Source: Acidobacteriota bacterium (GTDB taxonomy: Bacteria; Acidobacteriota; Terriglobia; Bryobacterales; Bryobacteraceae). Taken from it: DNA of 64,000 bases. The notes beneath the pieces were generated by a model. That model saw only the letters and a program-made list of their open reading frames with translations, did no database searches and had not been told where the DNA came from. The position numbers and the translations under genes were made by a program. The DNA is taken from positions 1 to 64,000 of the forward strand of contig JAFKEE010000018.1 of the NCBI GenBank assembly GCA_017307505.1, written 5' to 3'. This document shows, piece after piece, positions 1 to 64,000 of this stretch (within the stretch, counting starts at the first letter, position 1; each line of letters begins with the position of its first letter).

Positions 1-687
1 CGGGAACCTTGCCGCGCCAACGGCAGGGTTCCTTCCTCTCACGCCTCCAGACACAATACCCGACCCAGGATGATGAGCGCCTCCGGCGCGATGATGTCAT
101 TGCCTCCGGCTGGGTTCAGAAAACTACGTTTTCAGATGATCGCCGACACCCTGACCGACGCGGAAACCAGACTTGCGAAATCCGAATCCGTTCCCAATGT
201 GGTCGCTTCCTCGCGATACTCGCGGGTCAATTCCCGATTCGACCAGTACGGTCTCAGTGCGTCGGCGGGCTCGCCCGTCCCCATCCGCGACACCGACAAC
301 CTCCTGGCAGGCGGTGTCTCGATCAACCTGCCGCTGCGGAACCGCAACCAGGGGAACATACAGGCAGCGGTGGCAAGGCATCAGAACGCATCGTTGCGGC
401 GCCAGTACCTGGAGCGCGTGATCCGGCAGGAAATTCAGGTGGCAATTGCCCGTTACGAAACCGCCACCAAAGCGCTCGCAGTGTTCGACGAGGGAGTCCT
501 GCAACAGTCACGCGAGAACGTCCGTATTCTCCGGGCGGCATACGACTTGGGTGAAATCCGGCTGATCGACGTTATTAATGAGCAGCGCCGGCTGGTCGAC
601 ACGCAGCGCGCGTATACGGACCTCCTGCGCGAGGCCTTCGTCGCGGCGGTTGATCTCGAACGGGCAACGGGAGCCCCCATCTTTTAG
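1..687 (+). CDS. TolC/CzcC-family outer-membrane efflux protein, C-terminal part (5' end outside window)
   Basis: This is the C-terminal repeat of an outer-membrane channel that completes a tripartite RND exporter. The reading frame is open from base 1, so the start lies upstream. From about base 124 the protein has the usual TolC pattern: an amphipathic helix, the YSR..SRFD strand region, the LPLRNRNQG turn, then long coiled-coil helices ending near LERATG. The adaptor and pump genes follow at 17 and 9 bases. Before about base 124 the frame does not look like TolC. TolC-like linker sequence (PLTPPDTIPDP) instead appears in frame 2 and then frame 3, suggesting one or two frameshifts or sequence errors. 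Family assignment is firm; integrity of the N-terminal part is doubtful. Confidence 0.8.
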   Translation, partial: REPCRANGRVPSSHASRHNTRPRMMSASGAMMSLPPAGFRKLRFQMIADTLTDAETRLAKSESVPNVVASSRYSRVNSRFDQYGLSASAGSPVPIRDTDNLLAGGVSINLPLRNRNQGNIQAAVARHQNASLRRQYLERVIRQEIQVAIARYETATKALAVFDEGVLQQSRENVRILRAAYDLGEIRLIDVINEQRRLVDTQRAYTDLLREAFVAAVDLERATGAPIF

Positions 688-704
688 ATCGAGAAGGATT
701 GATC

Positions 705-1976
705 ATGACAGATCGCTTTGCTAAACATCGGAAATTCTGGATCGCCGCAATCTTCCTCGTTGGGGTGGCGGCGGGTGCTTTCGTCTTCGAGAGGATATCG
801 CATTCCGGCCGCACAAAAGGTGCCGCGGCAAAGGACCCGCCGACCGAGGAACAGAAGCCGGTCGGACGCCTTCGGATGGATGCCGCCGCGCAAAAGAACA
901 TTGGCCTCCGGCTCGAGCGCGCGCAACTGCGATCAATCGAGCGCACTCTCCAGGCCACGGGCGTCGTAACCCCCAATGAGTCCCGACTGGCACATGTTCG
1001 GCCTTTGGCCCAGGGCCGCATCGAAAAAGTGAATGTGCGTTTGGGCGATCGCGTTCGGGCAGGCCAGATTCTGTTGGTTTACGACAACGTCGAGTTGGGT
1101 GAGGTCATCGGCCAATACAGCGCCGCTGTCGCGGCCCTCGGCAAAGCGAAGGCGGAGGCTGAGGTCACGCAACGATCGCTCGATCGTGCCACGGCGCTGG
1201 TTGACGTCGGAGCGCTGGCCCGAGCCGAGCTCGAAAAGCGGAGCGCCGAATACAAGAATGCCCTTGCATCGATTCAGAGCCAGGAGGCCGACCTCGCCAA
1301 AGCCGAAGAGAAACTACACCGATTCGGACTCAATGAGGATGCCGTCAAGGCGATAAACCCGCGCGAAGGCGCCGGATCGCACCGCGAGGCGTCACACAGC
1401 CGGATTACCGCGCCTTTTGACGGAATCGTGATCAAGTACAACGCCGCAGAAGGAGAGGCGTTCGGTCCGCAGGACGAGGTGTTCACCATTGCCGACCTCT
1501 CGACCGCCTGGGTCCTGGCCGACGTTTACGAGAAAGACATCGCTCTCATTCGCGCCGGGCAGGAGGCCAAGATCGTCACCGATGCCTATCCGGGCGAAAC
1601 CTTTCTCGGGAAGATCACCTATGTCAGCGACTTCCTGGACCCGAAAAGCCGGACGGCGAAGGTTCGCTGTGAAGTCCCGAACCACGCCGGGAAACTCAGG
1701 CTCGACATGTTCGCGACCGTGCAGTTGCCCACCCCAATGGGCAGGCAGGCGCTCCTGATCCCGTCGGGCGCCATTCAGCAAGTAAACGATCGGCCGGTCG
1801 TGTTCGTGCGAAGGTCCGACATCGAGTTCGAACCTCGCAATGTGGAATTGGGAACCCAGAGCGATGGCTGGGTCGAAATCAGGAGCGGAATCAAAGACGG
1901 CGAAACCGTTGTTACGTACGGCAGCTTCTTTCTGAAATCAGCGCTGCTCCGTTCACAAATCGGTGGCGAGGAATAG
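705..1976 (+). CDS. czcB: CzcB/CusB-type RND periplasmic adaptor
   Basis: Membrane-fusion protein linking an inner-membrane RND pump to the outer-membrane channel (423 aa). The N-terminus is basic with one membrane/signal helix (WIAAIFLVGVAAGAFVF). A barrel-sandwich segment, HVRPLAQGRIEKV, is followed by a helical hairpin rich in Ala/Glu/Lys. The lipoyl half SRITAPFDGIVIKYN and a beta-barrel/MP domain come next. The ATG at 705 is chosen over a TTG at 699 because GAGAAGGA (691-698) lies at correct spacing. It sits between the channel gene and the pump gene in one operon. Metal specificity (Zn, Co, Cd, Ni, Cu or Ag) cannot be read from the sequence. Confidence 0.9.
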   Translation: MTDRFAKHRKFWIAAIFLVGVAAGAFVFERISHSGRTKGAAAKDPPTEEQKPVGRLRMDAAAQKNIGLRLERAQLRSIERTLQATGVVTPNESRLAHVRPLAQGRIEKVNVRLGDRVRAGQILLVYDNVELGEVIGQYSAAVAALGKAKAEAEVTQRSLDRATALVDVGALARAELEKRSAEYKNALASIQSQEADLAKAEEKLHRFGLNEDAVKAINPREGAGSHREASHSRITAPFDGIVIKYNAAEGEAFGPQDEVFTIADLSTAWVLADVYEKDIALIRAGQEAKIVTDAYPGETFLGKITYVSDFLDPKSRTAKVRCEVPNHAGKLRLDMFATVQLPTPMGRQALLIPSGAIQQVNDRPVVFVRRSDIEFEPRNVELGTQSDGWVEIRSGIKDGETVVTYGSFFLKSALLRSQIGGEE

Positions 1977-1985
1977 GAGCGTCGG

Positions 1986-4900
1986 ATGCACCGTATTATC
2001 GAACTCTCATTAAAGTACAGGTTCCTCGTCATCGTGCTGGCATGCCTCGCCGTGGGAATCGGCATTCGGAGCCTGCAACGGCTTCCAATTGACGCTGTTC
2101 CCGACATCACCCCCAACCAGGTGCTGATTCTCACACGCGCTCCTGGTCTCGGGCCCGTGGAAGTAGAACGCTTCATCACGTTCCCCGTCGAGACGGCGAT
2201 GAGCGGCCTACCGGGCATCGAGAACATTCGCTCCGTCTCGCGCTTTGGGCTGTCGGCCGTGACGATCTTCTTCAAAGAAGACATGGAGATGTACTTCTGC
2301 CGCCGGCTGGTCATGGAGCGGCTGCCGCAAGCGAAAGAAATGATTCCACCGGGTTTTGGCAATCCGGAGATGGGTCCCATCTCGACCGGCCTTGGAGAGA
2401 TCTATCAGTTCGAGGTGAAAGGCGCTGGCTACTCGGCGATGGATCTGCGCTCGATCCTGGAATGGGATATCGCATTTAAGCTGCGTTCGGTCCCCGGGAT
2501 AGTGGAGGTGAACACGTATGGCGGGCAGTTGAAGACGTATGAGGTCCAAGTGGATGCGGATAAGCTGACCAGCTACAATCTCTCGCTCCAGCAGGTGATG
2601 GAGGCTCTGCAACGGAACAACTTCTCGACTGGGGGAGCGTACATCGAGCACAACCAGGAACAGCAGGTGATCCGCGGCGAGGGCCTGATCGAGAGCATCT
2701 CCGATATCGAAAACATCGTCCTCGGCGCTTCCCAGGGTGGGGTTCCGGTGTACGTAAAGCACATCGCCACTGTGGCGTTTGCGCCCCGTGTGCGCCAAGG
2801 CGCAGTGACTCGAGATGGCCGCGGAGAGGTCGTAACCGGCGTCGTCATGATGCTGATGGGAGAAAACTCCCGAGTTGTTGCTCAGCGCGCGAAAGACAAA
2901 CTCAAAGAGATCCAGAAGTCCTTGCCCGCCGGCGTCACGGTCGAGCCGTTTTACGACCGCACAGAGCTTGTGCAGAAGACCATTCGCACGGTATCAAAGA
3001 ACCTCCTGGAAGGCGGCCTTCTCGTCATCGCCGTGCTGCTCTTCCTGCTTGGCAACCTGCGTGGCGGTCTGATTGTGGCAGCCGCAATCCCGCTCTCCAT
3101 GCTCGTGGCGTTCACGGCCATGACGTATGCCGGCCTCTCGGGGAACCTGATGAGCTTGGGCGCCATCGACTTCGGGCTGATCGTGGATGGTTCGGTGGTG
3201 CTGATCGAGAACATCGTGCGCAAGTTGGCCGAAAAGAACGGTGGAAAGCGGCAGGATCCGATTCCGGCCATCATCGAAGCTGGCCGCGAGGTGGCGAGGC
3301 CGGTCGTTTTCGCGGTCGGCATCATCATCATCGTCTACCTGCCGATCCTGGCGCTGGAAGGCGTCGAAGGCAAGATGTTCAGACCGATGGCGCTTACGGT
3401 CATCTTCGCCCTCTGTGCCGCTCTGGTGCTCTCGCTGACTCTGATGCCCGTTCTCGCGTCGCTGGCCTTTCGCAAGGGCGTTAGGGAGCACGAGACGTGG
3501 ATCATGCGCAAAGCGAAGCAGATCTACCGCCCGCTCCTCCGCCGGGCACAGGCCCGTCCCGCAGTCGTAGTTGCCATTACTACCGTCGTGTTCGTTTCGA
3601 GCGTCGCCTTAGCGTTGACAATGGGCGCGGAGTTCATTCCACGGTTGGACGAAGGAACGATCGCAATCGCTGCGTGGCGACTACCCAGTGTATCCCTGAC
3701 CGACTCCGTGAACAGCACTACCCTGATCGAGAAAACCCTAAAGGGATTCCCGGAAATTCAGACGATTGTCTCTCGTACCGGCCAAGCGGAGATACCTACC
3801 GATCCGATGGGCCTGGAGATGAGCGACGTGTACCTGATCCTCAAGCCGCCGGACCAATGGCCCGACGGCGAGACACGCGAGGAGTTTATCGCAAAGATCG
3901 ACAAAGTCCTCGATGAGAATGTCCCCGGCCACTCGTTTGGATACAGCCAGCCGATCGAGTTGCGGGTCCAAGAGATTATCGCCGGCACACGCTCGGATGT
4001 CGCGATCAAGCTCTTTGGCGAGGACCTCGATATCCTGAAGCGCAAGGCGGACGAGATCGTCGCTGCGGTGTCCCAAGTCCGTGGCGCTGCGGACACCAAG
4101 GCCGAGCAGATTGCCGGCTTGCCGTATCTCCGGATTCGCATCAATCGAGGGGAGATAGCACGCTACGGGATCAACGCATCACAGGTGCTCGACGTAGTGG
4201 AAGCCATGGGCGGGAAGACGGTCGGACAGGTGATGGAGGGGCAGCGACGTTTTGCCCTTCAAGTTCGTTTTCAGGAGAATGAACGTCAGAACCTGGAACA
4301 GATCCGGAACCTCAAGGTCTCCGATCCGCAGGGCCGGCTCATTCCTCTCAATCAGCTCGCCAAGATCTGGGTCGAGCAAGGTCCGGCTCAGATCAGCCGC
4401 GAGAACATCCACCGGCGGATCGCCGTTGAGGCCAACGTTCGCGGCCGAGACCTTGCAGGCTTCGTGGCCGACGCCAGGGGGACAGTCGAACGGAAAGTGA
4501 AGCTTCCGCCCGGCTACTGGATCGAGTGGGGCGGCCAGTTCGAGAATCTTCAGCGGGCGACGGCCAAACTCGGCATTGTCGTTCCGTTGGCGCTCTTTTT
4601 GATCTTTGTGCTGCTGTACACAACGTTCAACTCCGCAAAACTAGCTCTGCTCATTTTCGTGAATGTGCCGGTCGCAGCGACCGGCGGCGTATTCGCGCTG
4701 GCAGTTCGCGGCATGCCGTTCAGCATCTCCGCGGGCGTGGGGTTCATCGCGTTGTTTGGCGTTGCGGTGCTGAACGGAGTCGTCCTCGTCAGTTACATCA
4801 ATCAGATGCGACAGGAAGGCATGAGCGCGGAAGATGCGGCGTTTCATGGGGCCGAAGTGCGCCTTCGACCGGTCTTAATGACGGCGATGGTTGCGAGCCT

Positions 4901-5066
4901 CGGCTTTATTCCTATGGCGCTCTCCACGGGGGCGGGAGCGGAGGTCCAACGGCCGCTGGCCAGCGTTGTAATTGGCGGTTTGATCACATCAACCCTGCTG
5001 ACCCTTCTGGTTCTTCCGGCAATCTACGGATGGTTCACCAGGGAACGGCCGGAACCGGAGATCTGA
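1986..5066 (+). CDS. czcA: CzcA/CusA-type heavy-metal RND efflux pump
   Basis: Proton-driven inner-membrane metal/H+ antiporter of the HME-RND family. Its 1026 residues are typical of the family. The N-terminal helix is followed by DAVPDITPNQV, the classic start of the porter domain. The TM4 proton-relay signature is intact: DFGLIVDGSVVLIEN carries the two Asp and the Glu diagnostic of HME pumps. The second half contains GTRSDVAIKLFGEDLD and the C-terminal helix block ending near LVLPAIYGWF. AGGAG precedes the ATG. It is co-transcribed with the adaptor upstream and a PII-like gene 7 bases downstream. The family is certain; the exported metal is unknown. Confidence 0.95.
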   Translation: MHRIIELSLKYRFLVIVLACLAVGIGIRSLQRLPIDAVPDITPNQVLILTRAPGLGPVEVERFITFPVETAMSGLPGIENIRSVSRFGLSAVTIFFKEDMEMYFCRRLVMERLPQAKEMIPPGFGNPEMGPISTGLGEIYQFEVKGAGYSAMDLRSILEWDIAFKLRSVPGIVEVNTYGGQLKTYEVQVDADKLTSYNLSLQQVMEALQRNNFSTGGAYIEHNQEQQVIRGEGLIESISDIENIVLGASQGGVPVYVKHIATVAFAPRVRQGAVTRDGRGEVVTGVVMMLMGENSRVVAQRAKDKLKEIQKSLPAGVTVEPFYDRTELVQKTIRTVSKNLLEGGLLVIAVLLFLLGNLRGGLIVAAAIPLSMLVAFTAMTYAGLSGNLMSLGAIDFGLIVDGSVVLIENIVRKLAEKNGGKRQDPIPAIIEAGREVARPVVFAVGIIIIVYLPILALEGVEGKMFRPMALTVIFALCAALVLSLTLMPVLASLAFRKGVREHETWIMRKAKQIYRPLLRRAQARPAVVVAITTVVFVSSVALALTMGAEFIPRLDEGTIAIAAWRLPSVSLTDSVNSTTLIEKTLKGFPEIQTIVSRTGQAEIPTDPMGLEMSDVYLILKPPDQWPDGETREEFIAKIDKVLDENVPGHSFGYSQPIELRVQEIIAGTRSDVAIKLFGEDLDILKRKADEIVAAVSQVRGAADTKAEQIAGLPYLRIRINRGEIARYGINASQVLDVVEAMGGKTVGQVMEGQRRFALQVRFQENERQNLEQIRNLKVSDPQGRLIPLNQLAKIWVEQGPAQISRENIHRRIAVEANVRGRDLAGFVADARGTVERKVKLPPGYWIEWGGQFENLQRATAKLGIVVPLALFLIFVLLYTTFNSAKLALLIFVNVPVAATGGVFALAVRGMPFSISAGVGFIALFGVAVLNGVVLVSYINQMRQEGMSAEDAAFHGAEVRLRPVLMTAMVASLGFIPMALSTGAGAEVQRPLASVVIGGLITSTLLTLLVLPAIYGWFTRERPEPEI

Positions 5067-5073
5067 GGAAGAA

Positions 5074-5394
5074 ATGAAAGAGATCAAAGCTATCATTCAG
5101 GAGTTCATGCTGCCGAAGGTCGTGGAGGCGCTCCGGGCGCACCCGGAGTTTCCGGGCCTGACGGTTTCGCGAGTAAGAGGGTTTGGCAGGTCCGGGACAG
5201 AGGAGGACCTTTCGGAGACACCTCCAAAGTGCAAGCTCGAGATCGTTGTCCCATCCACGCTCGTGGACAGCGTCGTCGAGCTCATCCGGTCCCACGCACA
5301 TACGGGTCGCCCAGGTGACGGCAAGATATTCGTCTACACCGTTGATGAGGTTGTCAGGATTCGGACTGGAGAAAGGGACCAGGACGCGCTGTGA
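5074..5394 (+). CDS. PII-like protein associated with the metal RND operon
   Basis: A 106-residue GlnB/PII-superfamily protein. The B-loop/C-terminal signature TGRPGDGKIFVYTVDEVVRI is well conserved. The T-loop region (GTEEDLSETPPK) is short and lacks the uridylylated Tyr of nitrogen-regulatory PII. PII-like proteins at the 3' end of czcCBA-type operons are a recurring arrangement, so a regulatory role tied to metal export is more likely than nitrogen control. That role is inference from position. The ATG is 7 bases after the pump stop, preceded by GAGGAAG. Confidence 0.85.
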   Translation: MKEIKAIIQEFMLPKVVEALRAHPEFPGLTVSRVRGFGRSGTEEDLSETPPKCKLEIVVPSTLVDSVVELIRSHAHTGRPGDGKIFVYTVDEVVRIRTGERDQDAL

Positions 5395-5400
5395 GGTCAT

Positions 5401-5562
5401 ATGCGCGCATCACCACATCGCAGACGCGCGGTAGAGAAGGAGGCGCGCAGGGCCGCGATCGCCGTGATTGTCGCCACCATTATACTGGCGATCATCGGCT
5501 ACGTCGCTCATCTGTTGCGCAAGAAGGGCTGGCTCGGACGAGGCCGGCGTGAACGGCATTAA
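5401..5562 (+). CDS. Small single-helix membrane peptide after the PII-like gene
   Basis: A 53-codon ORF with a strongly basic N-terminus (RRRAVEKEARRAA), one hydrophobic helix (IAVIVATIILAIIGYVA) and a basic tail. The predicted topology is N-in with one membrane span. GTGAGG, overlapping the PII stop codon, could serve as ribosome binding site. It is not recognised as a named family. Its position directly behind the PII-like gene makes it a candidate accessory subunit or membrane anchor for the pump, which is inference only. It could also be an unassigned orphan peptide. Confidence 0.6.
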   Translation: MRASPHRRRAVEKEARRAAIAVIVATIILAIIGYVAHLLRKKGWLGRGRRERH

Positions 5563-5595
5563 CGATGCAAACGGTCTGTGACTTAGAGGTAACAT

Positions 5596-6192
5596 ATGCC
5601 AGCACTCTGCAGTTACTTTAGCGAGTGCTCCAGAAGGCAGCGTGGCGCAGTGGATCTCATTGAACGAGTGCGCGCTCATGACGAAGTGGCATTCAGGAAA
5701 CTTGTGGAAAGATATCAGTCAGACATCTTCGCGTTTACGCGCGCTGTAACCGGAGATGAGAATGAAGCCGATGCCTTAGCGCAGAAGATATTCGTTCGCG
5801 CTTACCGAGATTCAAGCCCACGCGATACCTCGATGGCTATTACTACCTGGATGTATCGTCTAACGTTTGAAGAGTGCGTTCTCCAGGGCAGAATCAAGGG
5901 ACTAAAAAGGACACTCCAGGCACTTCGGGCCGCATTTGTGCCGAGAACAGCGAAGAGCACAGAGACCACGAGATGCGTACAAATCGGTGGAAATAGCACG
6001 ATTCGTGAAGGGCTGCAGGCTCTGTCGGTGGGGGCGAGGGTGCTTCTATTGTTGAGAGAATTCGCGCATCAGTCGGTTTCGGAATTGGCTCAGATCACGG
6101 GATATGACGTAAACGTGATCCGGGAGCAGTTGCTCAGAGCACGGCGCGATCTTTCAACGGCTTTGCGTCAAATGGAATCGAGAAGAGTCTAG
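5596..6192 (+). CDS. ECF-type (sigma-70 family) RNA polymerase sigma factor
   Basis: A 198-residue sigma-70-like protein. Region 2 is visible at about residues 20-75 (LIERVRAHDEVAFRKLVERY...QSDIFAFTRAVTGDENEADALAQKIFVRAY). Region 4 lies near the C-terminus (REFAHQSVSELAQITGYDVNVIREQLLRARRDL). The spacer between them is unusually poor in conserved residues. ECF factors direct polymerase to dedicated promoters, often in stress or metal response. No anti-sigma gene is adjacent. Placement between the czc operon and the ZIP-like/P-type ATPase genes suggests it controls the metal module, but this is inferred from context only. Confidence 0.75.
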   Translation: MPALCSYFSECSRRQRGAVDLIERVRAHDEVAFRKLVERYQSDIFAFTRAVTGDENEADALAQKIFVRAYRDSSPRDTSMAITTWMYRLTFEECVLQGRIKGLKRTLQALRAAFVPRTAKSTETTRCVQIGGNSTIREGLQALSVGARVLLLLREFAHQSVSELAQITGYDVNVIREQLLRARRDLSTALRQMESRRV

Positions 6193-6206
6193 CAAACAAC
6201 AACTAA

Positions 6207-6941
6207 ATGGCTCCGGCAGCGAATACTCTCGAAAATGTACTGGTGTACGCCATCTGGCCGGTGTTGGCAGCCGTTCTAGGGGCGGTCGTTTCGGCATGGC
6301 GACAGCCAGGCCCAGCCCTCCGGAGCAGCCTTCAGCACTTTGCAGCAGGGGTCGTGTTCTCGGTTGTAGGCGTGGAGCTGCTACCGGACATTCTTCGTGA
6401 GCACAAGCCGATTCCCGTGATCGTCGGTTTCACAATGGGTATCGCCGCGCTGCTCGCTTTGCGGTGGTTCGGCCCATCAGAAGGATCTCTCAAGAACAAT
6501 CCAGGGAAGCTTCCTCTCCCTTTCCTATTCGCGATGGGTGTTGACATCCTCATCGACGGTTTCTTGATCGGAATTGGATTCGCCGCCGGCCCGAGGGAAG
6601 GCAAACTGTTGGCCTTGGCCCTTACAGTCGAGTTACTGTCCCTGGGAATCGCGACCGTTGTGACACTCACGGACGCTGCCATCCCTCGGAAGAGAGCCAT
6701 CGTAGTCACATCTTTCGGCGCGTCTCTCATTTTGGTTGGCGCAGGTCTTGGCGGAACTGTGCTGCGGGGCCTTTCTCATACTGGGATGGAGCTTGTCCTC
6801 TCGTTCGGCTTAGCTGCACTTCTTTTCCTGGTAGTAGAGGAGTTGCTTGTGGAGGCGCATGAGGTTCCAGAAACCCCGTTGATTACGAGTACGTTCTTCG
6901 TCGGTTTCCTCCTGTTCCTCGTCCTTGGGATCGTCTTATGA
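6207..6941 (+). CDS. ZIP-like metal transporter family membrane protein
   Basis: A 244-residue inner-membrane protein with about eight hydrophobic segments. The first half carries HFAAGVVFSVVGVELLPDIL, resembling a ZIP TM2 element with His and Glu. The central helix is FAMGVDILIDGFLIGIGF, where Asp residues stand where classical ZIPs have the His/Pro-Glu-Gly metal site. A further His/Glu-rich helix includes VVEELLVEAHEVPE. Substrate and direction are therefore uncertain. It starts 14 bases after the sigma factor gene and precedes the P-type ATPase, fitting metal homeostasis. Confidence 0.7.
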   Translation: MAPAANTLENVLVYAIWPVLAAVLGAVVSAWRQPGPALRSSLQHFAAGVVFSVVGVELLPDILREHKPIPVIVGFTMGIAALLALRWFGPSEGSLKNNPGKLPLPFLFAMGVDILIDGFLIGIGFAAGPREGKLLALALTVELLSLGIATVVTLTDAAIPRKRAIVVTSFGASLILVGAGLGGTVLRGLSHTGMELVLSFGLAALLFLVVEELLVEAHEVPETPLITSTFFVGFLLFLVLGIVL

Positions 6942-6981
6942 AGCGGGCAAGTCGGCGTATGAATAGATCGGAAGGAGACCG

Positions 6982-7110
6982 ATGACAACCGTTAATGATT
7001 CCCAGCTCGAGTTCCGAATACACGAACTGCACTGTGGCGAAGAGGTGGCCATTCTCAAACGCGAGTTTGGACACCTCGTCGAAGTGGGCCAAACTCTGGC
7101 CACGTACTGA
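6982..7110 (+). CDS. 42-residue HMA-like micro-gene, truncated duplicate of the ATPase N-terminus
   Basis: An ATG at 6982 with a strong ribosome binding site (GAAGGAG, 6971-6977) opens a 42-codon frame ending TGA at 7108-7110. Its product contains LEFRIHELHCGEEVAILKRE, closely matching LHFRIHGMDCAEEVAILKRE at the start of the ATPase 26 bases downstream. The DNA of the two stretches is also similar, so this is a partial tandem duplication of the metal-binding domain. It keeps a Cys and the following Glu pair but lacks the rest of the HMA fold. It may be a decaying duplicate or a translated leader peptide. Confidence 0.65.
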   Translation: MTTVNDSQLEFRIHELHCGEEVAILKREFGHLVEVGQTLATY

Positions 7111-7135
7111 TGGCTTGAAAGGAGACCTCCCGGCA

Positions 7136-9325
7136 ATGCCTGATGCTCTACATTTCAGAATCCACGGAATGGACTGTGCGGAAGAAGTCGCCATTCTGAA
7201 GCGCGAACTGCACGACCTCACCGGAAACGAATCGGGTCTCTCCTTCGACATCCTCAACGGCCGGATGACTCTGCAGGACGGCGGCCGGCTCTCCGTGCAG
7301 CAAGTCATAGAGAGAGTGGCAAGGACAGGGATGTCCGCCGAGTTGTGGGTTGACTCAGAGCAAGCCCTGTCGGGGACGGAATCGCGGAAATGGTGGCGCG
7401 ATCCTCGAACCATCATGACTGCCCTCAGCGGCTCGCTGACCGTGGCCGGCTTTTGTCTCCACGTCCTCCTCAGCGGCAGCTTTTTATCGGCCTTGGCTGC
7501 GGAGCATGTTGGCGCGGGCGGAGTGACGCCACTTCCCGTTCGAGCCCTCTATCTCCTTGCCGTCGTCACCGGCGCATGGTACGTCGTGCCGAAAGCCTGG
7601 TTCGCGCTGCGGCGGTTTCGCCCGGACATGAATCTGCTGATGACGGTTGCCGTAATCGGTGCGATTGCTCTTGGGCAATGGCTCGAAGCGGCCACAGTCT
7701 CTTTTCTCTTCGCCCTGTCACTGGCGTTGGAGTCCTGGAGCGTAGGACGCGCCCGGCGCGCAGTCGAGGCTCTCTTGAAGATTGCCCCGGAATCCGTCAG
7801 CGTAGTGGAATCCGATGGCGCGATCCATGAAGAACCTTCGGCGGATGTTTCGGTGGGTACTCTCTTCCGGGTTCGACCCGGGGAACGGATCGGGCTCGAC
7901 GGTACAGTCGTTGAAGGTGTGACCGACGTCAACCAGGCTCCGATAACCGGCGAGAGCCTTCCAGTGACCAAGGAACCAGGGTCGGCTGTCTTTGCCGGGA
8001 CCATCAATGGAAACGGCGTCATCGATGTGCGCTCCACGAAGCGCGCAAGCGATACCACGCTCGCGCACGTGATCCGTCTGGTGGGAGAAAGCCAAGGCCG
8101 GCGTTCTCCCTCTGAGCAGTGGGTGAACCGCTTCGCTCGCATTTATACACCGACGGTGTTTGCCGTGGCCCTCCTGACGGCGATCATCCCGCCGCTGTTG
8201 TTCCACCAACCTTGGGAAACGTGGTTCTACCAATCGCTCGTGTTGTTGGTGATTGGCTGCCCGTGCGCCTTGGTGATCTCGACGCCGGTAAGCATTGTCG
8301 CGGGCCTCGCTGCGGCGGCTCGCAACGGAGTTCTCGTCAAGGGTGGATTGGCTCTTGAGACACCTGCGCGCCTCAAGGTGATCGCCATGGACAAGACTGG
8401 AACGCTGACCGAGGGCAAGCCGTCGGTCGCCAAAGTCGTCGCGATGAATGGGCACACCGAGCAGGAATTGCTCGAGCGTGCTGGCGCACTGGAGTCCTCA
8501 AGCCAGCACCCTCTGGCTCGTGCGATCTGTGAATACGTGAGCGCGCGCGACCTGCACCCGGGCCCGGTCACTGATTTCACCCTCATCCCTGGCAAGGGTG
8601 CCACCGCGCGACTCGATGGCAGATCCTTCTGGCTCGGCTCCCACCGGTTCCTAGAGGAACGCGGGCAAGAGACGCCAGAGGTGCACGCGCTCCTCGGCGA
8701 CTTGTCCGCCAGCGGACATTCGGTCGTAGTCATTGGCAACGAAACCCACGTGTGCGGATTCATCGCCCTCGCCGACCGGCTTCGTCCGGGAGTTCAAGGG
8801 TTGTTGGCGTTAACCCGCGGCTTGGGCGTGCCCCACATCGTGATGCTGACCGGCGACAATGAAGGAACGGCTCGCACAATCGCAAGGCAGGCAGGGATCG
8901 AAGAAGTACGGGCTGAACTTCTGCCGGCCGACAAAGTGAGTGCGATAGAGGTTCTTGTCGAGCGATACGGATCGGTGGCGATGATCGGAGACGGCGTGAA
9001 CGACGCGCCGGCGATGGCCCGCTCCAGCATCGGAATTGCGATGGGCGCCATCGGGAGCGATGCGGCAATCGAAGCCGCAGACATCGCCCTCATGTCGGAC
9101 AACCTGCACCAACTGCCGTGGCTCATCGCCCACTCCAGGAGGACGCTCGCGATCATCCGCCAAAACATCGTCCTCTCGTTGGCGGTGAAGTTCGTATTTG
9201 TCGCCCTCGCGTTCGCCGGGCATGCTTCGCTGTGGGCAGCAATCGCCGCGGACATGGGGGTCTCGCTCCTTGTCATCTTCAACGCGTTACGCCTGTTGAA
9301 CTCCACGAGTCGGCCCGGAACGTGA
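7136..9325 (+). CDS. P1B-type heavy-metal-transporting ATPase (Zn/Cd/Pb class)
   Basis: ATP-driven metal exporter of 729 aa. An N-terminal HMA-like domain (FRIHGMDCAEEVAILKREL) has CxxE rather than CxxC. The actuator motif is TGES. The TM6 metal site is CPC (IGCPCALVISTP, about residue 375) and the phosphorylation site is DKTGT (about 419). The nucleotide-binding SSQHP and the hinge GDGVNDAPA are present. The CPC motif and downstream MGAIGSDAA fit CadA/ZntA-type pumps more than copper pumps. The ATG at 7136 is chosen over a start at 6995, because similarity begins there and AAAGGAG lies upstream. The 47 extra codons of the longer frame only shadow the HMA micro-gene. Confidence 0.93.
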   Translation: MPDALHFRIHGMDCAEEVAILKRELHDLTGNESGLSFDILNGRMTLQDGGRLSVQQVIERVARTGMSAELWVDSEQALSGTESRKWWRDPRTIMTALSGSLTVAGFCLHVLLSGSFLSALAAEHVGAGGVTPLPVRALYLLAVVTGAWYVVPKAWFALRRFRPDMNLLMTVAVIGAIALGQWLEAATVSFLFALSLALESWSVGRARRAVEALLKIAPESVSVVESDGAIHEEPSADVSVGTLFRVRPGERIGLDGTVVEGVTDVNQAPITGESLPVTKEPGSAVFAGTINGNGVIDVRSTKRASDTTLAHVIRLVGESQGRRSPSEQWVNRFARIYTPTVFAVALLTAIIPPLLFHQPWETWFYQSLVLLVIGCPCALVISTPVSIVAGLAAAARNGVLVKGGLALETPARLKVIAMDKTGTLTEGKPSVAKVVAMNGHTEQELLERAGALESSSQHPLARAICEYVSARDLHPGPVTDFTLIPGKGATARLDGRSFWLGSHRFLEERGQETPEVHALLGDLSASGHSVVVIGNETHVCGFIALADRLRPGVQGLLALTRGLGVPHIVMLTGDNEGTARTIARQAGIEEVRAELLPADKVSAIEVLVERYGSVAMIGDGVNDAPAMARSSIGIAMGAIGSDAAIEAADIALMSDNLHQLPWLIAHSRRTLAIIRQNIVLSLAVKFVFVALAFAGHASLWAAIAADMGVSLLVIFNALRLLNSTSRPGT

Positions 9326-9487
9326 CTTGGATCGAGACCTCGGCCCGGACGGCTCCTCCGTCCCGCACGGACATTCCCCCATCAGTGGCGAGGCTGCCAC
9401 CCAGACCCTCTTAGCAAGAACGGGACATAGTCGATTTTCGAGACTCCGAGGCGCAAGAACTGCGCTTCTAAGTTGTTGACGCGAATG

Positions 9488-9533
9488 TGGAGCAGGGCGA
9501 GTGGATTTGAGCAACCAACCTCTTGGTTCCGGA
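9488..9533 (-). other. Degenerate tRNA-Arg(CCG)-like 3' fragment, possible attachment-site remnant
   Basis: Read on the minus strand, the segment begins with an anticodon loop TCCGGAA followed by CCAAG, a variable loop AGGTT, a T-arm-like GTTGCTCAAATCCAC and an acceptor end closing in CCA at 9488. It has the form of the 3' half of a tRNA-Arg with CCG anticodon. The 5' half is absent: the anticodon stem partner is CGCGG rather than CTTGG, and no matching acceptor strand was found. The T-loop reads CTCAAAT instead of TTCAAAT, so it is decayed. Such 3' tRNA fragments commonly mark the distal end of integrated islands. Confidence 0.45.
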
Positions 9534-9597
9534 CCGCGTGCTCAGACAACAACTGCATCCTCGGACAAGCTTTCATTTCTGCCGACGCGGACGCGAA

Positions 9598-9623
9598 GGA
9601 CCTCCGAAGGAGCCTTCAGGTCC
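9598..9623. repeat. Short inverted repeat / hairpin
   Basis: GGACCT (9598-9603) pairs with AGGTCC (9618-9623), and inside it GAAGG (9606-9610) pairs with CCTTC (9613-9617). No T-run follows, so it is not a typical intrinsic terminator. It may be a residual boundary structure or a weak terminator of the ATPase transcript. Confidence 0.4.
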
Positions 9624-9729
9624 GCGAGTCAGAAATACTGGTGAGGATTGCCGGCTCAGAACGCTCTTATGATGTATGGGGCCGTTTCGACCCGGTCGCA
9701 TAGCGCTGTCGCGGAGGAATCGGGGGGCT

Positions 9730-11373
9730 CTTGTCCATCCGCCGATACGGGTGACGCTCCGCTATGTCATTGCTTTTGCGGGCCTTGTGTGGTTCGTCGG
9801 CGCCTTGCGGGCGCAGGATCAGCCGGAAGATCTCCTCCGGCAGGCGAACCGGTTGGCCGATGCCGGAAACTTGGCTGCCGCCCGGCCGTTGTACGCGAGA
9901 GCGGAGCGGGCATTCACCCAGTCCGGTGATCGCAAGCAAGCGCTCTACGCCAAGTTCGGGCGTCTCCGAAGAGACGTCGAATCCGGTTCCTATGATGCGT
10001 GCTTGCGGGAGATTAACGCGGATCTGGCCACGCCCGAGGTGAGCGCTGATCCAGCACTAAGGCTTCGTGGGCTCTCCGTTCGCGCCTCCATCAACATGAA
10101 CCTGAGCACCAGCGAGGCCAAACGGGACTGGCAGCAGATCGGCGCTATCGCTGACCAACTCGGAGAGGTTCGCTGGGCCAACAGAGCCGCGGGACAATTG
10201 GGCATCCTCGCTGGACTCGAAGGGGACTACTCGACCGCCCTGACGGCTCTTCTGGGGGCGATTAAGAAAGCCGCCGAGCAGAAGGATATTGCGGCAGAAA
10301 TCTACTTCAAGACATTCCTCGGCAATGGCCTCACGGCCAACAACCGTGCCGACCAGGCGATCAGCGTCTTCGATTCCGCGATTGACGCAGGGAGGCGATC
10401 CCCCGATACCGGTTTCCAGGTGCTTCCCGTGATCGGCAAGGTCCGGGCGCTTCGCGCCTTGAAGCGCGACGAAGAAGCGCAAAAGATGATCGCTGAAGCC
10501 CTCACCTTCGCCCGAGCGCAACAGATCCTTGGCGCACAGGCCGAACTGCTCGTTCAATCCGGGCTCTCCTGGGTAAACGTGAGAGACTACGCCGCTGCGG
10601 AGGCTGCCCTCACGGAGGCCGTCCAGGTTGCCAGCAAAGCGTCCCTGCCACGGATGGTTGCACAGGCGCAGTCGGGACTTGTCGACTTGTACCAAGCCAA
10701 GGGGGACTTGGCGTCAGCGGCGAAGGCCTCTGATGCGGCTGTGGATGCAGTGTATCGACCCGAAGAGATCTACAGCCTGCCCCAGCATCTCGCAAAGAAG
10801 GCCGAAGTCCGCGCTGTCAGCGGGCAAGTGGGGGAATCCGGACGGCTCTACGCCGAGGCGGCCTCATTGATCGAGGGAATGCTTGTGAACATGCCGAGTT
10901 CGATGGCGAAGTCCTCGATGATCGCCGCCATGAGTCGCGTTTACGCCGGCCACTTCCGACTTGCGATCGAACAGTCCAAGAGCTACCCCGATGCCTTCCG
11001 AATCGTTGAGCGTGCGCGGGGGAGAGGCCTTGCGGATTCCCTACGCTATGGAAAGCGGCGAGCCGAGGAGCCGCCGGTGCCGGCGGAGCTACGCATTGCC
11101 GCGATCCAGAGGGAAATGCGGCAGACGCGCTCGCCCTCCAAGATCAAGCAACTACTCCTCCAACTCGAGGATGCCGAGACCGAGTTGTCGGGAGTCGAGT
11201 CGCGCCGCAATCGTCAGAGTATTCGGGAAATGGCGCTTCTCGGCAAGAGTGCCGTGGAACTAACGGCGTTCCAGTCCGGCTTGCGGCCCGGCGAGCTCGT
11301 CCTGGAGTTTGTGCTGGACGAGCCGTCTTCCTATTGCCTGGCGGTTCGCAACACGGGAGTAGCCGTCCACTAA
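9730..11373 (+). CDS. Exported TPR protein of the TPR-CHAT type, truncated at the start of the CHAT domain
   Basis: A signal peptide (YVIAFAGLVWFVGALRAQ) is followed by about ten TPR-like helical repeats rich in Ala and Leu. A coiled linker (RGLADSL...EMRQTRSP...LEDAETELSGVESRR) then leads to the beginning of a CHAT domain (LRPGELVLEFVLDEPSSYCLAVRNTGVAVH). The frame stops right there, so the roughly 300-residue caspase-like CHAT region is missing. The stop coincides with the point where the neighbouring DsrE gene also loses homology, so a rearrangement cut both genes. The start is uncertain: TTG at 9730 follows GGAGGA, and an ATG at 9676 is an alternative. Probably non-functional as a protease. 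Confidence 0.7.
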   Translation, partial: LVHPPIRVTLRYVIAFAGLVWFVGALRAQDQPEDLLRQANRLADAGNLAAARPLYARAERAFTQSGDRKQALYAKFGRLRRDVESGSYDACLREINADLATPEVSADPALRLRGLSVRASINMNLSTSEAKRDWQQIGAIADQLGEVRWANRAAGQLGILAGLEGDYSTALTALLGAIKKAAEQKDIAAEIYFKTFLGNGLTANNRADQAISVFDSAIDAGRRSPDTGFQVLPVIGKVRALRALKRDEEAQKMIAEALTFARAQQILGAQAELLVQSGLSWVNVRDYAAAEAALTEAVQVASKASLPRMVAQAQSGLVDLYQAKGDLASAAKASDAAVDAVYRPEEIYSLPQHLAKKAEVRAVSGQVGESGRLYAEAASLIEGMLVNMPSSMAKSSMIAAMSRVYAGHFRLAIEQSKSYPDAFRIVERARGRGLADSLRYGKRRAEEPPVPAELRIAAIQREMRQTRSPSKIKQLLLQLEDAETELSGVESRRNRQSIREMALLGKSAVELTAFQSGLRPGELVLEFVLDEPSSYCLAVRNTGVAVH

Positions 11374-11770
11374 CCAGCTCATGAAGGTCCTTCAGAGTCG
11401 AACGTGGGCAGAGTTCCGAACCTCCCGAATTGCGGAGCTTGAGGCAAGTTCCGCAGGCCATGACCTTGCCGCCCTTTCCCAGAAAGGTCTTGGCGATTCC
11501 TTGCACGTCGAAGTTCTGATCGTGGATCTGGTCGAGCTCTACGCCTTTTCCGAGGAGAAAGACCGAAACGGTATCCCCGTGCTCAAGGGAGTAGTTGGCC
11601 AGCCGGAAGGCATTGAAAACAGTTTCCGGATCGGTGGTCGTCATCACGATCCCGAGCTTCATCGAGGCCTTGCCACCCGCAACCTGGGTGGAAGCCGTTC
11701 TGCATCCCTGGAACGAAACGGCCATCAGCAGCACCGCCAGAAACCAGTAGGCACGTGGGATTCGCATCAT
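11144..11770 (-). CDS. DsrE-family lipoprotein with aberrant C-terminus
   Basis: The ATG pair at 11770/11767 follows AAGGAG at good spacing. A lipoprotein signal (FLAVLLMAVSFQGC) precedes a DsrE/F-like domain (MKLGIVMTTTDPETVFNAFR...) with the three-Cys segment CGTCLKLRNSGGSELCP. It closely parallels the cytoplasmic DsrE protein encoded just upstream, so it is a duplicated, exported copy. After STLKDLHELV (about base 11373) similarity ends. The last 74-odd residues are encoded antisense to the CHAT gene and look random. The native C-terminus was lost in a rearrangement. It is the last gene of the sulfur operon. Confidence 0.75.
   Translation of the reverse strand: MMRIPRAYWFLAVLLMAVSFQGCRTASTQVAGGKASMKLGIVMTTTDPETVFNAFRLANYSLEHGDTVSVFLLGKGVELDQIHDQNFDVQGIAKTFLGKGGKVMACGTCLKLRNSGGSELCPRSTLKDLHELVSGRLLPCCEPPGNRKTARPAQTPGRARRAASRTGTPLVPRHSCREAPFPEYSDDCGATRLPTTRSRHPRVGGVVA
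11367..11379. other. Rearrangement breakpoint joining a CHAT gene to a DsrE gene tail-to-tail
   Basis: On the plus strand the CHAT frame ends GVAVH-stop at 11373. On the minus strand the DsrE homology (compare DHYEVVRDSDKLVTV in the intact paralogue) stops at DLHELV in the same place. Both genes lose their C-terminal parts at one point. No transposase or target-site duplication is visible. Confidence 0.6.
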
Positions 11771-11824
11771 CAGGTCTCCTTCATCTATCACCCGCGGTGG
11801 TCTTCTCCGGCGTCACTGGCCGGA

Positions 11825-12145
11825 TCAGACGGTCACCAGTTTGTCTGAGTCGCGCACGACTTCGTAATGATCCTTCAACGTTGACAGTGGGCAGAGCTCC
11901 GATCCTCCGGAGTTGCGAAGTTTCAGACACGTCCCGCATGCAAGAAACTCGCCTCCCCCATCCAGCACTTTCTGTGCCTCTCCCTTTACGTCGAAGGTTG
12001 AGTCGTCGATGGAGTCAATCTCGACACCCTTGCCCGACAGGAAGATCCGGACCTGGTCGCCCTGCTTCAGACTGTACAGCGCCAGTCGCATCGTGTTGTA
12101 CACCGTCTCCGGTTCAGTTCGAGTGATGATCATTCCGAGTTTCAT
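11825..12145 (-). CDS. Cytoplasmic DsrE/F-like sulfur-carrier protein
   Basis: A compact 106-residue DsrE-superfamily protein (MKLGMIITRTEPETVYNTMRLALYSL...) with Cys residues in CGTCLKLRNSGGSELCP, which could carry persulfide sulfur. AGGAAG lies before the ATG. It follows the SQR-like flavoprotein by 36 bases in an operon with a cysteine desulfurase and an ArsR-rhodanese regulator, so a role in sulfane-sulfur relay is likely. The lipoprotein paralogue immediately downstream shares most of its sequence. Confidence 0.85.
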   Translation of the reverse strand: MKLGMIITRTEPETVYNTMRLALYSLKQGDQVRIFLSGKGVEIDSIDDSTFDVKGEAQKVLDGGGEFLACGTCLKLRNSGGSELCPLSTLKDHYEVVRDSDKLVTV

Positions 12146-12181
12146 GACTTCCTGGATGGTCCTTTCAGTAGCGAGTCCAAG

Positions 12182-13420
12182 CTAGAGGTTGAGCGGGATG
12201 CCGTAGAGTCTTCCGCCTGCTTTCATAGCCCAGCCAATCGCCGAACGGCGCAAGCCGACGGGGGCCAGCCACCATTTTTCGAAAAGCACCTTGCCTAAGT
12301 GCCACGCCTTTCCGATCTGCCTCAGTTGCACGTTTGGCGCGGGTTCTGCGAAGAAGTTGCCAAACGCGAACCCAGCCAGATCCTCGCCGGCCTCCAGCAT
12401 GCAGTACCCGTCACCGCAAAACGCCGCTTCGCACGAACGCCCAGTCACGTCAGCGACGATCCGTTGCGCGACTACTTCGGCCTGGGCGTGAGCGAACACG
12501 CCGGCCTTGGGTAACATCAGCGGCACATCCGGCTTCCAACGCCCGGGAATCGGAATCGCTGTCACGTCGCCGATCGCATAGACGCCGTCCTGACTCGTCC
12601 GCAATGTCTGCGGATCGACCGGAATCCAACCAGCCTGGTCGGTGAGCCCGGCGTCCACAGCGGCTCTTGGCGCGCGGTGGGGAGGCACCGCCACGAGCAG
12701 GTCATATCCGAGCCGCACCCCGTTGTCGAAGCTCATTTCCCGCGCGCCCGGGTCCACGGAGGTGAGCTTATGGAGCGGGTGGAAGTCGATCCCCTTTGCG
12801 TGGAGCATCCCTCGAACGGCTTCACCAAGCTGCGGGCCAGCCACCGGCATCGGCTGCGACTCCGGTGTAAACAGGTGGATCTCCACTTTTGCAGACAAGC
12901 CCCGCCGGCGAAAATAGTCAGCGATCAGCATGGCACCCTCGTGAGGCGCACCCGGGCACTTGTACGGCATGGCTGACACCACGACGGCAATCCGTCCGCC
13001 CGAAAACCCCTTGAGCGTGTCTCGTAGTCGTGTGGAGCCCTCGAACGTGAAGAACGTCTGCGACGCCTCGGCCAAGCCTGGGATGGCCCCGGGAGCCAGA
13101 TCGGCGCCCAGCGCCATGATCAGGTGATCGTACGCGAATTCCGCGACGCTGGTCCTCACTTTTCGCCGGACGGGTTCGATGCCCAAAACTTCTGCCTGGA
13201 CCAGTTCGACGCCCCGGCGCAGAAGGCCTGCCAGCGGTGCGCGGACCTGATTCGGCTCACGGTCTCCCGTCATGAGCCAGAGGAAGGAAGGAGCAAAGGC
13301 GTGTTGCGCGTTCTTCTCCACCAGCACGACACGATGGGCGGAGGGCAGTTGCCGGCGAATCTCGTTTGCGGCCACTATGCCGCCTATTCCGCCGCCAAGC
13401 ACCAAGGTCGTTGATGTCAT
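12182..13420 (-). CDS. Sulfide:quinone oxidoreductase-like FAD flavoprotein
   Basis: A 412-residue pyridine-nucleotide-disulfide-family flavoprotein. The FAD Rossmann motif is at the N-terminus (LVLGGGIGGIVAANEI), and a second FAD motif (DGVYAIGDVTAI) lies at about 290. The conserved Cys of SQR-type proteins appears in PYKCPGAPHEG, and another Cys pair lies in CGDGYCMLEAG. A C-terminal amphipathic region suits membrane association. The likely reaction is oxidation of sulfide to sulfane sulfur with electrons to quinone. It follows the desulfurase by 15 bases and precedes the DsrE genes. Without structural comparison, an FCSD-like or NDH-2-like role cannot be excluded. Confidence 0.85.
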   Translation of the reverse strand: MTSTTLVLGGGIGGIVAANEIRRQLPSAHRVVLVEKNAQHAFAPSFLWLMTGDREPNQVRAPLAGLLRRGVELVQAEVLGIEPVRRKVRTSVAEFAYDHLIMALGADLAPGAIPGLAEASQTFFTFEGSTRLRDTLKGFSGGRIAVVVSAMPYKCPGAPHEGAMLIADYFRRRGLSAKVEIHLFTPESQPMPVAGPQLGEAVRGMLHAKGIDFHPLHKLTSVDPGAREMSFDNGVRLGYDLLVAVPPHRAPRAAVDAGLTDQAGWIPVDPQTLRTSQDGVYAIGDVTAIPIPGRWKPDVPLMLPKAGVFAHAQAEVVAQRIVADVTGRSCEAAFCGDGYCMLEAGEDLAGFAFGNFFAEPAPNVQLRQIGKAWHLGKVLFEKWWLAPVGLRRSAIGWAMKAGGRLYGIPLNL

Positions 13421-13435
13421 CTTCCCCTCACCCTC

Positions 13436-14587
13436 CTACGAACGGCCTGCCCGAAGGCATTGGGCCGCTTCCGCGACGACGGTCACCGCCGTGTCGATGT
13501 CCTCCTCGCTGGTCATGCGTCCCGTGGAAAATCGGATTGTCCCCCTCGCCCATTCCTGCGAAATACGCATTGCCTGAAGCACGCGTGAGACAGTGATCTG
13601 ACCGGAGTGGCATGCTGCTCCCGCGGAAGCGGCTACCTTGTCCTCGATGGCTGTGAGCACAGCGCCTGCATCCAGGCCCTCCACGCTGGCGCTCAACGTG
13701 TTCGGAAGCCGGTTGTCGGGATGGCCGTTCACGCTGAGATACGCCACCTGCTCGAGGAGTCCGGCCTCCAGCCTGTCGCGCATGCGGCGCATGTGCTCTC
13801 GGTTCTCCACGAGATCCTGATGCGCGACCTCGCACGCTTTCCCCAGACCCACAACTTCGAGAACGTTCTCCGTGCCCGGTCTTCTGCCGCCCTCCTGCCC
13901 GGCGCCCTCCATGAACCGTTCCAGAGCCGTTCCTTTGCGGATGTAGAGCGCCCCCACGCCTTTCGGCGCGTATAGCTTGTGGCCGGCGATCGACAGCAAG
14001 TCCACTCCCAACGCACGAACATCGGTCGGAATCTTGCCGGCGGACTGCGCCGCGTCCGTGTGAAAGACAATGCCCCGCGCATTCGCCAGCGCTGCAACCT
14101 CCTCGATGGGCTGAATCGTGCCCACCTCATTGTTCGCGTGCATCAGCGTGATGAGGATTGTCTCCGGCCGAATCGCCCTCTCGACATCGGCGGCGCTCAC
14201 CATGCCGTGTCCGTCGACGGGCAGGTAGGTGACCTCGAATCCATCATGCTTGAGCTTCTCGCAGACTCCGGTCACGGCGGGATGCTCAATTTGGCTCGTG
14301 ATGATGTGCTTGCCATGCCCCCGCCGGGCGAGCGCGGCACCCCGAATGGCATGGTTGTTGGATTCAGTGCCGCCGCTGGTGAATAGGACTTCGGCCGGCG
14401 TACAGTTCAACAGCGCGGCTACCTGGGATCGCGCCGTCTCGACGGCCTCGCGGGTTTTCCGGCCGTACCAATGGGAACTGGACGGGTTGCCGAAGTACTC
14501 CTCAAGATAGGGGCGCATCGCCTCGATCACCTCGGGGGCATGCGGGGTGGTGGCGTTGTAGTCCAGGTAGATCGGTTGGTTGGTCAA
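13436..14587 (-). CDS. Cysteine desulfurase (NifS/IscS class)
   Basis: PLP enzyme that removes sulfur from cysteine as enzyme-bound persulfide. It shows the N-terminal IYLDYNATTP, the PLP-lysine motif in AGHKLYAPKGVG, the conserved ETQ-like region SQIEHPAV, and a catalytic Cys loop ASAGAACHSG near residue 325. Length is 383 aa. The start is a TTG at 14587 after AGGGAGG. A longer frame from 14773 would overlap the regulator gene and adds no homologous sequence. It is 16 bases downstream of the ArsR-rhodanese regulator. The SQR/DsrE neighbours suggest sulfur trafficking rather than general Fe-S assembly, and no iscU is present. Confidence 0.92.
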   Translation of the reverse strand: MTNQPIYLDYNATTPHAPEVIEAMRPYLEEYFGNPSSSHWYGRKTREAVETARSQVAALLNCTPAEVLFTSGGTESNNHAIRGAALARRGHGKHIITSQIEHPAVTGVCEKLKHDGFEVTYLPVDGHGMVSAADVERAIRPETILITLMHANNEVGTIQPIEEVAALANARGIVFHTDAAQSAGKIPTDVRALGVDLLSIAGHKLYAPKGVGALYIRKGTALERFMEGAGQEGGRRPGTENVLEVVGLGKACEVAHQDLVENREHMRRMRDRLEAGLLEQVAYLSVNGHPDNRLPNTLSASVEGLDAGAVLTAIEDKVAASAGAACHSGQITVSRVLQAMRISQEWARGTIRFSTGRMTSEEDIDTAVTVVAEAAQCLRAGRS

Positions 14588-14603
14588 TCTCGCCTCCCTG
14601 CGG

Positions 14604-15293
14604 TTATGCCGTATGCAACACCGCCGTGCTGGCCTCGACCGGAAGCCCTCTCGCATGCCAGTCGGTGACACCGTCCTCCAGCCGGAAGGCAGTAAAGCCG
14701 CGCGCCCTGAGGATCTCGACCGCTTCCACGGCCAGCACGCAGTAAGGTCCTCGGCAGTAAGCCACAATCTCACGGTCGTGCGGTAGTTCGGCCAGGCGGC
14801 GTTCCAGTTCCTTCAACGGGACAGACAAGGCGCCGGGCAAATGGCCAGCGGCGTACTCCTCGAGCGGCCGTACGTCAAGCACAGTGACGGCGCCGTCCCG
14901 CACTTTGGCGAGAAGTTGTTCGCGGTCCACCGGCTGCAACCCCTGGCGGGCTTCAAGGAACCGGCGCGTGATCTCTCCGACCTCTGCCAACCGCGCCTCA
15001 GCCAAGGATCGAAGGGACCGGTAGAATTCGCACACCTGCTCATCGGCTAGCCGGTAGGTCACGTACAGGCCGGCCTTTTCTGCCTCCACCAACCGGGCCT
15101 CGCGCAGCGCCTTCAGGTGTTGTGACGTATTAGCCAAGCCCAAGCCCGCCTCCTTGGCCAGAGCTTCCACGGTGCGAGGACCCTGGCAAAGCAGGTCCAG
15201 AAGTTCCAGCCGGCTGGGATTCGAGATGGCCTTACCGATCCGAGCAAACTGCTCGTAGATAGCGGTTTTGAAACGTCGATTTCGGCTTGCCAT
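14604..15293 (-). CDS. ArsR-family regulator fused to a rhodanese domain
   Basis: A 229-residue two-domain protein. Residues about 10-100 form an ArsR winged helix (RIGKAISNPSRLELLDLLCQ...NTSQHLKALREARLV). Residues about 125-220 form a rhodanese domain (VTVLDVRPLEEYAAGHLPGA) with active loop CRGPYC (C180, C185). The winged helix carries Cys36 and Cys88, in places reminiscent of the two redox cysteines of persulfide sensors SqrR/BigR. That similarity is inference. It heads the sulfur operon, and the palindrome 8 bases upstream is a probable autoregulatory operator. Derepression by sulfide or persulfide is the likely logic. Confidence 0.9.
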   Translation of the reverse strand: MASRNRRFKTAIYEQFARIGKAISNPSRLELLDLLCQGPRTVEALAKEAGLGLANTSQHLKALREARLVEAEKAGLYVTYRLADEQVCEFYRSLRSLAEARLAEVGEITRRFLEARQGLQPVDREQLLAKVRDGAVTVLDVRPLEEYAAGHLPGALSVPLKELERRLAELPHDREIVAYCRGPYCVLAVEAVEILRARGFTAFRLEDGVTDWHARGLPVEASTAVLHTA

Positions 15294-15300
15294 GATTCCT

Positions 15301-15330
15301 TCAGTACTTTAAAATCTACTGAAGTACTGA
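15301..15330. promoter_or_regulatory. Probable ArsR-rhodanese operator
   Basis: Perfect inverted repeat TCAGTACTT (15301-15309) and AAGTACTGA (15322-15330) around a 12-base spacer, immediately upstream of the regulator start (15293, minus). A partial third half-site (TACTGA) lies in the spacer. Length and AT-rich centre fit an ArsR-family operator overlapping the operon promoter. Confidence 0.75.
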
Positions 15331-15391
15331 TCCAACGTCAAGACTCTTGTCCGGCCTTGATGCAAGTTATTGAAATCTGAGAGCATTACTG

Positions 15392-16207
15392 GTGATATCC
15401 CGAATGTCGAAAGATCAGAAGCGCCTTCCGCTGCTCCAGCATGCCCTCGACGCGCCGAGCGCGTTCACTCCAGAAAACCTCCTCGAAGCAGTCCGAGCCG
15501 AGCGAGACCTCCCGCGGGATCCGGTGCCCGAAGTTTGCGTCCTGGAATTCGATGGGGACTTGACCGACTGGCTCGTCGGGGCGGGCCTCGCCACGAGGCG
15601 GCACCCGTGGGCCTGCTTCCATACTTCCATGGAGACAGTGGAAGTGGACGGCGAGCGCGTCGGGGTGATCGCTCGTACGATCGGCGGCCCATACGCGGTC
15701 CTCGTTGCTGAACAGCTCGCGGCTTCCGGCGTGCGGGTCATTCTCGGCCTGACGTCGGCGGGACAAGTGTCCCCAGGATTGAAGATCCCGAGTCTCGTCA
15801 TTCCCACGACAGCCATCCGGGATGAAGGGACCTCGTACCACTACCTGCCGGCCGCGGAGAGCGTTGACGGTGATGCGAGCCTCGCACTGGCGCTGCAGAC
15901 GGAGCTTGGCGGACTCGGTTTGCCGGTTGTTACTGGTCCCGTCTGGACGACGGACGCGCCATACCGCGAGACCTCTGAGCAGTTACAGCAGCATGCTTCG
16001 AAGGGTGTCCTCGCGGTGGAGATGCAGGCCGCGTCCCTCTTCGCCTTCGGCGCGGCGCGCGGAGTCCGCTGCGGCGTGGTCGCCCACGTCACCAACGGTG
16101 TCGACCACTCGGTGGAAGCCCAGTTCGAAAAAGGTGCGCACCAGCTTGGGTTCGAGATTCTCAAGGCCATGGCGCGTGCCAGCAAGCGTTGTTCGCAGGA
16201 TTGCTGA
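15392..16207 (+). CDS. Nucleoside phosphorylase (PNP/UDP family)
   Basis: A 271-residue member of the PNP_UDP_1 superfamily, which cleaves purine or pyrimidine nucleosides with phosphate. It has the family's central beta-sheet (VGVIARTIGGPYAVLVAEQL), a phosphate/ribose loop region (LGLTSAGQV) and the conserved Glu-Met segment VEMQAASLFAFGAARG that contacts ribose. The most similar subgroup appears to be uridine phosphorylase-like, but the base specificity residues cannot be assigned by eye. The start may be GTG at 15392 or ATG at 15404. It is monocistronic, divergent from the sulfur operon, with a gene-free 227-base interval after it. Confidence 0.85.
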   Translation: MISRMSKDQKRLPLLQHALDAPSAFTPENLLEAVRAERDLPRDPVPEVCVLEFDGDLTDWLVGAGLATRRHPWACFHTSMETVEVDGERVGVIARTIGGPYAVLVAEQLAASGVRVILGLTSAGQVSPGLKIPSLVIPTTAIRDEGTSYHYLPAAESVDGDASLALALQTELGGLGLPVVTGPVWTTDAPYRETSEQLQQHASKGVLAVEMQAASLFAFGAARGVRCGVVAHVTNGVDHSVEAQFEKGAHQLGFEILKAMARASKRCSQDC

Positions 16208-16434
16208 TCTCAACTGGATGCAGATCAATATGGGGTGAGAGAATCGGGCTGTTCCTCATCAGGTTCCGAATGCGGAGCACTTGGCGCTGCGGTCTCTACG
16301 ACCTGCGGAAACACTCGGCCCGAGAGCATGCCGTAATTGAGGATCTCCTTCATTGTCGGCTTTCTCTGGAGCTGTCTATGGAACAGACCGTTGGGTTAGG
16401 CGTGAACGAGGCAGACCGAGCCCCGGCAGGCTTT

Positions 16435-17748
16435 TCAGCGCTTGGCTTCTGCAAGCTGTTCGCCGGTGGACCGCTGAAATAATGACTTGGACACCTGGTA
16501 ATCCCAGAGTGCGGCCACCCGGACGGCCTCCGCACGTGCAAGTGCCGCTTCGGAATCCAGTAGGTCGGTGATGGTACCTGCGCCAGCTTGATAGCGTTCA
16601 GAAGTTAGCCGAAGGCTCTCCTGCGCATCCCGCAACTGGACTTCCGTCGAGCGGGTCGCTTCGTAGGTCTCACGCAGCTTCGAGTGCGCGGACCAAACCT
16701 CCTGGCGGACCGCTTGCGTCAAACGCTCGGCATCGGCCTCTTCGCGAGAAAGTGCCGACCTGGCCCCAGACATCTGGTGCTTGCGCGCGAAGCCAGTGAA
16801 GATCGGTAGGTCAATTGAAACTCCAACGAGCCAATCTTTGTCGTGCGGAAAGTAGGACGTGTCGCGCCATCCCCAACTCGCCTCACCCTTCACTTTCGGA
16901 CCGTAAGCGCTTCGAGCCAGGCTCACTCCTTGGCGCGCGGCTTCGATCCTTTGCTGGGCTCCGCGAAGTTCAGGCCGCGCGCTCACGGCGCGCTTCAGTG
17001 CTTCGTCCAGATTGATCGTGGCCGGCGGGACAATTTCGCGCGGGCTGCGATCAACCTCTACTGGCCTTTCCACCGGAAGGCCCATCGCCGTGTTGAGGTT
17101 GCCCTTGGCGACACGGACCAGGCCCTCAGCCCGCTCCAGCGCGAGCTGCGCCTCGGCCACCTCCACCTGCGCACGGACCACATCCGCCTGCGGGACAGCC
17201 CCCGCCGCTTTGCGCTCTTTGGCTACGCGCAGGTGATCCTCGGCCCGCGCCAGCGCCCGGCGCGCGACCCCTTCGGTTTCCAGCGAAGCCACAAGCCCGA
17301 AGTAGGCTTGGTGCACCGACAAGGCGATGTCCTGCCGGACGCGGTCAACGTCCTCCTGAGCAACACCCTGCCGTGCCTGTGCTGCCCTCAGCTTTGCACG
17401 CCGCCGGCCGAAATCGAACAGTGTGTAGTGCGTCGTGACACCTGTAAACCAATCGTTGGTTGGGCCGATGATGGTCGGACTGCCTGGCGGGACAATGCCG
17501 TTTGGCAAAAAGGCGTGCCGCTGCCAGCGGTCGTAGCTTGCCGCCAAGCCAAGATCTGGATAGTAGGGGGCTCGGGCTACGCCTACGGCTTCCGTTGCGC
17601 CGTTCACCCCTTCTCTGGCCACACGGTTCGACGGGTTTTGTTCCAGGGCAATCTTGACCGCCTCCTCCAAGGTCAGCGGATTGTCCGCGGCCTGAGTTAC
17701 ACCTGCCAAAACCAAGAGCGGCCAGGCCAAAAAGAGAATGTTACGCAT
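16435..17748 (-). CDS. TolC-family outer-membrane efflux channel
   Basis: A 437-residue channel protein with a signal peptide (ILFLAWPLLVLAGVTQAA). The two tandem TolC repeats have long heptad helices (GVNGATEAVGVARAPYYPDLG... and RIEAARQGVSLARSAYGPKV). The ATG at 17748 follows GAGGAGA, so the 9 extra codons of the longer frame are left out. It is the last gene of the HlyD-ABC operon, 19 bases after the second permease. It therefore completes a type-I-like or macrolide/drug tripartite exporter across both membranes. Confidence 0.93.
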   Translation of the reverse strand: MRNILFLAWPLLVLAGVTQAADNPLTLEEAVKIALEQNPSNRVAREGVNGATEAVGVARAPYYPDLGLAASYDRWQRHAFLPNGIVPPGSPTIIGPTNDWFTGVTTHYTLFDFGRRRAKLRAAQARQGVAQEDVDRVRQDIALSVHQAYFGLVASLETEGVARRALARAEDHLRVAKERKAAGAVPQADVVRAQVEVAEAQLALERAEGLVRVAKGNLNTAMGLPVERPVEVDRSPREIVPPATINLDEALKRAVSARPELRGAQQRIEAARQGVSLARSAYGPKVKGEASWGWRDTSYFPHDKDWLVGVSIDLPIFTGFARKHQMSGARSALSREEADAERLTQAVRQEVWSAHSKLRETYEATRSTEVQLRDAQESLRLTSERYQAGAGTITDLLDSEAALARAEAVRVAALWDYQVSKSLFQRSTGEQLAEAKR

Positions 17749-17767
17749 CTGAAGTCTCCTCACACAA

Positions 17768-18898
17768 TTACGCAAGCGTCTTCCGAAATCTTCTCGACGC
17801 CAGCCACAGTGCGACTCGTCCCATGACCGCCAGCGCGATGATCTGCGGCCAGAGCACAGTCGGGCCCACGCCCTTCAGGAACACGCCCCGGATAATCACC
17901 AGGAAGTACCGCAGCGGATTGAGCCAAGTCAGCCACTGCACCAGGGCTGGCATGTTTGCGATCGGGAACATGAAGCCCGACAGCAGCACTGCGGGGAAGT
18001 AGAAGAAGAAAGTGCTCATCATGGCCTGTTGCTGAGTGTGGCTGACGGTCGAAATGAACAGCCCAATGGCCAAGGTCGTCAACAGGTAGAGCGCGGTCGC
18101 GACAAACAGCACCAACAAGCTGCCGCGGATCGGCACCTCGAACCAGAACACGCCTAGTAGCGTGATGAGCACCACGTCGGCGAAGCCGATCAGCGCGAAA
18201 GGCACGGTCTTGCCGAGAATGAACTCGGCCGGCGTAATCGGCGTCACCATGATCTGTTCTATGGTGCCGATCTCCTTCTCCCGCACTACCGCCATGCTGG
18301 TAAGCATCAGGGTGATCAGCATCACGATGATCGCGATCACGCCGGGGACATAGAAATTCCGGCTTTCGAGGTTCTCGTTGAACCATGCGCGGGTTTCGAG
18401 CTCTACGCGGCCCGTGGCGCCCGGCCGGCCGACAGCACGCGTCAAACGCTCGACGAGCACTCTGTCGGAAAACCGCCCAGCGATTTTCGAGCTGTAGTTC
18501 AGCACGATGCCCGCAGTGTTCGAATCGGTGCCGTCCACGATGACCTGAAGCTGGGCCGCCCTGCCCGCGCGCAGATCATGCTCGAAGCCCCTGTTGATAC
18601 GAAGCACCGCGCCGACCTCGCCCCGATCCATCAGGTCGCGGACACGGCTGTCACGGTCCGTGTACTCGACGACGTTGAAGTAGCCGGATTTGACAAACCG
18701 GCTAATCAGCTCTCTGCTGGCGACGCTGTTGTCCAGGTCGTGCACCAGCGTCCGGATGTTCTTCACGTCCGTCGTGACGGCGTAGCCGAACACGAACAAC
18801 TGGATAATCGGCATCAGGAAGATGACGCCCTTCATCCGTGGATCTCGAAAGATCTGGATGAACTCTTTTATGAGCATGTGCTTGATGCGTTCGCGCAT
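17768..18898 (-). CDS. ABC-2 family transporter permease (YbhR-like)
   Basis: A 376-residue permease with an N-terminal helix after a basic start (MRERIKHMLIKEFIQIFRDP), a large periplasmic loop of about 130 residues and five C-terminal helices, the ABC2_membrane_3 layout. It is adjacent to and paralogous with the permease upstream, from which it is separated by 2 bases. The start at 18898 is set by homology; the long frame upstream merely runs antisense/out of frame through the neighbour. The pair should form a heterodimeric channel. Confidence 0.9.
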   Translation of the reverse strand: MRERIKHMLIKEFIQIFRDPRMKGVIFLMPIIQLFVFGYAVTTDVKNIRTLVHDLDNSVASRELISRFVKSGYFNVVEYTDRDSRVRDLMDRGEVGAVLRINRGFEHDLRAGRAAQLQVIVDGTDSNTAGIVLNYSSKIAGRFSDRVLVERLTRAVGRPGATGRVELETRAWFNENLESRNFYVPGVIAIIVMLITLMLTSMAVVREKEIGTIEQIMVTPITPAEFILGKTVPFALIGFADVVLITLLGVFWFEVPIRGSLLVLFVATALYLLTTLAIGLFISTVSHTQQQAMMSTFFFYFPAVLLSGFMFPIANMPALVQWLTWLNPLRYFLVIIRGVFLKGVGPTVLWPQIIALAVMGRVALWLASRRFRKTLA

Positions 18899-18900
18899 GA

Positions 18901-20034
18901 CTACACCAGCCTCTTCTTGAATTTCAGGTTCGCCATCGTTACCATGAGGGCTCCGAACAGCGCCAGCAGGCCGGCCTGAAGAGCCAGCACTTCCAGCCCC
19001 ACACCTTTCAGGTAAATGCCCTTCAGCAGCGCCACGAAGTAGCGTGCCGGGATCACGTGGGTCATCAACTGAATCGGCCGCGGCATATTGCTGATGGCGT
19101 ACATGAAGCCAGACAGAAGGAATGACGGCAGGAAGGTGAGCACCATGGCAAGCTGGCTCGCCAGCAACTGGCTCTTGGTCACGATGCTGATGACCATCCC
19201 GAGCGAAAGCGCCCCGGCCAGAAAGATGGCTGCCATGGCGAACAGCAGTGCCACGTTGCCGCGCAACGGAACGCGAAACAGAAACTCGCCCATCAGCACC
19301 GCGAGCAGCACGTCGAACATGCCGACGGCAAAATAGGGCAGGAGCTTGCCCAGGATCAGCTCCGTCGCCTTCACCGGCGTGGAGATGAGCTGCTCCATCG
19401 TGCCGGTCTCCCACTCGCGGGCCACCGTCAGCGAGGTGAGCAACGCGGCGATCACCATCATGATCACGGCGATCAGGCCAGGGATGATGTAGTTCTTTGA
19501 TTCCATGTCGGCGTTGAACCAGGCGCGCGGCCGCAAGTCGAGCGGCGCCTGAACCGTGCGCCCCGCAACCCGCCGCATCTGTTCGAGGGCGACGTTCTGC
19601 GAATACGTGAGCGTCACGATATCGGCGTAGCCCATGGCAATCGTGGCTGTGTTGGAGTCGCTGCCGTCCACGATTAACTGGGCCGGTGCTGTGCGGCCGG
19701 ACTCGATCCGGCGCGCAAAGTCAGTCGGGATGATCAAGGCCATCAGGGCCCGACTCGAGTCGATCGCCCGCTCGACGTCAGGGTAGTTGCGGGCGTAACC
19801 CCGCAGTGAAAAGTAACGCGAGCCGAGGAATTCGCGAATGAGTTCGCGGCTGGCCTGCGTCTCGCTTTGGTCCCAGATGACGAGCGGTACGTTGTCCACG
19901 TCGAGGGTCAGCGCATAGCCGAATAGCACCAGCAGCAGCATCGGGATGGCGATGGCCATGCCCAAGCTGCGCGGGTCGCGGAGGATGTGAGTGAACTCCT
20001 TGCGGGCGACAGCCAACACTCGCCGCGGCTTCAT
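18901..20034 (-). CDS. ABC-2 family transporter permease (YbhS-like)
   Basis: A 377-residue permease with the same organisation as its downstream partner: N-terminal KEFTHILRDPRSLGMAIAIP, a first helix, an extracytoplasmic domain and five C-terminal helices including LTSLTVAREWETGTMEQL, the conserved coupling region. It overlaps the ATPase gene upstream by 4 bases, implying translational coupling. Confidence 0.9.
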   Translation of the reverse strand: MKPRRVLAVARKEFTHILRDPRSLGMAIAIPMLLLVLFGYALTLDVDNVPLVIWDQSETQASRELIREFLGSRYFSLRGYARNYPDVERAIDSSRALMALIIPTDFARRIESGRTAPAQLIVDGSDSNTATIAMGYADIVTLTYSQNVALEQMRRVAGRTVQAPLDLRPRAWFNADMESKNYIIPGLIAVIMMVIAALLTSLTVAREWETGTMEQLISTPVKATELILGKLLPYFAVGMFDVLLAVLMGEFLFRVPLRGNVALLFAMAAIFLAGALSLGMVISIVTKSQLLASQLAMVLTFLPSFLLSGFMYAISNMPRPIQLMTHVIPARYFVALLKGIYLKGVGLEVLALQAGLLALFGALMVTMANLKFKKRLV

Positions 20035-21005
20035 ACCCGCACCTCCTGCTGGGGTTGGTCGGCCCGGTCACGCGCCTCGATCAGCGAAACGAAGACGTCT
20101 TCCAGCGATGGCACGATCTTTTCCACCCGCGAAACGGCGAAGCCGTGGCCTTCGAGATGGGAGCGCACGGTCGCGGCCAAGCGTTCTGCCTCACCAGCCG
20201 CCCCAACCACGTGCAGGCCCTTGCCGAACAGTGCGACTTCCCTGACGCCCGGAAGCTGGTCGAGCTCTACCATGGCGTCTTGCGGGCGGTCGCTGGCGAC
20301 CTCCAGCACGTCCTCCTGCATGAATTTGGTCTTCAGCTCTTCGGGGCTGCCGATCGCGATCAGTTCGCCGCGGTAGATCAGCGCGATCCGGTCGCAGTAT
20401 TCGGCTTCATCCATGTAGTGCGTGGTGACGAACACAGTCACCCCACGGCTGGACAGTTCGTAGATGAGATCCCAGAACTGGCGGCGGCTGACCGGATCGA
20501 CGCCCGCTGTGGGCTCGTCGAGGAAGATGATGGGCGGTTCGTGCAGGATGGCGCAGCCCAGCGATAGCCGCTGCTTCCAGCCGCCGGAGAGAATGCCGGT
20601 GCGCGAGTGCCGGTGTTCCTGGAGCCCGGCCATCTCGATGACCCACTCTTTGCGTTCCTTGCGCTTCTCCTCGGGGATGCGGTAGATGCCCGCATAGAAA
20701 TCGATGTTCTCTTCCACCGTCAGGTCCTCATACAGAGAGAACTTCTGGCTCATGTAGCCGATATTGGCCTTGATCTTCTCGGCCTGGGTGCGCACATCGA
20801 AGCCGGCTACTGTACCGCCGCCGCCGGTGGGCCCGAGGATTCCGGTGAGCATCCGGATGGTGGTGGACTTACCGGCACCGTTTGGACCGAGAAAGCCGAA
20901 GATCTGGCCTTTCGGCACCTCGAAGCTGACACCGTTCACCGCGATGAAGCTCCCAAAGCGCTTCTCCAGGCTGTTCACCACCACGGCCATCCCGTTCGTG
21001 TTCAT
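20031..21005 (-). CDS. ABC transporter ATP-binding protein (second NBD)
   Basis: A 324-residue ATPase with Walker A GPNGAGKSTT, signature LSGGWKQRLSLG and Walker B IIFLDEPTAGVDP followed by the H-loop TTHYMDEAE. In E. coli the equivalent protein YbhF carries two nucleotide-binding domains in one chain. Here they are two genes. Both ends overlap neighbours by 4 bases. Confidence 0.93.
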   Translation of the reverse strand: MNTNGMAVVVNSLEKRFGSFIAVNGVSFEVPKGQIFGFLGPNGAGKSTTIRMLTGILGPTGGGGTVAGFDVRTQAEKIKANIGYMSQKFSLYEDLTVEENIDFYAGIYRIPEEKRKERKEWVIEMAGLQEHRHSRTGILSGGWKQRLSLGCAILHEPPIIFLDEPTAGVDPVSRRQFWDLIYELSSRGVTVFVTTHYMDEAEYCDRIALIYRGELIAIGSPEELKTKFMQEDVLEVASDRPQDAMVELDQLPGVREVALFGKGLHVVGAAGEAERLAATVRSHLEGHGFAVSRVEKIVPSLEDVFVSLIEARDRADQPQQEVRV

Positions 21006-21931
21006 GCCGCCTCCTTGCGCGGGCCGGCCAGGACTGACACGAAAACGTCCTCAAGCGCCGGCTCTATCACGCGGATGCCCTTCACCTCCAGCCCGGCTGC
21101 GGTGAGCGCGACTTCAGCCTCTTCAGCGGCCCGCTCGGGTTCGCGTGTCACCAAGTGAATCCGGTCACCGAAGAGGCTGGCCGCTCCGGAGGATCGAGCC
21201 CGCAGCAGTGCAGCGGCCCGGCGCGGCTCTGTCGAGCGGATTTCCAGGATCGACCCCAGCATCAGCTTCTTGACGTCGTCGGGGGTCCCAAAGGCCAGCA
21301 GCTTACCTTTGTGGATCAGCCCGATGCGGCTCGAACGCTCAGCCTCGTCCAGATACGCGGTCGAGACGAAGATCGTGACCTTCTCCCGGAGCAGTTGGTA
21401 AAGGATACGCCAGAAATCGCGGCGCGACACCGGATCCACTCCGTTGGTCGGCTCGTCGAGGAACAGAACCTTCGGCGTGTGGATCAGGGCGCATGCCAGC
21501 CCCAGCTTCTGCTTCATGCCGCCTGAGAGCCGGCCTGCCAGGCGCTTCTTGAACGGCGTCATGTTGCTGAAGGCAAGCAGCCGCTCGATACGCTCCGGAC
21601 GAAGCTTCTTCGGCACGTCGTAGATGTCGGCGTAGAACTCGATGTTTTCCATCACCGTGAGGTCGGGGTAGAGGCCGAAGCGCTGGCTCATGTACCCGAT
21701 GTCCTCCTTCACCGCCTCAGCTTCCTTGACCACGTGCCGCCCGGCCACCCAGGCCTCCCCCGACGTCGGCTCCATGATCGCGGTCAACAGGCGCATGGTG
21801 GTGGTCTTTCCGGCCCCGTCCGGTCCCACCAGGCCGAAGATCTCGCCCTCTTCGACTGTCAGGCTGAGGCCGTCTACTGCGGTGATATTTCCAAAGGTCT
21901 TCGTAAGGGACTCAGTTTTGATAGCGTGCAT
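21002..21931 (-). CDS. ABC transporter ATP-binding protein (first NBD)
   Basis: A 309-residue ATPase with Walker A GPDGAGKTTTMRLL, signature LSGGMKQKLGLA and Walker B VLFLDEPTNGVDP. The usual H-loop His is replaced in the segment STAYLDEAERSS. This could make the first site catalytically weak, with the second NBD doing most hydrolysis. It overlaps the HlyD gene by 20 bases and the next ATPase by 4. Confidence 0.92.
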   Translation of the reverse strand: MHAIKTESLTKTFGNITAVDGLSLTVEEGEIFGLVGPDGAGKTTTMRLLTAIMEPTSGEAWVAGRHVVKEAEAVKEDIGYMSQRFGLYPDLTVMENIEFYADIYDVPKKLRPERIERLLAFSNMTPFKKRLAGRLSGGMKQKLGLACALIHTPKVLFLDEPTNGVDPVSRRDFWRILYQLLREKVTIFVSTAYLDEAERSSRIGLIHKGKLLAFGTPDDVKKLMLGSILEIRSTEPRRAAALLRARSSGAASLFGDRIHLVTREPERAAEEAEVALTAAGLEVKGIRVIEPALEDVFVSVLAGPRKEAA

Positions 21932-23105
21932 CGCTCGCCTCCGTCTGACCGGTTGTTCCCGCGGCCAACAGAATCTCCGCGTCGGCGGGCATGCCGGGCT
22001 TCAGTTCCATCTGGGGGTTCTGAATGTCGATCTTCACCCGGTAGACGAGCTTGACCCTCTCTTTCTCGGTCTGAACACTCTTCGGAGTGAATTCCGCCTG
22101 CGAGGCGATGAAGGAGACACGGCCCTCATAGTGTTTGCCCGGATAGGCGTCTGTGGTCACCCGCACCGGCTGGCCCACCTTCACGCGGCCGAGATCAGTC
22201 TCGTTGATATAGGCCCGCAGCCACACATTGACGAGATCGCCTACGGTGACGACCGGCGTCCCTGGAGCCGCGTACATTCCGGGCTCAAGGTTCTGCGACA
22301 GCACCACGCCGCTGAGCGGCGCGGCCACCGTCGTGTAGCTCAGGCGCGTTTCCGCGATTGCCAGCGCTTGGCGAGCCCGTTCCAGCCGGGCGCGCGCCTG
22401 GTCAATGTCCTCCTGGCGAGGGCCCTTCTTAATGAGGTTGTAGCGTTCGTGCGCCTGGCGGAGCGCAGCCCGGGCCTGCTCGACCTGCTCTTTGCGGGGG
22501 CCCTCCAAAAGCAGGTTTAGGCGCTCCTGATCCTCTCGCAGCTTGGCCTTGGCCACTTCGAGTGCGGTCTGGGCCGTCTCGTACTCTCGCGTCGAGATGA
22601 CTTCGCGCTCGTAAAGCTGTTTCTGGCGCCGATACTCCGAGTCCAGACGGTCGACTTCAGCCTTGGCGCGCGCCGCCGTCGCACGCTGCGCCGCAATGTC
22701 CTCGGGACGAGAACCGTTGATCAGCTCATCCAGCCAGGCCTGAGCTTTGCGCACTGCGGCGTCGGCCTCGGCGATCTCCTCCGGGCGGGAGCCTGCCAGC
22801 AGTTCCGCCAGGGTTGCCTCAGCCGCCCGCACTTCCGCTTTCCGCAGCGCCACATCCTGAGCCAGCTCCGAGCTGTCCACCTTGGCGACTAAGTCGCCCG
22901 CCCGGACAATTTCGCCTTCAGAAATCGGTCGCATCTCCACCCGGCCGGGGACCTTGAAGCTCACCTCGACATCGGTGACCTCAATGTTGCCGGAAACGCG
23001 GATGGCACCGTTTTCCTTGGCCGCCCTGCCTTGGATGAAGCGATAGCCGGCGATGCCGGCAGCCACTGCCAGCAGCACGAATACCAGCTTCTTCTTGCTT
23101 TTCAT
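21912..23105 (-). CDS. HlyD-family periplasmic adaptor (YbhG-like)
   Basis: A 397-residue membrane-fusion protein with one N-terminal helix (LVFVLLAVAAGIAGYRFI), a biotinyl-lipoyl half (VSFKVPGRVEMRPISEGEIV) and a long coiled-coil hairpin at about residues 85-240 with repeated RPEEI/RPEDI/RQEDI motifs. The second lipoyl half (TTVAAPLSGVVLSQN) and a beta-barrel follow. It is the first gene of the five-gene exporter operon plus TolC. A TetR-type operator (23123-23140) lies just before its start codon. Confidence 0.92.
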   Translation of the reverse strand: MKSKKKLVFVLLAVAAGIAGYRFIQGRAAKENGAIRVSGNIEVTDVEVSFKVPGRVEMRPISEGEIVRAGDLVAKVDSSELAQDVALRKAEVRAAEATLAELLAGSRPEEIAEADAAVRKAQAWLDELINGSRPEDIAAQRATAARAKAEVDRLDSEYRRQKQLYEREVISTREYETAQTALEVAKAKLREDQERLNLLLEGPRKEQVEQARAALRQAHERYNLIKKGPRQEDIDQARARLERARQALAIAETRLSYTTVAAPLSGVVLSQNLEPGMYAAPGTPVVTVGDLVNVWLRAYINETDLGRVKVGQPVRVTTDAYPGKHYEGRVSFIASQAEFTPKSVQTEKERVKLVYRVKIDIQNPQMELKPGMPADAEILLAAGTTGQTEASDARYQN

Positions 23106-23109
23106 ATCG

Positions 23110-23295
23110 TTACCTCGCTTGATGTGAATGTTGATTCACTTCACGGCCAAAAAATTTTGCTCCTGCTAAGAAGTGCCGCACGGGACCAGTCAAGTCTGTC
23201 CAGGCAAAAGGCATCTGGTAGTAGGCCTGCTCGGGGATAACCGATACCACCAGTTTCCCGCGTCTCGTTCTTGTGTTCAGCTTCTTGGCGTGCAT
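23110..23295 (-). CDS. Possible 61-residue small protein in the exporter promoter region
   Basis: Open frame from an ATG at 23295 with only a weak purine stretch upstream. The product has a basic N-terminus (KKLNTRTRRGK) and no recognised domain. It lies between two TetR operator copies and overlaps the downstream one, so it may be an accidental frame in a regulatory leader. Confidence 0.2.
   Translation of the reverse strand: MHAKKLNTRTRRGKLVVSVIPEQAYYQMPFAWTDLTGPVRHFLAGAKFFGREVNQHSHQAR
23123..23140. promoter_or_regulatory. TetR-type operator copy 1 (adaptor start)
   Basis: TGTGAAT-GTTG-ATTCACT, 7-base arms with a 4-base spacer and one mismatch. It lies 17 bases before the HlyD-adaptor ATG. 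Matches the copy that overlaps the start of the TetR gene. Confidence 0.7.
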
Positions 23296-23298
23296 CTC

Positions 23299-23316
23299 TG
23301 TGACTCTAGATTCACA
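23299..23316. promoter_or_regulatory. TetR-type operator copy 2
   Basis: TGTGACT-CTAG-ATTCACA in the interval between the TetR gene and the exporter operon, with the same arm and spacer lengths as copies 1 and 3. Confidence 0.7.
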
Positions 23317-23344
23317 TTATGGCAGTTGGTGACAGTTTAATTCT

Positions 23345-23358
23345 GTGACTGATGTCAC
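23345..23358. promoter_or_regulatory. GTGAC-N4-GTCAC palindrome
   Basis: GTGAC-TGAT-GTCAC, the same palindrome as at 44128, 50971 and 51592. It also resembles a half-matching TetR operator of this intergenic region (TGTGACT start), so its owner is ambiguous. Confidence 0.45.
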
Positions 23359-23387
23359 GGGCTTCAGGGCGGCCGACGTCGCGGGTG

Positions 23388-23984
23388 CTACCGTTTCCGG
23401 ATAGCGTCGGCGAGAATCTGCCAGGCTCGCTCCGCGTGCTTGGTTACATCGATGCCGCCGTCACTCAACTGCCAGAGGATGGCGGCTGGTTGTATGAGGC
23501 CCAGGAACATGATGGAAACCGTGGAGGGATCGAGATTGTTGCGAATCTGTCCTTCCGCTTGGCCACGCTTGACCATGCCGGCAACATGTTTCAGATATCC
23601 CCTGACAATCTCATGGACAGCCACTTTTCTCCGTGGGTTGCCGCTGAATATTTCCTCGGAAAACACGATGCGCGGAACGCCTTGGTTTTCCCGGATTAAC
23701 TGGGCGTGCAGCATCAGCAACCGCCGCAGGCATTCGAGCGCATCCTTGCATTCCTGGGAAGCCTTCTGGACGTTTTGTGCCAGCCGGTCGCGGATCAGGC
23801 CAATGACGGCGTCGAGCAGTTCGTCCTTGCTGGTGAAATGCCGGTAGACCGCCGAGGGCACCACACCGACGCGGTGAGCGACGCGAGCCACGCTGAGGCC
23901 CTTGAGGCCGTACGTGGCGACCAAGCCCAGAGCGGCCTGCGCAAACTGGTCTTTGCGAACCTCTGTGTGCAGTTTCTCGGCCAT
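23388..23984 (-). CDS. TetR-family transcriptional repressor of the exporter operon
   Basis: A 198-residue regulator with an N-terminal HTH (FAQAALGLVATYGLKGLSVARVAHRVGVVPSAVYRHFTSKDELL, residues about 14-56) and an all-helical ligand domain. The HTH ends with the canonical YRHF.SKDELL. The ATG at 23984 is preferred; a GTG at 24002 lies inside the operator. No Shine-Dalgarno is seen, because the operator occupies that position, so the mRNA may be leaderless. It is transcribed in the same direction as the exporter, and its operator copies also occur before the adaptor gene. Confidence 0.9.
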   Translation of the reverse strand: MAEKLHTEVRKDQFAQAALGLVATYGLKGLSVARVAHRVGVVPSAVYRHFTSKDELLDAVIGLIRDRLAQNVQKASQECKDALECLRRLLMLHAQLIRENQGVPRIVFSEEIFSGNPRRKVAVHEIVRGYLKHVAGMVKRGQAEGQIRNNLDPSTVSIMFLGLIQPAAILWQLSDGGIDVTKHAERAWQILADAIRKR

Positions 23985-23985
23985 G

Positions 23986-24003
23986 TGTGAATCTGTATTC
24001 ACA
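23986..24003. promoter_or_regulatory. TetR-type operator copy 3 (autoregulation)
   Basis: Perfect inverted repeat TGTGAAT-CTGT-ATTCACA directly before the TetR start codon. Binding here would block the regulator's own transcription. Confidence 0.75.
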
Positions 24004-24142
24004 TTAGCTGAGGCGGGATTGAACTGTCAACGGCCTATCCTCAGACGCTGCACGCGCTGGAGGCTGCTGGGATGTCCGCAACGCGGGACGCAGACGGCCA
24101 TCAGGCGTCGGGATAGGCGCAAATCCGACACAGGTCGTCTAT

Positions 24143-24502
24143 TTGTCTGGGCTGTTTCAACGGTTCGGTTGGACAGTCCGTCTCTCGATGACCCTTGAGG
24201 ACGCGATTGATTTCCTACAGGAACACAAAGCCGCAGTCGCTATCTGCGAAGAGACTCTCCCCGACGGGACCTGGCGGGACGCGGCGAGGATCCTGAACTC
24301 CTTTCCGAACGCGCCGATGGTTGTGGTGATTGGAAGTGACCGCGCCTTGTTGGACGAGGTTTTGGCTCTGGGCGGCTTCGATGTACTCACACGGCCGCTC
24401 CGCGAATCGGAAGTGATCTGGACGGTCGCCAGTGCCTGGCACCAGTGGATGAAGCGCTTTCAATACCAGGCCACCGGAGGCCCGTCATGCTCCGATGCCT
24501 GA
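24143..24502 (+). CDS. Receiver-like protein lacking the phospho-acceptor Asp (copy 1)
   Basis: About 119 residues with the beta-alpha pattern of a response-regulator receiver. The segment VAICEETLPDGTWRD aligns with the phosphorylation loop of true receivers (compare LVLTDLRMPG), so Glu36 replaces the Asp. The switch lysine is Arg in DVLTRPLRE. The N-terminal strand and acidic pocket seem missing or incomplete, and the TTG start is uncertain. A close paralogue lies at 31117-31584. Such pseudo-receivers cannot take the normal phosphoryl group and may signal by protein contact or act as phospho-mimics. Confidence 0.7.
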   Translation: MSGLFQRFGWTVRLSMTLEDAIDFLQEHKAAVAICEETLPDGTWRDAARILNSFPNAPMVVVIGSDRALLDEVLALGGFDVLTRPLRESEVIWTVASAWHQWMKRFQYQATGGPSCSDA

Positions 24503-24804
24503 GGTCGGGATGTCCAACGCGCTGCGGTACACGACGCAAGCCCAGTTGCGCGGATCGAATGTTGCACTTCGCCCTGTTGTCGTTGCTGACGCTCGCATTC
24601 CTCATCAGCCTGGCGATGGGGCTGATCTCCTTGCACAGAGCCGCCGGCCGGTCAGGACGAGTGCCCGAATCGGCGCCAGTCGCGGCTGCGGAGACGCTTG
24701 AGCTGGTGGGCGAGGCCCAGGATGACGGACGAGAGAGGATCCTGCGCGACTTTGACGGGAAGCCCAAACTCCTCGCCGATGCGCCTGTCCAGATTCCGGA
24801 GTAG
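24487..24804 (+). CDS. Possible small membrane protein overlapping the receiver gene and antisense to mreB
   Basis: The ATG at 24487 has an excellent GGAGG ribosome binding site (24477-24481) and overlaps the end of the receiver gene. The 105-residue product has a Cys/Arg-rich start, one long hydrophobic helix (FALLSLLTLAFLISLAMGLISL) and a charged tail. The last half is antisense to the 3' end of the MreB gene, which argues for caution. No family is recognised. Confidence 0.4.
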   Translation: MLRCLRSGCPTRCGTRRKPSCADRMLHFALLSLLTLAFLISLAMGLISLHRAAGRSGRVPESAPVAAAETLELVGEAQDDGRERILRDFDGKPKLLADAPVQIPE

Positions 24805-25674
24805 CGCCGATCCGCCAGTGAGCAGTATCCCGGTGTCCACCAGGTCCGCACTGAGCTCGGGAGGCGCCTGTTCGAGGACCTCCCGAATCCCCATGATGAT
24901 CTGATGAATCGGTGCGGAAAGGGCTTCTCGGATCTCGCAATCGCATAGGGCGACCTCACGCGGAATTCCCTGAACCAGGCATCGGCCTTTGACATTCACG
25001 CTCAGGGCCTCGGACACTGGTAGCGCCGAGCCGACATGAATCTTGATCCGCTCGGCGGTCCGCTCGCCGACAAGGAGCTGGTGTTTTCCCCGTACGTAAG
25101 CTGCGACCGCGGCGTCCATCTCATCACCGGCTACCGCGACAGTCCGAGTCTGGACAGTATTCGCCATCGAGATAACCGCAATATCAGTGACACCCGCTCC
25201 AACATCGACCACCATGCGGCCGCGCGGCTCGTCGATCGGGAGTCCGGCTCCCTGCGCGGCGGCAAGCACCTGGTCCACGAGGAGCACATCGCGAGCACCG
25301 ACGGTTTGGAGGGACTCAACGATTGCCAGACGTTCGACTTCCGTCAGTTCGCCGGGAATCGCCATGGCCACCCGGAGGCGGCGGAAAGTCCTGTCGGTCC
25401 GTGCCTGCCGAAAGAAGCGGGTCAGCATGCCTTCGCACGCCGTAAGATCACAGAACATCCCGTGGCGAATTGGCCTCACAGTGCGAAACTTCTTCGGGGT
25501 TCGCCCGGCGCCGGCTTCGGCTTCGCTCCCAGCCGCTTCAATCTCACCTGTGCTCGCGCGAACCGTCACGAGCGAGGGCTCTTTGACAGCTACGCCTCGG
25601 CCATCAACGTAGACGAGAGTGTTGGCTGTGCCCAGGTCTATGCCAATGCGCGAGCAATAGAAGGAGCTAATCAC
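24652..25674 (-). CDS. MreB/actin-like rod-shape protein homologue
   Basis: A 340-residue actin-fold ATPase. Phosphate-1 loop IGIDLGTANTLVYVDG lies at the N-terminus, phosphate-2 loop VVDVGAGVTDIAVI near residue 145, and the adenosine motif LLTGGSALLRNLDRRI near 290. The GTG at 25674 gives the MreB-like start VISSFYCSRIGIDLG; a TTG at 25713 is an alternative. No mreC, mreD or rodA is adjacent, so this is a stand-alone copy. It is divergent from DUF302/Usp genes and next to an Rnk-like gene. It may be an accessory MreB paralogue rather than the main cell-shape gene. Confidence 0.88.
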   Translation of the reverse strand: MISSFYCSRIGIDLGTANTLVYVDGRGVAVKEPSLVTVRASTGEIEAAGSEAEAGAGRTPKKFRTVRPIRHGMFCDLTACEGMLTRFFRQARTDRTFRRLRVAMAIPGELTEVERLAIVESLQTVGARDVLLVDQVLAAAQGAGLPIDEPRGRMVVDVGAGVTDIAVISMANTVQTRTVAVAGDEMDAAVAAYVRGKHQLLVGERTAERIKIHVGSALPVSEALSVNVKGRCLVQGIPREVALCDCEIREALSAPIHQIIMGIREVLEQAPPELSADLVDTGILLTGGSALLRNLDRRIGEEFGLPVKVAQDPLSSVILGLAHQLKRLRSRDWRRFGHSS

Positions 25675-25728
25675 GAGGGAGTCCCGGCAATCAGGCGCGC
25701 GTGGCGCGGGCAAACCCGACTAACGGCG

Positions 25729-26139
25729 CTAGCCGCCACAAACGCCCGCAGCCTCCGGTTGGTAGAGGATTTCCACGACCTGAAGGCGCCTGACGCCTTT
25801 GGGCACACGCCATTCGATAACGTCGCCGACTTGGTAACCGAGGATGGCAGTGCCGATGGGCGCCAAGATAGAGACGCCGTTTTCCGTCCGGGGCTGCGTC
25901 GGGAAGACAAGCCTGCAGACCTTCACATCGCCAGAGTCCAGATCCCTCAGGCGAACTTCGGAGTTCATGGTTACGACGTCGCGAGGGATCGCTTCCGGTT
26001 CGACGATGTCGGCCCGGTCGAGCTCCTGTTCGAGGGTGTCGAGGTATTCGAGGTCAAAGGCGTTTCCCGTGCGGCGCCCATCGATCAGCCGGCGAAGCCT
26101 CTCGAAATCAGCCTTGGTGATGTAGATGCGGTCCCTCAT
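25729..26139 (-). CDS. Rnk/GreA-C-domain transcription-associated protein (copy 1)
   Basis: A 136-residue protein with a short N-terminal helix pair (RDRIYITKADFERLRRLI) followed by the FKBP-like GreA/GreB C-terminal domain (VTMNSEVRLRDLDSG...GVSILAPIGTAILGYQVGDVIEW). Rnk proteins bind RNA polymerase near the secondary channel. The ATG at 26139 follows AGGAGGG. It is upstream of mreB in the same direction. A second copy lies at 35868-36311. Confidence 0.88.
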   Translation of the reverse strand: MRDRIYITKADFERLRRLIDGRRTGNAFDLEYLDTLEQELDRADIVEPEAIPRDVVTMNSEVRLRDLDSGDVKVCRLVFPTQPRTENGVSILAPIGTAILGYQVGDVIEWRVPKGVRRLQVVEILYQPEAAGVCGG

Positions 26140-26439
26140 GTTAGCCCTCCTGTTGAAATCGCGCTTCCTCGTGCCTGGAACAACGTGTTCGTGCAATTCG
26201 TTTGCCATCGCGCAGCAACCTCCGCGCGAGGACTTTGGGCTCTTTCGCCTCAGGCGGTTGCCCGAAAACGCACACTGCTGGCCACCAGCGCCCAGTGGGG
26301 TGCCGCCGCACCGCTGCTCACCCGCTATTCGTTAGGAACTGGAAGGCTCTGGAGAAATGCCTGGGCTGCTAAGCACAATTGGTTCCCGGATTGCTTCCAG
26401 TTGGGTGAGGCCGAACACGAGATGACTAAAGGACCATCC
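26140..26439. other. Divergent intergenic region with a sigma-54-type promoter
   Basis: No gene is seen in the 300 bases between the Rnk-like gene (minus) and the DUF302 gene (plus). The open frames crossing it have no domain or ribosome binding site. It contains the GG-N10-GC element at 26379-26396 and presumably upstream activator sites for the NtrC-type protein. Confidence 0.6.
26379..26396 (+). promoter_or_regulatory. Sigma-54-type promoter before the DUF302-Usp-NtrBC operon
   Basis: TTGGTTCCCGGATTGCTT has GG at 26381-26382 and GC at 26393-26394 with exactly ten bases between. It has a TTGC -12 element, about 45 bases before the DUF302 start. The operon itself encodes a sigma-54 activator. 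Confidence 0.7.
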
Positions 26440-26859
26440 ATGGTGACGTTCAGTGTGGCCGAGCAGCACCAGACCGCGATTCGGATGGTGCGAAGGGCGC
26501 TGGCACAGCAGGGGCTGCGCGTGCCGGCAGAACTGGACGTCACAACGCGTATCAAGCAGGAGCTCGGCGCGGGCCTGGCGCCTTGTGCGGTGCTCTATGT
26601 GGACGACCCGGCGCTACTCCTGGAGGCTGTCGTCTTTCATCGAGGCGCCGCACTTCTGATCCCGCAGCCGGTGGTCGTCTCGGGCGACGATCGCCACACA
26701 GAGGTGCTCGTGCGCGGCATTGAGGCGCTGATGGAAGGAGGACTTCCTGCCAGCCTGCGAGAACCATTGCTGAACCTCCACGCGCGCATTGTCCGAGCCA
26801 TACAGACGATTGCCGAACGGGAAGGCGCCCATCTGGTCGCCGCCCGTGATTTGACCTGA
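26440..26859 (+). CDS. DUF302-domain protein
   Basis: A 139-residue protein whose middle part follows the DUF302 pattern: two helices, ELDVTTRIKQELGAGLAPCAVLYVDDPALLLEAVV and then a strand LLIPQPVVVS. DUF302 proteins are small, dimeric and of unknown function, frequent in redox and stress clusters. The ATG at 26440 follows AAAGGA; one at 26422 is possible. A much longer frame running from 25036 is mostly antisense to mreB and is not real. It heads an operon continuing into the Usp and NtrBC genes. Confidence 0.75.
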   Translation: MVTFSVAEQHQTAIRMVRRALAQQGLRVPAELDVTTRIKQELGAGLAPCAVLYVDDPALLLEAVVFHRGAALLIPQPVVVSGDDRHTEVLVRGIEALMEGGLPASLREPLLNLHARIVRAIQTIAEREGAHLVAARDLT

Positions 26860-26885
26860 CAGCGACTTGAGAAAGGAAAGAACCG

Positions 26886-27125
26886 ATGACACAGCATACT
26901 GAGCAACGTCTTGAGGAGATGGGCTTGCGAGAGATCCTCGCAAAACCGCCGCCACCTGTGGCGGAACGGCGACAAACACCGTTGTTCCAGACCATGGATG
27001 AACTTCGCGTCCGGCACGGGAATTCTCCCGCCGCCAAAGACCGTCTCTATCTCTGGGGTGGAGGACTCGTAATTGGGTCAATCGTGTTCGCCATCCTCTA
27101 CCTGATGATTCTCTTCCTGGAGTAG
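26886..27125 (+). CDS. Small C-tail-anchored membrane protein
   Basis: A 79-residue protein with a charged, proline-rich cytoplasmic N-terminus (about 50 residues) and one C-terminal helix (LVIGSIVFAILYLMILFLE). AAAGGAAAG precedes the ATG. It is not recognised. Similar architecture is seen in the minus-strand gene at 36359-36562. Its operon position between DUF302 and Usp suggests a stress-related membrane partner. Confidence 0.7.
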   Translation: MTQHTEQRLEEMGLREILAKPPPPVAERRQTPLFQTMDELRVRHGNSPAAKDRLYLWGGGLVIGSIVFAILYLMILFLE

Positions 27126-27130
27126 CGGAC

Positions 27131-27940
27131 ATGACGCACGTCGGGAAGATACTCGTGCCCGTTGATCTGTCGCCGCGGTCGGTCGGGGCTGCCCGGTACG
27201 CCGCCTCGCTGGGTAGTGCATTCAATTCAGAAATTGTATTTGTTCACGCCATTCAGAAAGGCTGGCCGCTCGGCGACGCCGAGAGCAATGCGCGAGACGC
27301 GATCATGGCTGTCCAGGGAAGTACTCCAAGCCGGTTCGTCGTCCGCGAAGGAGCGCCAGTCCCAGTCATTCTCGAAGGGGCAGAAACAGAAAGCGTGGAT
27401 CTGATTCTCATGCCGACTCGAGGTGTGCCAATGCTCTCCAGGTTTTTCGATCGCTCCATTACCGCCCAGGTATTGCGCGCGGCCAGTTGTCCAGTCTGGG
27501 CGGGGGTTGATGATCTTTCTTCCCTTTCCTCGAGGCCGATACGGACCGTTCTCTGTGGCCTGTCATTGGGGCCGCGAGCAGGTTCCGTGCTGCGGTGCGC
27601 CGCCGACCTTGCCCGGCAACTGCGGGCAACCTTGACGGTGATTCACGCCAGCAAGAGCCTGGAGTCAATGCCAGCCTATCCCTGCAACGGCGAGTGGAGA
27701 CTCTGGGTCAAGGCAATGGCCAGGAATGACATCAGCGCGCTTCAAAAGGAAGCTGGCACTCACGCGGATATCTGGCTTGAGCCCGGACCCCCTCTGGCGG
27801 CGATCCCCACCGTCGCCGAGACGCTGCGCGCCGACTTGCTGGTCATTGGGAAGAGCCCGCAGCGGCGAATTCTGGGTGACCTGCGCACCATGTCATATGA
27901 CATGGTTTGCAGAGCGCCGTGCCCGGTCGCCAGCGTATAG
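27131..27940 (+). CDS. Tandem universal stress protein (UspA family)
   Basis: 269 residues with two Usp domains: 1-135 (KILVPVDLSPRSVGAARYAA) and about 140-269 (RTVLCGLSLGPRAGSVLRCAADLA). The glycine-rich ATP loop G-x2-G-x9-G-S/T is not intact in either half, so nucleotide binding may be lost. The second half keeps DLLVIGKSPQRR. It starts 5 bases after the membrane peptide gene. Tandem Usp proteins often accompany hypoxia or respiratory-stress genes such as pnt and Hsp20, as found nearby. Confidence 0.9.
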   Translation: MTHVGKILVPVDLSPRSVGAARYAASLGSAFNSEIVFVHAIQKGWPLGDAESNARDAIMAVQGSTPSRFVVREGAPVPVILEGAETESVDLILMPTRGVPMLSRFFDRSITAQVLRAASCPVWAGVDDLSSLSSRPIRTVLCGLSLGPRAGSVLRCAADLARQLRATLTVIHASKSLESMPAYPCNGEWRLWVKAMARNDISALQKEAGTHADIWLEPGPPLAAIPTVAETLRADLLVIGKSPQRRILGDLRTMSYDMVCRAPCPVASV

Positions 27941-27992
27941 CGGTACGCTGAGAAAGAAGCGGCGTGAGATTGCGAAGTCTAATAGGTTGTTC

Positions 27993-29041
27993 GTGATACG
28001 AGTACCGGTGGAACCGTGGCGCGGGCGCATAGTCTGCGGGCTGGGTGCCTTGGGGATTGGTGTACTCGATCGCATAAGCCACGGGAATCTCGCCCCCTTC
28101 TATAGTGTGCCTGTCGCGATTGCCGCGCTCCGTGAGGGGTGGCTGGGCGGTCTCGCGACCGCGATACTCTCTGCAATACTTCTGTTCACCATCTCGCCGG
28201 CTGCCACTTGGCCCGGCGGCGCGTTGGAGACGCTCTCCCTGTTGTGCCTGGGCCTGGCGGCAGGTTGGATGGGAGAGCGAGACCGCCAGCAGAAGCGCCA
28301 CTACCAGAACCTTGCGGAGCAGCTCAGTGGCGTATACGAGAAGGTTCAAGCCAATTTCGAGGGGATGAAACGCGCCGAAAGGCTGTCGGCTCTCGGTCAG
28401 TTGTCGGCGGGGCTCGCGCACGAGATCCGCAATCCATTGGCGAGCATCTCGGGCGCGGCCGACATTCTGAAGCGCAATCAAGACTTGGGTGGGAGGCAGG
28501 CGAAATGCGTTGAGATCATCACCAACGAGTGCCAGCGGCTGAACGGCCTGCTCACGAATTTTCTGAACTTCGCCCGCCCTCGGCCGCCGCGGTTTCAGAT
28601 GATCGAACTGGAGTCGGTCCTCGACAATGTCCTGACTCTTGCCGGCCACGGTGTCCGCGGCAAGACGGTTCACTTTCACAAGCACCTTGAGCCGGGACTC
28701 CCCCGTGTCGAGTGCGATCCAGAGCAGTTGGAGCAGGTACTGCTGAACCTGATGATCAACGCAATCGAGGCCAGCCCAGACGGCGATACGGTTGAACTGA
28801 CCGCGGCCAGCGACGATCAGCGGATCGCCGTGCGCGTGGTCGACCACGGCCACGGAGTCGCTCCTGCTCATGTCGATCGATTGTTCGATCCGTTTTTCAC
28901 GACGAAGGAGCACGGGACGGGTCTCGGGCTCCCGGTGGCCCATCAGATTATGAGGCAAATGGGCGGCTCGCTGTTGGCTCAGAGGAACAACAGCGAGGGA
29001 ATGACGTTCTCCGTGATCCTCCCGGTGAAACATTTGGACAA

Positions 29042-29045
<4 letters not shown>
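27993..29045 (+). CDS. NtrB-like membrane sensor histidine kinase
   Basis: Roughly 350 residues. An N-terminal membrane domain of four helices (residues about 10-95, including FYSVPVAIAALREGWLGGLATAIL) resembles DUF4118/KdpD-like sensors. The HisKA box is AGLAHEIRNPLASI (His about 143), with N-box LLNLMINAIEA, G1 DHGHGVA, and F/G2 boxes FDPFFTTKEHGTGLGL. No separate periplasmic sensor is present. The start is uncertain (GTG 27993 or TTG 27987); the longer frame from 27726 overlaps usp out of frame. It overlaps the regulator gene by 4 bases. Confidence 0.9.
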
Positions 29046-30453
<1,408 letters not shown>

Positions 30454-30466
<13 letters not shown>

Positions 30467-31035
30467 AGCGTTCGCTCGAGATCCACTGATTGCGCGTCGG
30501 TGTCGAGTTGTCGCTGGATCTCGCGCAGATTCTTCGATACCAGTTCGAGACTCTGGAATGCAGCCCGTGGAATCGGCTGCTGGTGCGTCTGGCTGACCTC
30601 GAGTACTACCCTGATGCTCTCCACGTGATCTGCCGCGAGTCTCAGATTCCCGCACAGCTGTTGGCAGGTTGAGGTTACCGCGATCCTTCGGCCCGAATCG
30701 CGCCCGGCCTCCCGGCTCAGACTGAGTTCCGAGCAAACGCGGTGGACAAGGTCTGCCAGCTTCGAAATTTCATCACTTTCAGCCACCGGCGTTTCGCCGG
30801 AGACTCTGCCTGTTTCGAACGCAGACAGGATTTGCGACAGTGGTTCCACGCGCGCGCCAACCGTTTTATTCCACCAATGGCGCATGATCAGCAGCAGGCA
30901 CCCGAAAGTCGATAGTACGAGAGTCAATCGGCCGAAGGCCATCGGAAAGCCCGTGCCAGCCAATCGCTCGGAGAGTAACATCAGTGATCCGAGGAGGACG
31001 GTCGTGTTCAACCAGAGTCTTGTGATCGGCGGCAT
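30454..31035 (-). CDS. Two-helix membrane protein with HAMP-like region, no output domain
   Basis: 193 residues. Two N-terminal helices (TTVLLGSLMLLSERLAG and LTLVLSTFGCLLLIM) flank a very short external loop. A HAMP-like segment (RVEPLSQILSAFETGRVSG...ESDEISKLADLVHRV) and two further long helices follow. There is no kinase, cyclase or methyl-accepting domain. The ATG at 31035 follows GAGAGGGTGAG. It converges on the NtrC gene with a 13-base overlap and diverges from the second receiver-like gene. It may modulate the neighbouring two-component system. Confidence 0.7.
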
Positions 31036-31049
31036 CTCACCCTCTCCAC

Positions 31050-31067
31050 AAGCACATGTCTTGCCAA
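31050..31067 (-). promoter_or_regulatory. Possible sigma-54-type element before the HAMP protein
   Basis: On the minus strand TTGGCAAGACATGTGCTTG has GG-N10-GC spacing and a near-ideal -24 element. The GC lies only about 17 bases before the ATG, leaving almost no leader and no transcribed ribosome binding site, so it is less certain than the others. Confidence 0.4.
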
Positions 31068-31116
31068 GTGCTTGCTGAAACGGCATGGCGCCTGCTGGCT
31101 GAAGTGGGAGCCTGAA

Positions 31117-31584
31117 ATGAGCAAACATGCAAGCCCTCCCTCAGGGGCGCATCCATGCGTTCTGCTGATAGGGCCAGACGATCACCAACGGGCCGCGCTC
31201 CGGTCGATCCTGCTCGATGCAGGATGTCGAACGTTCATTTGCGCCAGATCCTGCGACGCAAACGATCTGATTAAGTTCGCGTCGGTCGTGATCTGTGAGC
31301 ATTCCTTGCCCGATGGCTCGTGGCGGGATGTCCTCCGGGCTGCCCAGGCGCTCGAAAAGACGCCTGCTGTGATCGTCACATCGCGGCTGGCCGGCGGCGA
31401 GCTCTGGGCGGAGGTGATCAATCTCGGCGGGTATGATGTGCTGGCCCAGCCTTTCCGGGCCGAAGAGATCATGTGGACTGTAAGGAGCGCGCATAGCCGA
31501 TGGCCCACTCTCGGGGCAACTGACGCCGCTCGACCCTCGACCGCCCGGGCGCGGAGGGCACTTGAGACACAAGACTCCCGCTGA
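31117..31584 (+). CDS. Receiver-like protein lacking the phospho-acceptor Asp (copy 2)
   Basis: 155 residues with a full receiver fold: CVLLIGPDDHQRAALRSILL at the N-terminus, keeping an acidic pair (Asp21-22), then VVICEHSLPDGSWRDVL in which Glu61 replaces the phospho-Asp, and DVLAQPFRAEEI in which Gln replaces the switch Lys. Two catalytic positions are therefore lost, as in copy 1 at 24143. The C-terminal tail is basic and disordered with no DNA-binding domain. The ATG at 31117 follows GGGAG. Confidence 0.8.
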   Translation: MSKHASPPSGAHPCVLLIGPDDHQRAALRSILLDAGCRTFICARSCDANDLIKFASVVICEHSLPDGSWRDVLRAAQALEKTPAVIVTSRLAGGELWAEVINLGGYDVLAQPFRAEEIMWTVRSAHSRWPTLGATDAARPSTARARRALETQDSR

Positions 31585-31701
31585 GCCAAAACGGCCAGCG
31601 GTGTGCCTTTTCAGGCAGTCGCCCGGCAACCCCGACTGACTGCTACGGCCCACTCCGTCTCACAGGCGGCCCCGTGCTCCTGTAGGCAGCCAGAAACCAG
31701 T

Positions 31702-31719
31702 GTGGTCCCCGGCGTGCAC
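31702..31719 (+). promoter_or_regulatory. Sigma-54-type promoter before the HEAT-like gene and pnt operon
   Basis: GTGGTCCCCGGCGTGCAC has GG at 31704-31705 and GC at 31716-31717 with ten bases between. It lies about 50 bases before the ATG at 31769. The -12 part is GTGC instead of TTGC. Confidence 0.55.
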
Positions 31720-31768
31720 CTCATCAGGTGACCGACCACAGCTCTCGTACGAAGGAGGTTTCAAATCG

Positions 31769-32218
31769 ATGCCGGACATCTTCGGCGATCTCAGAGAATG
31801 GGGGCAGGTACTCAGACAGATCGAACAGTTGAGAGTGACCGGACACCTGGATGAGCACCAGGAGGGCCTGACCCGAGTCCTGCGGTACCGCTACAACTGG
31901 CAATTGAGGGAGGCTGCGCTTCGGGCCGTGCCGAACCTCAGAAAGCCATCCAAAGACCTTGTCCAGGTTCTGTTGGGGATCGTGACAGACGAGTGCTGCG
32001 ACCTGGAGACGCGGCTTCTCGCCTGCGACGCGGTCCGGAAATCCCTTCGAAAGCATTGTGACCAGGAAGTGGCTGGCGGCTTCGAATCCTTGGTCTTCCA
32101 GCGCGCCGACGAGATTCTCCGTGTTCCACAACAACCGGTGCTTCGCGAAGCGATCGAGCAATGGCACTTCCTGCAGCGCGAGCCGGTGGAGCAGACCTCG
32201 GGAGCCAGATCCTTCTGA
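31769..32218 (+). CDS. HEAT-like helical protein upstream of pnt
   Basis: 149 residues, almost all helical, with repeat-like units (WQLREAALRAVPNLRKPSKDLVQVLLGIV and LETRLLACDAVRKSLRK) reminiscent of HEAT repeats. GAAGGAGG precedes the ATG. No enzyme motif is seen. Located 24 bases before pntAA, it is presumably part of the same transcript. It is not recognised as a named family; a scaffold role is conjecture. Confidence 0.7.
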   Translation: MPDIFGDLREWGQVLRQIEQLRVTGHLDEHQEGLTRVLRYRYNWQLREAALRAVPNLRKPSKDLVQVLLGIVTDECCDLETRLLACDAVRKSLRKHCDQEVAGGFESLVFQRADEILRVPQQPVLREAIEQWHFLQREPVEQTSGARSF

Positions 32219-32242
32219 TTCGCGATTGGAGAGGAGATCGAA

Positions 32243-33433
32243 ATGATCATTGGAGTTCCTCGGGAAATCCTTGAAAACGAACACAGAGTGGCGGCGCTCC
32301 CGGAAGCTGTCACCGAGTACTCGCGAATGGGCTATCGCGTCCTGGTCGAATCCTCGGCCGGAGAGGGAGCCTATCGCTCGGACCAGGAATATGCCAGCGC
32401 GGGCGCGGGAATCGTCTCGTCTCCGGAGGAACTCTACTCCAGGTCGGATCTCATCCTAAAGGTAAAGCAGCCATGTTTCAACCGGACGAGCGGCAAGCAT
32501 GAGGTTGAGATGATGCGTCCTGGCGTGATGCTGGTTGGGTTCCTCCATCCCGCAGCACCGGCCAATCACCAGATCGTAGAGATGCTGCGCGACCGCAACA
32601 TCACCTCGCTGACGATGGACAGCATCCCGCGAAGTTCCCGGGCGCAACCGATGGACGCGCTCACTTCAATGAGCACGATCAGCGGATACCGATCCGCACT
32701 GATCGCTGCCATGCACCTGCCCAAGTTCGTGCCGATGATCGGGACGGCCACAGGCACAACGAAGCCGGCCCGGTTCCTGATCATTGGAGCCGGCGTTGTT
32801 GGACTTCAGGCGATCGCGACTGCCAAGCGGCTCGGTGGCGCCGTCGCGGTTCTGGACATCCGCATCAGTGCCCGCCAGGCTGCACTGAGTCTTGGAGTCA
32901 AAGTGGTGGGCTTCGACATGCCGCCGGAGTTGGCCGTTGACGAGGCCGACCACGCCATGCCGCTCTCACCCGAGTGGTTGGAGCAGGAGCGGGCGGCCAT
33001 CGCCCCTCTTCTTGAGCAAACGGATGTCGTGATATCGAGCGCCCTCGTGCCCGGAGAGATGGCTCCGGTGCTGATTACCGAATCGATGATGGCGGCAATG
33101 AAGCCGGGATCGGTGATCGTGGATGTTGCGATCGACCAAGGAGGCAATTGTGCCGCCACCCGGCCGGGCTGTGAGTACAGCACACGCGGAGTGTTCGTCT
33201 GTGGACTCCTGAACATTCCCGGAGCGATGCCCGTCCATGCCAGTTGGCTTTACAGCAACAACGTCCTGGAGTTTGTGAAGAACCTGTTCAAAAGGCCAGA
33301 CGGATCGCCGGACCTGGATGGCGAGTTGGTGCGGCCCACGGTCGTAACGCACGCCGGGCAACTTCTCCACCAGGGTGCTGCGCGGGCAACATCCTCGGCG
33401 CACACCCTGGTCGAAGCAGGCGGGAGGAAGTAA
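32243..33433 (+). CDS. pntAA: NAD(P) transhydrogenase subunit alpha part 1 (soluble NAD domain)
   Basis: 396 residues of the alanine dehydrogenase/PNT superfamily. The N-terminal substrate-like domain (MIIGVPREILENEHRVAALPE) is typical, and a Rossmann fold (FLIIGAGVVGLQAIATAKRLGG) lies at about 170-190. The conserved DVAIDQGGN motif is at about 295. It lacks the membrane segments, which are encoded by the next gene. This domain I binds NAD(H) in the proton-translocating transhydrogenase that drives NADPH formation. GAGGAGA precedes the ATG. Confidence 0.95.
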   Translation: MIIGVPREILENEHRVAALPEAVTEYSRMGYRVLVESSAGEGAYRSDQEYASAGAGIVSSPEELYSRSDLILKVKQPCFNRTSGKHEVEMMRPGVMLVGFLHPAAPANHQIVEMLRDRNITSLTMDSIPRSSRAQPMDALTSMSTISGYRSALIAAMHLPKFVPMIGTATGTTKPARFLIIGAGVVGLQAIATAKRLGGAVAVLDIRISARQAALSLGVKVVGFDMPPELAVDEADHAMPLSPEWLEQERAAIAPLLEQTDVVISSALVPGEMAPVLITESMMAAMKPGSVIVDVAIDQGGNCAATRPGCEYSTRGVFVCGLLNIPGAMPVHASWLYSNNVLEFVKNLFKRPDGSPDLDGELVRPTVVTHAGQLLHQGAARATSSAHTLVEAGGRK

Positions 33434-33438
33434 CGCGA

Positions 33439-33738
33439 ATGTCTGATCTCTTGATCATGCTGGCCGTCCTGATTGGCTCCTTCGGCGCCGGGTATGCGTT
33501 GATCAGCAAGGTGCCAACGATGCTCCACACTCCGCTGATGTCTATGACGAATGCCATCTCTGCCGTGACGATTCTGGGAGCGTTGCTCCTTTTCGCGTCC
33601 GAGACAAGCCCCACCGGGAAGTTGATCGGCATGGTTGCGCTGCTAGCAGCTGCCTTCAACGTCGTGGGCGGATTCGTGATGACGGATCGAATGTTGAAAC
33701 TGTTCAAGCACCCGCCGCGGCGAGGAACCGGCGAATGA
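33439..33738 (+). CDS. pntAB: NAD(P) transhydrogenase subunit alpha part 2 (membrane)
   Basis: 99 residues forming three to four helices (ISKVPTMLHTPLMSMTNAISAVTILGALLLF is characteristic). Together with pntB this makes membrane domain II with the proton channel. The ATG at 33439 follows GGGAGGAAG; the longer frame from 33244 overlaps pntAA and is discarded. Separation of the alpha subunit into two genes is common outside enterobacteria. Confidence 0.95.
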   Translation: MSDLLIMLAVLIGSFGAGYALISKVPTMLHTPLMSMTNAISAVTILGALLLFASETSPTGKLIGMVALLAAAFNVVGGFVMTDRMLKLFKHPPRRGTGE

Positions 33739-33780
33739 CGGCTTGCAGCTTCTTGAGACCGTACCAGCGCGGTAGATAGC

Positions 33781-35220
33781 ATGACGAACTTCTTAAACGT
33801 GCTGCTAGACCTGAGCGTCGTGGCGTTATTTCTCGGCGGCGTCGCGCAGTTCCGGAACTTGCGCCGCGCACGTTTTGGCAACCTGACGGCGGCCTTCGCA
33901 CTGATCTGCTCCGTCCTCCTGGTGCTGTATCGTCATGGGGTCCTCGACCCCGCATATGTCGCGATCGCATTGCTTGCCGGATGCTCGCTGGGCTGGTGGA
34001 TCGCCGCCCGGGTAAACATGGTCCAGATTCCCGCGATGGTTGCTTTTCAGCACGGCGCCGGCGGTATTGCCGCCTTTTTAGTCGCTTACCGCGAACTGAC
34101 GCGCACGGACGGCTCCTTGACGGCATTGGGCGCCTGGTCGGGCCATCTCGGCCTGATTATCGGAGCGGCCACGTTCAGCGGAAGCATGATCGCGAGCGGA
34201 AAGCTCGCCAATCGCATCAGGCAAACGCCTGTAGTGCTGACGGCGCATAACGTGATTCTGGTGGCCCTCCTCGGCTTGATTGGAGTCCTGTGTTTGCTGG
34301 CCGCCTTCGCCCCGGGTAGTGCGCCCGAAACGATATTGGTATTTCTGATGCTTGTCTCGATCTTGTTGGGCGGCATCTTTGCCGTTCGCATCGGAGGAGC
34401 CGACATGCCGGTGCTCATCTCTTTCCTCAACGCGACAGCTGGTCTGGCCGCCGCGTTCTGTGGGGTGAGCATCGGCAACCGGCTTCTCGCCGCATGCGGA
34501 GCGACCGTGGCGGCGTCCGGCTCGATCCTGACCCACCAGATGTGCTTGGCGATGAACCGGCCCCTGGCGCGGGTCTTTTTTCCGCGCTCCACGAAGCATC
34601 CGGAGCGGAACGCGACGGAAGACACGCCGTCCCTGCCGGCTGCGGCGCACGACAGTCAACTCTCGGCGGCTGTGCGTGCAGCCAAGCAAGCCGCGACGAT
34701 CATGATCATTCCTGGGTACGGAATGGCTCAGGCACAAGCGCAGTTTGAGACCGTGTGGTTGGCGAACCGGTTGCGCGAAGTGGGCAAGCAGGTGAGGTTT
34801 GCGATTCATCCAATCGCCGGCAGGATGCCGGGTCACATGCATGTATTACTGGCCGAAGCCGAGGCCGATCCGGACATGCTCGTCGATATCCGCGATGCAA
34901 ATCCCGAATTTCAGAGGACGGACGTGGCAGTAATTGTTGGGGCCTGCGACGTTGTGAATCCGGCCGCCATTGGAGCGCCAGGGACGCCGATTTCTGGAAT
35001 GCCCATCCTTAAGGCCCATGAGGCCCACCATATTATCGTCTGCAACCTGGATGGGCGGCCTGGGTATTCGGGCGTAGAGAACTCGTTGTATGCGGCTCCG
35101 AACGCCATATTGCTGTTCGGCGACGCGCGAGCCACCCTACAACGGCTGATAGGACGCCTGGCCGCCGAGAATGCGGCCCCTATCATGCAGCCGGAATCAA
35201 TGACAATCCATAGGAGGTAA
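33781..35220 (+). CDS. pntB: NAD(P) transhydrogenase subunit beta
   Basis: 479 residues. About nine helices in the first 270 residues include GLIIGAATFSGSMIASGKL. They are followed by domain III, which binds NADP(H): GYGMAQAQAQFETVWLANRL, the GRMPGHMHVLLAEA loop and the C-terminal GDARATLQRLI. All expected motifs are present. It follows pntAB after 42 bases and is followed by small conserved genes. Confidence 0.95.
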   Translation: MTNFLNVLLDLSVVALFLGGVAQFRNLRRARFGNLTAAFALICSVLLVLYRHGVLDPAYVAIALLAGCSLGWWIAARVNMVQIPAMVAFQHGAGGIAAFLVAYRELTRTDGSLTALGAWSGHLGLIIGAATFSGSMIASGKLANRIRQTPVVLTAHNVILVALLGLIGVLCLLAAFAPGSAPETILVFLMLVSILLGGIFAVRIGGADMPVLISFLNATAGLAAAFCGVSIGNRLLAACGATVAASGSILTHQMCLAMNRPLARVFFPRSTKHPERNATEDTPSLPAAAHDSQLSAAVRAAKQAATIMIIPGYGMAQAQAQFETVWLANRLREVGKQVRFAIHPIAGRMPGHMHVLLAEAEADPDMLVDIRDANPEFQRTDVAVIVGACDVVNPAAIGAPGTPISGMPILKAHEAHHIIVCNLDGRPGYSGVENSLYAAPNAILLFGDARATLQRLIGRLAAENAAPIMQPESMTIHRR

Positions 35221-35223
35221 GAC

Positions 35224-35436
35224 GTGAAACAAGCCGTTTGTACCGAACCCCTCGAGCGCGAAGATCCTCGCTACATGTCGCCCGCGCAACTCGCCTGGCT
35301 CGGCGTGTCGAGGTTGAACAGGTACGATGCCGTCCTTCAGTGCGCGATGTGCGGCACGAGTTGGTCGCCGAAGCTCAGAGCGGACGGGACGCTCCCGCAG
35401 GGTTATTGGCAATGCCCGAACAAGTGCAACTGGTAG
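35224..35436 (+). CDS. Small zinc-ribbon-like protein
   Basis: 70 residues starting with GTG after AGGAGG, 3 bases behind pntB. The C-terminal half carries CAMC and CPNKC knuckles about 29 residues apart, a probable zinc-binding ribbon. No name is recognised. Its position suggests co-expression with pnt. Confidence 0.7.
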   Translation: MKQAVCTEPLEREDPRYMSPAQLAWLGVSRLNRYDAVLQCAMCGTSWSPKLRADGTLPQGYWQCPNKCNW

Positions 35437-35499
35437 TGGGCCCGCACGGCTTTGCAATGCCTGCCTTGCCTCGGCAGGCGCGTAAGGAGGCATTCATTG

Positions 35500-35793
35500 A
35501 TGAACATCGAGAAACATGTCAAGACCCCCGCCGAACAACTCGCGGAGGCTGAAAGCAGTTTGGTGCCAACGAGCGCCCGTGGCACGCATCTCGTTGATCG
35601 TTACATCAAGGGTCGGAGGGTGGACCAGCACAATGGCCGGAGCGGCGCCGGACCGGAAGTTCCGCCATTTGTCCTTCGGCTTGATCAACTCCCGGCGACG
35701 CCTGGTTCGCTGGAGCGGATCCGCAGCCGGGTGGAGGACATTAATCGGCAACTTCGGCGGTCGAAGGTGCCGTTTCGGTTGCGAATGGTGTGA
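35500..35793 (+). CDS. Hypothetical basic protein (97 aa)
   Basis: A strong AAGGAGG ribosome binding site precedes the ATG at 35500. The product is soluble, basic, partly disordered, with a C-terminal helix (LERIRSRVEDINRQLRRS). No domain is recognised. It lies in the plus-strand stress series between the zinc-ribbon gene and the second Rnk-like gene. Confidence 0.6.
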   Translation: MNIEKHVKTPAEQLAEAESSLVPTSARGTHLVDRYIKGRRVDQHNGRSGAGPEVPPFVLRLDQLPATPGSLERIRSRVEDINRQLRRSKVPFRLRMV

Positions 35794-35867
35794 GAACTGT
35801 ACCTCCAGCGTCAGGTTTGGCCCGGCCCCTGGCATCATCCGAGTTGCGACGACGGAAGGGATCTCCT

Positions 35868-36311
35868 ATGAAGAAGAGGCGCGGCAAACTACCAGTCCGT
35901 CAAGTGAGCGAGATTGCCGTGACGGAGGCCGATGCAGAGCGCTTGACGCGCCTGCTACAAGCTCAATGCGCGTGTTCCTTCATGCCCAGAAGTTTCCCCG
36001 CGCTCCAGAAGAAACTCGACGACGCGGAGTGGCTCGACTCGCGGTTGATTCCGCCGGATGTAGTGACGATGAATTCCAGGGTTCGCCTAAAGAACCTGGA
36101 GTCCGGAGAAGAGATGATCCAGACGCTGGTGTTCCCACACGGGGCGAATCCGGCTCAAGGGCGTGTCTCGATCTTGACTTCCCTCGAGACCGCGATGCTA
36201 GGCCGGCGAGTTGGGGATTTCATGGAATTCGGGGTGTCAGACGGAGCGAAGCGGTTCCACGTTGAAAGTGTGCTCTTTCAGCCGGAAGCGGCGAACGAAG
36301 ATGATTGGTGA
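35868..36311 (+). CDS. Rnk/GreA-C-domain transcription-associated protein (copy 2)
   Basis: 147 residues. The C-terminal GreA/GreB-like domain shows VVTMNSRVRLKNLESGEE...VSILTSLETAMLGRRVGDFMEF. The N-terminal helical part is longer and more basic than in copy 1 (25729-26139). GGAAGGGA precedes the ATG at 35868. The two copies flank the stress island and share the motif PPDVVTMNS/PRDVVTMNS, indicating duplication. They are likely to bind RNA polymerase. Confidence 0.85.
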   Translation: MKKRRGKLPVRQVSEIAVTEADAERLTRLLQAQCACSFMPRSFPALQKKLDDAEWLDSRLIPPDVVTMNSRVRLKNLESGEEMIQTLVFPHGANPAQGRVSILTSLETAMLGRRVGDFMEFGVSDGAKRFHVESVLFQPEAANEDDW

Positions 36312-36358
36312 ACGCCGTACGAAACCGGCAGCCGTGGCCCGTCGCTGTGACCGATGAA

Positions 36359-36562
36359 TCAAGGCGTCACTAATCGATCCAGTAGCCACAGTAGCCCGAG
36401 AACCGCGGTCGCGATCAGAAAGAGCTTAAGCCCGAAAATCACGTTCTCGCGAAGAGACAGCTGCCGCGGTGCGAAGTCGGAAGCCGGGTTTTCGCGAGGG
36501 GCGTCCTGTTGCTGGCTCTTTGCGTTTTGGCCCGTGGGAACTTCGATCCTGTTGAGTGGCAT
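36359..36562 (-). CDS. Small C-tail-anchored membrane protein
   Basis: 67 residues: a polar, Gln-rich N-terminus followed by one helix (NVIFGLKLFLIATAVLGLLWLL). No clear ribosome binding site is present, but a sigma-54-type element sits about 20 bases upstream, so the mRNA might be nearly leaderless. Architecture mirrors the 79-residue protein at 26886. Function unknown. Confidence 0.6.
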   Translation of the reverse strand: MPLNRIEVPTGQNAKSQQQDAPRENPASDFAPRQLSLRENVIFGLKLFLIATAVLGLLWLLDRLVTP

Positions 36563-36579
36563 GGTGCTACCGAGCAGAT

Positions 36580-36596
36580 AGCAATCGCCAGTCCAA
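36580..36596 (-). promoter_or_regulatory. Sigma-54-type promoter of the small membrane protein
   Basis: On the minus strand TTGGACTGGCGATTGCT has GG (36594-36593), ten bases, then GC (36582-36581) with a consensus TTGC. It precedes the ATG at 36562 by about 20 bases. Confidence 0.55.
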
Positions 36597-36735
36597 ACTA
36601 CCGGTACGCGACATCCATCATTCGGACTGGCATCGGTGGTCGTCGCCCTTTCAAGCTGCTGTGCGAAAACAGGCAGCGCTGATCCTTTTGGGCCGTTCCG
36701 AGCCCTCTGTCAGGATTGACGACCGCAGTTCCCGG

Positions 36736-36752
36736 TGGCCAACCCCTTGCCT
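36736..36752 (+). promoter_or_regulatory. Sigma-54-type promoter before the DksA-like gene
   Basis: TGGCCAACCCCTTGCCT has GG at 36737-36738 and GC at 36749-36750 with ten bases between and a TTGC -12 element. It lies about 80 bases before the ATG at 36831, divergent from the element at 36580-36596. Confidence 0.6.
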
Positions 36753-36830
36753 GTCCGCGACTTCCTGTGCCACGACATGGCAGCCTGCCCGGCCCGGTTT
36801 GGCGATCACCGTGCACTCTCCTGCAGTGTC

Positions 36831-37211
36831 ATGGAAAAACTCAGTTCTGCCGATCTGAAAACCTTCCGGGCCCAGCTCCTTGCGGAGCGTAAGAGCATCC
36901 TCGGAACATGCTCATCGAGACTGGACGTGTTGGAGCTGCTGGATAGCGTCTCCGCGGACGATCAAGCCCGGCTCGTCCATGATCAGGCCGTTGCCCTCCA
37001 CTGCCGCAGTCAAGAGTTGGTGAAGCTCAGAAAGATCGAGGCAGCGCTTGAACGCGTCCAAAGGGGGGAATTCGGAATCTGTCAGGCATGCGAGGAGCCC
37101 ATCCCCCGAAGACGCCTTCTGGCAATCCCGTGGGCGGATCGTTGTGTACCTTGCCAGGAGCGAATGCACGAGAGCACGTGGCGCGACAATGAGGTTGGCT
37201 TGGCAGCGTGA
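36831..37211 (+). CDS. DksA/TraR-family zinc-finger protein
   Basis: 126 residues. An N-terminal coiled-coil (DLKTFRAQLLAERKSILG and LVKLRKIEAALERVQRGEF) is followed by the C4 zinc finger CQACEEPIPRRRLLAIPWADRCVPC. The layout fits DksA-like proteins that act in the RNA polymerase secondary channel. The ATG at 36831 is chosen; upstream codons in frame carry no homology. It overlaps the longest frame of the Hsp20 gene but not its chosen start. Confidence 0.85.
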   Translation: MEKLSSADLKTFRAQLLAERKSILGTCSSRLDVLELLDSVSADDQARLVHDQAVALHCRSQELVKLRKIEAALERVQRGEFGICQACEEPIPRRRLLAIPWADRCVPCQERMHESTWRDNEVGLAA

Positions 37212-37237
37212 GAGAGCTGCGCAGAAAGGAAATCGCG

Positions 37238-37747
37238 ATGGCAAATAAAGTTGCTGTAGCAAAACGCTACACGGAAGTGACTATCGGGAGCCTGCTCGAA
37301 GAAGTTCAGACGGCTGTCGATAGGATTCGTCGGCGAGCATATGAGCTTGCCGCGGAGCGCGGCTTCGCCGCCGGCCACGATCTGGATGACTGGTTGAAGG
37401 CAGAGAACGAGTTGTTCTTCGTACCGGCGTGCGAAATCGAGGAGACGGAAACGGAATACAATCTCAAGGCGTCGGTGCCCGGCTTCAGCCCCGATCAGAT
37501 TGCCGTCTGCGTCGAACCGCAGAGTGTGACCGTTTGGGGCAAGACCGCGATGAGCGGCGAGGTCTTGGGGGAAGCCGGGACAGGATCTGACGTCGGCGGC
37601 AAAGAGATGTTCTGCCAATATCGGCTCCCACAAGAGGTGGAGGCGGAAAGAGCAAAGGCATTCTGCGACGCAGAGGAGCTGATCGTCACCCTCCCAAAGC
37701 GATCCGAGCCATTCGAGGCCGATACTGAGCAGCCAGCGGCGGCCTGA
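37238..37747 (+). CDS. DUF2934-Hsp20 small heat-shock protein
   Basis: 169 residues. A DUF2934-like segment (RAYELAAERGFAAGHDLDDWLKAENEL) precedes an alpha-crystallin domain (ACEIEETETEYNLKASVPGFSPDQIAVCVEPQSVTVWG...YRLPQEVEAERAKAF). This fusion is frequent in Acidobacteriota and related soil lineages. The ATG at 37238 follows AAAGGAAA. Likely an ATP-independent chaperone induced with the other stress genes. Confidence 0.88.
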   Translation: MANKVAVAKRYTEVTIGSLLEEVQTAVDRIRRRAYELAAERGFAAGHDLDDWLKAENELFFVPACEIEETETEYNLKASVPGFSPDQIAVCVEPQSVTVWGKTAMSGEVLGEAGTGSDVGGKEMFCQYRLPQEVEAERAKAFCDAEELIVTLPKRSEPFEADTEQPAAA

Positions 37748-37828
37748 AACGCGGTGACCGAAATGAGGCCGGTTCGGCACGCCGCTTGAGGCACGAGAGT
37801 TCCGTTTCAACAAAGAGGGTGATACGCG

Positions 37829-38035
37829 ATGCTGTTGTTCGGGCAAGCCATTATCAGTACGCTGCTCTCGTTAGCCCGAAAATGCCCGGCGTGCGGCAGG
37901 CGCCAGGTAGTCCCGTCCAGTCGCAAACGTCAAAGCGTTCCGTGCCGTAACTGCGGAGCGCAGATTCCGCCGAAAGACCATGAAATTAGCGCGCCGATTC
38001 ACGCGTACGTTATCCGGCTTGGGCCGGACCGGTAG
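37829..38035 (+). CDS. Small zinc-ribbon protein
   Basis: 68 residues with a hydrophobic N-terminus (FGQAIISTLLSLA) and a four-Cys ribbon CPACG...CRNCG. GAGGGTGAT lies before the ATG. No specific family is recognised. Confidence 0.6.
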   Translation: MLLFGQAIISTLLSLARKCPACGRRQVVPSSRKRQSVPCRNCGAQIPPKDHEISAPIHAYVIRLGPDR

Positions 38036-38163
38036 ACCTCTCGATGGGATGGCCGCATCTGGCCACGAACTCCGCAGGTTCTTTCACTGTGGGCGCCCTT
38101 TCTTGTTGATAGACTTGATTTGCGGGCCGGGGCGATGGACCGCCGAGGTCGAGGAGGCACCTC

Positions 38164-38793
38164 ATGAGACCACGTAGAATCTTCAAACTGAACCTTGCCT
38201 TAGTCACGTTTTGCGCGCTTGCATTACTGTTCCCGCGCGGGCTGCTGGCGCATTGCGACGGGATGGATGGCCCGGTGGTCAAGGCTGCCCAAAAGGCCCT
38301 GGCGACGGGAAATGTGAACCTGATTTTGATATGGGTCCAGAAGAAGGACGAGCCAGAGATCAGAAAAGCGTTCGAGAAGACGCTGGCCGTGCGGAAGTTG
38401 AGTTCCGGAGCGAAAGAGCTGGCGGACTTGTACTTCCTTGAGACCCTAGTCCGTGTTCACAGGGCCGGAGAAGGAGCACCGTATACCGGCCTGAAGCCCG
38501 CGGGGCGGGACCTTGGCCCGGCGATTCCGGCCGGCGACCGTGCCATCGAGACCGGTTCGATTGAACCGGTGTTGAAGCTGTTGACGGATGAAGTTCGGGG
38601 CGGGGCCGCCGCGCACTTCAAGGAACTGATTGCCAAGAAAAACTTCCGAAACGATGACGTCGATGCCGGCCGGGAATACGTGAAGGCCTACGTCGAGTTC
38701 ATCCACTACGTGGAGGGGATTCATCAAGCCAGCACGAACCCGGCCCACGGTCATTCCGGCGAGGCTGAAGAGGGCGGGTCGCACAGAGACTAG
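38164..38793 (+). CDS. Exported DUF6448-like protein
   Basis: 209 residues with a signal peptide (LALVTFCALALLFPRGLLA) followed directly by the conserved HCDGMDGPVVKAAQKALATG and GNVNLILIWVQKKDE segments that define this family of unknown function. It is all-helical afterwards and has a His-rich tail (HGHSGEAEEGGSHRD) that could bind metal. It is the last plus-strand gene of the stress island, converging on the NuoG-like gene with 2 bases between stops. Confidence 0.7.
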   Translation: MRPRRIFKLNLALVTFCALALLFPRGLLAHCDGMDGPVVKAAQKALATGNVNLILIWVQKKDEPEIRKAFEKTLAVRKLSSGAKELADLYFLETLVRVHRAGEGAPYTGLKPAGRDLGPAIPAGDRAIETGSIEPVLKLLTDEVRGGAAAHFKELIAKKNFRNDDVDAGREYVKAYVEFIHYVEGIHQASTNPAHGHSGEAEEGGSHRD

Positions 38794-38795
38794 CG

Positions 38796-40889
38796 TCAAT
38801 CAGCATACAACCTGCCCGGACCTTCCAGCACAGAGGCTAGTGTCTCGGAATACCGGCCCAGTGTCCCCGACGTGAACAGAGTGTCGCGGGCGGATTGAAT
38901 GAGTTCAGGCCGCGACGCCAATCGGATCCTCCCGTTCGGCGATGCCGTCCGCGCCGCCCCACCGACGTCGAGGGCGGAAACCGCCACGTTATACCCGGGG
39001 ACCACCTTGCGAATCTCCTCGAAAACATCTGCCGGAGTCCAGGAGCCCAAGCGCACACCCATCTGCCTGGCAATCAACTCCAAGATCTCCAGATCCTGCT
39101 TCGTGCCCACGGTCCGCAAAGCTGTCTTCAGACGCTGCACCTCGCCGCACACGTTGGTCACGGTGCCGGTCTTTTCGTACGCCGAAGCCGCAGGCAGGAC
39201 CACATCGGCCGCCAGTGCTGTTTCCGTCAGAAACATCTCCTGCACGACGATGAAAGGATCCCTGGAGGCGAGCTTCCGGTGTCGCAAGGAGTTGGCCCCC
39301 ACCACCCACAGCACATCCAGATCGCACGCCTCCAGCATCTCAGGCAGCGCCATTCCCGGCATCAAGCCCGCTTCTGAAACAGGACGGTAGCCCGGCAGAA
39401 GGTCTGGCAGAAGGCCCATGTCCATGGCCCCCCTCGAATTCGAGTAGTCCACCAGACAAACGTACTTCACCGGAATGCCGAGGGAATCACCGAAGGCCAC
39501 CAGCTCTTTCACACGCTCGCCTTTTATTGCGTCGCCGAAAAGGACGACAAGTTCCGTCTCTGCTGTCAATTGGTCGCGGAGACCGTTGAGCCCGCGAAGT
39601 TCTTCGCCCTCGCTGGTGCGGACAGCGCGAACAGCATAGTTGTCCTCGCGCACTGGACCACATGTGACGGCATAAATATGACACCCGTGGTGGCGCCAGT
39701 TTGCGCGGATCTGAAATGAGAGAAACGAATGCTGTTGCGCCAGGTCGTTGCCCACCACAAGGATGGCCTTGGCACTGTAAAGATCCGCCGTGGTTGCGAG
39801 GGCGCTGGGTCTTCCGCTCAGGGCGTCCAGCAGGCTTACGAGGTCACCGGTCCGGTGATGGTCGATATTGTTGGTGCCCAGCACCTCTCGCGCGAATCTC
39901 TGAAGACAGTAATTCTCCTCGTTCGTGGTTCGCGTTGAGCCAACAACCCCAAACTTGCCGTAGCGGGATTTCACATCTTCAAACCTCGTGGCCACTGCCG
40001 CCAGGGCTGTCGACCACGAGACTGGCTCTAGTCGGCCGTCGATGCGCATTAGTGGCGACTGAAGCCGCTCGGGGTGGTGGTTGAAATCGCAGCCGTAGCG
40101 TCCCTTGATGCACAGAAACTTGCCGTTGACACCGGAGGCGTCCCGGTTGTCGCCACGCATGATCCTGCCGTTCCGGACGCCGAGGGTGGTCTTGCAGCCG
40201 TCTGAGCAGTGCGTGCAGATGGTGCCAACCTGATTCATCTCCCAGGGACGCGTCTTGTAACGGTACATTCCGCTGGTAAGCGCTCCGACCGGGCAGATGT
40301 CAATGCACATGCCACATTCGTCGCAGTGTAGGTAGTCAATCTCGTTGGGGATTATCTTCGTTGGGCAGGCGCGGTCGGCGACGCCGAGCGCACGCACGCC
40401 CATTCCTTCATCGCAGATGCGCACACAGCGGTAACACAAAATGCAGCGGGGCCTATCGTAGTAGACAACTGGCGACCACTGAAGCTCGTCGAAGTGCTGC
40501 TTGAACTCGTCGAATCGTCCTTCGCCCACTCCATAGCGAAAAGTGGCATCCTGGAGCTCGCATTCACCGCCCTTGTCGCAGACCGGGCAATCCATGGGGT
40601 GGTTCGTCAAGACGAATTCCAGCATCGCCTTGCGGGCCTGCGCTACTTGCGGCGTGTCGGTCCGTACCACCATGCCCTCAGCCACCGGTAGGGTACATGC
40701 CGTCATGAGCTTAGGAAACTTATCCACCTCTACCAGGCACATCCGGCAGGCGCCTTGGAGCGACAGGCCTTCGTAGTAGCAAAAAGAGGGGATCTCGATG
40801 CCAGCGCTCTTGGCCGCCTCGATTATCAAGGTCCCCGCCGGAACTTCCAGCGGCCTGCCGTCGATCGTGAGTTTCACGTGTGGGGCCAT
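38796..40889 (-). CDS. NADH-quinone oxidoreductase subunit G-like iron-sulfur protein (orphan)
   Basis: 697 residues. An N-terminal [2Fe-2S] ferredoxin domain (Cys in SFCYYEGLSLQGACRMC) is followed by the His-Cys [4Fe-4S] motif HPMDCPVCDKGGECELQD. Two ferredoxin clusters (CILCYRCVRIC, CDECGMCIDICPVGAL) and a molybdopterin-family N-terminal [4Fe-4S] site (CTHCSDGCKTTLGV) come next, and then a molybdopterin-oxidoreductase-like domain. No other nuo genes are nearby. The ATG at 40889 is set by homology. It is the last gene after E1, PPOX and hemerythrin genes, so it might partner with another NADH or formate module. Confidence 0.85.
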   Translation of the reverse strand: MAPHVKLTIDGRPLEVPAGTLIIEAAKSAGIEIPSFCYYEGLSLQGACRMCLVEVDKFPKLMTACTLPVAEGMVVRTDTPQVAQARKAMLEFVLTNHPMDCPVCDKGGECELQDATFRYGVGEGRFDEFKQHFDELQWSPVVYYDRPRCILCYRCVRICDEGMGVRALGVADRACPTKIIPNEIDYLHCDECGMCIDICPVGALTSGMYRYKTRPWEMNQVGTICTHCSDGCKTTLGVRNGRIMRGDNRDASGVNGKFLCIKGRYGCDFNHHPERLQSPLMRIDGRLEPVSWSTALAAVATRFEDVKSRYGKFGVVGSTRTTNEENYCLQRFAREVLGTNNIDHHRTGDLVSLLDALSGRPSALATTADLYSAKAILVVGNDLAQQHSFLSFQIRANWRHHGCHIYAVTCGPVREDNYAVRAVRTSEGEELRGLNGLRDQLTAETELVVLFGDAIKGERVKELVAFGDSLGIPVKYVCLVDYSNSRGAMDMGLLPDLLPGYRPVSEAGLMPGMALPEMLEACDLDVLWVVGANSLRHRKLASRDPFIVVQEMFLTETALAADVVLPAASAYEKTGTVTNVCGEVQRLKTALRTVGTKQDLEILELIARQMGVRLGSWTPADVFEEIRKVVPGYNVAVSALDVGGAARTASPNGRIRLASRPELIQSARDTLFTSGTLGRYSETLASVLEGPGRLYAD

Positions 40890-40920
40890 AATATCCACCC
40901 ATCGGCGTCGACGCCGTGTG

Positions 40921-41487
40921 TCAGGACCGTGAGCCCAGAACCGACGCCAACCGTTCCGCCATCTGTTCGAACCGGTGATGTACGTCGTGCCCGACCGACA
41001 GCTCAACCGCTTGGAATCTCTCGCACAAATCCGTCTGGTCGTCCCGGCTCAGGACCTTGTTGGCCATGGGGAACAGCAGGTAGTCTTCCTTCCAGATGTG
41101 GCCGGGATATAGAGCGACGAGCCCACGCAAGCTGCTGATGACCGCATCTCTCTTGGAATCATCACCACCTGCGAATTGGTTTACGGCTTCGGTGAACGCC
41201 GCCACCAGTGCTCTTCCTGCTTTGTGCTCCTGGAGCAATGCCCCCACAGGGCACCCGCGGGAAGGCACACCTTTCTGTTCGAGCGCAGGGAATAAATGAG
41301 TCTCTTCCTTGCCGTGGTGGCATTGGTCGGCGTAGGTTCTCATGAAAGCCGCCACGTCGCGCAATGTGTCGACTTCGACATGGCCTCCCTGGTCCAGCGT
41401 TTCGGCAATCACTGCCATCGCGCCAACAACTTTCTCGATGACACGATGCTCCTCTTCCAGGATCTCTGTCGGCGTCTTTTCGGTCAT
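40921..41487 (-). CDS. Hemerythrin-domain di-iron protein
   Basis: 188 residues with the HHE four-helix pattern: EEHRVIEKVV, HHGKEETHLFPALEQ, LLQEHKAG and HIWKEDYLLFPMANK provide His/Glu ligands for a di-iron site. Such proteins bind or sense oxygen or nitric oxide. It lies 31 bases before the NuoG-like gene in the same operon. It is one of four hemerythrin-type proteins in 13 kb. Confidence 0.9.
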   Translation of the reverse strand: MTEKTPTEILEEEHRVIEKVVGAMAVIAETLDQGGHVEVDTLRDVAAFMRTYADQCHHGKEETHLFPALEQKGVPSRGCPVGALLQEHKAGRALVAAFTEAVNQFAGGDDSKRDAVISSLRGLVALYPGHIWKEDYLLFPMANKVLSRDDQTDLCERFQAVELSVGHDVHHRFEQMAERLASVLGSRS

Positions 41488-41588
41488 TTCGCCTCCTTAC
41501 TGATGATTCACTTCGGTCCAAGGCTCAACCTCTTGCAGCAGCGCATGCCGAAAACGCCCAACCCGGCGAACTGTCTGAGTCCATCACC

Positions 41589-41975
41589 TCAGAGCTGAAG
41601 CCTCGTCTTTTGCACGTGAACTACCAGAGCCGCACGCGCCCACGGGAATTTCGCTCTGACGGCGTCAAAACGCGGTCCCGATGTCTGAAGCTCGGCGTCG
41701 CCCGCAATGCAGCAACCTCGCCCCGGCTTCCCCTGAGAGCCTAGCACCTGACGCGTGCCACAGAGCAACTCGACACGATTGTCACGCGTCAGATTCGCCT
41801 CCGTTCTGTGCATGCCGCCCACGGGAATTGTGAGCGTCTCATCCTCGACGCCCACCGCACGGACGTAGTCGCCCCAGGTGGCTACAATATGGGGGCCTTC
41901 CGGTCCGGTCGTGGCGATTGCAATCCACTCCGTCTTGTCGATTACTTCCCGGCACACCCCTTCGATCTTCGCCAC
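41589..41975 (-). CDS. Pyridoxamine-5'-phosphate-oxidase-like flavin protein
   Basis: 128 residues with a split-barrel FMN-binding fold: TEWIAIATTGPEGPHIVATWGDYV, strands around ETLTIPVGGMHRTEANL and GRGCCIAGDAEL. Length and pattern fit single-domain PPOX proteins of unspecified substrate. It sits between E1 and hemerythrin genes. Confidence 0.75.
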   Translation of the reverse strand: MAKIEGVCREVIDKTEWIAIATTGPEGPHIVATWGDYVRAVGVEDETLTIPVGGMHRTEANLTRDNRVELLCGTRQVLGSQGKPGRGCCIAGDAELQTSGPRFDAVRAKFPWARAALVVHVQKTRLQL

Positions 41976-42041
41976 GGTTCAATCAACCTCCTTTTTAACT
42001 CGAAAATGAGCTCTCCCCTGCTCGGGGAATTGCCGGCGGCC

Positions 42042-44078
42042 TCAGAACGCCAGGGCCTTTTGCACTCCGGATCGGAGGCTGGCGATCGAGGGGAGAACGG
42101 CAAGCTCGAGGTTCGGGGCAGATGGCACAAAGGTATCCTTGGCCGCCACACGCACCACGGGACCATCCAAAGAACCGATACAATTCTCGGCGATGCGCGC
42201 CGCCACCTCGGCGCCAAAGCCGGCCGTGAGCGTGTCTTCGTGTGCGACCACGACCCTGTTGGTCTTACGGACGCTCCTGTAAATGAGTTCCTCGTCCAAA
42301 GGCACGATGGAGCGCAGATCGATGACCTCGATGAGCACGCCCTCCTTGGCCATCTGGCGCGCCAAGTCGAGCGCCATGTAGACCGTGCTGCCCCAGGTGA
42401 TCAAAGTCAGGTCCTTGCCCTCACACCGGATGGCCGCACTCCCGAAAGGCACGACGTAGCTGGCATCGGGTTCCGGCGTCTTGGCCTGGACGCGCCGATA
42501 CAGGCCCTTGTGTTCGAGAAAAACGACTGGGTCGTGGGACCGCGCGGCAGCTTTGATCAACCCCTTGGCGTCTTCCGCGCAACTGGGGTACACCACATAC
42601 CAGCCCGGGATGTGAGCGAAGAACGTTTCCACGTTTGCCGAGTGCCAGGGGCCTCCTTTGATGTAACCGCCGACGGCGATCCGGACCACCACGGGGCACT
42701 CCCATTGTCCTTGGCTGCGCCAGCGGACGGTCGGAATCTCGTCGCGGAGCTGCAACGCCGCGGGCCACAGATAATCGCCGAACTGCATCTCGACGATCGG
42801 CTTGTAGCCGGCGATCGCCATGCCGGCGGCGACGCCTGCAATGCTGGCTTCCGCCAGAGGCGAATTGTCCACGCGTCCGGGGAACGCGGTGCTCAATCCC
42901 CGCGTGACGCCAAACACGCCCCCCTTCGGATCGGCAATGTCTTCACCCCACATAACGATTTTCGGATTGCGCTCCATTTCTTCACGCAAACCGTGGTTGA
43001 TCGCATCGATCATCGTGACCGGATCGCCCGACAGATAATTGGGACTCACGACGGCTTCACTGGGCGAATCGTGGCTTCCTGCGTAGATGTGGGCCAGCAG
43101 GGTCGCTTCATCCGGAGCGGGATAGCTGTCCGCCTCGTCGGCGGCGCGGTCTACATCGGCCTTGATTTCCGCGCGTAGCGAAGCAATCTCGGCCTCGGTG
43201 AGAACTGAATTCCGCAGCAGGTATCGCTCGGTTTGGAGAACCGGATCACGCTCGGCGATGACCTCCAAGTCGCTTTCCGTGCGGTATTTGCGATGGTCAT
43301 CGGAAGAGGAGTGGGGGTCAAGGCGCACGACCTTGGCCTCGACCAGCGCCGGCCCGCTACCGTGCCGCATAGCCTCGATTACGGGCGGCAGCGTCTCGTA
43401 AAGGTGCTCGAACCACGTCCCGTCAAGCTGGAACGTAGGCATGCCGAAGCCATGGGCGATCCGGTGGATTTCGGAGCTGGTTTGACTGGCCTGCGGTACG
43501 CTGATTGCGTATCCGTTATTCTGCACATTGAACAGCACCGGCAACTTCTCGCGAGATGCCCAATTCAGCGCTTCGAAGAACTCGCCTTCGCTGGTAGCAC
43601 CCTCGCCTGAAGCAACATGCACGATTTCGTCTCCGCCGTTCATTTTCACGGCGCGCGCCATCCCTACCGCATTCAGATACTGCGTGCCTGTCACTGCCGT
43701 CTGCGCGACCAGCCGGAGCTTGCGCGAAGACCACTGCTCGGGCATGTTGCGTCCGTTGGAGTTCGGGTCTCCTTCCCGGCCCAACATGCCGAGGAAGATA
43801 TCCTTGATAGGCATTCCAAGGCCGACGGCGAGCGCTTTCGAACGGTAGTAGGGGAAGAACCAGTCGTGCCCCGGCTTCAGCAGCAATGTCATGCCGATCT
43901 GGAGCTTTTCGTGACCGCGAGTCGAAGCCTGGAATCCGCACTTGCCCTGCCGCACAAACGCCTTCATCCGTTCTTCGATATAGAAGACAGTGAGCATCTT
44001 GCGGTATAGATCCATCGTCACCGGATGCGGAACGATAATCTGGTCCGTGCTTTGTGAATTCAGGACCGGAGATGTCAT
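42042..44078 (-). CDS. Fused alpha-beta E1 of a branched-chain 2-oxoacid (or related) dehydrogenase
   Basis: 678 residues. The alpha part (about 1-330) contains RGHEKLQIGMTLLLKPGHDW and a thiamine-diphosphate motif VASGEGATSEGEF...NNGYAIS, with GEG instead of GDG. The beta part (about 345-678) contains MWGEDIADPKGGVFGVTRGL and EMQFGDYLWPA. It decarboxylates a 2-oxoacid and passes the acyl group to a lipoyl E2, which is not in this window. The ATG at 44078 follows GAGGGGGG. A GTGAC-N4-GTCAC palindrome lies 50-63 bases upstream. Confidence 0.92.
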   Translation of the reverse strand: MTSPVLNSQSTDQIIVPHPVTMDLYRKMLTVFYIEERMKAFVRQGKCGFQASTRGHEKLQIGMTLLLKPGHDWFFPYYRSKALAVGLGMPIKDIFLGMLGREGDPNSNGRNMPEQWSSRKLRLVAQTAVTGTQYLNAVGMARAVKMNGGDEIVHVASGEGATSEGEFFEALNWASREKLPVLFNVQNNGYAISVPQASQTSSEIHRIAHGFGMPTFQLDGTWFEHLYETLPPVIEAMRHGSGPALVEAKVVRLDPHSSSDDHRKYRTESDLEVIAERDPVLQTERYLLRNSVLTEAEIASLRAEIKADVDRAADEADSYPAPDEATLLAHIYAGSHDSPSEAVVSPNYLSGDPVTMIDAINHGLREEMERNPKIVMWGEDIADPKGGVFGVTRGLSTAFPGRVDNSPLAEASIAGVAAGMAIAGYKPIVEMQFGDYLWPAALQLRDEIPTVRWRSQGQWECPVVVRIAVGGYIKGGPWHSANVETFFAHIPGWYVVYPSCAEDAKGLIKAAARSHDPVVFLEHKGLYRRVQAKTPEPDASYVVPFGSAAIRCEGKDLTLITWGSTVYMALDLARQMAKEGVLIEVIDLRSIVPLDEELIYRSVRKTNRVVVAHEDTLTAGFGAEVAARIAENCIGSLDGPVVRVAAKDTFVPSAPNLELAVLPSIASLRSGVQKALAF

Positions 44079-44127
44079 GGGTTGCCCCCCTCTAATTCCA
44101 GGATAGGCCAGAGGACGCTGATTGCCA

Positions 44128-44141
44128 GTGACAGGAGTCAC
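44128..44141. promoter_or_regulatory. GTGAC-N4-GTCAC palindrome before the E1 gene
   Basis: Perfect palindromic arms GTGAC-AGGA-GTCAC, centre 56 bases before the E1 ATG. Arm length and 4-base spacer are those of CRP/FNR-family (FNR, DNR, NnrR) sites. Identical arms occur at 50971 and 51592. Confidence 0.7.
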
Positions 44142-44163
44142 GTGCGGCCGTGTGCGATTTGAA

Positions 44164-45480
44164 TCAGGCCGGGCCGCTGCCGGTCTTGGGCAGACTCCTC
44201 AGGTGCGGAGGGACCTGCCCGAAGGTGACAATCAGATTGATCGCAAACAGCGTCATCGCCGTTATCTCGAATACCGCGGAGACCGGTAGCACTGGCCACA
44301 ACGCGGGCAGGTAGCCCTCATAGGCGCCGATCTCGCTCCCGACGCGAAGCAGGCAACCAATGTTCAGCAGTGCAAGGGCCACGAACATCAGAGCGGGGCT
44401 GAAGAGAACACGCATGCCGCAGAACGCGGGCAGCACCCTCTGGCCAACTGCAAAGACCATCGTCGATATGAATCCCACCGTTAGTGCATGACGGGACGCT
44501 CCCCACAGACCACCTGCTTTGTCCCAGCCTGCCGCGCTCAGCGACACGCAGGCCGATATGAGCAACCAGACGTACGCAATACGGACAAACAACGGAAAAC
44601 TCGGGTGCACGCCGACTACCTTCGGTGGCCGGTTCGGGTGGGCGAAGATCCGCAACCCCGCCGAAGCGGTTGCGGCGGCAAGCGCAAACAGCATCGTCGC
44701 CGGAATCCACCACGCGCCGACCGCGCACGCAACGGCGGAGGTATTGATGACCAGCGCGATTCGCAGCAGGAGGCCATTGGGGTTGGCGATACCGAGAAAG
44801 ACGGGCAACCACCGAGCGCTAAAGCCCCAAATGGTGACGACCGGGAAGGCCCACGTGAACAGCGCAAGCAGGCGCTGATCCAAATCGGATGCAACAGCTG
44901 GGTTGGCACCGAAGAAGGACGCTTGCAGTGCGGTGGCAAAGTTTGCCAACAAGCTCAGCAGGAATCCGAGCGTACCTGCAACGACGATTCCTATCCAGAC
45001 CTGCGATCCGGCAGCGCCGCTTTCGCCAGGATTCTTTTCGCTTCGATGCCCGCGAACCGTGATGAAGAACAGGAGGAACCCGGCCAGTTCCAGAACCGCG
45101 GAGACGGGCAACATCCAGCGCCATTGCCACTGCCACAGGTTCGTTGCCCACCGCAGCCCCACGCCCGACGTCCACAGCGCCCAACTCGCCCAGGATCGAG
45201 TGACGGCAAAGCGCGCCAGCCCGCGCATCTTGGAAAGCGAATAGAAGCCGATCCCCAGTATGAAAGTGCCGATCCAGCCGAAGATCTGGGCGTGACCATG
45301 CGCTTGAATCCAGGCCGGGTCCAGATGCGCGGCGCCGCGTTGATCTGATATCGCGATCAGGTTCCACGCTCCGAGAAGCGTTCCTGGCAAGAGCATGAAC
45401 AGGAGTCCTGTCACAATCCAGACCGTCACTGAACCTTGCAGCGCTGCCTCATGTTGTTTGATGGCCTCGATGTCGCCCAT
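44164..45480 (-). CDS. NnrS-like multi-helix membrane protein
   Basis: 438 residues with about 12 helices. An N-terminal segment DPAWIQAHGHAQIFGWIGTFILGIGFYSL carries paired His of the kind found in NnrS and heme-copper-oxidase-like proteins. A later helix has WGASRHALTVGFISTMVFAVGQRVLP. NnrS proteins protect against nitric oxide and may bind haem. The ATG at 45480 follows GGGGGAGAA; an overlapping ATG lies at 45498. It is the last gene of the cytochrome/FG-GAP operon. Haem-copper oxidase-like descent is the alternative reading. Confidence 0.75.
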   Translation of the reverse strand: MGDIEAIKQHEAALQGSVTVWIVTGLLFMLLPGTLLGAWNLIAISDQRGAAHLDPAWIQAHGHAQIFGWIGTFILGIGFYSLSKMRGLARFAVTRSWASWALWTSGVGLRWATNLWQWQWRWMLPVSAVLELAGFLLFFITVRGHRSEKNPGESGAAGSQVWIGIVVAGTLGFLLSLLANFATALQASFFGANPAVASDLDQRLLALFTWAFPVVTIWGFSARWLPVFLGIANPNGLLLRIALVINTSAVACAVGAWWIPATMLFALAAATASAGLRIFAHPNRPPKVVGVHPSFPLFVRIAYVWLLISACVSLSAAGWDKAGGLWGASRHALTVGFISTMVFAVGQRVLPAFCGMRVLFSPALMFVALALLNIGCLLRVGSEIGAYEGYLPALWPVLPVSAVFEITAMTLFAINLIVTFGQVPPHLRSLPKTGSGPA

Positions 45481-45497
45481 GGCGGGATTCTCCCCCA

Positions 45498-48128
45498 TCA
45501 GCGGAAACGGTGCAAGTAGCCGTCCAGCGGAGCATAAGCCCGGTCCGGCGCCGTGCTCCCATCCCACCCGTCGGCAAACACATTCAGAAAACCGGCTTCG
45601 TTGTACATTCTGCGCTTCACGTCGCCTTCGAGTACGGCACCGCGAGGTTTCCAGTCCGGCCCGAGTGCTTTCCTCGCGGCTGAGAGCATTGCGGCGGCCT
45701 CCCGTCCATCCCGCCGTTGCCATGCTATATAGCCTCGGAGAAACCAGGCGTTGGTGGCACGCGCGTTGGCCTGGCAGGCATGCGTGAGCCGTTGCTCCGC
45801 CGCCCCCGGATCACCCAACGCAAGCTCCACTTCACCGAGCAGCACCAAGGTTCCCGTCTCCTCGGAATTCAGCCGCAGCGCGACTTCGAGAGGCGCTCGA
45901 GCGGTCGCCAGCTGTGAGCGGGACGATGCCGATGACGCCAGTAACTCGCCTTTGCGTTGGAACGCCCGATGGCTCTGCGGGTTGACTTGCGTCAGCATAT
46001 CGAGTTCGGCGATAGCGCCGGCCGCGTCGCCCTGGGCCGTAAGGCAATTGGCCAGGTAGTAGAGCGAATCTTCGTGCCGCGGGTCGATGGCCAGCGCCTC
46101 CCGGAACAGTCCCGCCGCTTTGGCCGGATTCTGCTCGCGTTTCATGGCATCCATCGCCGCGCGTTGCTTCTCCCAGAACTTCGCGATCTGTTCCGGACCT
46201 GGCTGCAAATTGGGAACAAAGGGACGCGCTACGCGCTCGCCCTCGGTGATCTCCCAAATGCGATTCGCCGGCAGGTCCGTCCACGTCTCCGCGCGGCCCT
46301 TCAGCCATCGCACTTCCAGCCGGTCGACCTTCGCCGCCTCGCCCAGCCCGATGTGCACGCGGCGGCTGTCCTGCGACAAGTACGACGCGCTGGTAATGGT
46401 GCGCCGCAGAGGTACGCCGCCAGCCCAGGCGATCACCGTCGCTCCATCGCCGGACCCGAGTGCGGCGCGATTGCCCGGGACACGGCTGTGCAGGCGGAAC
46501 TCCACCCAGTTTCCGTGCGGCATGTCGTTGCTTAGCAGGCGCACTCCTTCTCCGTGGTCGACGATGGCGATGTCCATGGAGCCATCATTGTCGAAGTCCG
46601 CAACGGCCAGTCCGCGGCTGACATGCGACTGCGCGAGCGACCCGTTCCAGGGCGCCAGATCGTGAAAGAACCGGCCGCGCGCATTCCAGAACAGGAATGA
46701 CGGTATCGGAGCGAGACGTCGCGGCTGGGTGTCCTTCAGCTCGAACGTGCTGCCATTGGCGACTACCAGGTCCGGCCAGCCGTCGGAATCGAGATCCACG
46801 AAGCTGGTTCCCCAGCCGATGGATTGCATGGACGGCTGTCCGATCCCCATCATTTCGGCGACATCCGTAAAGTGCAACTCCCTCCGTGTGTCGTCCAGAT
46901 CCTTCTGCTCGGAGAGCAGAGACTGATACAGCGCGTATTGTTGCGCGATCCAGTGCGAGATGAATAGATCGTCGTCGCCGTCGCGATCGAAGTCGCCCGC
47001 CGCAAGGCCCATAGAACCGCGGTATTCCTCCACCCACGCGCTTCTGCCCGCGTCGACGAACTTCCCGCGCCGGTTCAAATACAGCTTGTTCTCGGAAATG
47101 TCATTGGCGACGTAGAGATCGAGCCACCCGTCCCCGTCGAAATCACGCCACAAAGCGCTCAGGCTGCGTCCTTCGGGGTTGGCGACACCCAACTCCCGCG
47201 CGACCTCGGTGAACGCGCCGTCGCTGTTGTTGCGGAACAGCAAGTTCCGTTCCGGCTCATACGACGCCGGGTTGAGCGTGAACGGGACCTCCTTGCCAAA
47301 CTGCTGCGTGGCGCTGGCTGCGTCGCCCTTGCCGGGCATGTACTTCACGTATCCGCAGACATACAGATCGAGGAACCCATCGCGGTTGTAGTCGCCCCAC
47401 GCCGCTCCGGACCAGAAGCCTTTCGGGGAAGGAAACCGGCGCTCACGCACGAAGTGGCCGTGATCGTTCCGGAATAGGAGGATCGTGTCGTATCCGGTCA
47501 CGACCAGGTCCAGCCAGCCGTCGTTGTTGTAGTCGCCCCAGGCGGCCGCCATGCCGCGAATCCGGGTTTCCGGAAAATCCTTCACCTCCTCGAAACGTCC
47601 GTTGCCGAGATTGCGATAGAGCTTGGAAGGGGCGAGCTGCGAATCCGGCAGGTTCAGCGCACCGCCGCCGGCGACCACGAACAGATCGTCATAGCCGTCG
47701 TTGTCGAAGTCGCCCCAGGCGAGCCCGGACCCCATATCTTCCGGCAACTGCGACGTTCGCGGCCCCTGGAACTGGCGGAATGCCGCGAGGCCCGCCGCCT
47801 GGGTCACGTCGGTGAAGCGAGGCGGTGGGGCGCCAGGCGGCAACTTGTGTCCAGGATCGAGAAGCGGGTCAACGACGCGCGAACTCACCTCGGTACGGGT
47901 GGGCGCGGCCGGAGCGGCCTTGCTGGCAGCGCGGTCGCTAACGGAACTGGTGATGTCGGCGGAAGCCTCCCCCGGCGCGTATTGTTCCGGCTCATTCTCT
48001 TTGTGAATGCGCCAGGCGACCAGGCCTCCGATCAGCACGAGCGCGCCCAGTGTCGAGGCGGTCCAGAGAATCCGCCGATGGCGACGTGAAATCGGCTTGC
48101 GTGGAGGCGCTGGGGCGGTAACCTGCAC
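45498..48128 (-). CDS. Membrane-anchored FG-GAP/UnbV (CRTAC1-type) protein with C-terminal TPRs
   Basis: 876 residues starting with GTG after GGGGGAG. One N-terminal helix (ILWTASTLGALVLIGGLVAW) anchors it outside the cytoplasm. Seven FG-GAP/VCBS calcium-loop repeats follow (DFDNDGYDDLFV, DYNNDGWLDLVV, DYNRDGFLDLYV, DFDGDGWLDLYV, DFDRDGDDDLFI, DLDSDGWPDLVV, DFDNDGSMDIAI), enough for a seven-bladed propeller. An ASPIC/UnbV domain (ITSASYLSQDSRRVHIGLG) and TPRs complete it. It follows the multiheme cytochrome by 4 bases, suggesting a periplasmic complex with it. Confidence 0.92.
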   Translation of the reverse strand: MQVTAPAPPRKPISRRHRRILWTASTLGALVLIGGLVAWRIHKENEPEQYAPGEASADITSSVSDRAASKAAPAAPTRTEVSSRVVDPLLDPGHKLPPGAPPPRFTDVTQAAGLAAFRQFQGPRTSQLPEDMGSGLAWGDFDNDGYDDLFVVAGGGALNLPDSQLAPSKLYRNLGNGRFEEVKDFPETRIRGMAAAWGDYNNDGWLDLVVTGYDTILLFRNDHGHFVRERRFPSPKGFWSGAAWGDYNRDGFLDLYVCGYVKYMPGKGDAASATQQFGKEVPFTLNPASYEPERNLLFRNNSDGAFTEVARELGVANPEGRSLSALWRDFDGDGWLDLYVANDISENKLYLNRRGKFVDAGRSAWVEEYRGSMGLAAGDFDRDGDDDLFISHWIAQQYALYQSLLSEQKDLDDTRRELHFTDVAEMMGIGQPSMQSIGWGTSFVDLDSDGWPDLVVANGSTFELKDTQPRRLAPIPSFLFWNARGRFFHDLAPWNGSLAQSHVSRGLAVADFDNDGSMDIAIVDHGEGVRLLSNDMPHGNWVEFRLHSRVPGNRAALGSGDGATVIAWAGGVPLRRTITSASYLSQDSRRVHIGLGEAAKVDRLEVRWLKGRAETWTDLPANRIWEITEGERVARPFVPNLQPGPEQIAKFWEKQRAAMDAMKREQNPAKAAGLFREALAIDPRHEDSLYYLANCLTAQGDAAGAIAELDMLTQVNPQSHRAFQRKGELLASSASSRSQLATARAPLEVALRLNSEETGTLVLLGEVELALGDPGAAEQRLTHACQANARATNAWFLRGYIAWQRRDGREAAAMLSAARKALGPDWKPRGAVLEGDVKRRMYNEAGFLNVFADGWDGSTAPDRAYAPLDGYLHRFR

Positions 48129-48132
48129 GATT

Positions 48133-50193
48133 TCACTCCCCCTTTCGCACCACGGAGATCTCGGCGGTGGCGCTCGCGATGTCTACGACTGGCGAGGTGA
48201 GGTGTGCCGCTTCGCCCATCACGTAGTTCAGCAGAAACTGGTCGATCTTGCGGTAGTGCAGTGTGGCTGCGATTCGCAGCGTCCCCGGTTTCAGCGCGCG
48301 GACCGAGAATTCCTGGACGTCCCCGTTCTTCCGCGCCTGAACTCGCGGCCCGCCCGACGGACACAGGACATTGTATTCGACCGTGTCCGAGTACCCGGGG
48401 AACAGGGAGCGGCGGTATCGCACACCGACCATTTCCCACAGGTTGTGGCGATCGATGAGGTTGCCGTACTGGTCTACGGGCTCCGCTTTGAACAGAAACG
48501 TGCCGGGCCGGAGGAAGTTGCGGTCGTCGCGCTCGCCCGAGGCGAAGACGGTCCGGCCTTGCTCGTCGTCAATATGCAATTCCACCCAGCTTTGGATCAT
48601 GTCCAGCGGTCCCGTGGGATAGTCGTGGCCCACTTTGTTGGAGATGAGCACGACACGCACGGGAACCTTCTCACCCGGCATCGCCGTGCGCGGAGCTTCG
48701 AGTCGCAGTCTGACTACGGGCCCTTCCGCCCACTTGTTCCGGATCTCCGGTATCTCCACCTGCCCATGCAACCAGCGTTCGGTCAGTTCCACGTGTTTCG
48801 CGGAGCCTTCCAAATGCAGAAGCCCGGGCACGAAGTTGTTGGCCGCCAGGAAGCGGTGGCTGCGGTGTTTGTGATCGCCCGGGCTCCGGTTGTAGTCCGT
48901 GGAATCGCCGGCGGCCGGATCGGTGGAGTCAACCAGAGGCATGTGGCACTCGCGGCACTCGACCGTGGCGCGGGCGTCGCCTTTCTTATTCCAGTGGCTT
49001 ACCGCCCAGTTGTCGTACTGGTTCTGCAATTGGACCCAGCCGACGCGGTTCACTTCCTGGTCGATGAACTGCTTGTGGCAGGCCGCGCAGTACTCCGGCT
49101 TCTTGTACATGCGCTTGCTGAGCCGGTTGTGCTGGGTTGGCCAGGTGCGAATCAGAAAATTGCGGGCCAACGCGCCGGCCGTGCCCGGTCCGCTCCATTG
49201 CCAAAGGTACTCGCCCAATTGTGTGATCGTGTAGTTCGCGTTCCCCTGAATGTCGGTCTTCTGGATCGAATGGCAGGCGACGCAGGAGATACCTTCGTTG
49301 TAGCCGTCGAGGCCGGTTAACTTCTCGACGAAGATATTCTTGGTTCCGGAGAACAGCGAGATAGGATCGTGACATCCGCCGCAGTAGCGCGTCGACTCCG
49401 CGCCGTTCTGCTTGGCCATGACGTTCTGGATGCCCTGGAAGATGGGATCCATGGCGGCATAGCGGTGCGCGCTGGGTTTCCACTCGTCGTAGATCTGCGT
49501 GTGGCAACCGCTGGAGCCGCAGGTGACCGACCCGGCCAGCGAGCGAGCGTCAAAGGCGCCATTCGTGGATGTGCGAGCGAGGCTCGGCGCAAACGGGCGA
49601 TGTTTGCCGTAGAGGAAGTTGTAATCGGGCGGAAACTCATTGCGGTACCTGATGCCCGAATAGGACAGCGTCAACCCGGCCGTAGCGCACACTCCCGCCA
49701 CGCAACCCAGCGCGGTCCACGCAAGCCACCCGGAGGCGGGTCGCGCGGTTTCAGTGTTTCGCCGGCGAATCCAGGAGATGACGATGTGGGGAACCGAAGC
49801 GGCGAGCGCCAGCAAAGTCGAGATGAGGTGGAGATAGCGGAGCCACAGAGCCGTATGTGTCGCGAGCAACCCCTGCCAGGTAACCGCGAACCCGGACAAG
49901 ATGCAGATCGCCAGGGCGGCCAGACCAACGTAGCCGAGCAAGAGCACGTCGGACATCGCCTGTCCGGCGTAGTCCTCCCAATGGCGAGCGAAGTACCAGG
50001 CGAGTGGCGCAATTGCGGCCAGCCCGATCGCGGTGTGCAGAAGCAAACCCCACTCGATCGCGGGGTGAAACGGGCCGAACGTGACCGCAAAGCCGGAGAC
50101 GAGCTCGAACAGAAGGACCGCCGCGGTCGCGCGAGCCAGGATAGAGGACCATCCTGTGTGGAAAGAGCGAATGGAATTGTCCGGTGCTGCCAT
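48133..50193 (-). CDS. Fusion of a cytochrome-b561-like membrane module with a multiheme cytochrome c
   Basis: About 686 residues. The first 190 residues form five to six helices with His pairs (LLHTAIGLAAIAPLAWYFARHW, HTALWLRYLHLISTLLALAASVPH), like quinol-oxidising b-type modules. The periplasmic part has five c-haem motifs: CGSSGCH (CX4CH), CGGCH, CVACH, CAACH, CRECH. A beta-rich C-terminal domain carries GHDYPTG, common in soil-bacterial multiheme cytochromes. It could move electrons from quinol to a periplasmic acceptor. Start candidates are 50217 (GTG), 50202 and 50193. Substrate unknown; nitrogen oxides are suggested only by neighbours. Confidence 0.88.
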   Translation of the reverse strand: MAAPDNSIRSFHTGWSSILARATAAVLLFELVSGFAVTFGPFHPAIEWGLLLHTAIGLAAIAPLAWYFARHWEDYAGQAMSDVLLLGYVGLAALAICILSGFAVTWQGLLATHTALWLRYLHLISTLLALAASVPHIVISWIRRRNTETARPASGWLAWTALGCVAGVCATAGLTLSYSGIRYRNEFPPDYNFLYGKHRPFAPSLARTSTNGAFDARSLAGSVTCGSSGCHTQIYDEWKPSAHRYAAMDPIFQGIQNVMAKQNGAESTRYCGGCHDPISLFSGTKNIFVEKLTGLDGYNEGISCVACHSIQKTDIQGNANYTITQLGEYLWQWSGPGTAGALARNFLIRTWPTQHNRLSKRMYKKPEYCAACHKQFIDQEVNRVGWVQLQNQYDNWAVSHWNKKGDARATVECRECHMPLVDSTDPAAGDSTDYNRSPGDHKHRSHRFLAANNFVPGLLHLEGSAKHVELTERWLHGQVEIPEIRNKWAEGPVVRLRLEAPRTAMPGEKVPVRVVLISNKVGHDYPTGPLDMIQSWVELHIDDEQGRTVFASGERDDRNFLRPGTFLFKAEPVDQYGNLIDRHNLWEMVGVRYRRSLFPGYSDTVEYNVLCPSGGPRVQARKNGDVQEFSVRALKPGTLRIAATLHYRKIDQFLLNYVMGEAAHLTSPVVDIASATAEISVVRKGE

Positions 50194-50198
50194 GTCTC

Positions 50199-50915
50199 TC
50201 ATATCCCCAAGCGGCACGCGTTCTCAACGCGCGCCTCGATACTGTCCAGGATCTGTACCAGCATGTTCTCACTCGCCCCGCAGTGGTCAGCGCCGGCCAG
50301 GATCTGTTCGGGAGTCTGCTCGTACGGGCCGGAGCCGATATTGCTCGAACACTCGCGGATCAGGCCGGCCAGTCCTTCGGGAGTCACTTCCAGGTGAAAT
50401 TGCAGACCCAGCGCGTAGGGATGCTCGAATGCTTGAACACGACAGCCTGTACTGCTGGCCAGGTGGGCGGTTCCCGGTGGGAGATCGTACGTCTCTCCGT
50501 GCCAATGAAACCCGGTGAAGCGCGGGGGCAAACTGCGAAACAGATGACTGGCGCTTTCCCCCATGCACTGGGCCAGCGGAAACCAACCGATCTCCTTGAA
50601 CTGATTCCGGTACACCCTGGCGCCGAGCACTTCCGCCAGAAGTTGCGATCCCAAACAGACGCCGAGCACGAACTTGCCGGCCGCCAGGCACCGCGCGATC
50701 AGTCTCTTTTCCGCGACGAGCCAAGGATGCGCGGCCTCATCGTGGACGCTCATCGGTCCACCCATTACCACCAGCAGGTCGAAGTCCGTGACGCACGGCA
50801 GGCGCCCGTCCAGGTATGGCCGCGCGAACGTGAACTCATGGTCGCGCACGGCTGCCCAAGCAGCGATGTGACCGGGGCCTTCAAAGGGCACATGTTGCAG
50901 GCAGCATACATTCAT
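50199..50915 (-). CDS. Class I glutamine amidotransferase-like protein
   Basis: 238 residues with the GATase-1 fold: oxyanion/leading motif LLVVMGGPMSVHDE, nucleophile elbow VLGVCLGSQLLAE (Cys) and the catalytic His in LGLQFHLEV with Glu two residues on. It resembles GMP-synthase-like stand-alone amidotransferases (YfeJ/GuaA-N type). The ATG at 50915 is set by homology. It is the first gene of the cytochrome operon, and its link to haem or redox chemistry is unclear. Confidence 0.88.
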   Translation of the reverse strand: MNVCCLQHVPFEGPGHIAAWAAVRDHEFTFARPYLDGRLPCVTDFDLLVVMGGPMSVHDEAAHPWLVAEKRLIARCLAAGKFVLGVCLGSQLLAEVLGARVYRNQFKEIGWFPLAQCMGESASHLFRSLPPRFTGFHWHGETYDLPPGTAHLASSTGCRVQAFEHPYALGLQFHLEVTPEGLAGLIRECSSNIGSGPYEQTPEQILAGADHCGASENMLVQILDSIEARVENACRLGI

Positions 50916-50970
50916 GGCGGTCCAGCGCCCCTTCCCCGATGACGATACGGCTTTTGCGGCGGCGAAGGAT

Positions 50971-50984
50971 GTGACTAAAGTCAC
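50971..50984. promoter_or_regulatory. GTGAC-N4-GTCAC palindrome in a divergent promoter
   Basis: GTGAC-TAAA-GTCAC lies between the GATase/cytochrome operon (start 50915, minus) and the hemerythrin gene (start 51035, plus). It is about 57-63 bases from both starts, so one site could control both directions. Confidence 0.75.
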
Positions 50985-51034
50985 CGTCGCGGGACGTTAT
51001 CTGCCGGAGAATAATACGTGGCGAGGAGTGCATC

Positions 51035-51595
51035 GTGCCTGTCGTAATCGGAGCCAAGCGTGAGAGCGGTTTTCGAGACCCCATCGGCCTTTTGACGGAT
51101 TGTCACCGCCGGGTGGAGAAGTTTCTTTCGGTGCTTGTGCAGGTGATCGCACAAGCGAAGGGCGGCCCTCCGAGCGCCGAACAACGCACCGCCTTAGACA
51201 CTGCTCTGCGCTACTTCCGCGAGGCGGCGCCGAAACATACCGCCGACGAAGAGGAGTCGTTGTTTCCGCGCCTCAGGACGGTGGGCGGTCCGGAACTGTG
51301 CGCGGTGCTCGATCGTGTGACTGCGTTGGAGCAGGATCACGTGGAGGCGGAGAAGCGTCACGCGGGAGTAGACCGGTTGGGGCAGGCGTGGTTGACGGAC
51401 GAGATGCTTCCTCCAGCCGAGGCAGCCCGGTTCTCGGAACTCGTCTCCGAGTTGACGGACCTGTACCGGGTACACATAGCCATGGAAGAACGCGAAGTAT
51501 TCCCTGCCGCGGCAGCAGCGCTCGGCCACGCTGAACGTGAGGCGGTAGGAATCGAGATGGCCGCAAGACGTGGGTTGTCGGCGGTCCAATCGTGA
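51035..51595 (+). CDS. Hemerythrin-domain di-iron protein
   Basis: 186 residues with four HHE helices: LLTDCHRRVEKFL, KHTADEEESLFPRL, LEQDHVEAEKRHAG and YRVHIAMEEREVFP. All expected iron-ligand positions are present. GTG start after GAGGAG. It is a close structural parallel of the hemerythrin at 53166-53606 (EHSATEEETVFP, YERHIRLEESDVFP). A palindromic site lies upstream and another overlaps its stop codon. Confidence 0.9.
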   Translation: MPVVIGAKRESGFRDPIGLLTDCHRRVEKFLSVLVQVIAQAKGGPPSAEQRTALDTALRYFREAAPKHTADEEESLFPRLRTVGGPELCAVLDRVTALEQDHVEAEKRHAGVDRLGQAWLTDEMLPPAEAARFSELVSELTDLYRVHIAMEEREVFPAAAAALGHAEREAVGIEMAARRGLSAVQS

Positions 51596-51605
51596 CTTCA
51601 GTCAC
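51592..51605. promoter_or_regulatory. GTGAC-N4-GTCAC palindrome before the RIC gene
   Basis: GTGAC-TTCA-GTCAC overlaps the hemerythrin stop codon, with its centre about 52 bases before the RIC start. Same arms as at 44128 and 50971. Confidence 0.72.
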
Positions 51606-51650
51606 TGCACGCCAGGGCCGCAACGCGTAGCCTACCAGTAAGGAGCAATC

Positions 51651-52376
51651 ATGCCAATCGAGTCTGGTGTCACCGTTGCCGAAATCGCGGCGAGTTCACT
51701 GCCCGCTGTGAGGGTGTTTGAGCGTCTGGGTATTGATTACTGCTGCGGCGGAAAACGCCCACTGGGGGACGTATGCCGCGAGAAAGGCCTGGATGCGGAC
51801 GCCGTTCAGCGCGAGTTGGACGCCGCCGCTAGCGCCCGTGAGAGCACCGACCGCGACTGGAAGACAGCGCCCTTGCACGAGCTGGTCGATCATATCGTCA
51901 GCACGCATCACCAGTACCTCAAGCGCGAGTTTCAGCCGCTGGCCGACCGGCTGGAGAAGGTCTACCGCGTTTACAATGAGCGCTACGGCCCGACCCTCAC
52001 CGGTCTGCCGGAAGTGTACTCCGAGCTCCGGTCAGAACTGGAGATGCACATGTTCAAGGAGGAAAGAATCCTGTTCCCCGCGATTGTAGCCGCCGAGTCG
52101 GCGGCGTCGTGTGGCGCGCCGCTTCCTAGAACACCGTTTGGTCCCTTCGCCAATCCGATCGGGATGATGCAGGCCGAACACGATAGTGCAGGGCAGGCGC
52201 TCGCCCGGATTCGCACCATCACTGGCAACTTCGCGATTCCCGATTATGCCTGCGTAACCTACCGCGCGCTGATGAGCGGGCTGCAGGAACTGGAGCAGGA
52301 CCTGCATCTGCATATACACCTTGAAAACAACATCCTCTTTCCGCGCGCGACTGAACTGGAGCGTTCACGGACGTAG
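51651..52376 (+). CDS. Iron-sulfur cluster repair di-iron protein (RIC; ScdA/YtfE)
   Basis: 241 residues. The N-terminal ScdA_N/DUF542 domain contains the diagnostic LGIDYCCGGKRPL. The hemerythrin part provides HELVDHIVSTHHQYLKREF, EMHMFKEERILFP, MMQAEHDSAG and HIHLENNILFPRA. RIC proteins repair Fe-S clusters after nitric-oxide or oxidative damage. AAGGAG precedes the ATG. It is followed after 9 bases by a Cys-rich peptide gene. Confidence 0.95.
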   Translation: MPIESGVTVAEIAASSLPAVRVFERLGIDYCCGGKRPLGDVCREKGLDADAVQRELDAAASARESTDRDWKTAPLHELVDHIVSTHHQYLKREFQPLADRLEKVYRVYNERYGPTLTGLPEVYSELRSELEMHMFKEERILFPAIVAAESAASCGAPLPRTPFGPFANPIGMMQAEHDSAGQALARIRTITGNFAIPDYACVTYRALMSGLQELEQDLHLHIHLENNILFPRATELERSRT

Positions 52377-52385
52377 GGGAGGACA

Positions 52386-52583
52386 ATGGGCAGTTGGGGT
52401 TGTCCGCATGAGATAGACGGCGCCTGCCAGAAGGTGAACAAGCTCCCCTGCGACCCGGGCATGAGGGGATGCGTCCTCCACGGCCGGTTTGTCTTCAGTA
52501 ATCCGGCCAAGAACCGGCCGTCCAAACCTGACGCCCGAATGAAGGCCCAAGAAAAGGGCGGCCAGCCTCGATCGTCGAAATGA
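52386..52583 (+). CDS. Small Cys-rich protein next to RIC
   Basis: 65 residues. Conserved-looking Cys spacing CPHEIDGACQKVNKLPCDPGM then GCVLHGRFVF, four Cys in all, and a basic tail. GGGGAGGA lies upstream. The Cys set could bind iron, zinc or a cluster. No named family is recognised. Coupling with RIC suggests a role in NO stress or cluster repair. Confidence 0.65.
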   Translation: MGSWGCPHEIDGACQKVNKLPCDPGMRGCVLHGRFVFSNPAKNRPSKPDARMKAQEKGGQPRSSK

Positions 52584-52596
52584 ACGGGGGTGCCGC

Positions 52597-53169
52597 TCAA
52601 CGCGGCGAATTCCGGCAAGCGCGAAAACGAAAGTCCCGAGCGCGTTGGTCGACGCTGATTTCCACAAATCCGGCGGCCCCCAGTCGTTGCGGGAGAGTCC
52701 GGGGATCGACGGGCGTGAAGGTGTCTCCGGCGTGAATCATCCGGAACAGAAGGCCGGCAAAACTATCAGCTCCCACGAACGTCCCGCCTGGACATAAGAC
52801 GCGCGCTACTTCGGCCAAAAGGCGATCCTGCTGAAGCGGGTTCGGGATGTGATGAAGCATGGTGAAGCAGAACGCGGCATCGAACGTCCCGTCCGCGAAC
52901 GGCAGGCATATGGCGTCTGCCTGGACCACCCTGACTTTGGTCCCAGTTGTCCGACGCGCGAGGCTGCGAGCAGTACCCCAGTCCAGTTCCACGCAGGTCA
53001 GTCCGCTCGCATGGGCCCCCAGAACCTCGGAGGCGGCGCCATAGCCGGAACCGATCTCGAGGGTGTTTTCGCCCGGGCCGAGGCCTTCAAGCGCCCACGG
53101 CAGCACTTCTTCCTCTACCCTCTGCCTCCAATATCCCGATCGGCAGATCCAATGGTGGAGACGATTCAT
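52597..53169 (-). CDS. SAM-dependent methyltransferase (class I)
   Basis: 190 residues with the Rossmann SAM motif LEIGSGYGAASEVL, acidic loop CVELDW, motif II DAAFCFTMLHHIPNP and motif III GGTFVGAD, similar to UbiE/Methyltransf_11 proteins. Substrate unknown. It overlaps the hemerythrin gene by 4 bases and ends the nar-act operon, converging on the Cys-rich gene. Confidence 0.88.
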   Translation of the reverse strand: MNRLHHWICRSGYWRQRVEEEVLPWALEGLGPGENTLEIGSGYGAASEVLGAHASGLTCVELDWGTARSLARRTTGTKVRVVQADAICLPFADGTFDAAFCFTMLHHIPNPLQQDRLLAEVARVLCPGGTFVGADSFAGLLFRMIHAGDTFTPVDPRTLPQRLGAAGFVEISVDQRARDFRFRACRNSPR

Positions 53170-53606
53170 TGCGTGAGGCTCAGCGACGGGAAGACGTCGC
53201 TTTCCTCCAACCGGATGTGCCGCTCATAAAGCCCCGACAGACCTTCCAGGATTGCCGTCAGCCGGGCTGTCTCCGCAGTGGATAGCCGGCCATTCGCCAG
53301 CCACAGTCTGCCCAGCCGGTCCGCTTCGTCGTGAGCCCGGTCCGCACAGCCATGCTCTTCTTCGAGCGTGTCCAACAGCCGCACAAGCTCAGGCTGAACC
53401 GCGCACCGAAGGCGGGGGAATACAGTCTCCTCCTCAGTGGCGGAATGCTCTGGAGCGACGACCCGGAAGAATCGCAAACCCTCGGCAAACGCCGCCGGCT
53501 CCCTCAGCGCACCGCCCGAGGACTCCTTTGCGATTCGGATCAAACAAGCGAGAGCGCGCTCGATCTCGCGATGAGTGGCGCATAGCGTCCAGACGATGTC
53601 TTTCAT
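53166..53606 (-). CDS. Hemerythrin-domain di-iron protein
   Basis: 146 residues: LCATHREIERALA, PEHSATEEETVFPRL, EEEHGCADRAHDEAD and YERHIRLEESDVFPSL supply the iron ligands. Translationally coupled by 4-base overlaps to the TehA-like gene upstream and the methyltransferase downstream. Probably an NO- or O2-binding accessory of the nitrate cluster. Confidence 0.9.
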   Translation of the reverse strand: MKDIVWTLCATHREIERALACLIRIAKESSGGALREPAAFAEGLRFFRVVAPEHSATEEETVFPRLRCAVQPELVRLLDTLEEEHGCADRAHDEADRLGRLWLANGRLSTAETARLTAILEGLSGLYERHIRLEESDVFPSLSLTQ

Positions 53607-54682
53607 GAGACCTTCCTTGTTCGTGAAAAACTCAGCAAACCGCCGCCCAGCTTACGGCAAAGTCCCCAGAAGGTGGCCAGCCAAGCCGCAAGAGCAACAT
53701 AGACAAAGAACCGTGGCACCACGAACAGAAAATCCAATTGCATCGCCTGGGCCATCTGGAATGTCGACGCGGTGTACATGCCGAGTGGAAACACGGCACC
53801 CCAGTACAGAGGATCGTATTCCAGTGGGAACCGCTTGTAGACGTATCTCCAGGCCGCCAGAATCAAAAGCATCGGAATCCACCAGGTGCCCGTCGCCCAA
53901 TAGAACACCGTGAAACCCTTCAGGAACGGGAGCAGGGAGTGAAGGAAAGGCGCGTCCGAAGTGTTCATGATCAGCCGCGCTCCAGCCAGCGTGGAGATGG
54001 CCATCGCGCCCATGTTGATCCAGTAAGGAGGCGAGAGATCGCCGGGTGAAAAGCGAAAGAACGTGTAGCGGTAGAAAATCAGCGAGATCATCCAGATGTA
54101 CAGCATGCCGCCCCACAACCACATGGAGAGGGCGAAGAAGTTGATCATGAGCCGGTAGGGCTGGTTCCAATGGAGCGCAACCAGCGCGCTCAGGCTCGCC
54201 ACCGATTGCGTCGCCACTACGGCCAGGAGCCACGCGCCGGAGATCCCCTCGTACAATCCCGGCTTTTCCTCTTTGATTGTGAACGCCGTCAGAATCGTGT
54301 AGATCAGCGACACCCATAGGACGATCGCCAGCACCCACAGCGCGGCGGCGACGTGGTAGTTGCCGGCGATGAGGACGAATTGACTGCCGAGGATGCCCGA
54401 AGCCGCCACCGCGGTAAAAAACCCTGGGCCGCGTTGATGATCCGTGAGGTCGCTTAGAACCGCGCGGCCGAACCACCCGATTCGAAGAAGGTAGAGCGTC
54501 CAGATGGTCACGTAAGCTGCGCCGTTCAGCAGGAACAGTGCGAATGCGAGCCGCGGCATCCCGAGCATCTGCGCCGACAACGAGACGATGCCCGTTGCCA
54601 TCACCATGGCGAAGTAAGCGGGAGACAGATCGGCGACGACGTTACGGATCTCGATCAGTACGGCATTCCTCCACGTCCGCAT
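53603..54682 (-). CDS. TehA/SLAC1-like (TDT family) anion channel
   Basis: About 359 residues with ten helices. The start of the fold, LSPAYFAMVMATGIVSLSAQ, is typical of the SLAC1/TehA/malate-transporter superfamily. The conserved central Phe/Trp-rich helices (GTWWIPMLLILAAWRYVYK) follow. These channels pass small anions; chloride, sulfite, dicarboxylate or nitrate are family options. Its place in a nitrate operon makes nitrate or nitrite plausible, which is inference. Start is uncertain within 54640-54782; it overlaps the DUF7009-like gene. Confidence 0.82.
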   Translation of the reverse strand: MRTWRNAVLIEIRNVVADLSPAYFAMVMATGIVSLSAQMLGMPRLAFALFLLNGAAYVTIWTLYLLRIGWFGRAVLSDLTDHQRGPGFFTAVAASGILGSQFVLIAGNYHVAAALWVLAIVLWVSLIYTILTAFTIKEEKPGLYEGISGAWLLAVVATQSVASLSALVALHWNQPYRLMINFFALSMWLWGGMLYIWMISLIFYRYTFFRFSPGDLSPPYWINMGAMAISTLAGARLIMNTSDAPFLHSLLPFLKGFTVFYWATGTWWIPMLLILAAWRYVYKRFPLEYDPLYWGAVFPLGMYTASTFQMAQAMQLDFLFVVPRFFVYVALAAWLATFWGLCRKLGGGLLSFSRTRKVS

Positions 54683-55028
54683 CCGGATGAGGATAGACAT
54701 CCGGATCAAATCGCTCCTCCGGGCGAGTAAGGCAGCGGAAATCCTTTTCGATGGCGATATCGAGCGCGGACGAGACGCCATAGATTCCGACCTCGCCGGA
54801 AGAGGCCCACTGCTGAGCCCGATCGCGAACGACCGTCACCAGCGCGAGCCCCGATTCGAACGACGCGCGAAGCTCGCCAGGCCCATCTACTGACCGAATT
54901 CCGTAACGAAGGGCCTGCCCGGGGGCGAACTCGGTAGCTTCTTCCACCGGCTGACCCGCGCCCAGACGCGCTACCTCTGACCGCGTCAGACGCAGCCGCA
55001 GCGAATTTCCTTTGATGCGTAGTTTCAT
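54642..55028 (-). CDS. DUF7009-like small protein
   Basis: 128 residues starting MKLRIKGNSLRLRLTRSEVARL, a pattern found in small proteins of unknown function annotated near act clusters and redox operons. A beta-rich body and acidic C-terminus (ERFDPDVYPHPDADVEECR) follow. It begins 10 bases after actF and overlaps the TehA-like gene. Function unknown. Confidence 0.65.
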   Translation of the reverse strand: MKLRIKGNSLRLRLTRSEVARLGAGQPVEEATEFAPGQALRYGIRSVDGPGELRASFESGLALVTVVRDRAQQWASSGEVGIYGVSSALDIAIEKDFRCLTRPEERFDPDVYPHPDADVEECRTDRDP

Positions 55029-55038
55029 AATCTGTCCA

Positions 55039-56202
55039 TCAGTTGTGATAGCCCAAGCTCTGCGCGAGCATCGGATCGCGAACCGGCGTCTGCGGCGCCC
55101 TGCGAAACCACGCCAGGAACGCCACTCCGAACAACCCCATCGCGCCCAGCATCATGCCGGTCTCGATCCAGGGGAAAGCCGCTCTACCGTGTGTCACCGG
55201 CGGCAGAATCATCAGATACAGGTCCAGCCACCGGCCAATCAGAATGAGCACGGCCATGGAGGCGAGGACCGCTGGAGTTCGCTTGGCGGCGCTTGACAGC
55301 AGGATCAGGAACGGCACACCCCAATTCAGCACGACGTTCACGATGAAAAGCACGCCCAGCACACCTTGTTGCCGCAGGATGTAATACACGCTTTCTTCCG
55401 TCATGTTGGCGTACCAGATCAGCATGTACTGGCTGAAGAAGATGTACATCCAGAACGTGCTGAATGCGAACAGCAGTTTGCCGAGATCGTGGAGGTGTTC
55501 GTCGTTGACGAAGTCGCACAGCGGCGCCGACCGTTTCAGCCAGAGCACCAACAGAATGATCGCCGCCAGACCGGCGACGAACATACCGGAAAAGTTATAG
55601 ATTCCGAAGATTGTGCTGGTCCATTCGGGCTCGAGCGACATGATCCAGTCCACACTGGCCAGCCAATACGTGAGTGCAAACACAAACATGTAGGCGAGTG
55701 AAGCGCCGATGTTTCGCCGCGTGTGGCTCAGGCTGCCGTCCTCATCCTGGCGGCGCGAGTTGCGGACCAAATAGGCCGAGAATCCGAGCCAGAGCGCAAA
55801 GTAGACAATGGCCCGGAGGAGGAAGAAGGAACGTTGCAGCCAGAGCGCTTGAAATCCCGTGGACTCGCCGTGTTGCGCCATCCAAGGGTACAGATCGGGG
55901 TGAATGAGAAACACGAGAATCAGCCCAGCCGCGCCCACTGGCAGAGCGGCGACCATGGCTTCCGGAACTCGCCGGAAGGCCACTGCCCATCCGGCGCCGC
56001 AGGCGTATTGAAGCCCCACGAAGAGACTCCCGGCGAGTCCCATCGAGACCAGCCAGAAGGAGACCAGCATCAGGCTTGCCCACGCCCGCTCCGGAGCGAA
56101 GACCAGCCCCAACGCCCACGCCAGCACGCCGGCTCCGATAAGCACCAGCAATGAGCGGGTCAGAGTCGGCGAGGGGTGGTATGTGACGTCGAAGTGGTTC
56201 AT
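55039..56202 (-). CDS. actF: Alternative complex III subunit ActF
   Basis: 387 residues with about ten helices, the quinol-side membrane subunit related to ActC/NrfD. The N-terminal LLVLIGAGVLAWALGLVFAPERAWASLM and central FNFSGMFVAGLAA-type helices match family layout. It overlaps actE by 4 bases. ACIII oxidises quinol and reduces periplasmic cytochromes or passes electrons to oxidases. Confidence 0.88.
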   Translation of the reverse strand: MNHFDVTYHPSPTLTRSLLVLIGAGVLAWALGLVFAPERAWASLMLVSFWLVSMGLAGSLFVGLQYACGAGWAVAFRRVPEAMVAALPVGAAGLILVFLIHPDLYPWMAQHGESTGFQALWLQRSFFLLRAIVYFALWLGFSAYLVRNSRRQDEDGSLSHTRRNIGASLAYMFVFALTYWLASVDWIMSLEPEWTSTIFGIYNFSGMFVAGLAAIILLVLWLKRSAPLCDFVNDEHLHDLGKLLFAFSTFWMYIFFSQYMLIWYANMTEESVYYILRQQGVLGVLFIVNVVLNWGVPFLILLSSAAKRTPAVLASMAVLILIGRWLDLYLMILPPVTHGRAAFPWIETGMMLGAMGLFGVAFLAWFRRAPQTPVRDPMLAQSLGYHN

Positions 56203-56792
56203 TTCGCAGCCTCCGAGGCGGGCGCCGGCGCGGCCGCGGCGTTCTGCATCGACCGCACGTAGGCGATCGCACTCCAGCGGTCGTTCATCGTCAATTGCGA
56301 AGCATACGACGGCATCTTCTTCTGGCCGAAGGTGAGGATGTGGAACATCTGCCCCTCGGCGAGTTTCATGCTCTTCTCGCCCAGGAGATTCGGCGGCGCG
56401 GGAAATCCGTGCAACGCCACGGCTCCATCACCCCGCAGCGCGCCTCCGTGGCAGGGCGTACAGAAGTTCTGATAGACGACCGCGCCGCGTTCCTTCGCCT
56501 TCTGCGGATCGATCGGATTCTTCAGTTCGGCGGCGGCGCGTAGCGCATCCTCTGGAGTCGCTTGGTAATGTAGGGGCGCGAAGCCGCGAGGCAGCGTTCC
56601 CGGAACCGGCGGCTGCATGGTCTTGCCATCCGGCAGAATCGGATTCGGCGAGAAGGACGCGTACGCGACAGAGTGCGCCATGTCAGGGAGGATTTCGATA
56701 TTCGGCACGGTTGGATCCGGCCGAACGGTGAAATTAGCAATCATAGACAGCAGGAATAGCGCGAGCAGTGTCCAGTTCAACCTCGCGATCAT
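56199..56792 (-). CDS. actE: Alternative complex III subunit ActE, monohaem cytochrome c
   Basis: 197 residues with an N-terminal membrane/signal helix (LLALFLLSMIANFTV). A single c-haem motif, YQNFCTPCHGGALRGDG, lies near residue 117, and a distal Met region around KKMPSYASQL. It overlaps both neighbours by 4 bases. It delivers electrons from the complex to periplasmic carriers. Confidence 0.92.
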   Translation of the reverse strand: MIARLNWTLLALFLLSMIANFTVRPDPTVPNIEILPDMAHSVAYASFSPNPILPDGKTMQPPVPGTLPRGFAPLHYQATPEDALRAAAELKNPIDPQKAKERGAVVYQNFCTPCHGGALRGDGAVALHGFPAPPNLLGEKSMKLAEGQMFHILTFGQKKMPSYASQLTMNDRWSAIAYVRSMQNAAAAPAPASEAAK

Positions 56793-57318
56793 GCGGGCAC
56801 CTCCTCGGCCAGTCGCTCAATGACCTCGACCGCGCCGTGCCGCTCGAGCAAAGCACGTACCCGTCCGACGTCGAACGCCGCGTCTGTTTCCTCGATCAGC
56901 AGCGCGAACCGGTCATTGGTGATCCGGGGATCGATGAGTTTGGGCTGTTTGCCCGGGCGGAGCCGCGATATCAGCAGGAATGCGCCAACCGTGCCCAGGC
57001 CTGCGAACAGCACCATCACCTCGAACGTGATGGGGACGAACGCCGGTAGCGAGTTCCACGGCTTGCCGCCAACGTCGACCGGCCAGTCGATGGCCGCCGT
57101 CCAGATCTCGAACCAAAGCTTCAGCGCAGCTCCGAGCGCGCCGGCAATCAAGCATACTAGCGAGAGCCGGGAGCGCTTAAGACCGAGTACGCGATCCAGA
57201 CCATGCACGGCATATGGCGCGTACACCTCCACGATGCGCAGCCGCCGTTCGCGTGCCGCCTTGATTGCACCGACGAGATTGCTCTCGTCGCCAAAGACAC
57301 CCAGCAACTGAAACTGGC

Positions 57319-57322
<4 letters not shown>
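56789..57322 (-). CDS. actD: Alternative complex III subunit ActD (DUF3341)
   Basis: 177 residues. An N-terminal soluble segment ([22 protein letters not shown]...[21 protein letters not shown]) is followed by two helices, the DUF3341 layout. The ATG overlaps the actC stop. It is a structural subunit without cofactors. Confidence 0.92.
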
Positions 57323-58678
<1,356 letters not shown>

Positions 58679-58686
<8 letters not shown>

Positions 58687-61639
58687 TCTCTTTCTCCCCG
58701 TCCGCCGGTGCGTCCGGCCGGACGATCTTGAGGTACCCAACCGCGGGACGCACGTTGATCTCTTCGAGCACGCGATAGCGCCGGCCGCTCGCCATCAGCC
58801 GGGACGCCTCGCTTCGTGGATCGTCGAGGTCGCCGAAAACGATGGCTTTCGCTGGACAGGTCTGCTGGCAGGCGGTCTGAATGTCGCCGTCGCGTAGTGG
58901 CCTGTCTGCTCGCTTCGACTCGATCTTGGCCTCCTGAATGCGCTGCACGCAGAAGGTGCACTTTTCCATAACGCCCCGGCTGCGTACCGTGACATCGGGA
59001 TTCAACGCGAGGTTTGCCACCCGGTCTTCGCGCGAGTATTGGAACCAGTTGAAGCGCCGCACCTTGTAGGGGCAGTTGTTGGCGCAATAGCGCGTGCCGA
59101 CGCACCGGTTATAAGTCTGCTGGTTCAGACCCTCTTCGCTATGCGATGTAGCCAGCACCGGGCAGACCGTTTCGCACGGCGCGTGGTCGCACTGTTGGCA
59201 GAACATCGGTTGGTGCGCCACACGCGGATTCTCCGGCGCGCCGGAGTAATACCGGTCGATCCGCATCCAGTGCATCTCGCGTTTGCGGCGCATCTCGTCT
59301 TTGCCGACCACGGGGATGTTGTTTTCCGCCTGGCAGGCGACGACGCATGCCGCGCACCCGGTGCAGGCGTTGAGATCCACCACCATCGCCCAGTGATGCA
59401 CGGGGTACGGATGATCGGGCGGCCATAGCTCGGGACGCGACTTCTCCTTGGAGTGCCCGACTCCGGGCGCTCGAATCTGGACGAGCGTCGTCTCTTGCAC
59501 GATCGGACGTGTGGCGCCCGCGGCGGGCTTGAGACGCTCAGGCACGGTCAGCGTGTGGTGCTCCTGCGTGCACGCTAACGCCACGCTTCTGCCGGTTTTC
59601 GCGAGTTTGACGCCTGAACGGGAATAGGTAAGCGATCCGTGTTCGAACGTCAGCAACGGCGCGGCGTTGCCGCCTACCAGCCCCTTTTCGTTCAAAGTCG
59701 GGCGCGCTTCGATCCACTCCGGACCGGCTTTGGCAAATCGCGCCGACAGGCGGTTGCCGTACCCCAAAGCGATGGCTACGGTGCCGTCGTGCTGTCCGGG
59801 CTGGACCAGTGCCGGCAGTTCGACGGACTGCCCTCCACACTCGATGCGCACCACGTCGCCTGTGGCCACGGCGAGTTTGGCGGCGGCCCCCGGCGCGAGA
59901 CACGCGTAGTTGTCCCAAGCGACCTTGGTAACCGGGTCGGGCACTTCCTGGAGCCACGGATTGTAGGCGTGCCGGCCTTCGAGCAACGCTGTCTTGGCAT
60001 AGAGAACAAGTTCGAAGCCCTCCGGTGCGGGAGGGGTCCTGCGCGGTTCCGCTTCACGCGCCGCCGCCGTGGCGGCCTTGGCGCGCGCGGCCGGCTCGTA
60101 CTGCGCGAAGCCATCCCGCAGGATCTTCTCCCAGAATTGCTCGAACGCGACGGAGGCCTTCGCCTTGGGGAAGATCGTCTTTTGCCATTCGTCGCGAATC
60201 AGGGCCAGCGCCGTATCCGGCTTGCCGGTCCATGCCGCCAACGTTTCCACCCAGGGCCGCGTCTGGAACAGCGGGCGAATGCACGGCTGCACGATGCTCG
60301 CCGTACCTTCCACCGGCTCCGCATCGCTCCACGACTCGAGTGAGTGCGAGGCGGCGGAAACCACCTGGGCCGTCGCCGCCGTCTCGTCCAGCCGCTCCGC
60401 GTGGACCACCAGCAGTTTCGCCTTCGCCACCGCCGCGCCGCCCGGAAGCTCGAATGCCGGATTCGCACCGGCCACGATCAGCACATCCACCCGCCCGTCA
60501 CGCAATTCCGCGAGCAAACCTCCCAGCTCGCCGTCGTTGCCTCGGCGTTGGCGGCTCGCCCGGTCTGTTTCGAGGGTCGATCCATAATTGCCGAGCGCTT
60601 CGTTCATCCGGGTCACGAGCGCTTGCACGGCCACATCCTGCGAACCGCACACCACCAGGCCCCGCCCGCGGGCCTCGCGCAATCGTTTCGCGATCTCAGC
60701 CACCTCGGACCGACCTGAACCACCTGTCCGTACGGCGTCCGAGAGGTCGTTCACGAAGGCCGCTATCTCGCCCGGGCCAAGCACAACCCGCCGGTCCGCC
60801 TTCGTCCCGCTGAGCGACATGCGTGGTTCCACCTGGACGTGCCAGGCGTAGCGCGCGCCGTTCGGATCGCGCGATTCGGCGTAGCCGCGCGCGAACTCCA
60901 CCGGCGAAATCCACGTGCCGAGGAAGTCGGCGTCGATCGCTACGATCACGTCGGCCTTGTCGAAGCGGTAGCGCGGGAGGATGCGGGCGCTGTGCGTCTG
61001 TGTGTGCGCGTCGAGGATGGCCGACGAGGAAAGCGCGTCGTACTCGATGTGCCGCGCATTGCGGAAGCTGTCGAGGAAGCGGCGGATCCAGGTGGCTTCG
61101 GTCGGACTGTGTACCGTTCCAGTGAGGAGACGCACCGCGCCGCCGTTCTTCCGCACCTCGTCCAGACGGACCTGTACGAACGCGTCGGCCTGAGTCCAAC
61201 TCGCAGGCTTGCCGTTCAGCATCGGCTGGGCCACACGCTGGCTGTCGTAAAGGCCGAGGATCGAAGCCTGTCCCACCGCACACAACCCGCCGCGCGAAAC
61301 TGGATGGTCAGGATTACCCTCCAGCTTGATTGGACGCCCGTCTCTGACCTTCACCAGCGTCCCGCAGGCAGCGGTACAGCCGCTGCACGTGGAAGCAAAG
61401 TAGACCGGCCGGCCCGGTATGAAGCCTTCCGGCTGCGCCAGGTTGGGCTCGATTTTCTGAGCCGTACGGCCGCAGCCGGCCAGCATGGCCGCGCCAAAGC
61501 TGAATCCAGCCGCCTTCAGGAATCCGCGGCGGTCCGGTCCGCCTGCAATTCCGATGGGGCTCTCCGCAAACTCCGCGCCGTCCGGTTCGGAGATCGCCTG
61601 CCATTCTTCCAAGCTGCGCCAATGTTTCTCGGGCATCAT
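58679..61639 (-). CDS. actB: Alternative complex III subunit ActB (molybdopterin-like plus iron-sulfur domain)
   Basis: 986 residues. A twin-arginine-type leader ([21 protein letters not shown]) with a lipobox Cys shows export and anchoring. Residues about 70-640 form a molybdopterin-oxidoreductase-like domain. Residues about 740-960 carry four [4Fe-4S] motifs ([49 protein letters not shown]...CQQTCPAKA). In ACIII the molybdopterin site is empty. Ten bases downstream of actA. Confidence 0.94.
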
Positions 61640-61649
61640 CAGAATTCCT

Positions 61650-62270
61650 CTAGAAGTGACACGTCGAGCAGTTCGTCGACGCGTACACGCGCGCGCCGGC
61701 CACGCCCGTCTGGTTCACCTGGCGATGGCAGTTGACGCACCAGCCCATGCTCAGATCCGAGAATTGGCGGACGCGCTCCATCGTCTCCACCGGTCCGTGG
61801 CACTGCTGGCAAGCGACTCCCACCCGCACATGCGCGCGATGGTCGAAATACACGAAAGACGGCAGCCCGTGGACCCGGTTCCAGGCAATGGGCTGATTCC
61901 GCTGGATTGCGTCATACAGCTTCTGCAACTCGGTTGATACGATCGGGCGCGGTTTCCGATTCTCCTTCGCGGCAAGTTCGTCCTCGGCGTGCATCGCACC
62001 TATCGACGTCGTCACCTCCTTATGGCAGTTCATGCAGACGCCCGCCGGCGGAACGCTTGCGTGGCGGCTGGTCTGCGCGGCATAGTGGCAATACAGACAA
62101 GGAATCTGCATCTCGCCGGCATGCAACCGGTGGGAGTACGCGATCGGCTGCGCGGGTGAGTAGTCCTGCTGGTTGCCCGGCAGATGGAGTTGGCCGAGCC
62201 GGGCCGCCAGCAACACGCACGAGATACCGAGGCCAATGGCAAGAACGATGGTTACGATACGGCTGTTCAT
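61650..62270 (-). CDS. actA: Alternative complex III subunit ActA, pentahaem cytochrome c
   Basis: 206 residues with an N-terminal helix (IVTIVLAIGLGISCVLLAARL) and five CxxCH motifs: CLYCH, CMNCH, CQQCH, CVNCH, CSTCH. Pentahaem content is the usual one for ActA. The ATG overlaps the narK stop (ATGA), so nar and act genes are translationally coupled. Confidence 0.94.
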   Translation of the reverse strand: MNSRIVTIVLAIGLGISCVLLAARLGQLHLPGNQQDYSPAQPIAYSHRLHAGEMQIPCLYCHYAAQTSRHASVPPAGVCMNCHKEVTTSIGAMHAEDELAAKENRKPRPIVSTELQKLYDAIQRNQPIAWNRVHGLPSFVYFDHRAHVRVGVACQQCHGPVETMERVRQFSDLSMGWCVNCHRQVNQTGVAGARVYASTNCSTCHF

Positions 62271-63607
62271 ATCAGTGGCTCGGCGAGTGATTCCACCGGC
62301 TGGGTCGAGGGCGCCGGCGCCGGTGCCGGTTCGCCGGAGTATTTCAGAATCCACGTCATCGTCAGCGAAAGCAGTGTCAGAAAGACGAAAACAATAAAGC
62401 CGATGGCGTAGCCGGCCTTGCCGAGGTCGCGCACCGCGAAAGCGAGCACGGGCGGAATCACGAACCCGCCGAAGGCGCCGAGCCCGCCCACCCAACCGGA
62501 GGCGCCGCCGACGGCGCGGGGCACCGCCTGGGGGACCATCTTGAAGACCGCCGCATTAGTCACGCCCATACCGAATGCCATCAGGATCTCGCCGGGGAGC
62601 GCCATCTCGTAACGGGCGGCGTTGATCATCACCAGCGTTCCTGAGAGCAGGATCAGGAGAGCCAGAACTGCTGTATTCTCGCCGCCCTCCCGAAGCTTGT
62701 CCGCGAGCACTCCGCCACCCACGCGGATCAGGGAACACAACAGCGAAAACAGGCCGGCCAGTCCGCCCGCCAGCAGCGGCGAGAGACCGTAGTATTGCGT
62801 GTAATAAGTCGGCAGCCACGCGGTCAACGCGATGAATCCGCCGAACGTCGTGAAATAGATGAATACCAGCGCCCAGGTTTTCGGGTTGTGCGCGGACTCC
62901 CTCAGACTTTCGATCAGATTGCGAGCCGGGAACAACTCCTGGCCGAGCGCGGTTGCTTCACGTCGCGCCTCCGCATCCGATACGCCTTGCGAACGCAATT
63001 GGAAATACCAGGAGTTACGGCCCATAAATGCGTACAGCGCCGTTCCGGCCAGCAGCATCACGAACCACGCGACGTAAGACGTGGCCAAGCCCCATTGGCC
63101 GAGCGCGAACGGCAACACGAGCGTGAAGATGCCGGGCGCCACATTGCCCAGACCGCCGAACAGCGCCAGCGCGCGGCCCTGTTGGCGTTGACGATGCCAG
63201 TACGAGACCTGGCTGATGCCAACCGAAAACGTCGCGATCCCACAGCCGCACAGCATGCCTAACGCCAGCAATGCCGGATACCATGCCGCCGTCAGGCTGT
63301 CCGGATAAATCCACACCGCCACGGCCGTCAGACCGGCCATGCCGATCGAGGAGAGGCCCAGCAGAACCAGAAACGGCTTGCGCCCCCCCGTGGTCTCCAC
63401 CCAGGCGGCAAACGGGATGCGCAGCAACGACCCTGACAGCGACGGCATGGCCACCAGGAAGCCCACCGCCATCGGGCTCAAACCCATCACCTGTTGAAAG
63501 CGCGCCGCCGTCGGGCCGAACAGCGCTACCGCCGCGAAGCCAAAGAAGAAGCCGAGCGTAGCACCCCACAGCCCCTGAGACGGCGTTCCTCTGAGTGATC
63601 GTGCCAT
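62267..63607 (-). CDS. narK: NarK-type nitrate/nitrite transporter (MFS)
   Basis: 446 residues with twelve helices of the nitrate/nitrite porter family. GATLGFFFGFAAVALFGPTAARF near the start and the nitrate-signature-like GGLGNVAPGIF and GWVGGLGAFGGFVIPP loops are visible. The ATG at 63607 follows GAGGAGAGG; upstream codons of the longer frame overlap narI and are discarded. It overlaps actA by 4 bases. Confidence 0.92.
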   Translation of the reverse strand: MARSLRGTPSQGLWGATLGFFFGFAAVALFGPTAARFQQVMGLSPMAVGFLVAMPSLSGSLLRIPFAAWVETTGGRKPFLVLLGLSSIGMAGLTAVAVWIYPDSLTAAWYPALLALGMLCGCGIATFSVGISQVSYWHRQRQQGRALALFGGLGNVAPGIFTLVLPFALGQWGLATSYVAWFVMLLAGTALYAFMGRNSWYFQLRSQGVSDAEARREATALGQELFPARNLIESLRESAHNPKTWALVFIYFTTFGGFIALTAWLPTYYTQYYGLSPLLAGGLAGLFSLLCSLIRVGGGVLADKLREGGENTAVLALLILLSGTLVMINAARYEMALPGEILMAFGMGVTNAAVFKMVPQAVPRAVGGASGWVGGLGAFGGFVIPPVLAFAVRDLGKAGYAIGFIVFVFLTLLSLTMTWILKYSGEPAPAPAPSTQPVESLAEPLI

Positions 63608-63618
63608 TCCGCCTCTCC

Positions 63619-64000
63619 TCAGCCCCTCGCCGCCGCGGGACGCCGGTACCAGCGGACCACCTGCGGTCGACGCCACAAATAGGGATTCGGCGCCACCAGA
63701 ATGTGTACCAGCCGCGTAAATGGGAAGAAGCCGATCACCAGGAATGCGTTGATGATGTGTAACTTCACCATCCACGGCATGACCGCGACCACCGCCATGC
63801 TTGGGTTGAGGGTCGCCACCGACCAAAGATATGGCGTCACCGCGATCGCGAACCACGACGATCCCCACGGGTGCATCATCGCGACGCCGATTCCCGAGAG
63901 CACCTGAAGCAACAGCAACGCGAGGACAACCCAGTCGGCGGGCGATGTCACCACGGCGATCTTGTGATTCCTCCGGCGCCGCACCATCGCCGCCACCAGT
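63619..64000 (-). CDS. narI: NarI-like nitrate reductase gamma subunit, C-terminal part (5' end outside window)
   Basis: The frame is open to the window edge, so only the last 126 or so residues are seen. The tail VKLHIINAFLVIGFFPFTRLVHILVAPNPYLWRRPQVVRW is the classic NarI end, with the haem-b His in KLHIINAF and RLVH. NarGHJ presumably lie beyond the window on the same strand, which is inference. It ends 11 bases before narK. Confidence 0.92.
   Translation of the reverse strand, partial: LVAAMVRRRRNHKIAVVTSPADWVVLALLLLQVLSGIGVAMMHPWGSSWFAIAVTPYLWSVATLNPSMAVVAVMPWMVKLHIINAFLVIGFFPFTRLVHILVAPNPYLWRRPQVVRWYRRPAAARG

What the first reader, a model, noticed from the sequence alone, without database searches (positions are those of the whole stretch)
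44128..51605. Shared GTGAC-N4-GTCAC palindrome marks a redox/NO regulon
Three perfect copies (44128, 50971, 51592) sit with their centres about 52-63 bases before the starts of four units: E1-PPOX-hemerythrin-NuoG, GATase-cytochrome-FG-GAP-NnrS, hemerythrin, and RIC-Cys-rich peptide. Constant distance fits class II activation by a CRP/FNR-type factor at about -41. A fourth copy (23345) is in the exporter region. No CRP/FNR gene is in the window.
Basis: partly seen in the sequence, partly recalled or inferred. Interest (0 to 1): 0.8.

Follow-up and report, generated by a model that had tools for sequence, protein, structure and literature searches.

The report
Nitric-oxide gene switch in Acidobacteriota
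A short mirror-image DNA sequence in this soil bacterium sits at the spot where an activator protein can switch on genes for handling nitric oxide and nitrite, and a likely activator gene was found elsewhere in the same genome.

Summary
GTGAC-N4-GTCAC occurs 4 times exactly in the window (shuffles: mean 0.07), with centres 56, 62, 57 and 52 bases before E1, GATase, hemerythrin and RIC. Of 16 genome sites, 6 lie deep inside long ORFs and 10 at gene boundaries. Six of the ten face RIC (twice), hemerythrins, an NnrS unit, NrfHA or a NarK/nitrate-reductase pair; the other four face the E1 unit, a radical SAM gene, a NapH-like gene and an exporter. In relatives the site precedes RIC in 24 of 30 loci, best of 1,024 palindromic half-sites (next 6; reversed pattern 0). 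TANNNT sits 22-23 bases after the site in 33 of 78 gene-facing sites, about 1 expected: class II geometry. The likely regulator is a CRP/FNR protein on contig C52: conserved R-E-x-x-S-R helix, a site beside its gene, and co-occurrence with RIC (28 of 30 genomes with it, 3 of 31 without). It is neither cAMP- nor FNR-type by sequence. The regulon resembles HcpR/DNR regulons but lacks hcp (0 of 37 genomes). Binding, activation and NO as signal are inferred.

The parts
44128..44141 (-). Activator site GTGACTCCTGTCAC for the E1-PPOX-hemerythrin-NuoG unit; -10 TATCCT 22 bases downstream (44105-44100)
   Evidence: E1 orthologue upstream sites
42045..44078 (-). E1: fused alpha/beta 2-oxoacid dehydrogenase E1 (E1_dh, Transket_pyr, Transketolase_C); ATG 56 bases from site centre
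41592..41975 (-). PPOX-type flavoprotein (PNPOx_N), start uncertain
   Evidence: (weak)
40924..41487 (-). Hemerythrin (PF01814)
38799..41006 (-). NuoG-like molybdopterin/Fe-S protein, start uncertain
50971..50984 (.). Activator site GTGACTAAAGTCAC between divergent units; minus side has -10 TATCGT at offset 23 (50947-50942); plus side only GAGAAT at 22
50202..50915 (-). Class-I glutamine amidotransferase, first gene of the GATase-cytochrome-FG-GAP-NnrS unit; ATG 62 from site centre
48136..50217 (-). Multihaem cytochrome c-like protein (weak Pfam matches), start uncertain
45501..48128 (-). FG-GAP/ASPIC-UnbV/TPR protein
44167..45723 (-). NnrS family protein (PF05940, just over its cut-off), start uncertain
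51035..51592 (+). Hemerythrin (PF01814); GTG start 57 from site centre
51592..51605 (+). Activator site GTGACTTCAGTCAC for RIC; -10 TAGCCT 22 bases downstream (51628-51633); overlaps the stop codon of the hemerythrin gene
51651..52373 (+). RIC (ScdA_N + hemerythrin), di-iron repair protein
52386..52583 (+). 65-aa Cys-rich peptide after RIC; a homologue in relative G020 has its own exact site 56 bases upstream
23345..23358 (-). Fourth exact copy; CATAAT at offset 23 on the minus strand, but the facing HlyD/ABC exporter gene starts 246 bases away: uncertain member

Best explanation
GTGAC-N4-GTCAC is the operator of a CRP/FNR-family activator encoded outside the window (genome contig C52, 5852-6571 minus). 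It binds as a dimer centred near -41.5, next to RNA polymerase (class II), and switches on genes that detoxify or reduce nitrogen oxides and repair iron centres: RIC, hemerythrins, NnrS, NrfHA, NarK/nitrate reductase, NO reductase in some relatives, and an E1-PPOX-NuoG unit. Shown by computation: the site, its conservation, its promoter phasing, its target genes, and the co-occurrence and recognition helix of the regulator. Inferred: that this protein binds the site, that it activates, and that NO (or nitrite made from nitrate) is the signal.
For: Enrichment in the window. 10 of 16 genome sites at gene boundaries, 6 of 16 deep inside ORFs of 381-1209 aa; targets. RIC upstream site with at most 1 mismatch in 24 of 30 loci, reversed pattern 0 of 30, other spacers (0-3, 5-10) 0 or 1 of 30, GTGAC first among 1,024 half-sites with the next at 6. 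TANNNT at offsets 22/23 in 33 of 78 gene-facing sites, 1.0 expected. Around regulator relatives in 80 named loci: 37 sites in 29 loci, reversed 0, other spacers from 0 to 12 at 0-2 each. Regulator: cNMP_binding + HTH_Crp_2; R201, E202, S205, R206 invariant in 18 orthologues, and in 32 others the R, E, R are invariant and the S nearly so; the published rule R180-G3, E181-A6 (PMC1274295, passages) predicts a GTGA half-site. Co-occurrence with RIC: 28 of 30 genomes with the orthologue, 3 of 31 without (counted by hand; orthologue means E below 1e-30, weakest accepted 2.1e-37, best rejected 1.8e-21). E1 orthologues of 61% identity or more: site in 6 of 12 genomes with the regulator (5, plus G016), 0 of 12 without. 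NorB (PF22085) faced by the site in G028 and in a Terriglobia contig.
Against: No binding, expression or ligand data. Raw genome counts are not decisive: spacer 7 gives 19 in the own genome; genomes without the regulator still show 184 forward against 117 reversed, those with it 256 against 105. In the 80 regulator loci a GC-rich half-site, CGCCG, is commoner than GTGAC (58 against 37). 6 of 30 RIC loci count as lacking a site within 300 bases (one of them, L089, begins at a contig end, and the script read a wrong stretch there). G001 and G002 have RIC sites but no orthologue found (assemblies 78% and 84% complete); G031 has 16 sites without orthologue or RIC; in G008, also without an orthologue, a site with TATTCT at 22/23 faces a porin gene. 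In the own genome no site with up to 2 mismatches and promoter geometry faces the regulator gene. 45 of 78 gene-facing sites lack TANNNT at 22/23.
Confidence: 0.86

Rival explanations
1. Same operator and activator, but the signal is low oxygen or general redox state, and NO genes are only part of an anaerobic regulon. (This differs from the best explanation only in the signal, so the two odds overlap.)
For: NrfHA, NarK-like/nitrate-reductase-like genes, a NapH-like Fe-S protein (below the NCBIfam cut-off) and a NuoG-like protein are also anaerobic-respiration genes.
Against: No FNR-type N-terminal cysteine cluster: in A3 only two Cys columns are conserved, at alignment columns 71 and 140. Targets in relatives include RIC, NnrS, hemerythrins and NorB.
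Confidence: 0.2
2. The palindrome is read by another factor, for instance the second CRP/FNR protein of the genome (contig C6) or an Rrf2/NsrR-type protein.
For: C6 encodes a CRP/FNR protein over the family cut-off. An Rrf2-like ORF (my reading) lies near the C52 regulator, and an Rrf2 gene is itself faced by a site in G035. G031 and G008 have sites without a C52 orthologue.
Against: The C6 helix reads TRETVST, lacking the last Arg of R-E-x-x-x-R. The C74 and C24 matches are an IclR/LacI-like and a GntR-like protein by my reading. Sites cluster beside C52 relatives, and in L059, L259 and L262 a site lies 35-41 bases before the regulator gene itself, though without TANNNT at 22/23. GTGA halves in this register fit a CRP-type helix.
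Confidence: 0.08
3. Chance or codon-driven palindromes with no regulatory role.
For: The own-genome count with spacer 4 (16) is no higher than with spacer 7 (19); 6 of 16 sites are intragenic.
Against: Promoter phasing 33 of 78 against 1.0 expected; RIC conservation 24 of 30 against 0 of 30 for the reversed pattern; spacer dependence near regulators 37 against 0-2.
Confidence: 0.01

Closest known systems
HcpR1 of Desulfovibrio (TGTGA-N6-TCACA; PMC5701242 and PMC1274295, passages read)
   Same: CRP/FNR protein with R180/E181-type helix and GTGA half-sites in the same register; HcpR regulons in various bacteria also take in hcp plus nrfHA, nar or nap, ferredoxin-, hemerythrin- and cytochrome-like genes.
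   Different: No hcp gene in 37 genomes searched; RIC is the best conserved target found here; an extra C/G pair extends each half-site, and the outer T is not fixed.
DNR of Pseudomonas (PDB 3dkw)
   Same: NO-linked CRP/FNR activator (recalled, and PMC12750200 passages); profile match E 6.1e-36, stronger than HcpR of P. gingivalis 9day, E 9.6e-20.
   Different: DNR boxes are TTGAT-type (recalled); here the half-site is GTGAC. cAMP-type CRPs of actinobacteria score higher than DNR (best E 1.6e-42).
Class II CRP-dependent promoters (recalled)
   Same: Site centred near -41.5 with a -10 element 22-23 bases after the site.
   Different: The cAMP-contacting Arg of CRP is replaced: the profile has y-P where M. 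tuberculosis CRP has R-T (alignment).

Membership tests
CRP/FNR superfamily activator | cNMP-binding-like domain plus HTH_Crp | tested here: met
   PF00027 E 1.2e-22, PF13545 E 3.8e-18; AlphaFold model of the Bryobacterales orthologue in L197, pLDDT 85.7, matches CRP-family chains
CRP/FNR superfamily activator | Recognition helix R-E-x-x-(S/G)-R matching GTGA half-sites | tested here: met
   R201 E202 S205 R206 invariant in 18 sequences of A1; rule from PMC1274295
Class II activated promoter | Operator centre near -41.5 with fixed spacing to -10 | tested here: met
   TANNNT at offset 22 (23 sites) or 23 (10 sites) of 78, at most 2 at any other offset from 12 to 35; transcript starts not mapped
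HcpR regulon | hcp as main target | tested here: not met
   TIGR01703: 0 of 37 genomes including the own; control search rang in 5 of 14 known genomes
HcpR (P. gingivalis type) | Met68/His149 proposed haem ligands | tested here: not met
   Only one Met or His column reaches 60% in A3, column 204 (His, 29 of 32), in the HTH region; position-by-position alignment with 9day not made; ligands from PMC12750200 passages
HcpR1 | Same clade as Desulfovibrio HcpR1 | not tested
   No HcpR1 sequence was at hand
DNR | Haem binding and NO response | not testable with these tools
   Needs protein
FNR | N-terminal [4Fe-4S] cysteine cluster | tested here: not met
   Only alignment columns 71 and 140 hold conserved Cys in 32 orthologues
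cAMP-type CRP | Arg/Ser of the phosphate-binding cassette | tested here: not met
   y-P in the profile where M. tuberculosis CRP has R-T (alignment)

The most novel reading that the evidence does not exclude
A widespread NO switch of Acidobacteriota with a sensor unlike HcpR, DNR or CooA: two cysteines invariant in 32 of 32 orthologues and no conserved His or Met in the sensor domain suggest thiol-based (or haem-thiolate) sensing. It would also control an E1/NuoG-like unit as an NO-tolerant route for 2-oxoacid electrons.
Probability: 0.2. Interest if true: 0.65.

Novelty: new variant of a known kind. Interest (0 to 1): 0.48.

Why it matters
Acidobacteriota are among the commonest soil bacteria (recalled). 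I saw no described NO regulon for them in the capped listings of seven library searches (the library lacks most subscription journals) nor in the passages of the genome survey PMC5900883 (0 occurrences of 'regulon'). This work gives a candidate regulator, its operator, its promoter geometry and a target list that can be tested at once. It also ties several genes of unclear role (the E1-PPOX-NuoG unit, a Cys-rich peptide, a GATase-FG-GAP unit, cupins, TIGR04053 radical SAM proteins) to nitrogen-oxide stress or nitrite reduction.

Tried and rejected
Raw counting as proof: dropped after spacer 7 gave 19 sites in the own genome. The C6 CRP/FNR protein as reader of the site: disfavoured by its helix. 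C74 and C24 HTH_Crp_2 matches: not CRP proteins by my reading. HcpR membership: rejected for lack of hcp. An asymmetric -35 remnant: in RIC sites the second base after the operator is G in 24 of 27, but over 78 gene-facing sites it is 52 against 42 on the mirror side, so it is only suggestive. Sites around the own regulator gene with up to 2 mismatches: only the radical-SAM site has promoter geometry. My gene filter (ATG 33-100 bases away, 60 aa or more, a ribosome-site-like stretch, little open frame upstream) dropped 246 of 324 unique oriented sites, among them some true ones such as GTG starts; that group also shows the 22/23 peak (19 and 13, with 6 at offset 28). The 78 retained sites are not independent: same-genus orthologues are included. 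In one search the C70 site is also covered by a 405-aa antisense ORF and the C52:63076 site by the end of a 174-aa ORF; I took the first for a shadow, because the facing gene has strong Fer4 matches, and the second for an overlap at a gene end.

Full report
What is there. The window lies on contig C49 of a 9.39 Mb genome. Regulator relatives in named records are mostly labelled Bryobacterales, Bryobacteraceae, Solibacter-type or unspecified Acidobacteria/Terriglobia, one Paludibaculum, so the host is probably an acidobacterium of that group (inference). GTGAC-N4-GTCAC occurs exactly at 23345, 44128, 50971 and 51592, against 0.07 expected from shuffles.

Genome-wide list. There are 16 exact sites. 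Six lie deep inside ORFs of 381-1209 aa (contigs C3, C17, C23, C33, C47, C66). The other ten lie at gene boundaries (the C70 and C52:63076 sites need a judgement on overlapping ORFs, see Tried and rejected). Besides the four in the window, these precede: a second RIC (C15); a NarK-like transporter followed by a molybdopterin nitrate-reductase-like protein, both under their NCBIfam cut-offs (C15); the divergent pair NrfH-NrfA and an alginate-export-type porin (C32); a TIGR04053 radical SAM protein, over its cut-off, beside the regulator gene (C52:5633); a hemerythrin (C52:63076); and a NapH-like Fe-S protein after a gene that I read as nuoH (C70) (Pfam and NCBIfam). Six of the ten thus face clear NO, nitrite, nitrate or hemerythrin genes; the E1 unit, the radical SAM, the NapH-like and the exporter sites are less clear.

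Promoter geometry. Reading each site towards its gene, -10-like hexamers start 22 or 23 bases after the site: TATCCT (E1), TATCGT (GATase), TAGCCT (RIC), TAAATT (NrfH and radical SAM), TAGCCT (porin). The C15, C52:63076 and C70 sites and the plus side of 50971 have poorer hexamers. Over all loci fetched by then, 33 of 78 unique gene-facing sites have TANNNT at these two offsets against 1.0 expected, and other offsets from 12 to 35 have 0-2. With -10 starting at -12, this puts the operator centre at -41.5 to -42.5, the class II position. In the window, with up to 2 mismatches allowed, the only sites with this geometry are three directions of the perfect copies.

Conservation. Upstream of RIC, 24 of 30 loci (one per genome; 31 of 61 genomes had a match, second copies not examined) hold the site with at most one mismatch, 16 of them exact by my count. 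The reversed pattern is found in 0 of 30 and other spacers in 0-1 of 30, and GTGAC ranks first of 1,024 palindromic half-sites (24; next 6). E1 serves as a control, because close orthologues also exist in genomes without the regulator: 5 of 12 with it have the site, and a sixth (G016, whose match begins inside the gene) has an exact site 60 bases before the E1 N-terminus; 0 of 12 without it do. Six more distant rows, none with a site, are left out of these counts.

Regulator. HTH_Crp_2 gives four matches in the genome. By sequence two are CRP/FNR proteins (C52, C6) and two are other regulators. The C52 protein has a cNMP-like domain and HTH_Crp. Its helix GTVREVVSRN is little changed in orthologues, and the four DNA-contact positions R, E, S, R are invariant in 18 (helices of 29 shown). 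Rodionov and others (PMC1274295, passages) reported that R180 goes with G3 and E181 with A6 of the half-site, which predicts GTGA here. Regulator orthologue and RIC match co-occur: 28 genomes have both, 2 only the regulator (G024, G034), 3 only RIC (G001, G002, G058), 28 neither (my count, orthologue meaning E below 1e-30; the G036 RIC match covers only the hemerythrin part). In G016, G030 and G060 the regulator lies directly before RIC with the site between. Around 80 regulator loci from named genomes (some of them the same contigs as in the G set, and two assemblies giving two loci each), GTGAC-N4-GTCAC occurs 37 times in 29 loci, its reverse 0 times, and other spacers from 0 to 12 at 0-2 times each; among all half-sites with spacer 4, GC-rich CGCCG is commoner (58). 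In L059, L259 and L262 a site lies 35-41 bases before the regulator gene itself, without the usual -10 spacing.

What it controls. Over relatives the site faces RIC, hemerythrins, a DUF438-hemerythrin-PAS protein, NnrS, NrfHA, porins, NapH-like proteins, cupin, a 4Fe-4S ferredoxin, an Rrf2 protein, DUF6448, and NO reductase NorB in G028 (L115) and a Terriglobia contig (L260). This list points to NO and nitrite. P. stutzeri ric is under DnrD control (PMC9268430, passages), a known parallel.

Signal. No FNR-type cysteine cluster and no cAMP-contacting Arg were found. The profile is nearer to DNR (3dkw, E 6.1e-36) than to P. gingivalis HcpR (9day, E 9.6e-20), but nearest to cAMP-type CRPs of actinobacteria (E 1.6e-42), so this ranking does not settle the ligand. 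The model of the L197 orthologue (pLDDT 85.7, pTM 0.61) matches CRP-family chains (in this structural list HcpR 9day_B ranks 18th and DNR 33rd). Two cysteines are invariant in 32 of 32 orthologues, and no His or Met column outside the HTH region reaches 60%; in the most divergent row of A1 (L061) both cysteines are missing. Haem or thiol sensing of NO is therefore open.

Against. Whole-genome counts alone discriminate poorly (256 to 105 with the regulator, 184 to 117 without). G031 has 16 sites without regulator or RIC, and G008 has a well-spaced site before a porin gene without a regulator orthologue. The plus direction of 50971 and the 23345 copy lack good geometry or a near gene.

Prior work. 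HcpR, DNR and NnrR regulons are known. 'Acidobacter' has 0 occurrences in the main texts of PMC1274295, PMC8510549 and PMC2908626. PMC5900883, a survey of 24 acidobacterial genomes (passages), reports nrfHA and NO reductase genes but holds no 'regulon' or 'Crp'. The capped listings of seven searches showed no acidobacterial NO regulon. Hence: new variant of a known kind.

Noticed in passing
window 38799-44078 minus: A fused E1 2-oxoacid dehydrogenase with PPOX, hemerythrin and a NuoG-like protein in one unit behind the site; G007 and G020 have close E1 copies (95% and 85%) with the site as well (G007 with one mismatch).
   Followed up: partly
window 52386-52583 plus; L157 2064-2246: A 65-aa peptide with a conserved GCPHE..G.CQKVN.LPCDPGM.GCVL pattern; in G020 a 65% identical copy has its own exact site 56 bases upstream.
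   Followed up: partly
L027 about 6540-6776 and 6775-7115 plus: A ferredoxin-like and a cupin-like ORF (my reading) run divergently from the C52 regulator gene; no site with promoter geometry was found there in the own genome, while a cupin gene in G035 and a cupin-like ORF in G020 (my reading) have their own sites.
   Followed up: partly
alignment A3 columns 71 and 140: Two cysteines invariant in 32 of 32 regulator orthologues, with no conserved Met or His outside the HTH region.
   Followed up: no
genomes G031 and G008: G031 has 16 exact sites against 4 reversed, yet neither the regulator orthologue nor RIC was found; G008 (88% complete) has a well-spaced site before a porin gene without a regulator orthologue.
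   Followed up: no
window 18904-23358 minus: HlyD-type protein, two ABC ATPases and an ABC-2 permease; the fourth site lies 246 bases before the HlyD start with CATAAT at offset 23, which would imply a long leader.
   Followed up: partly
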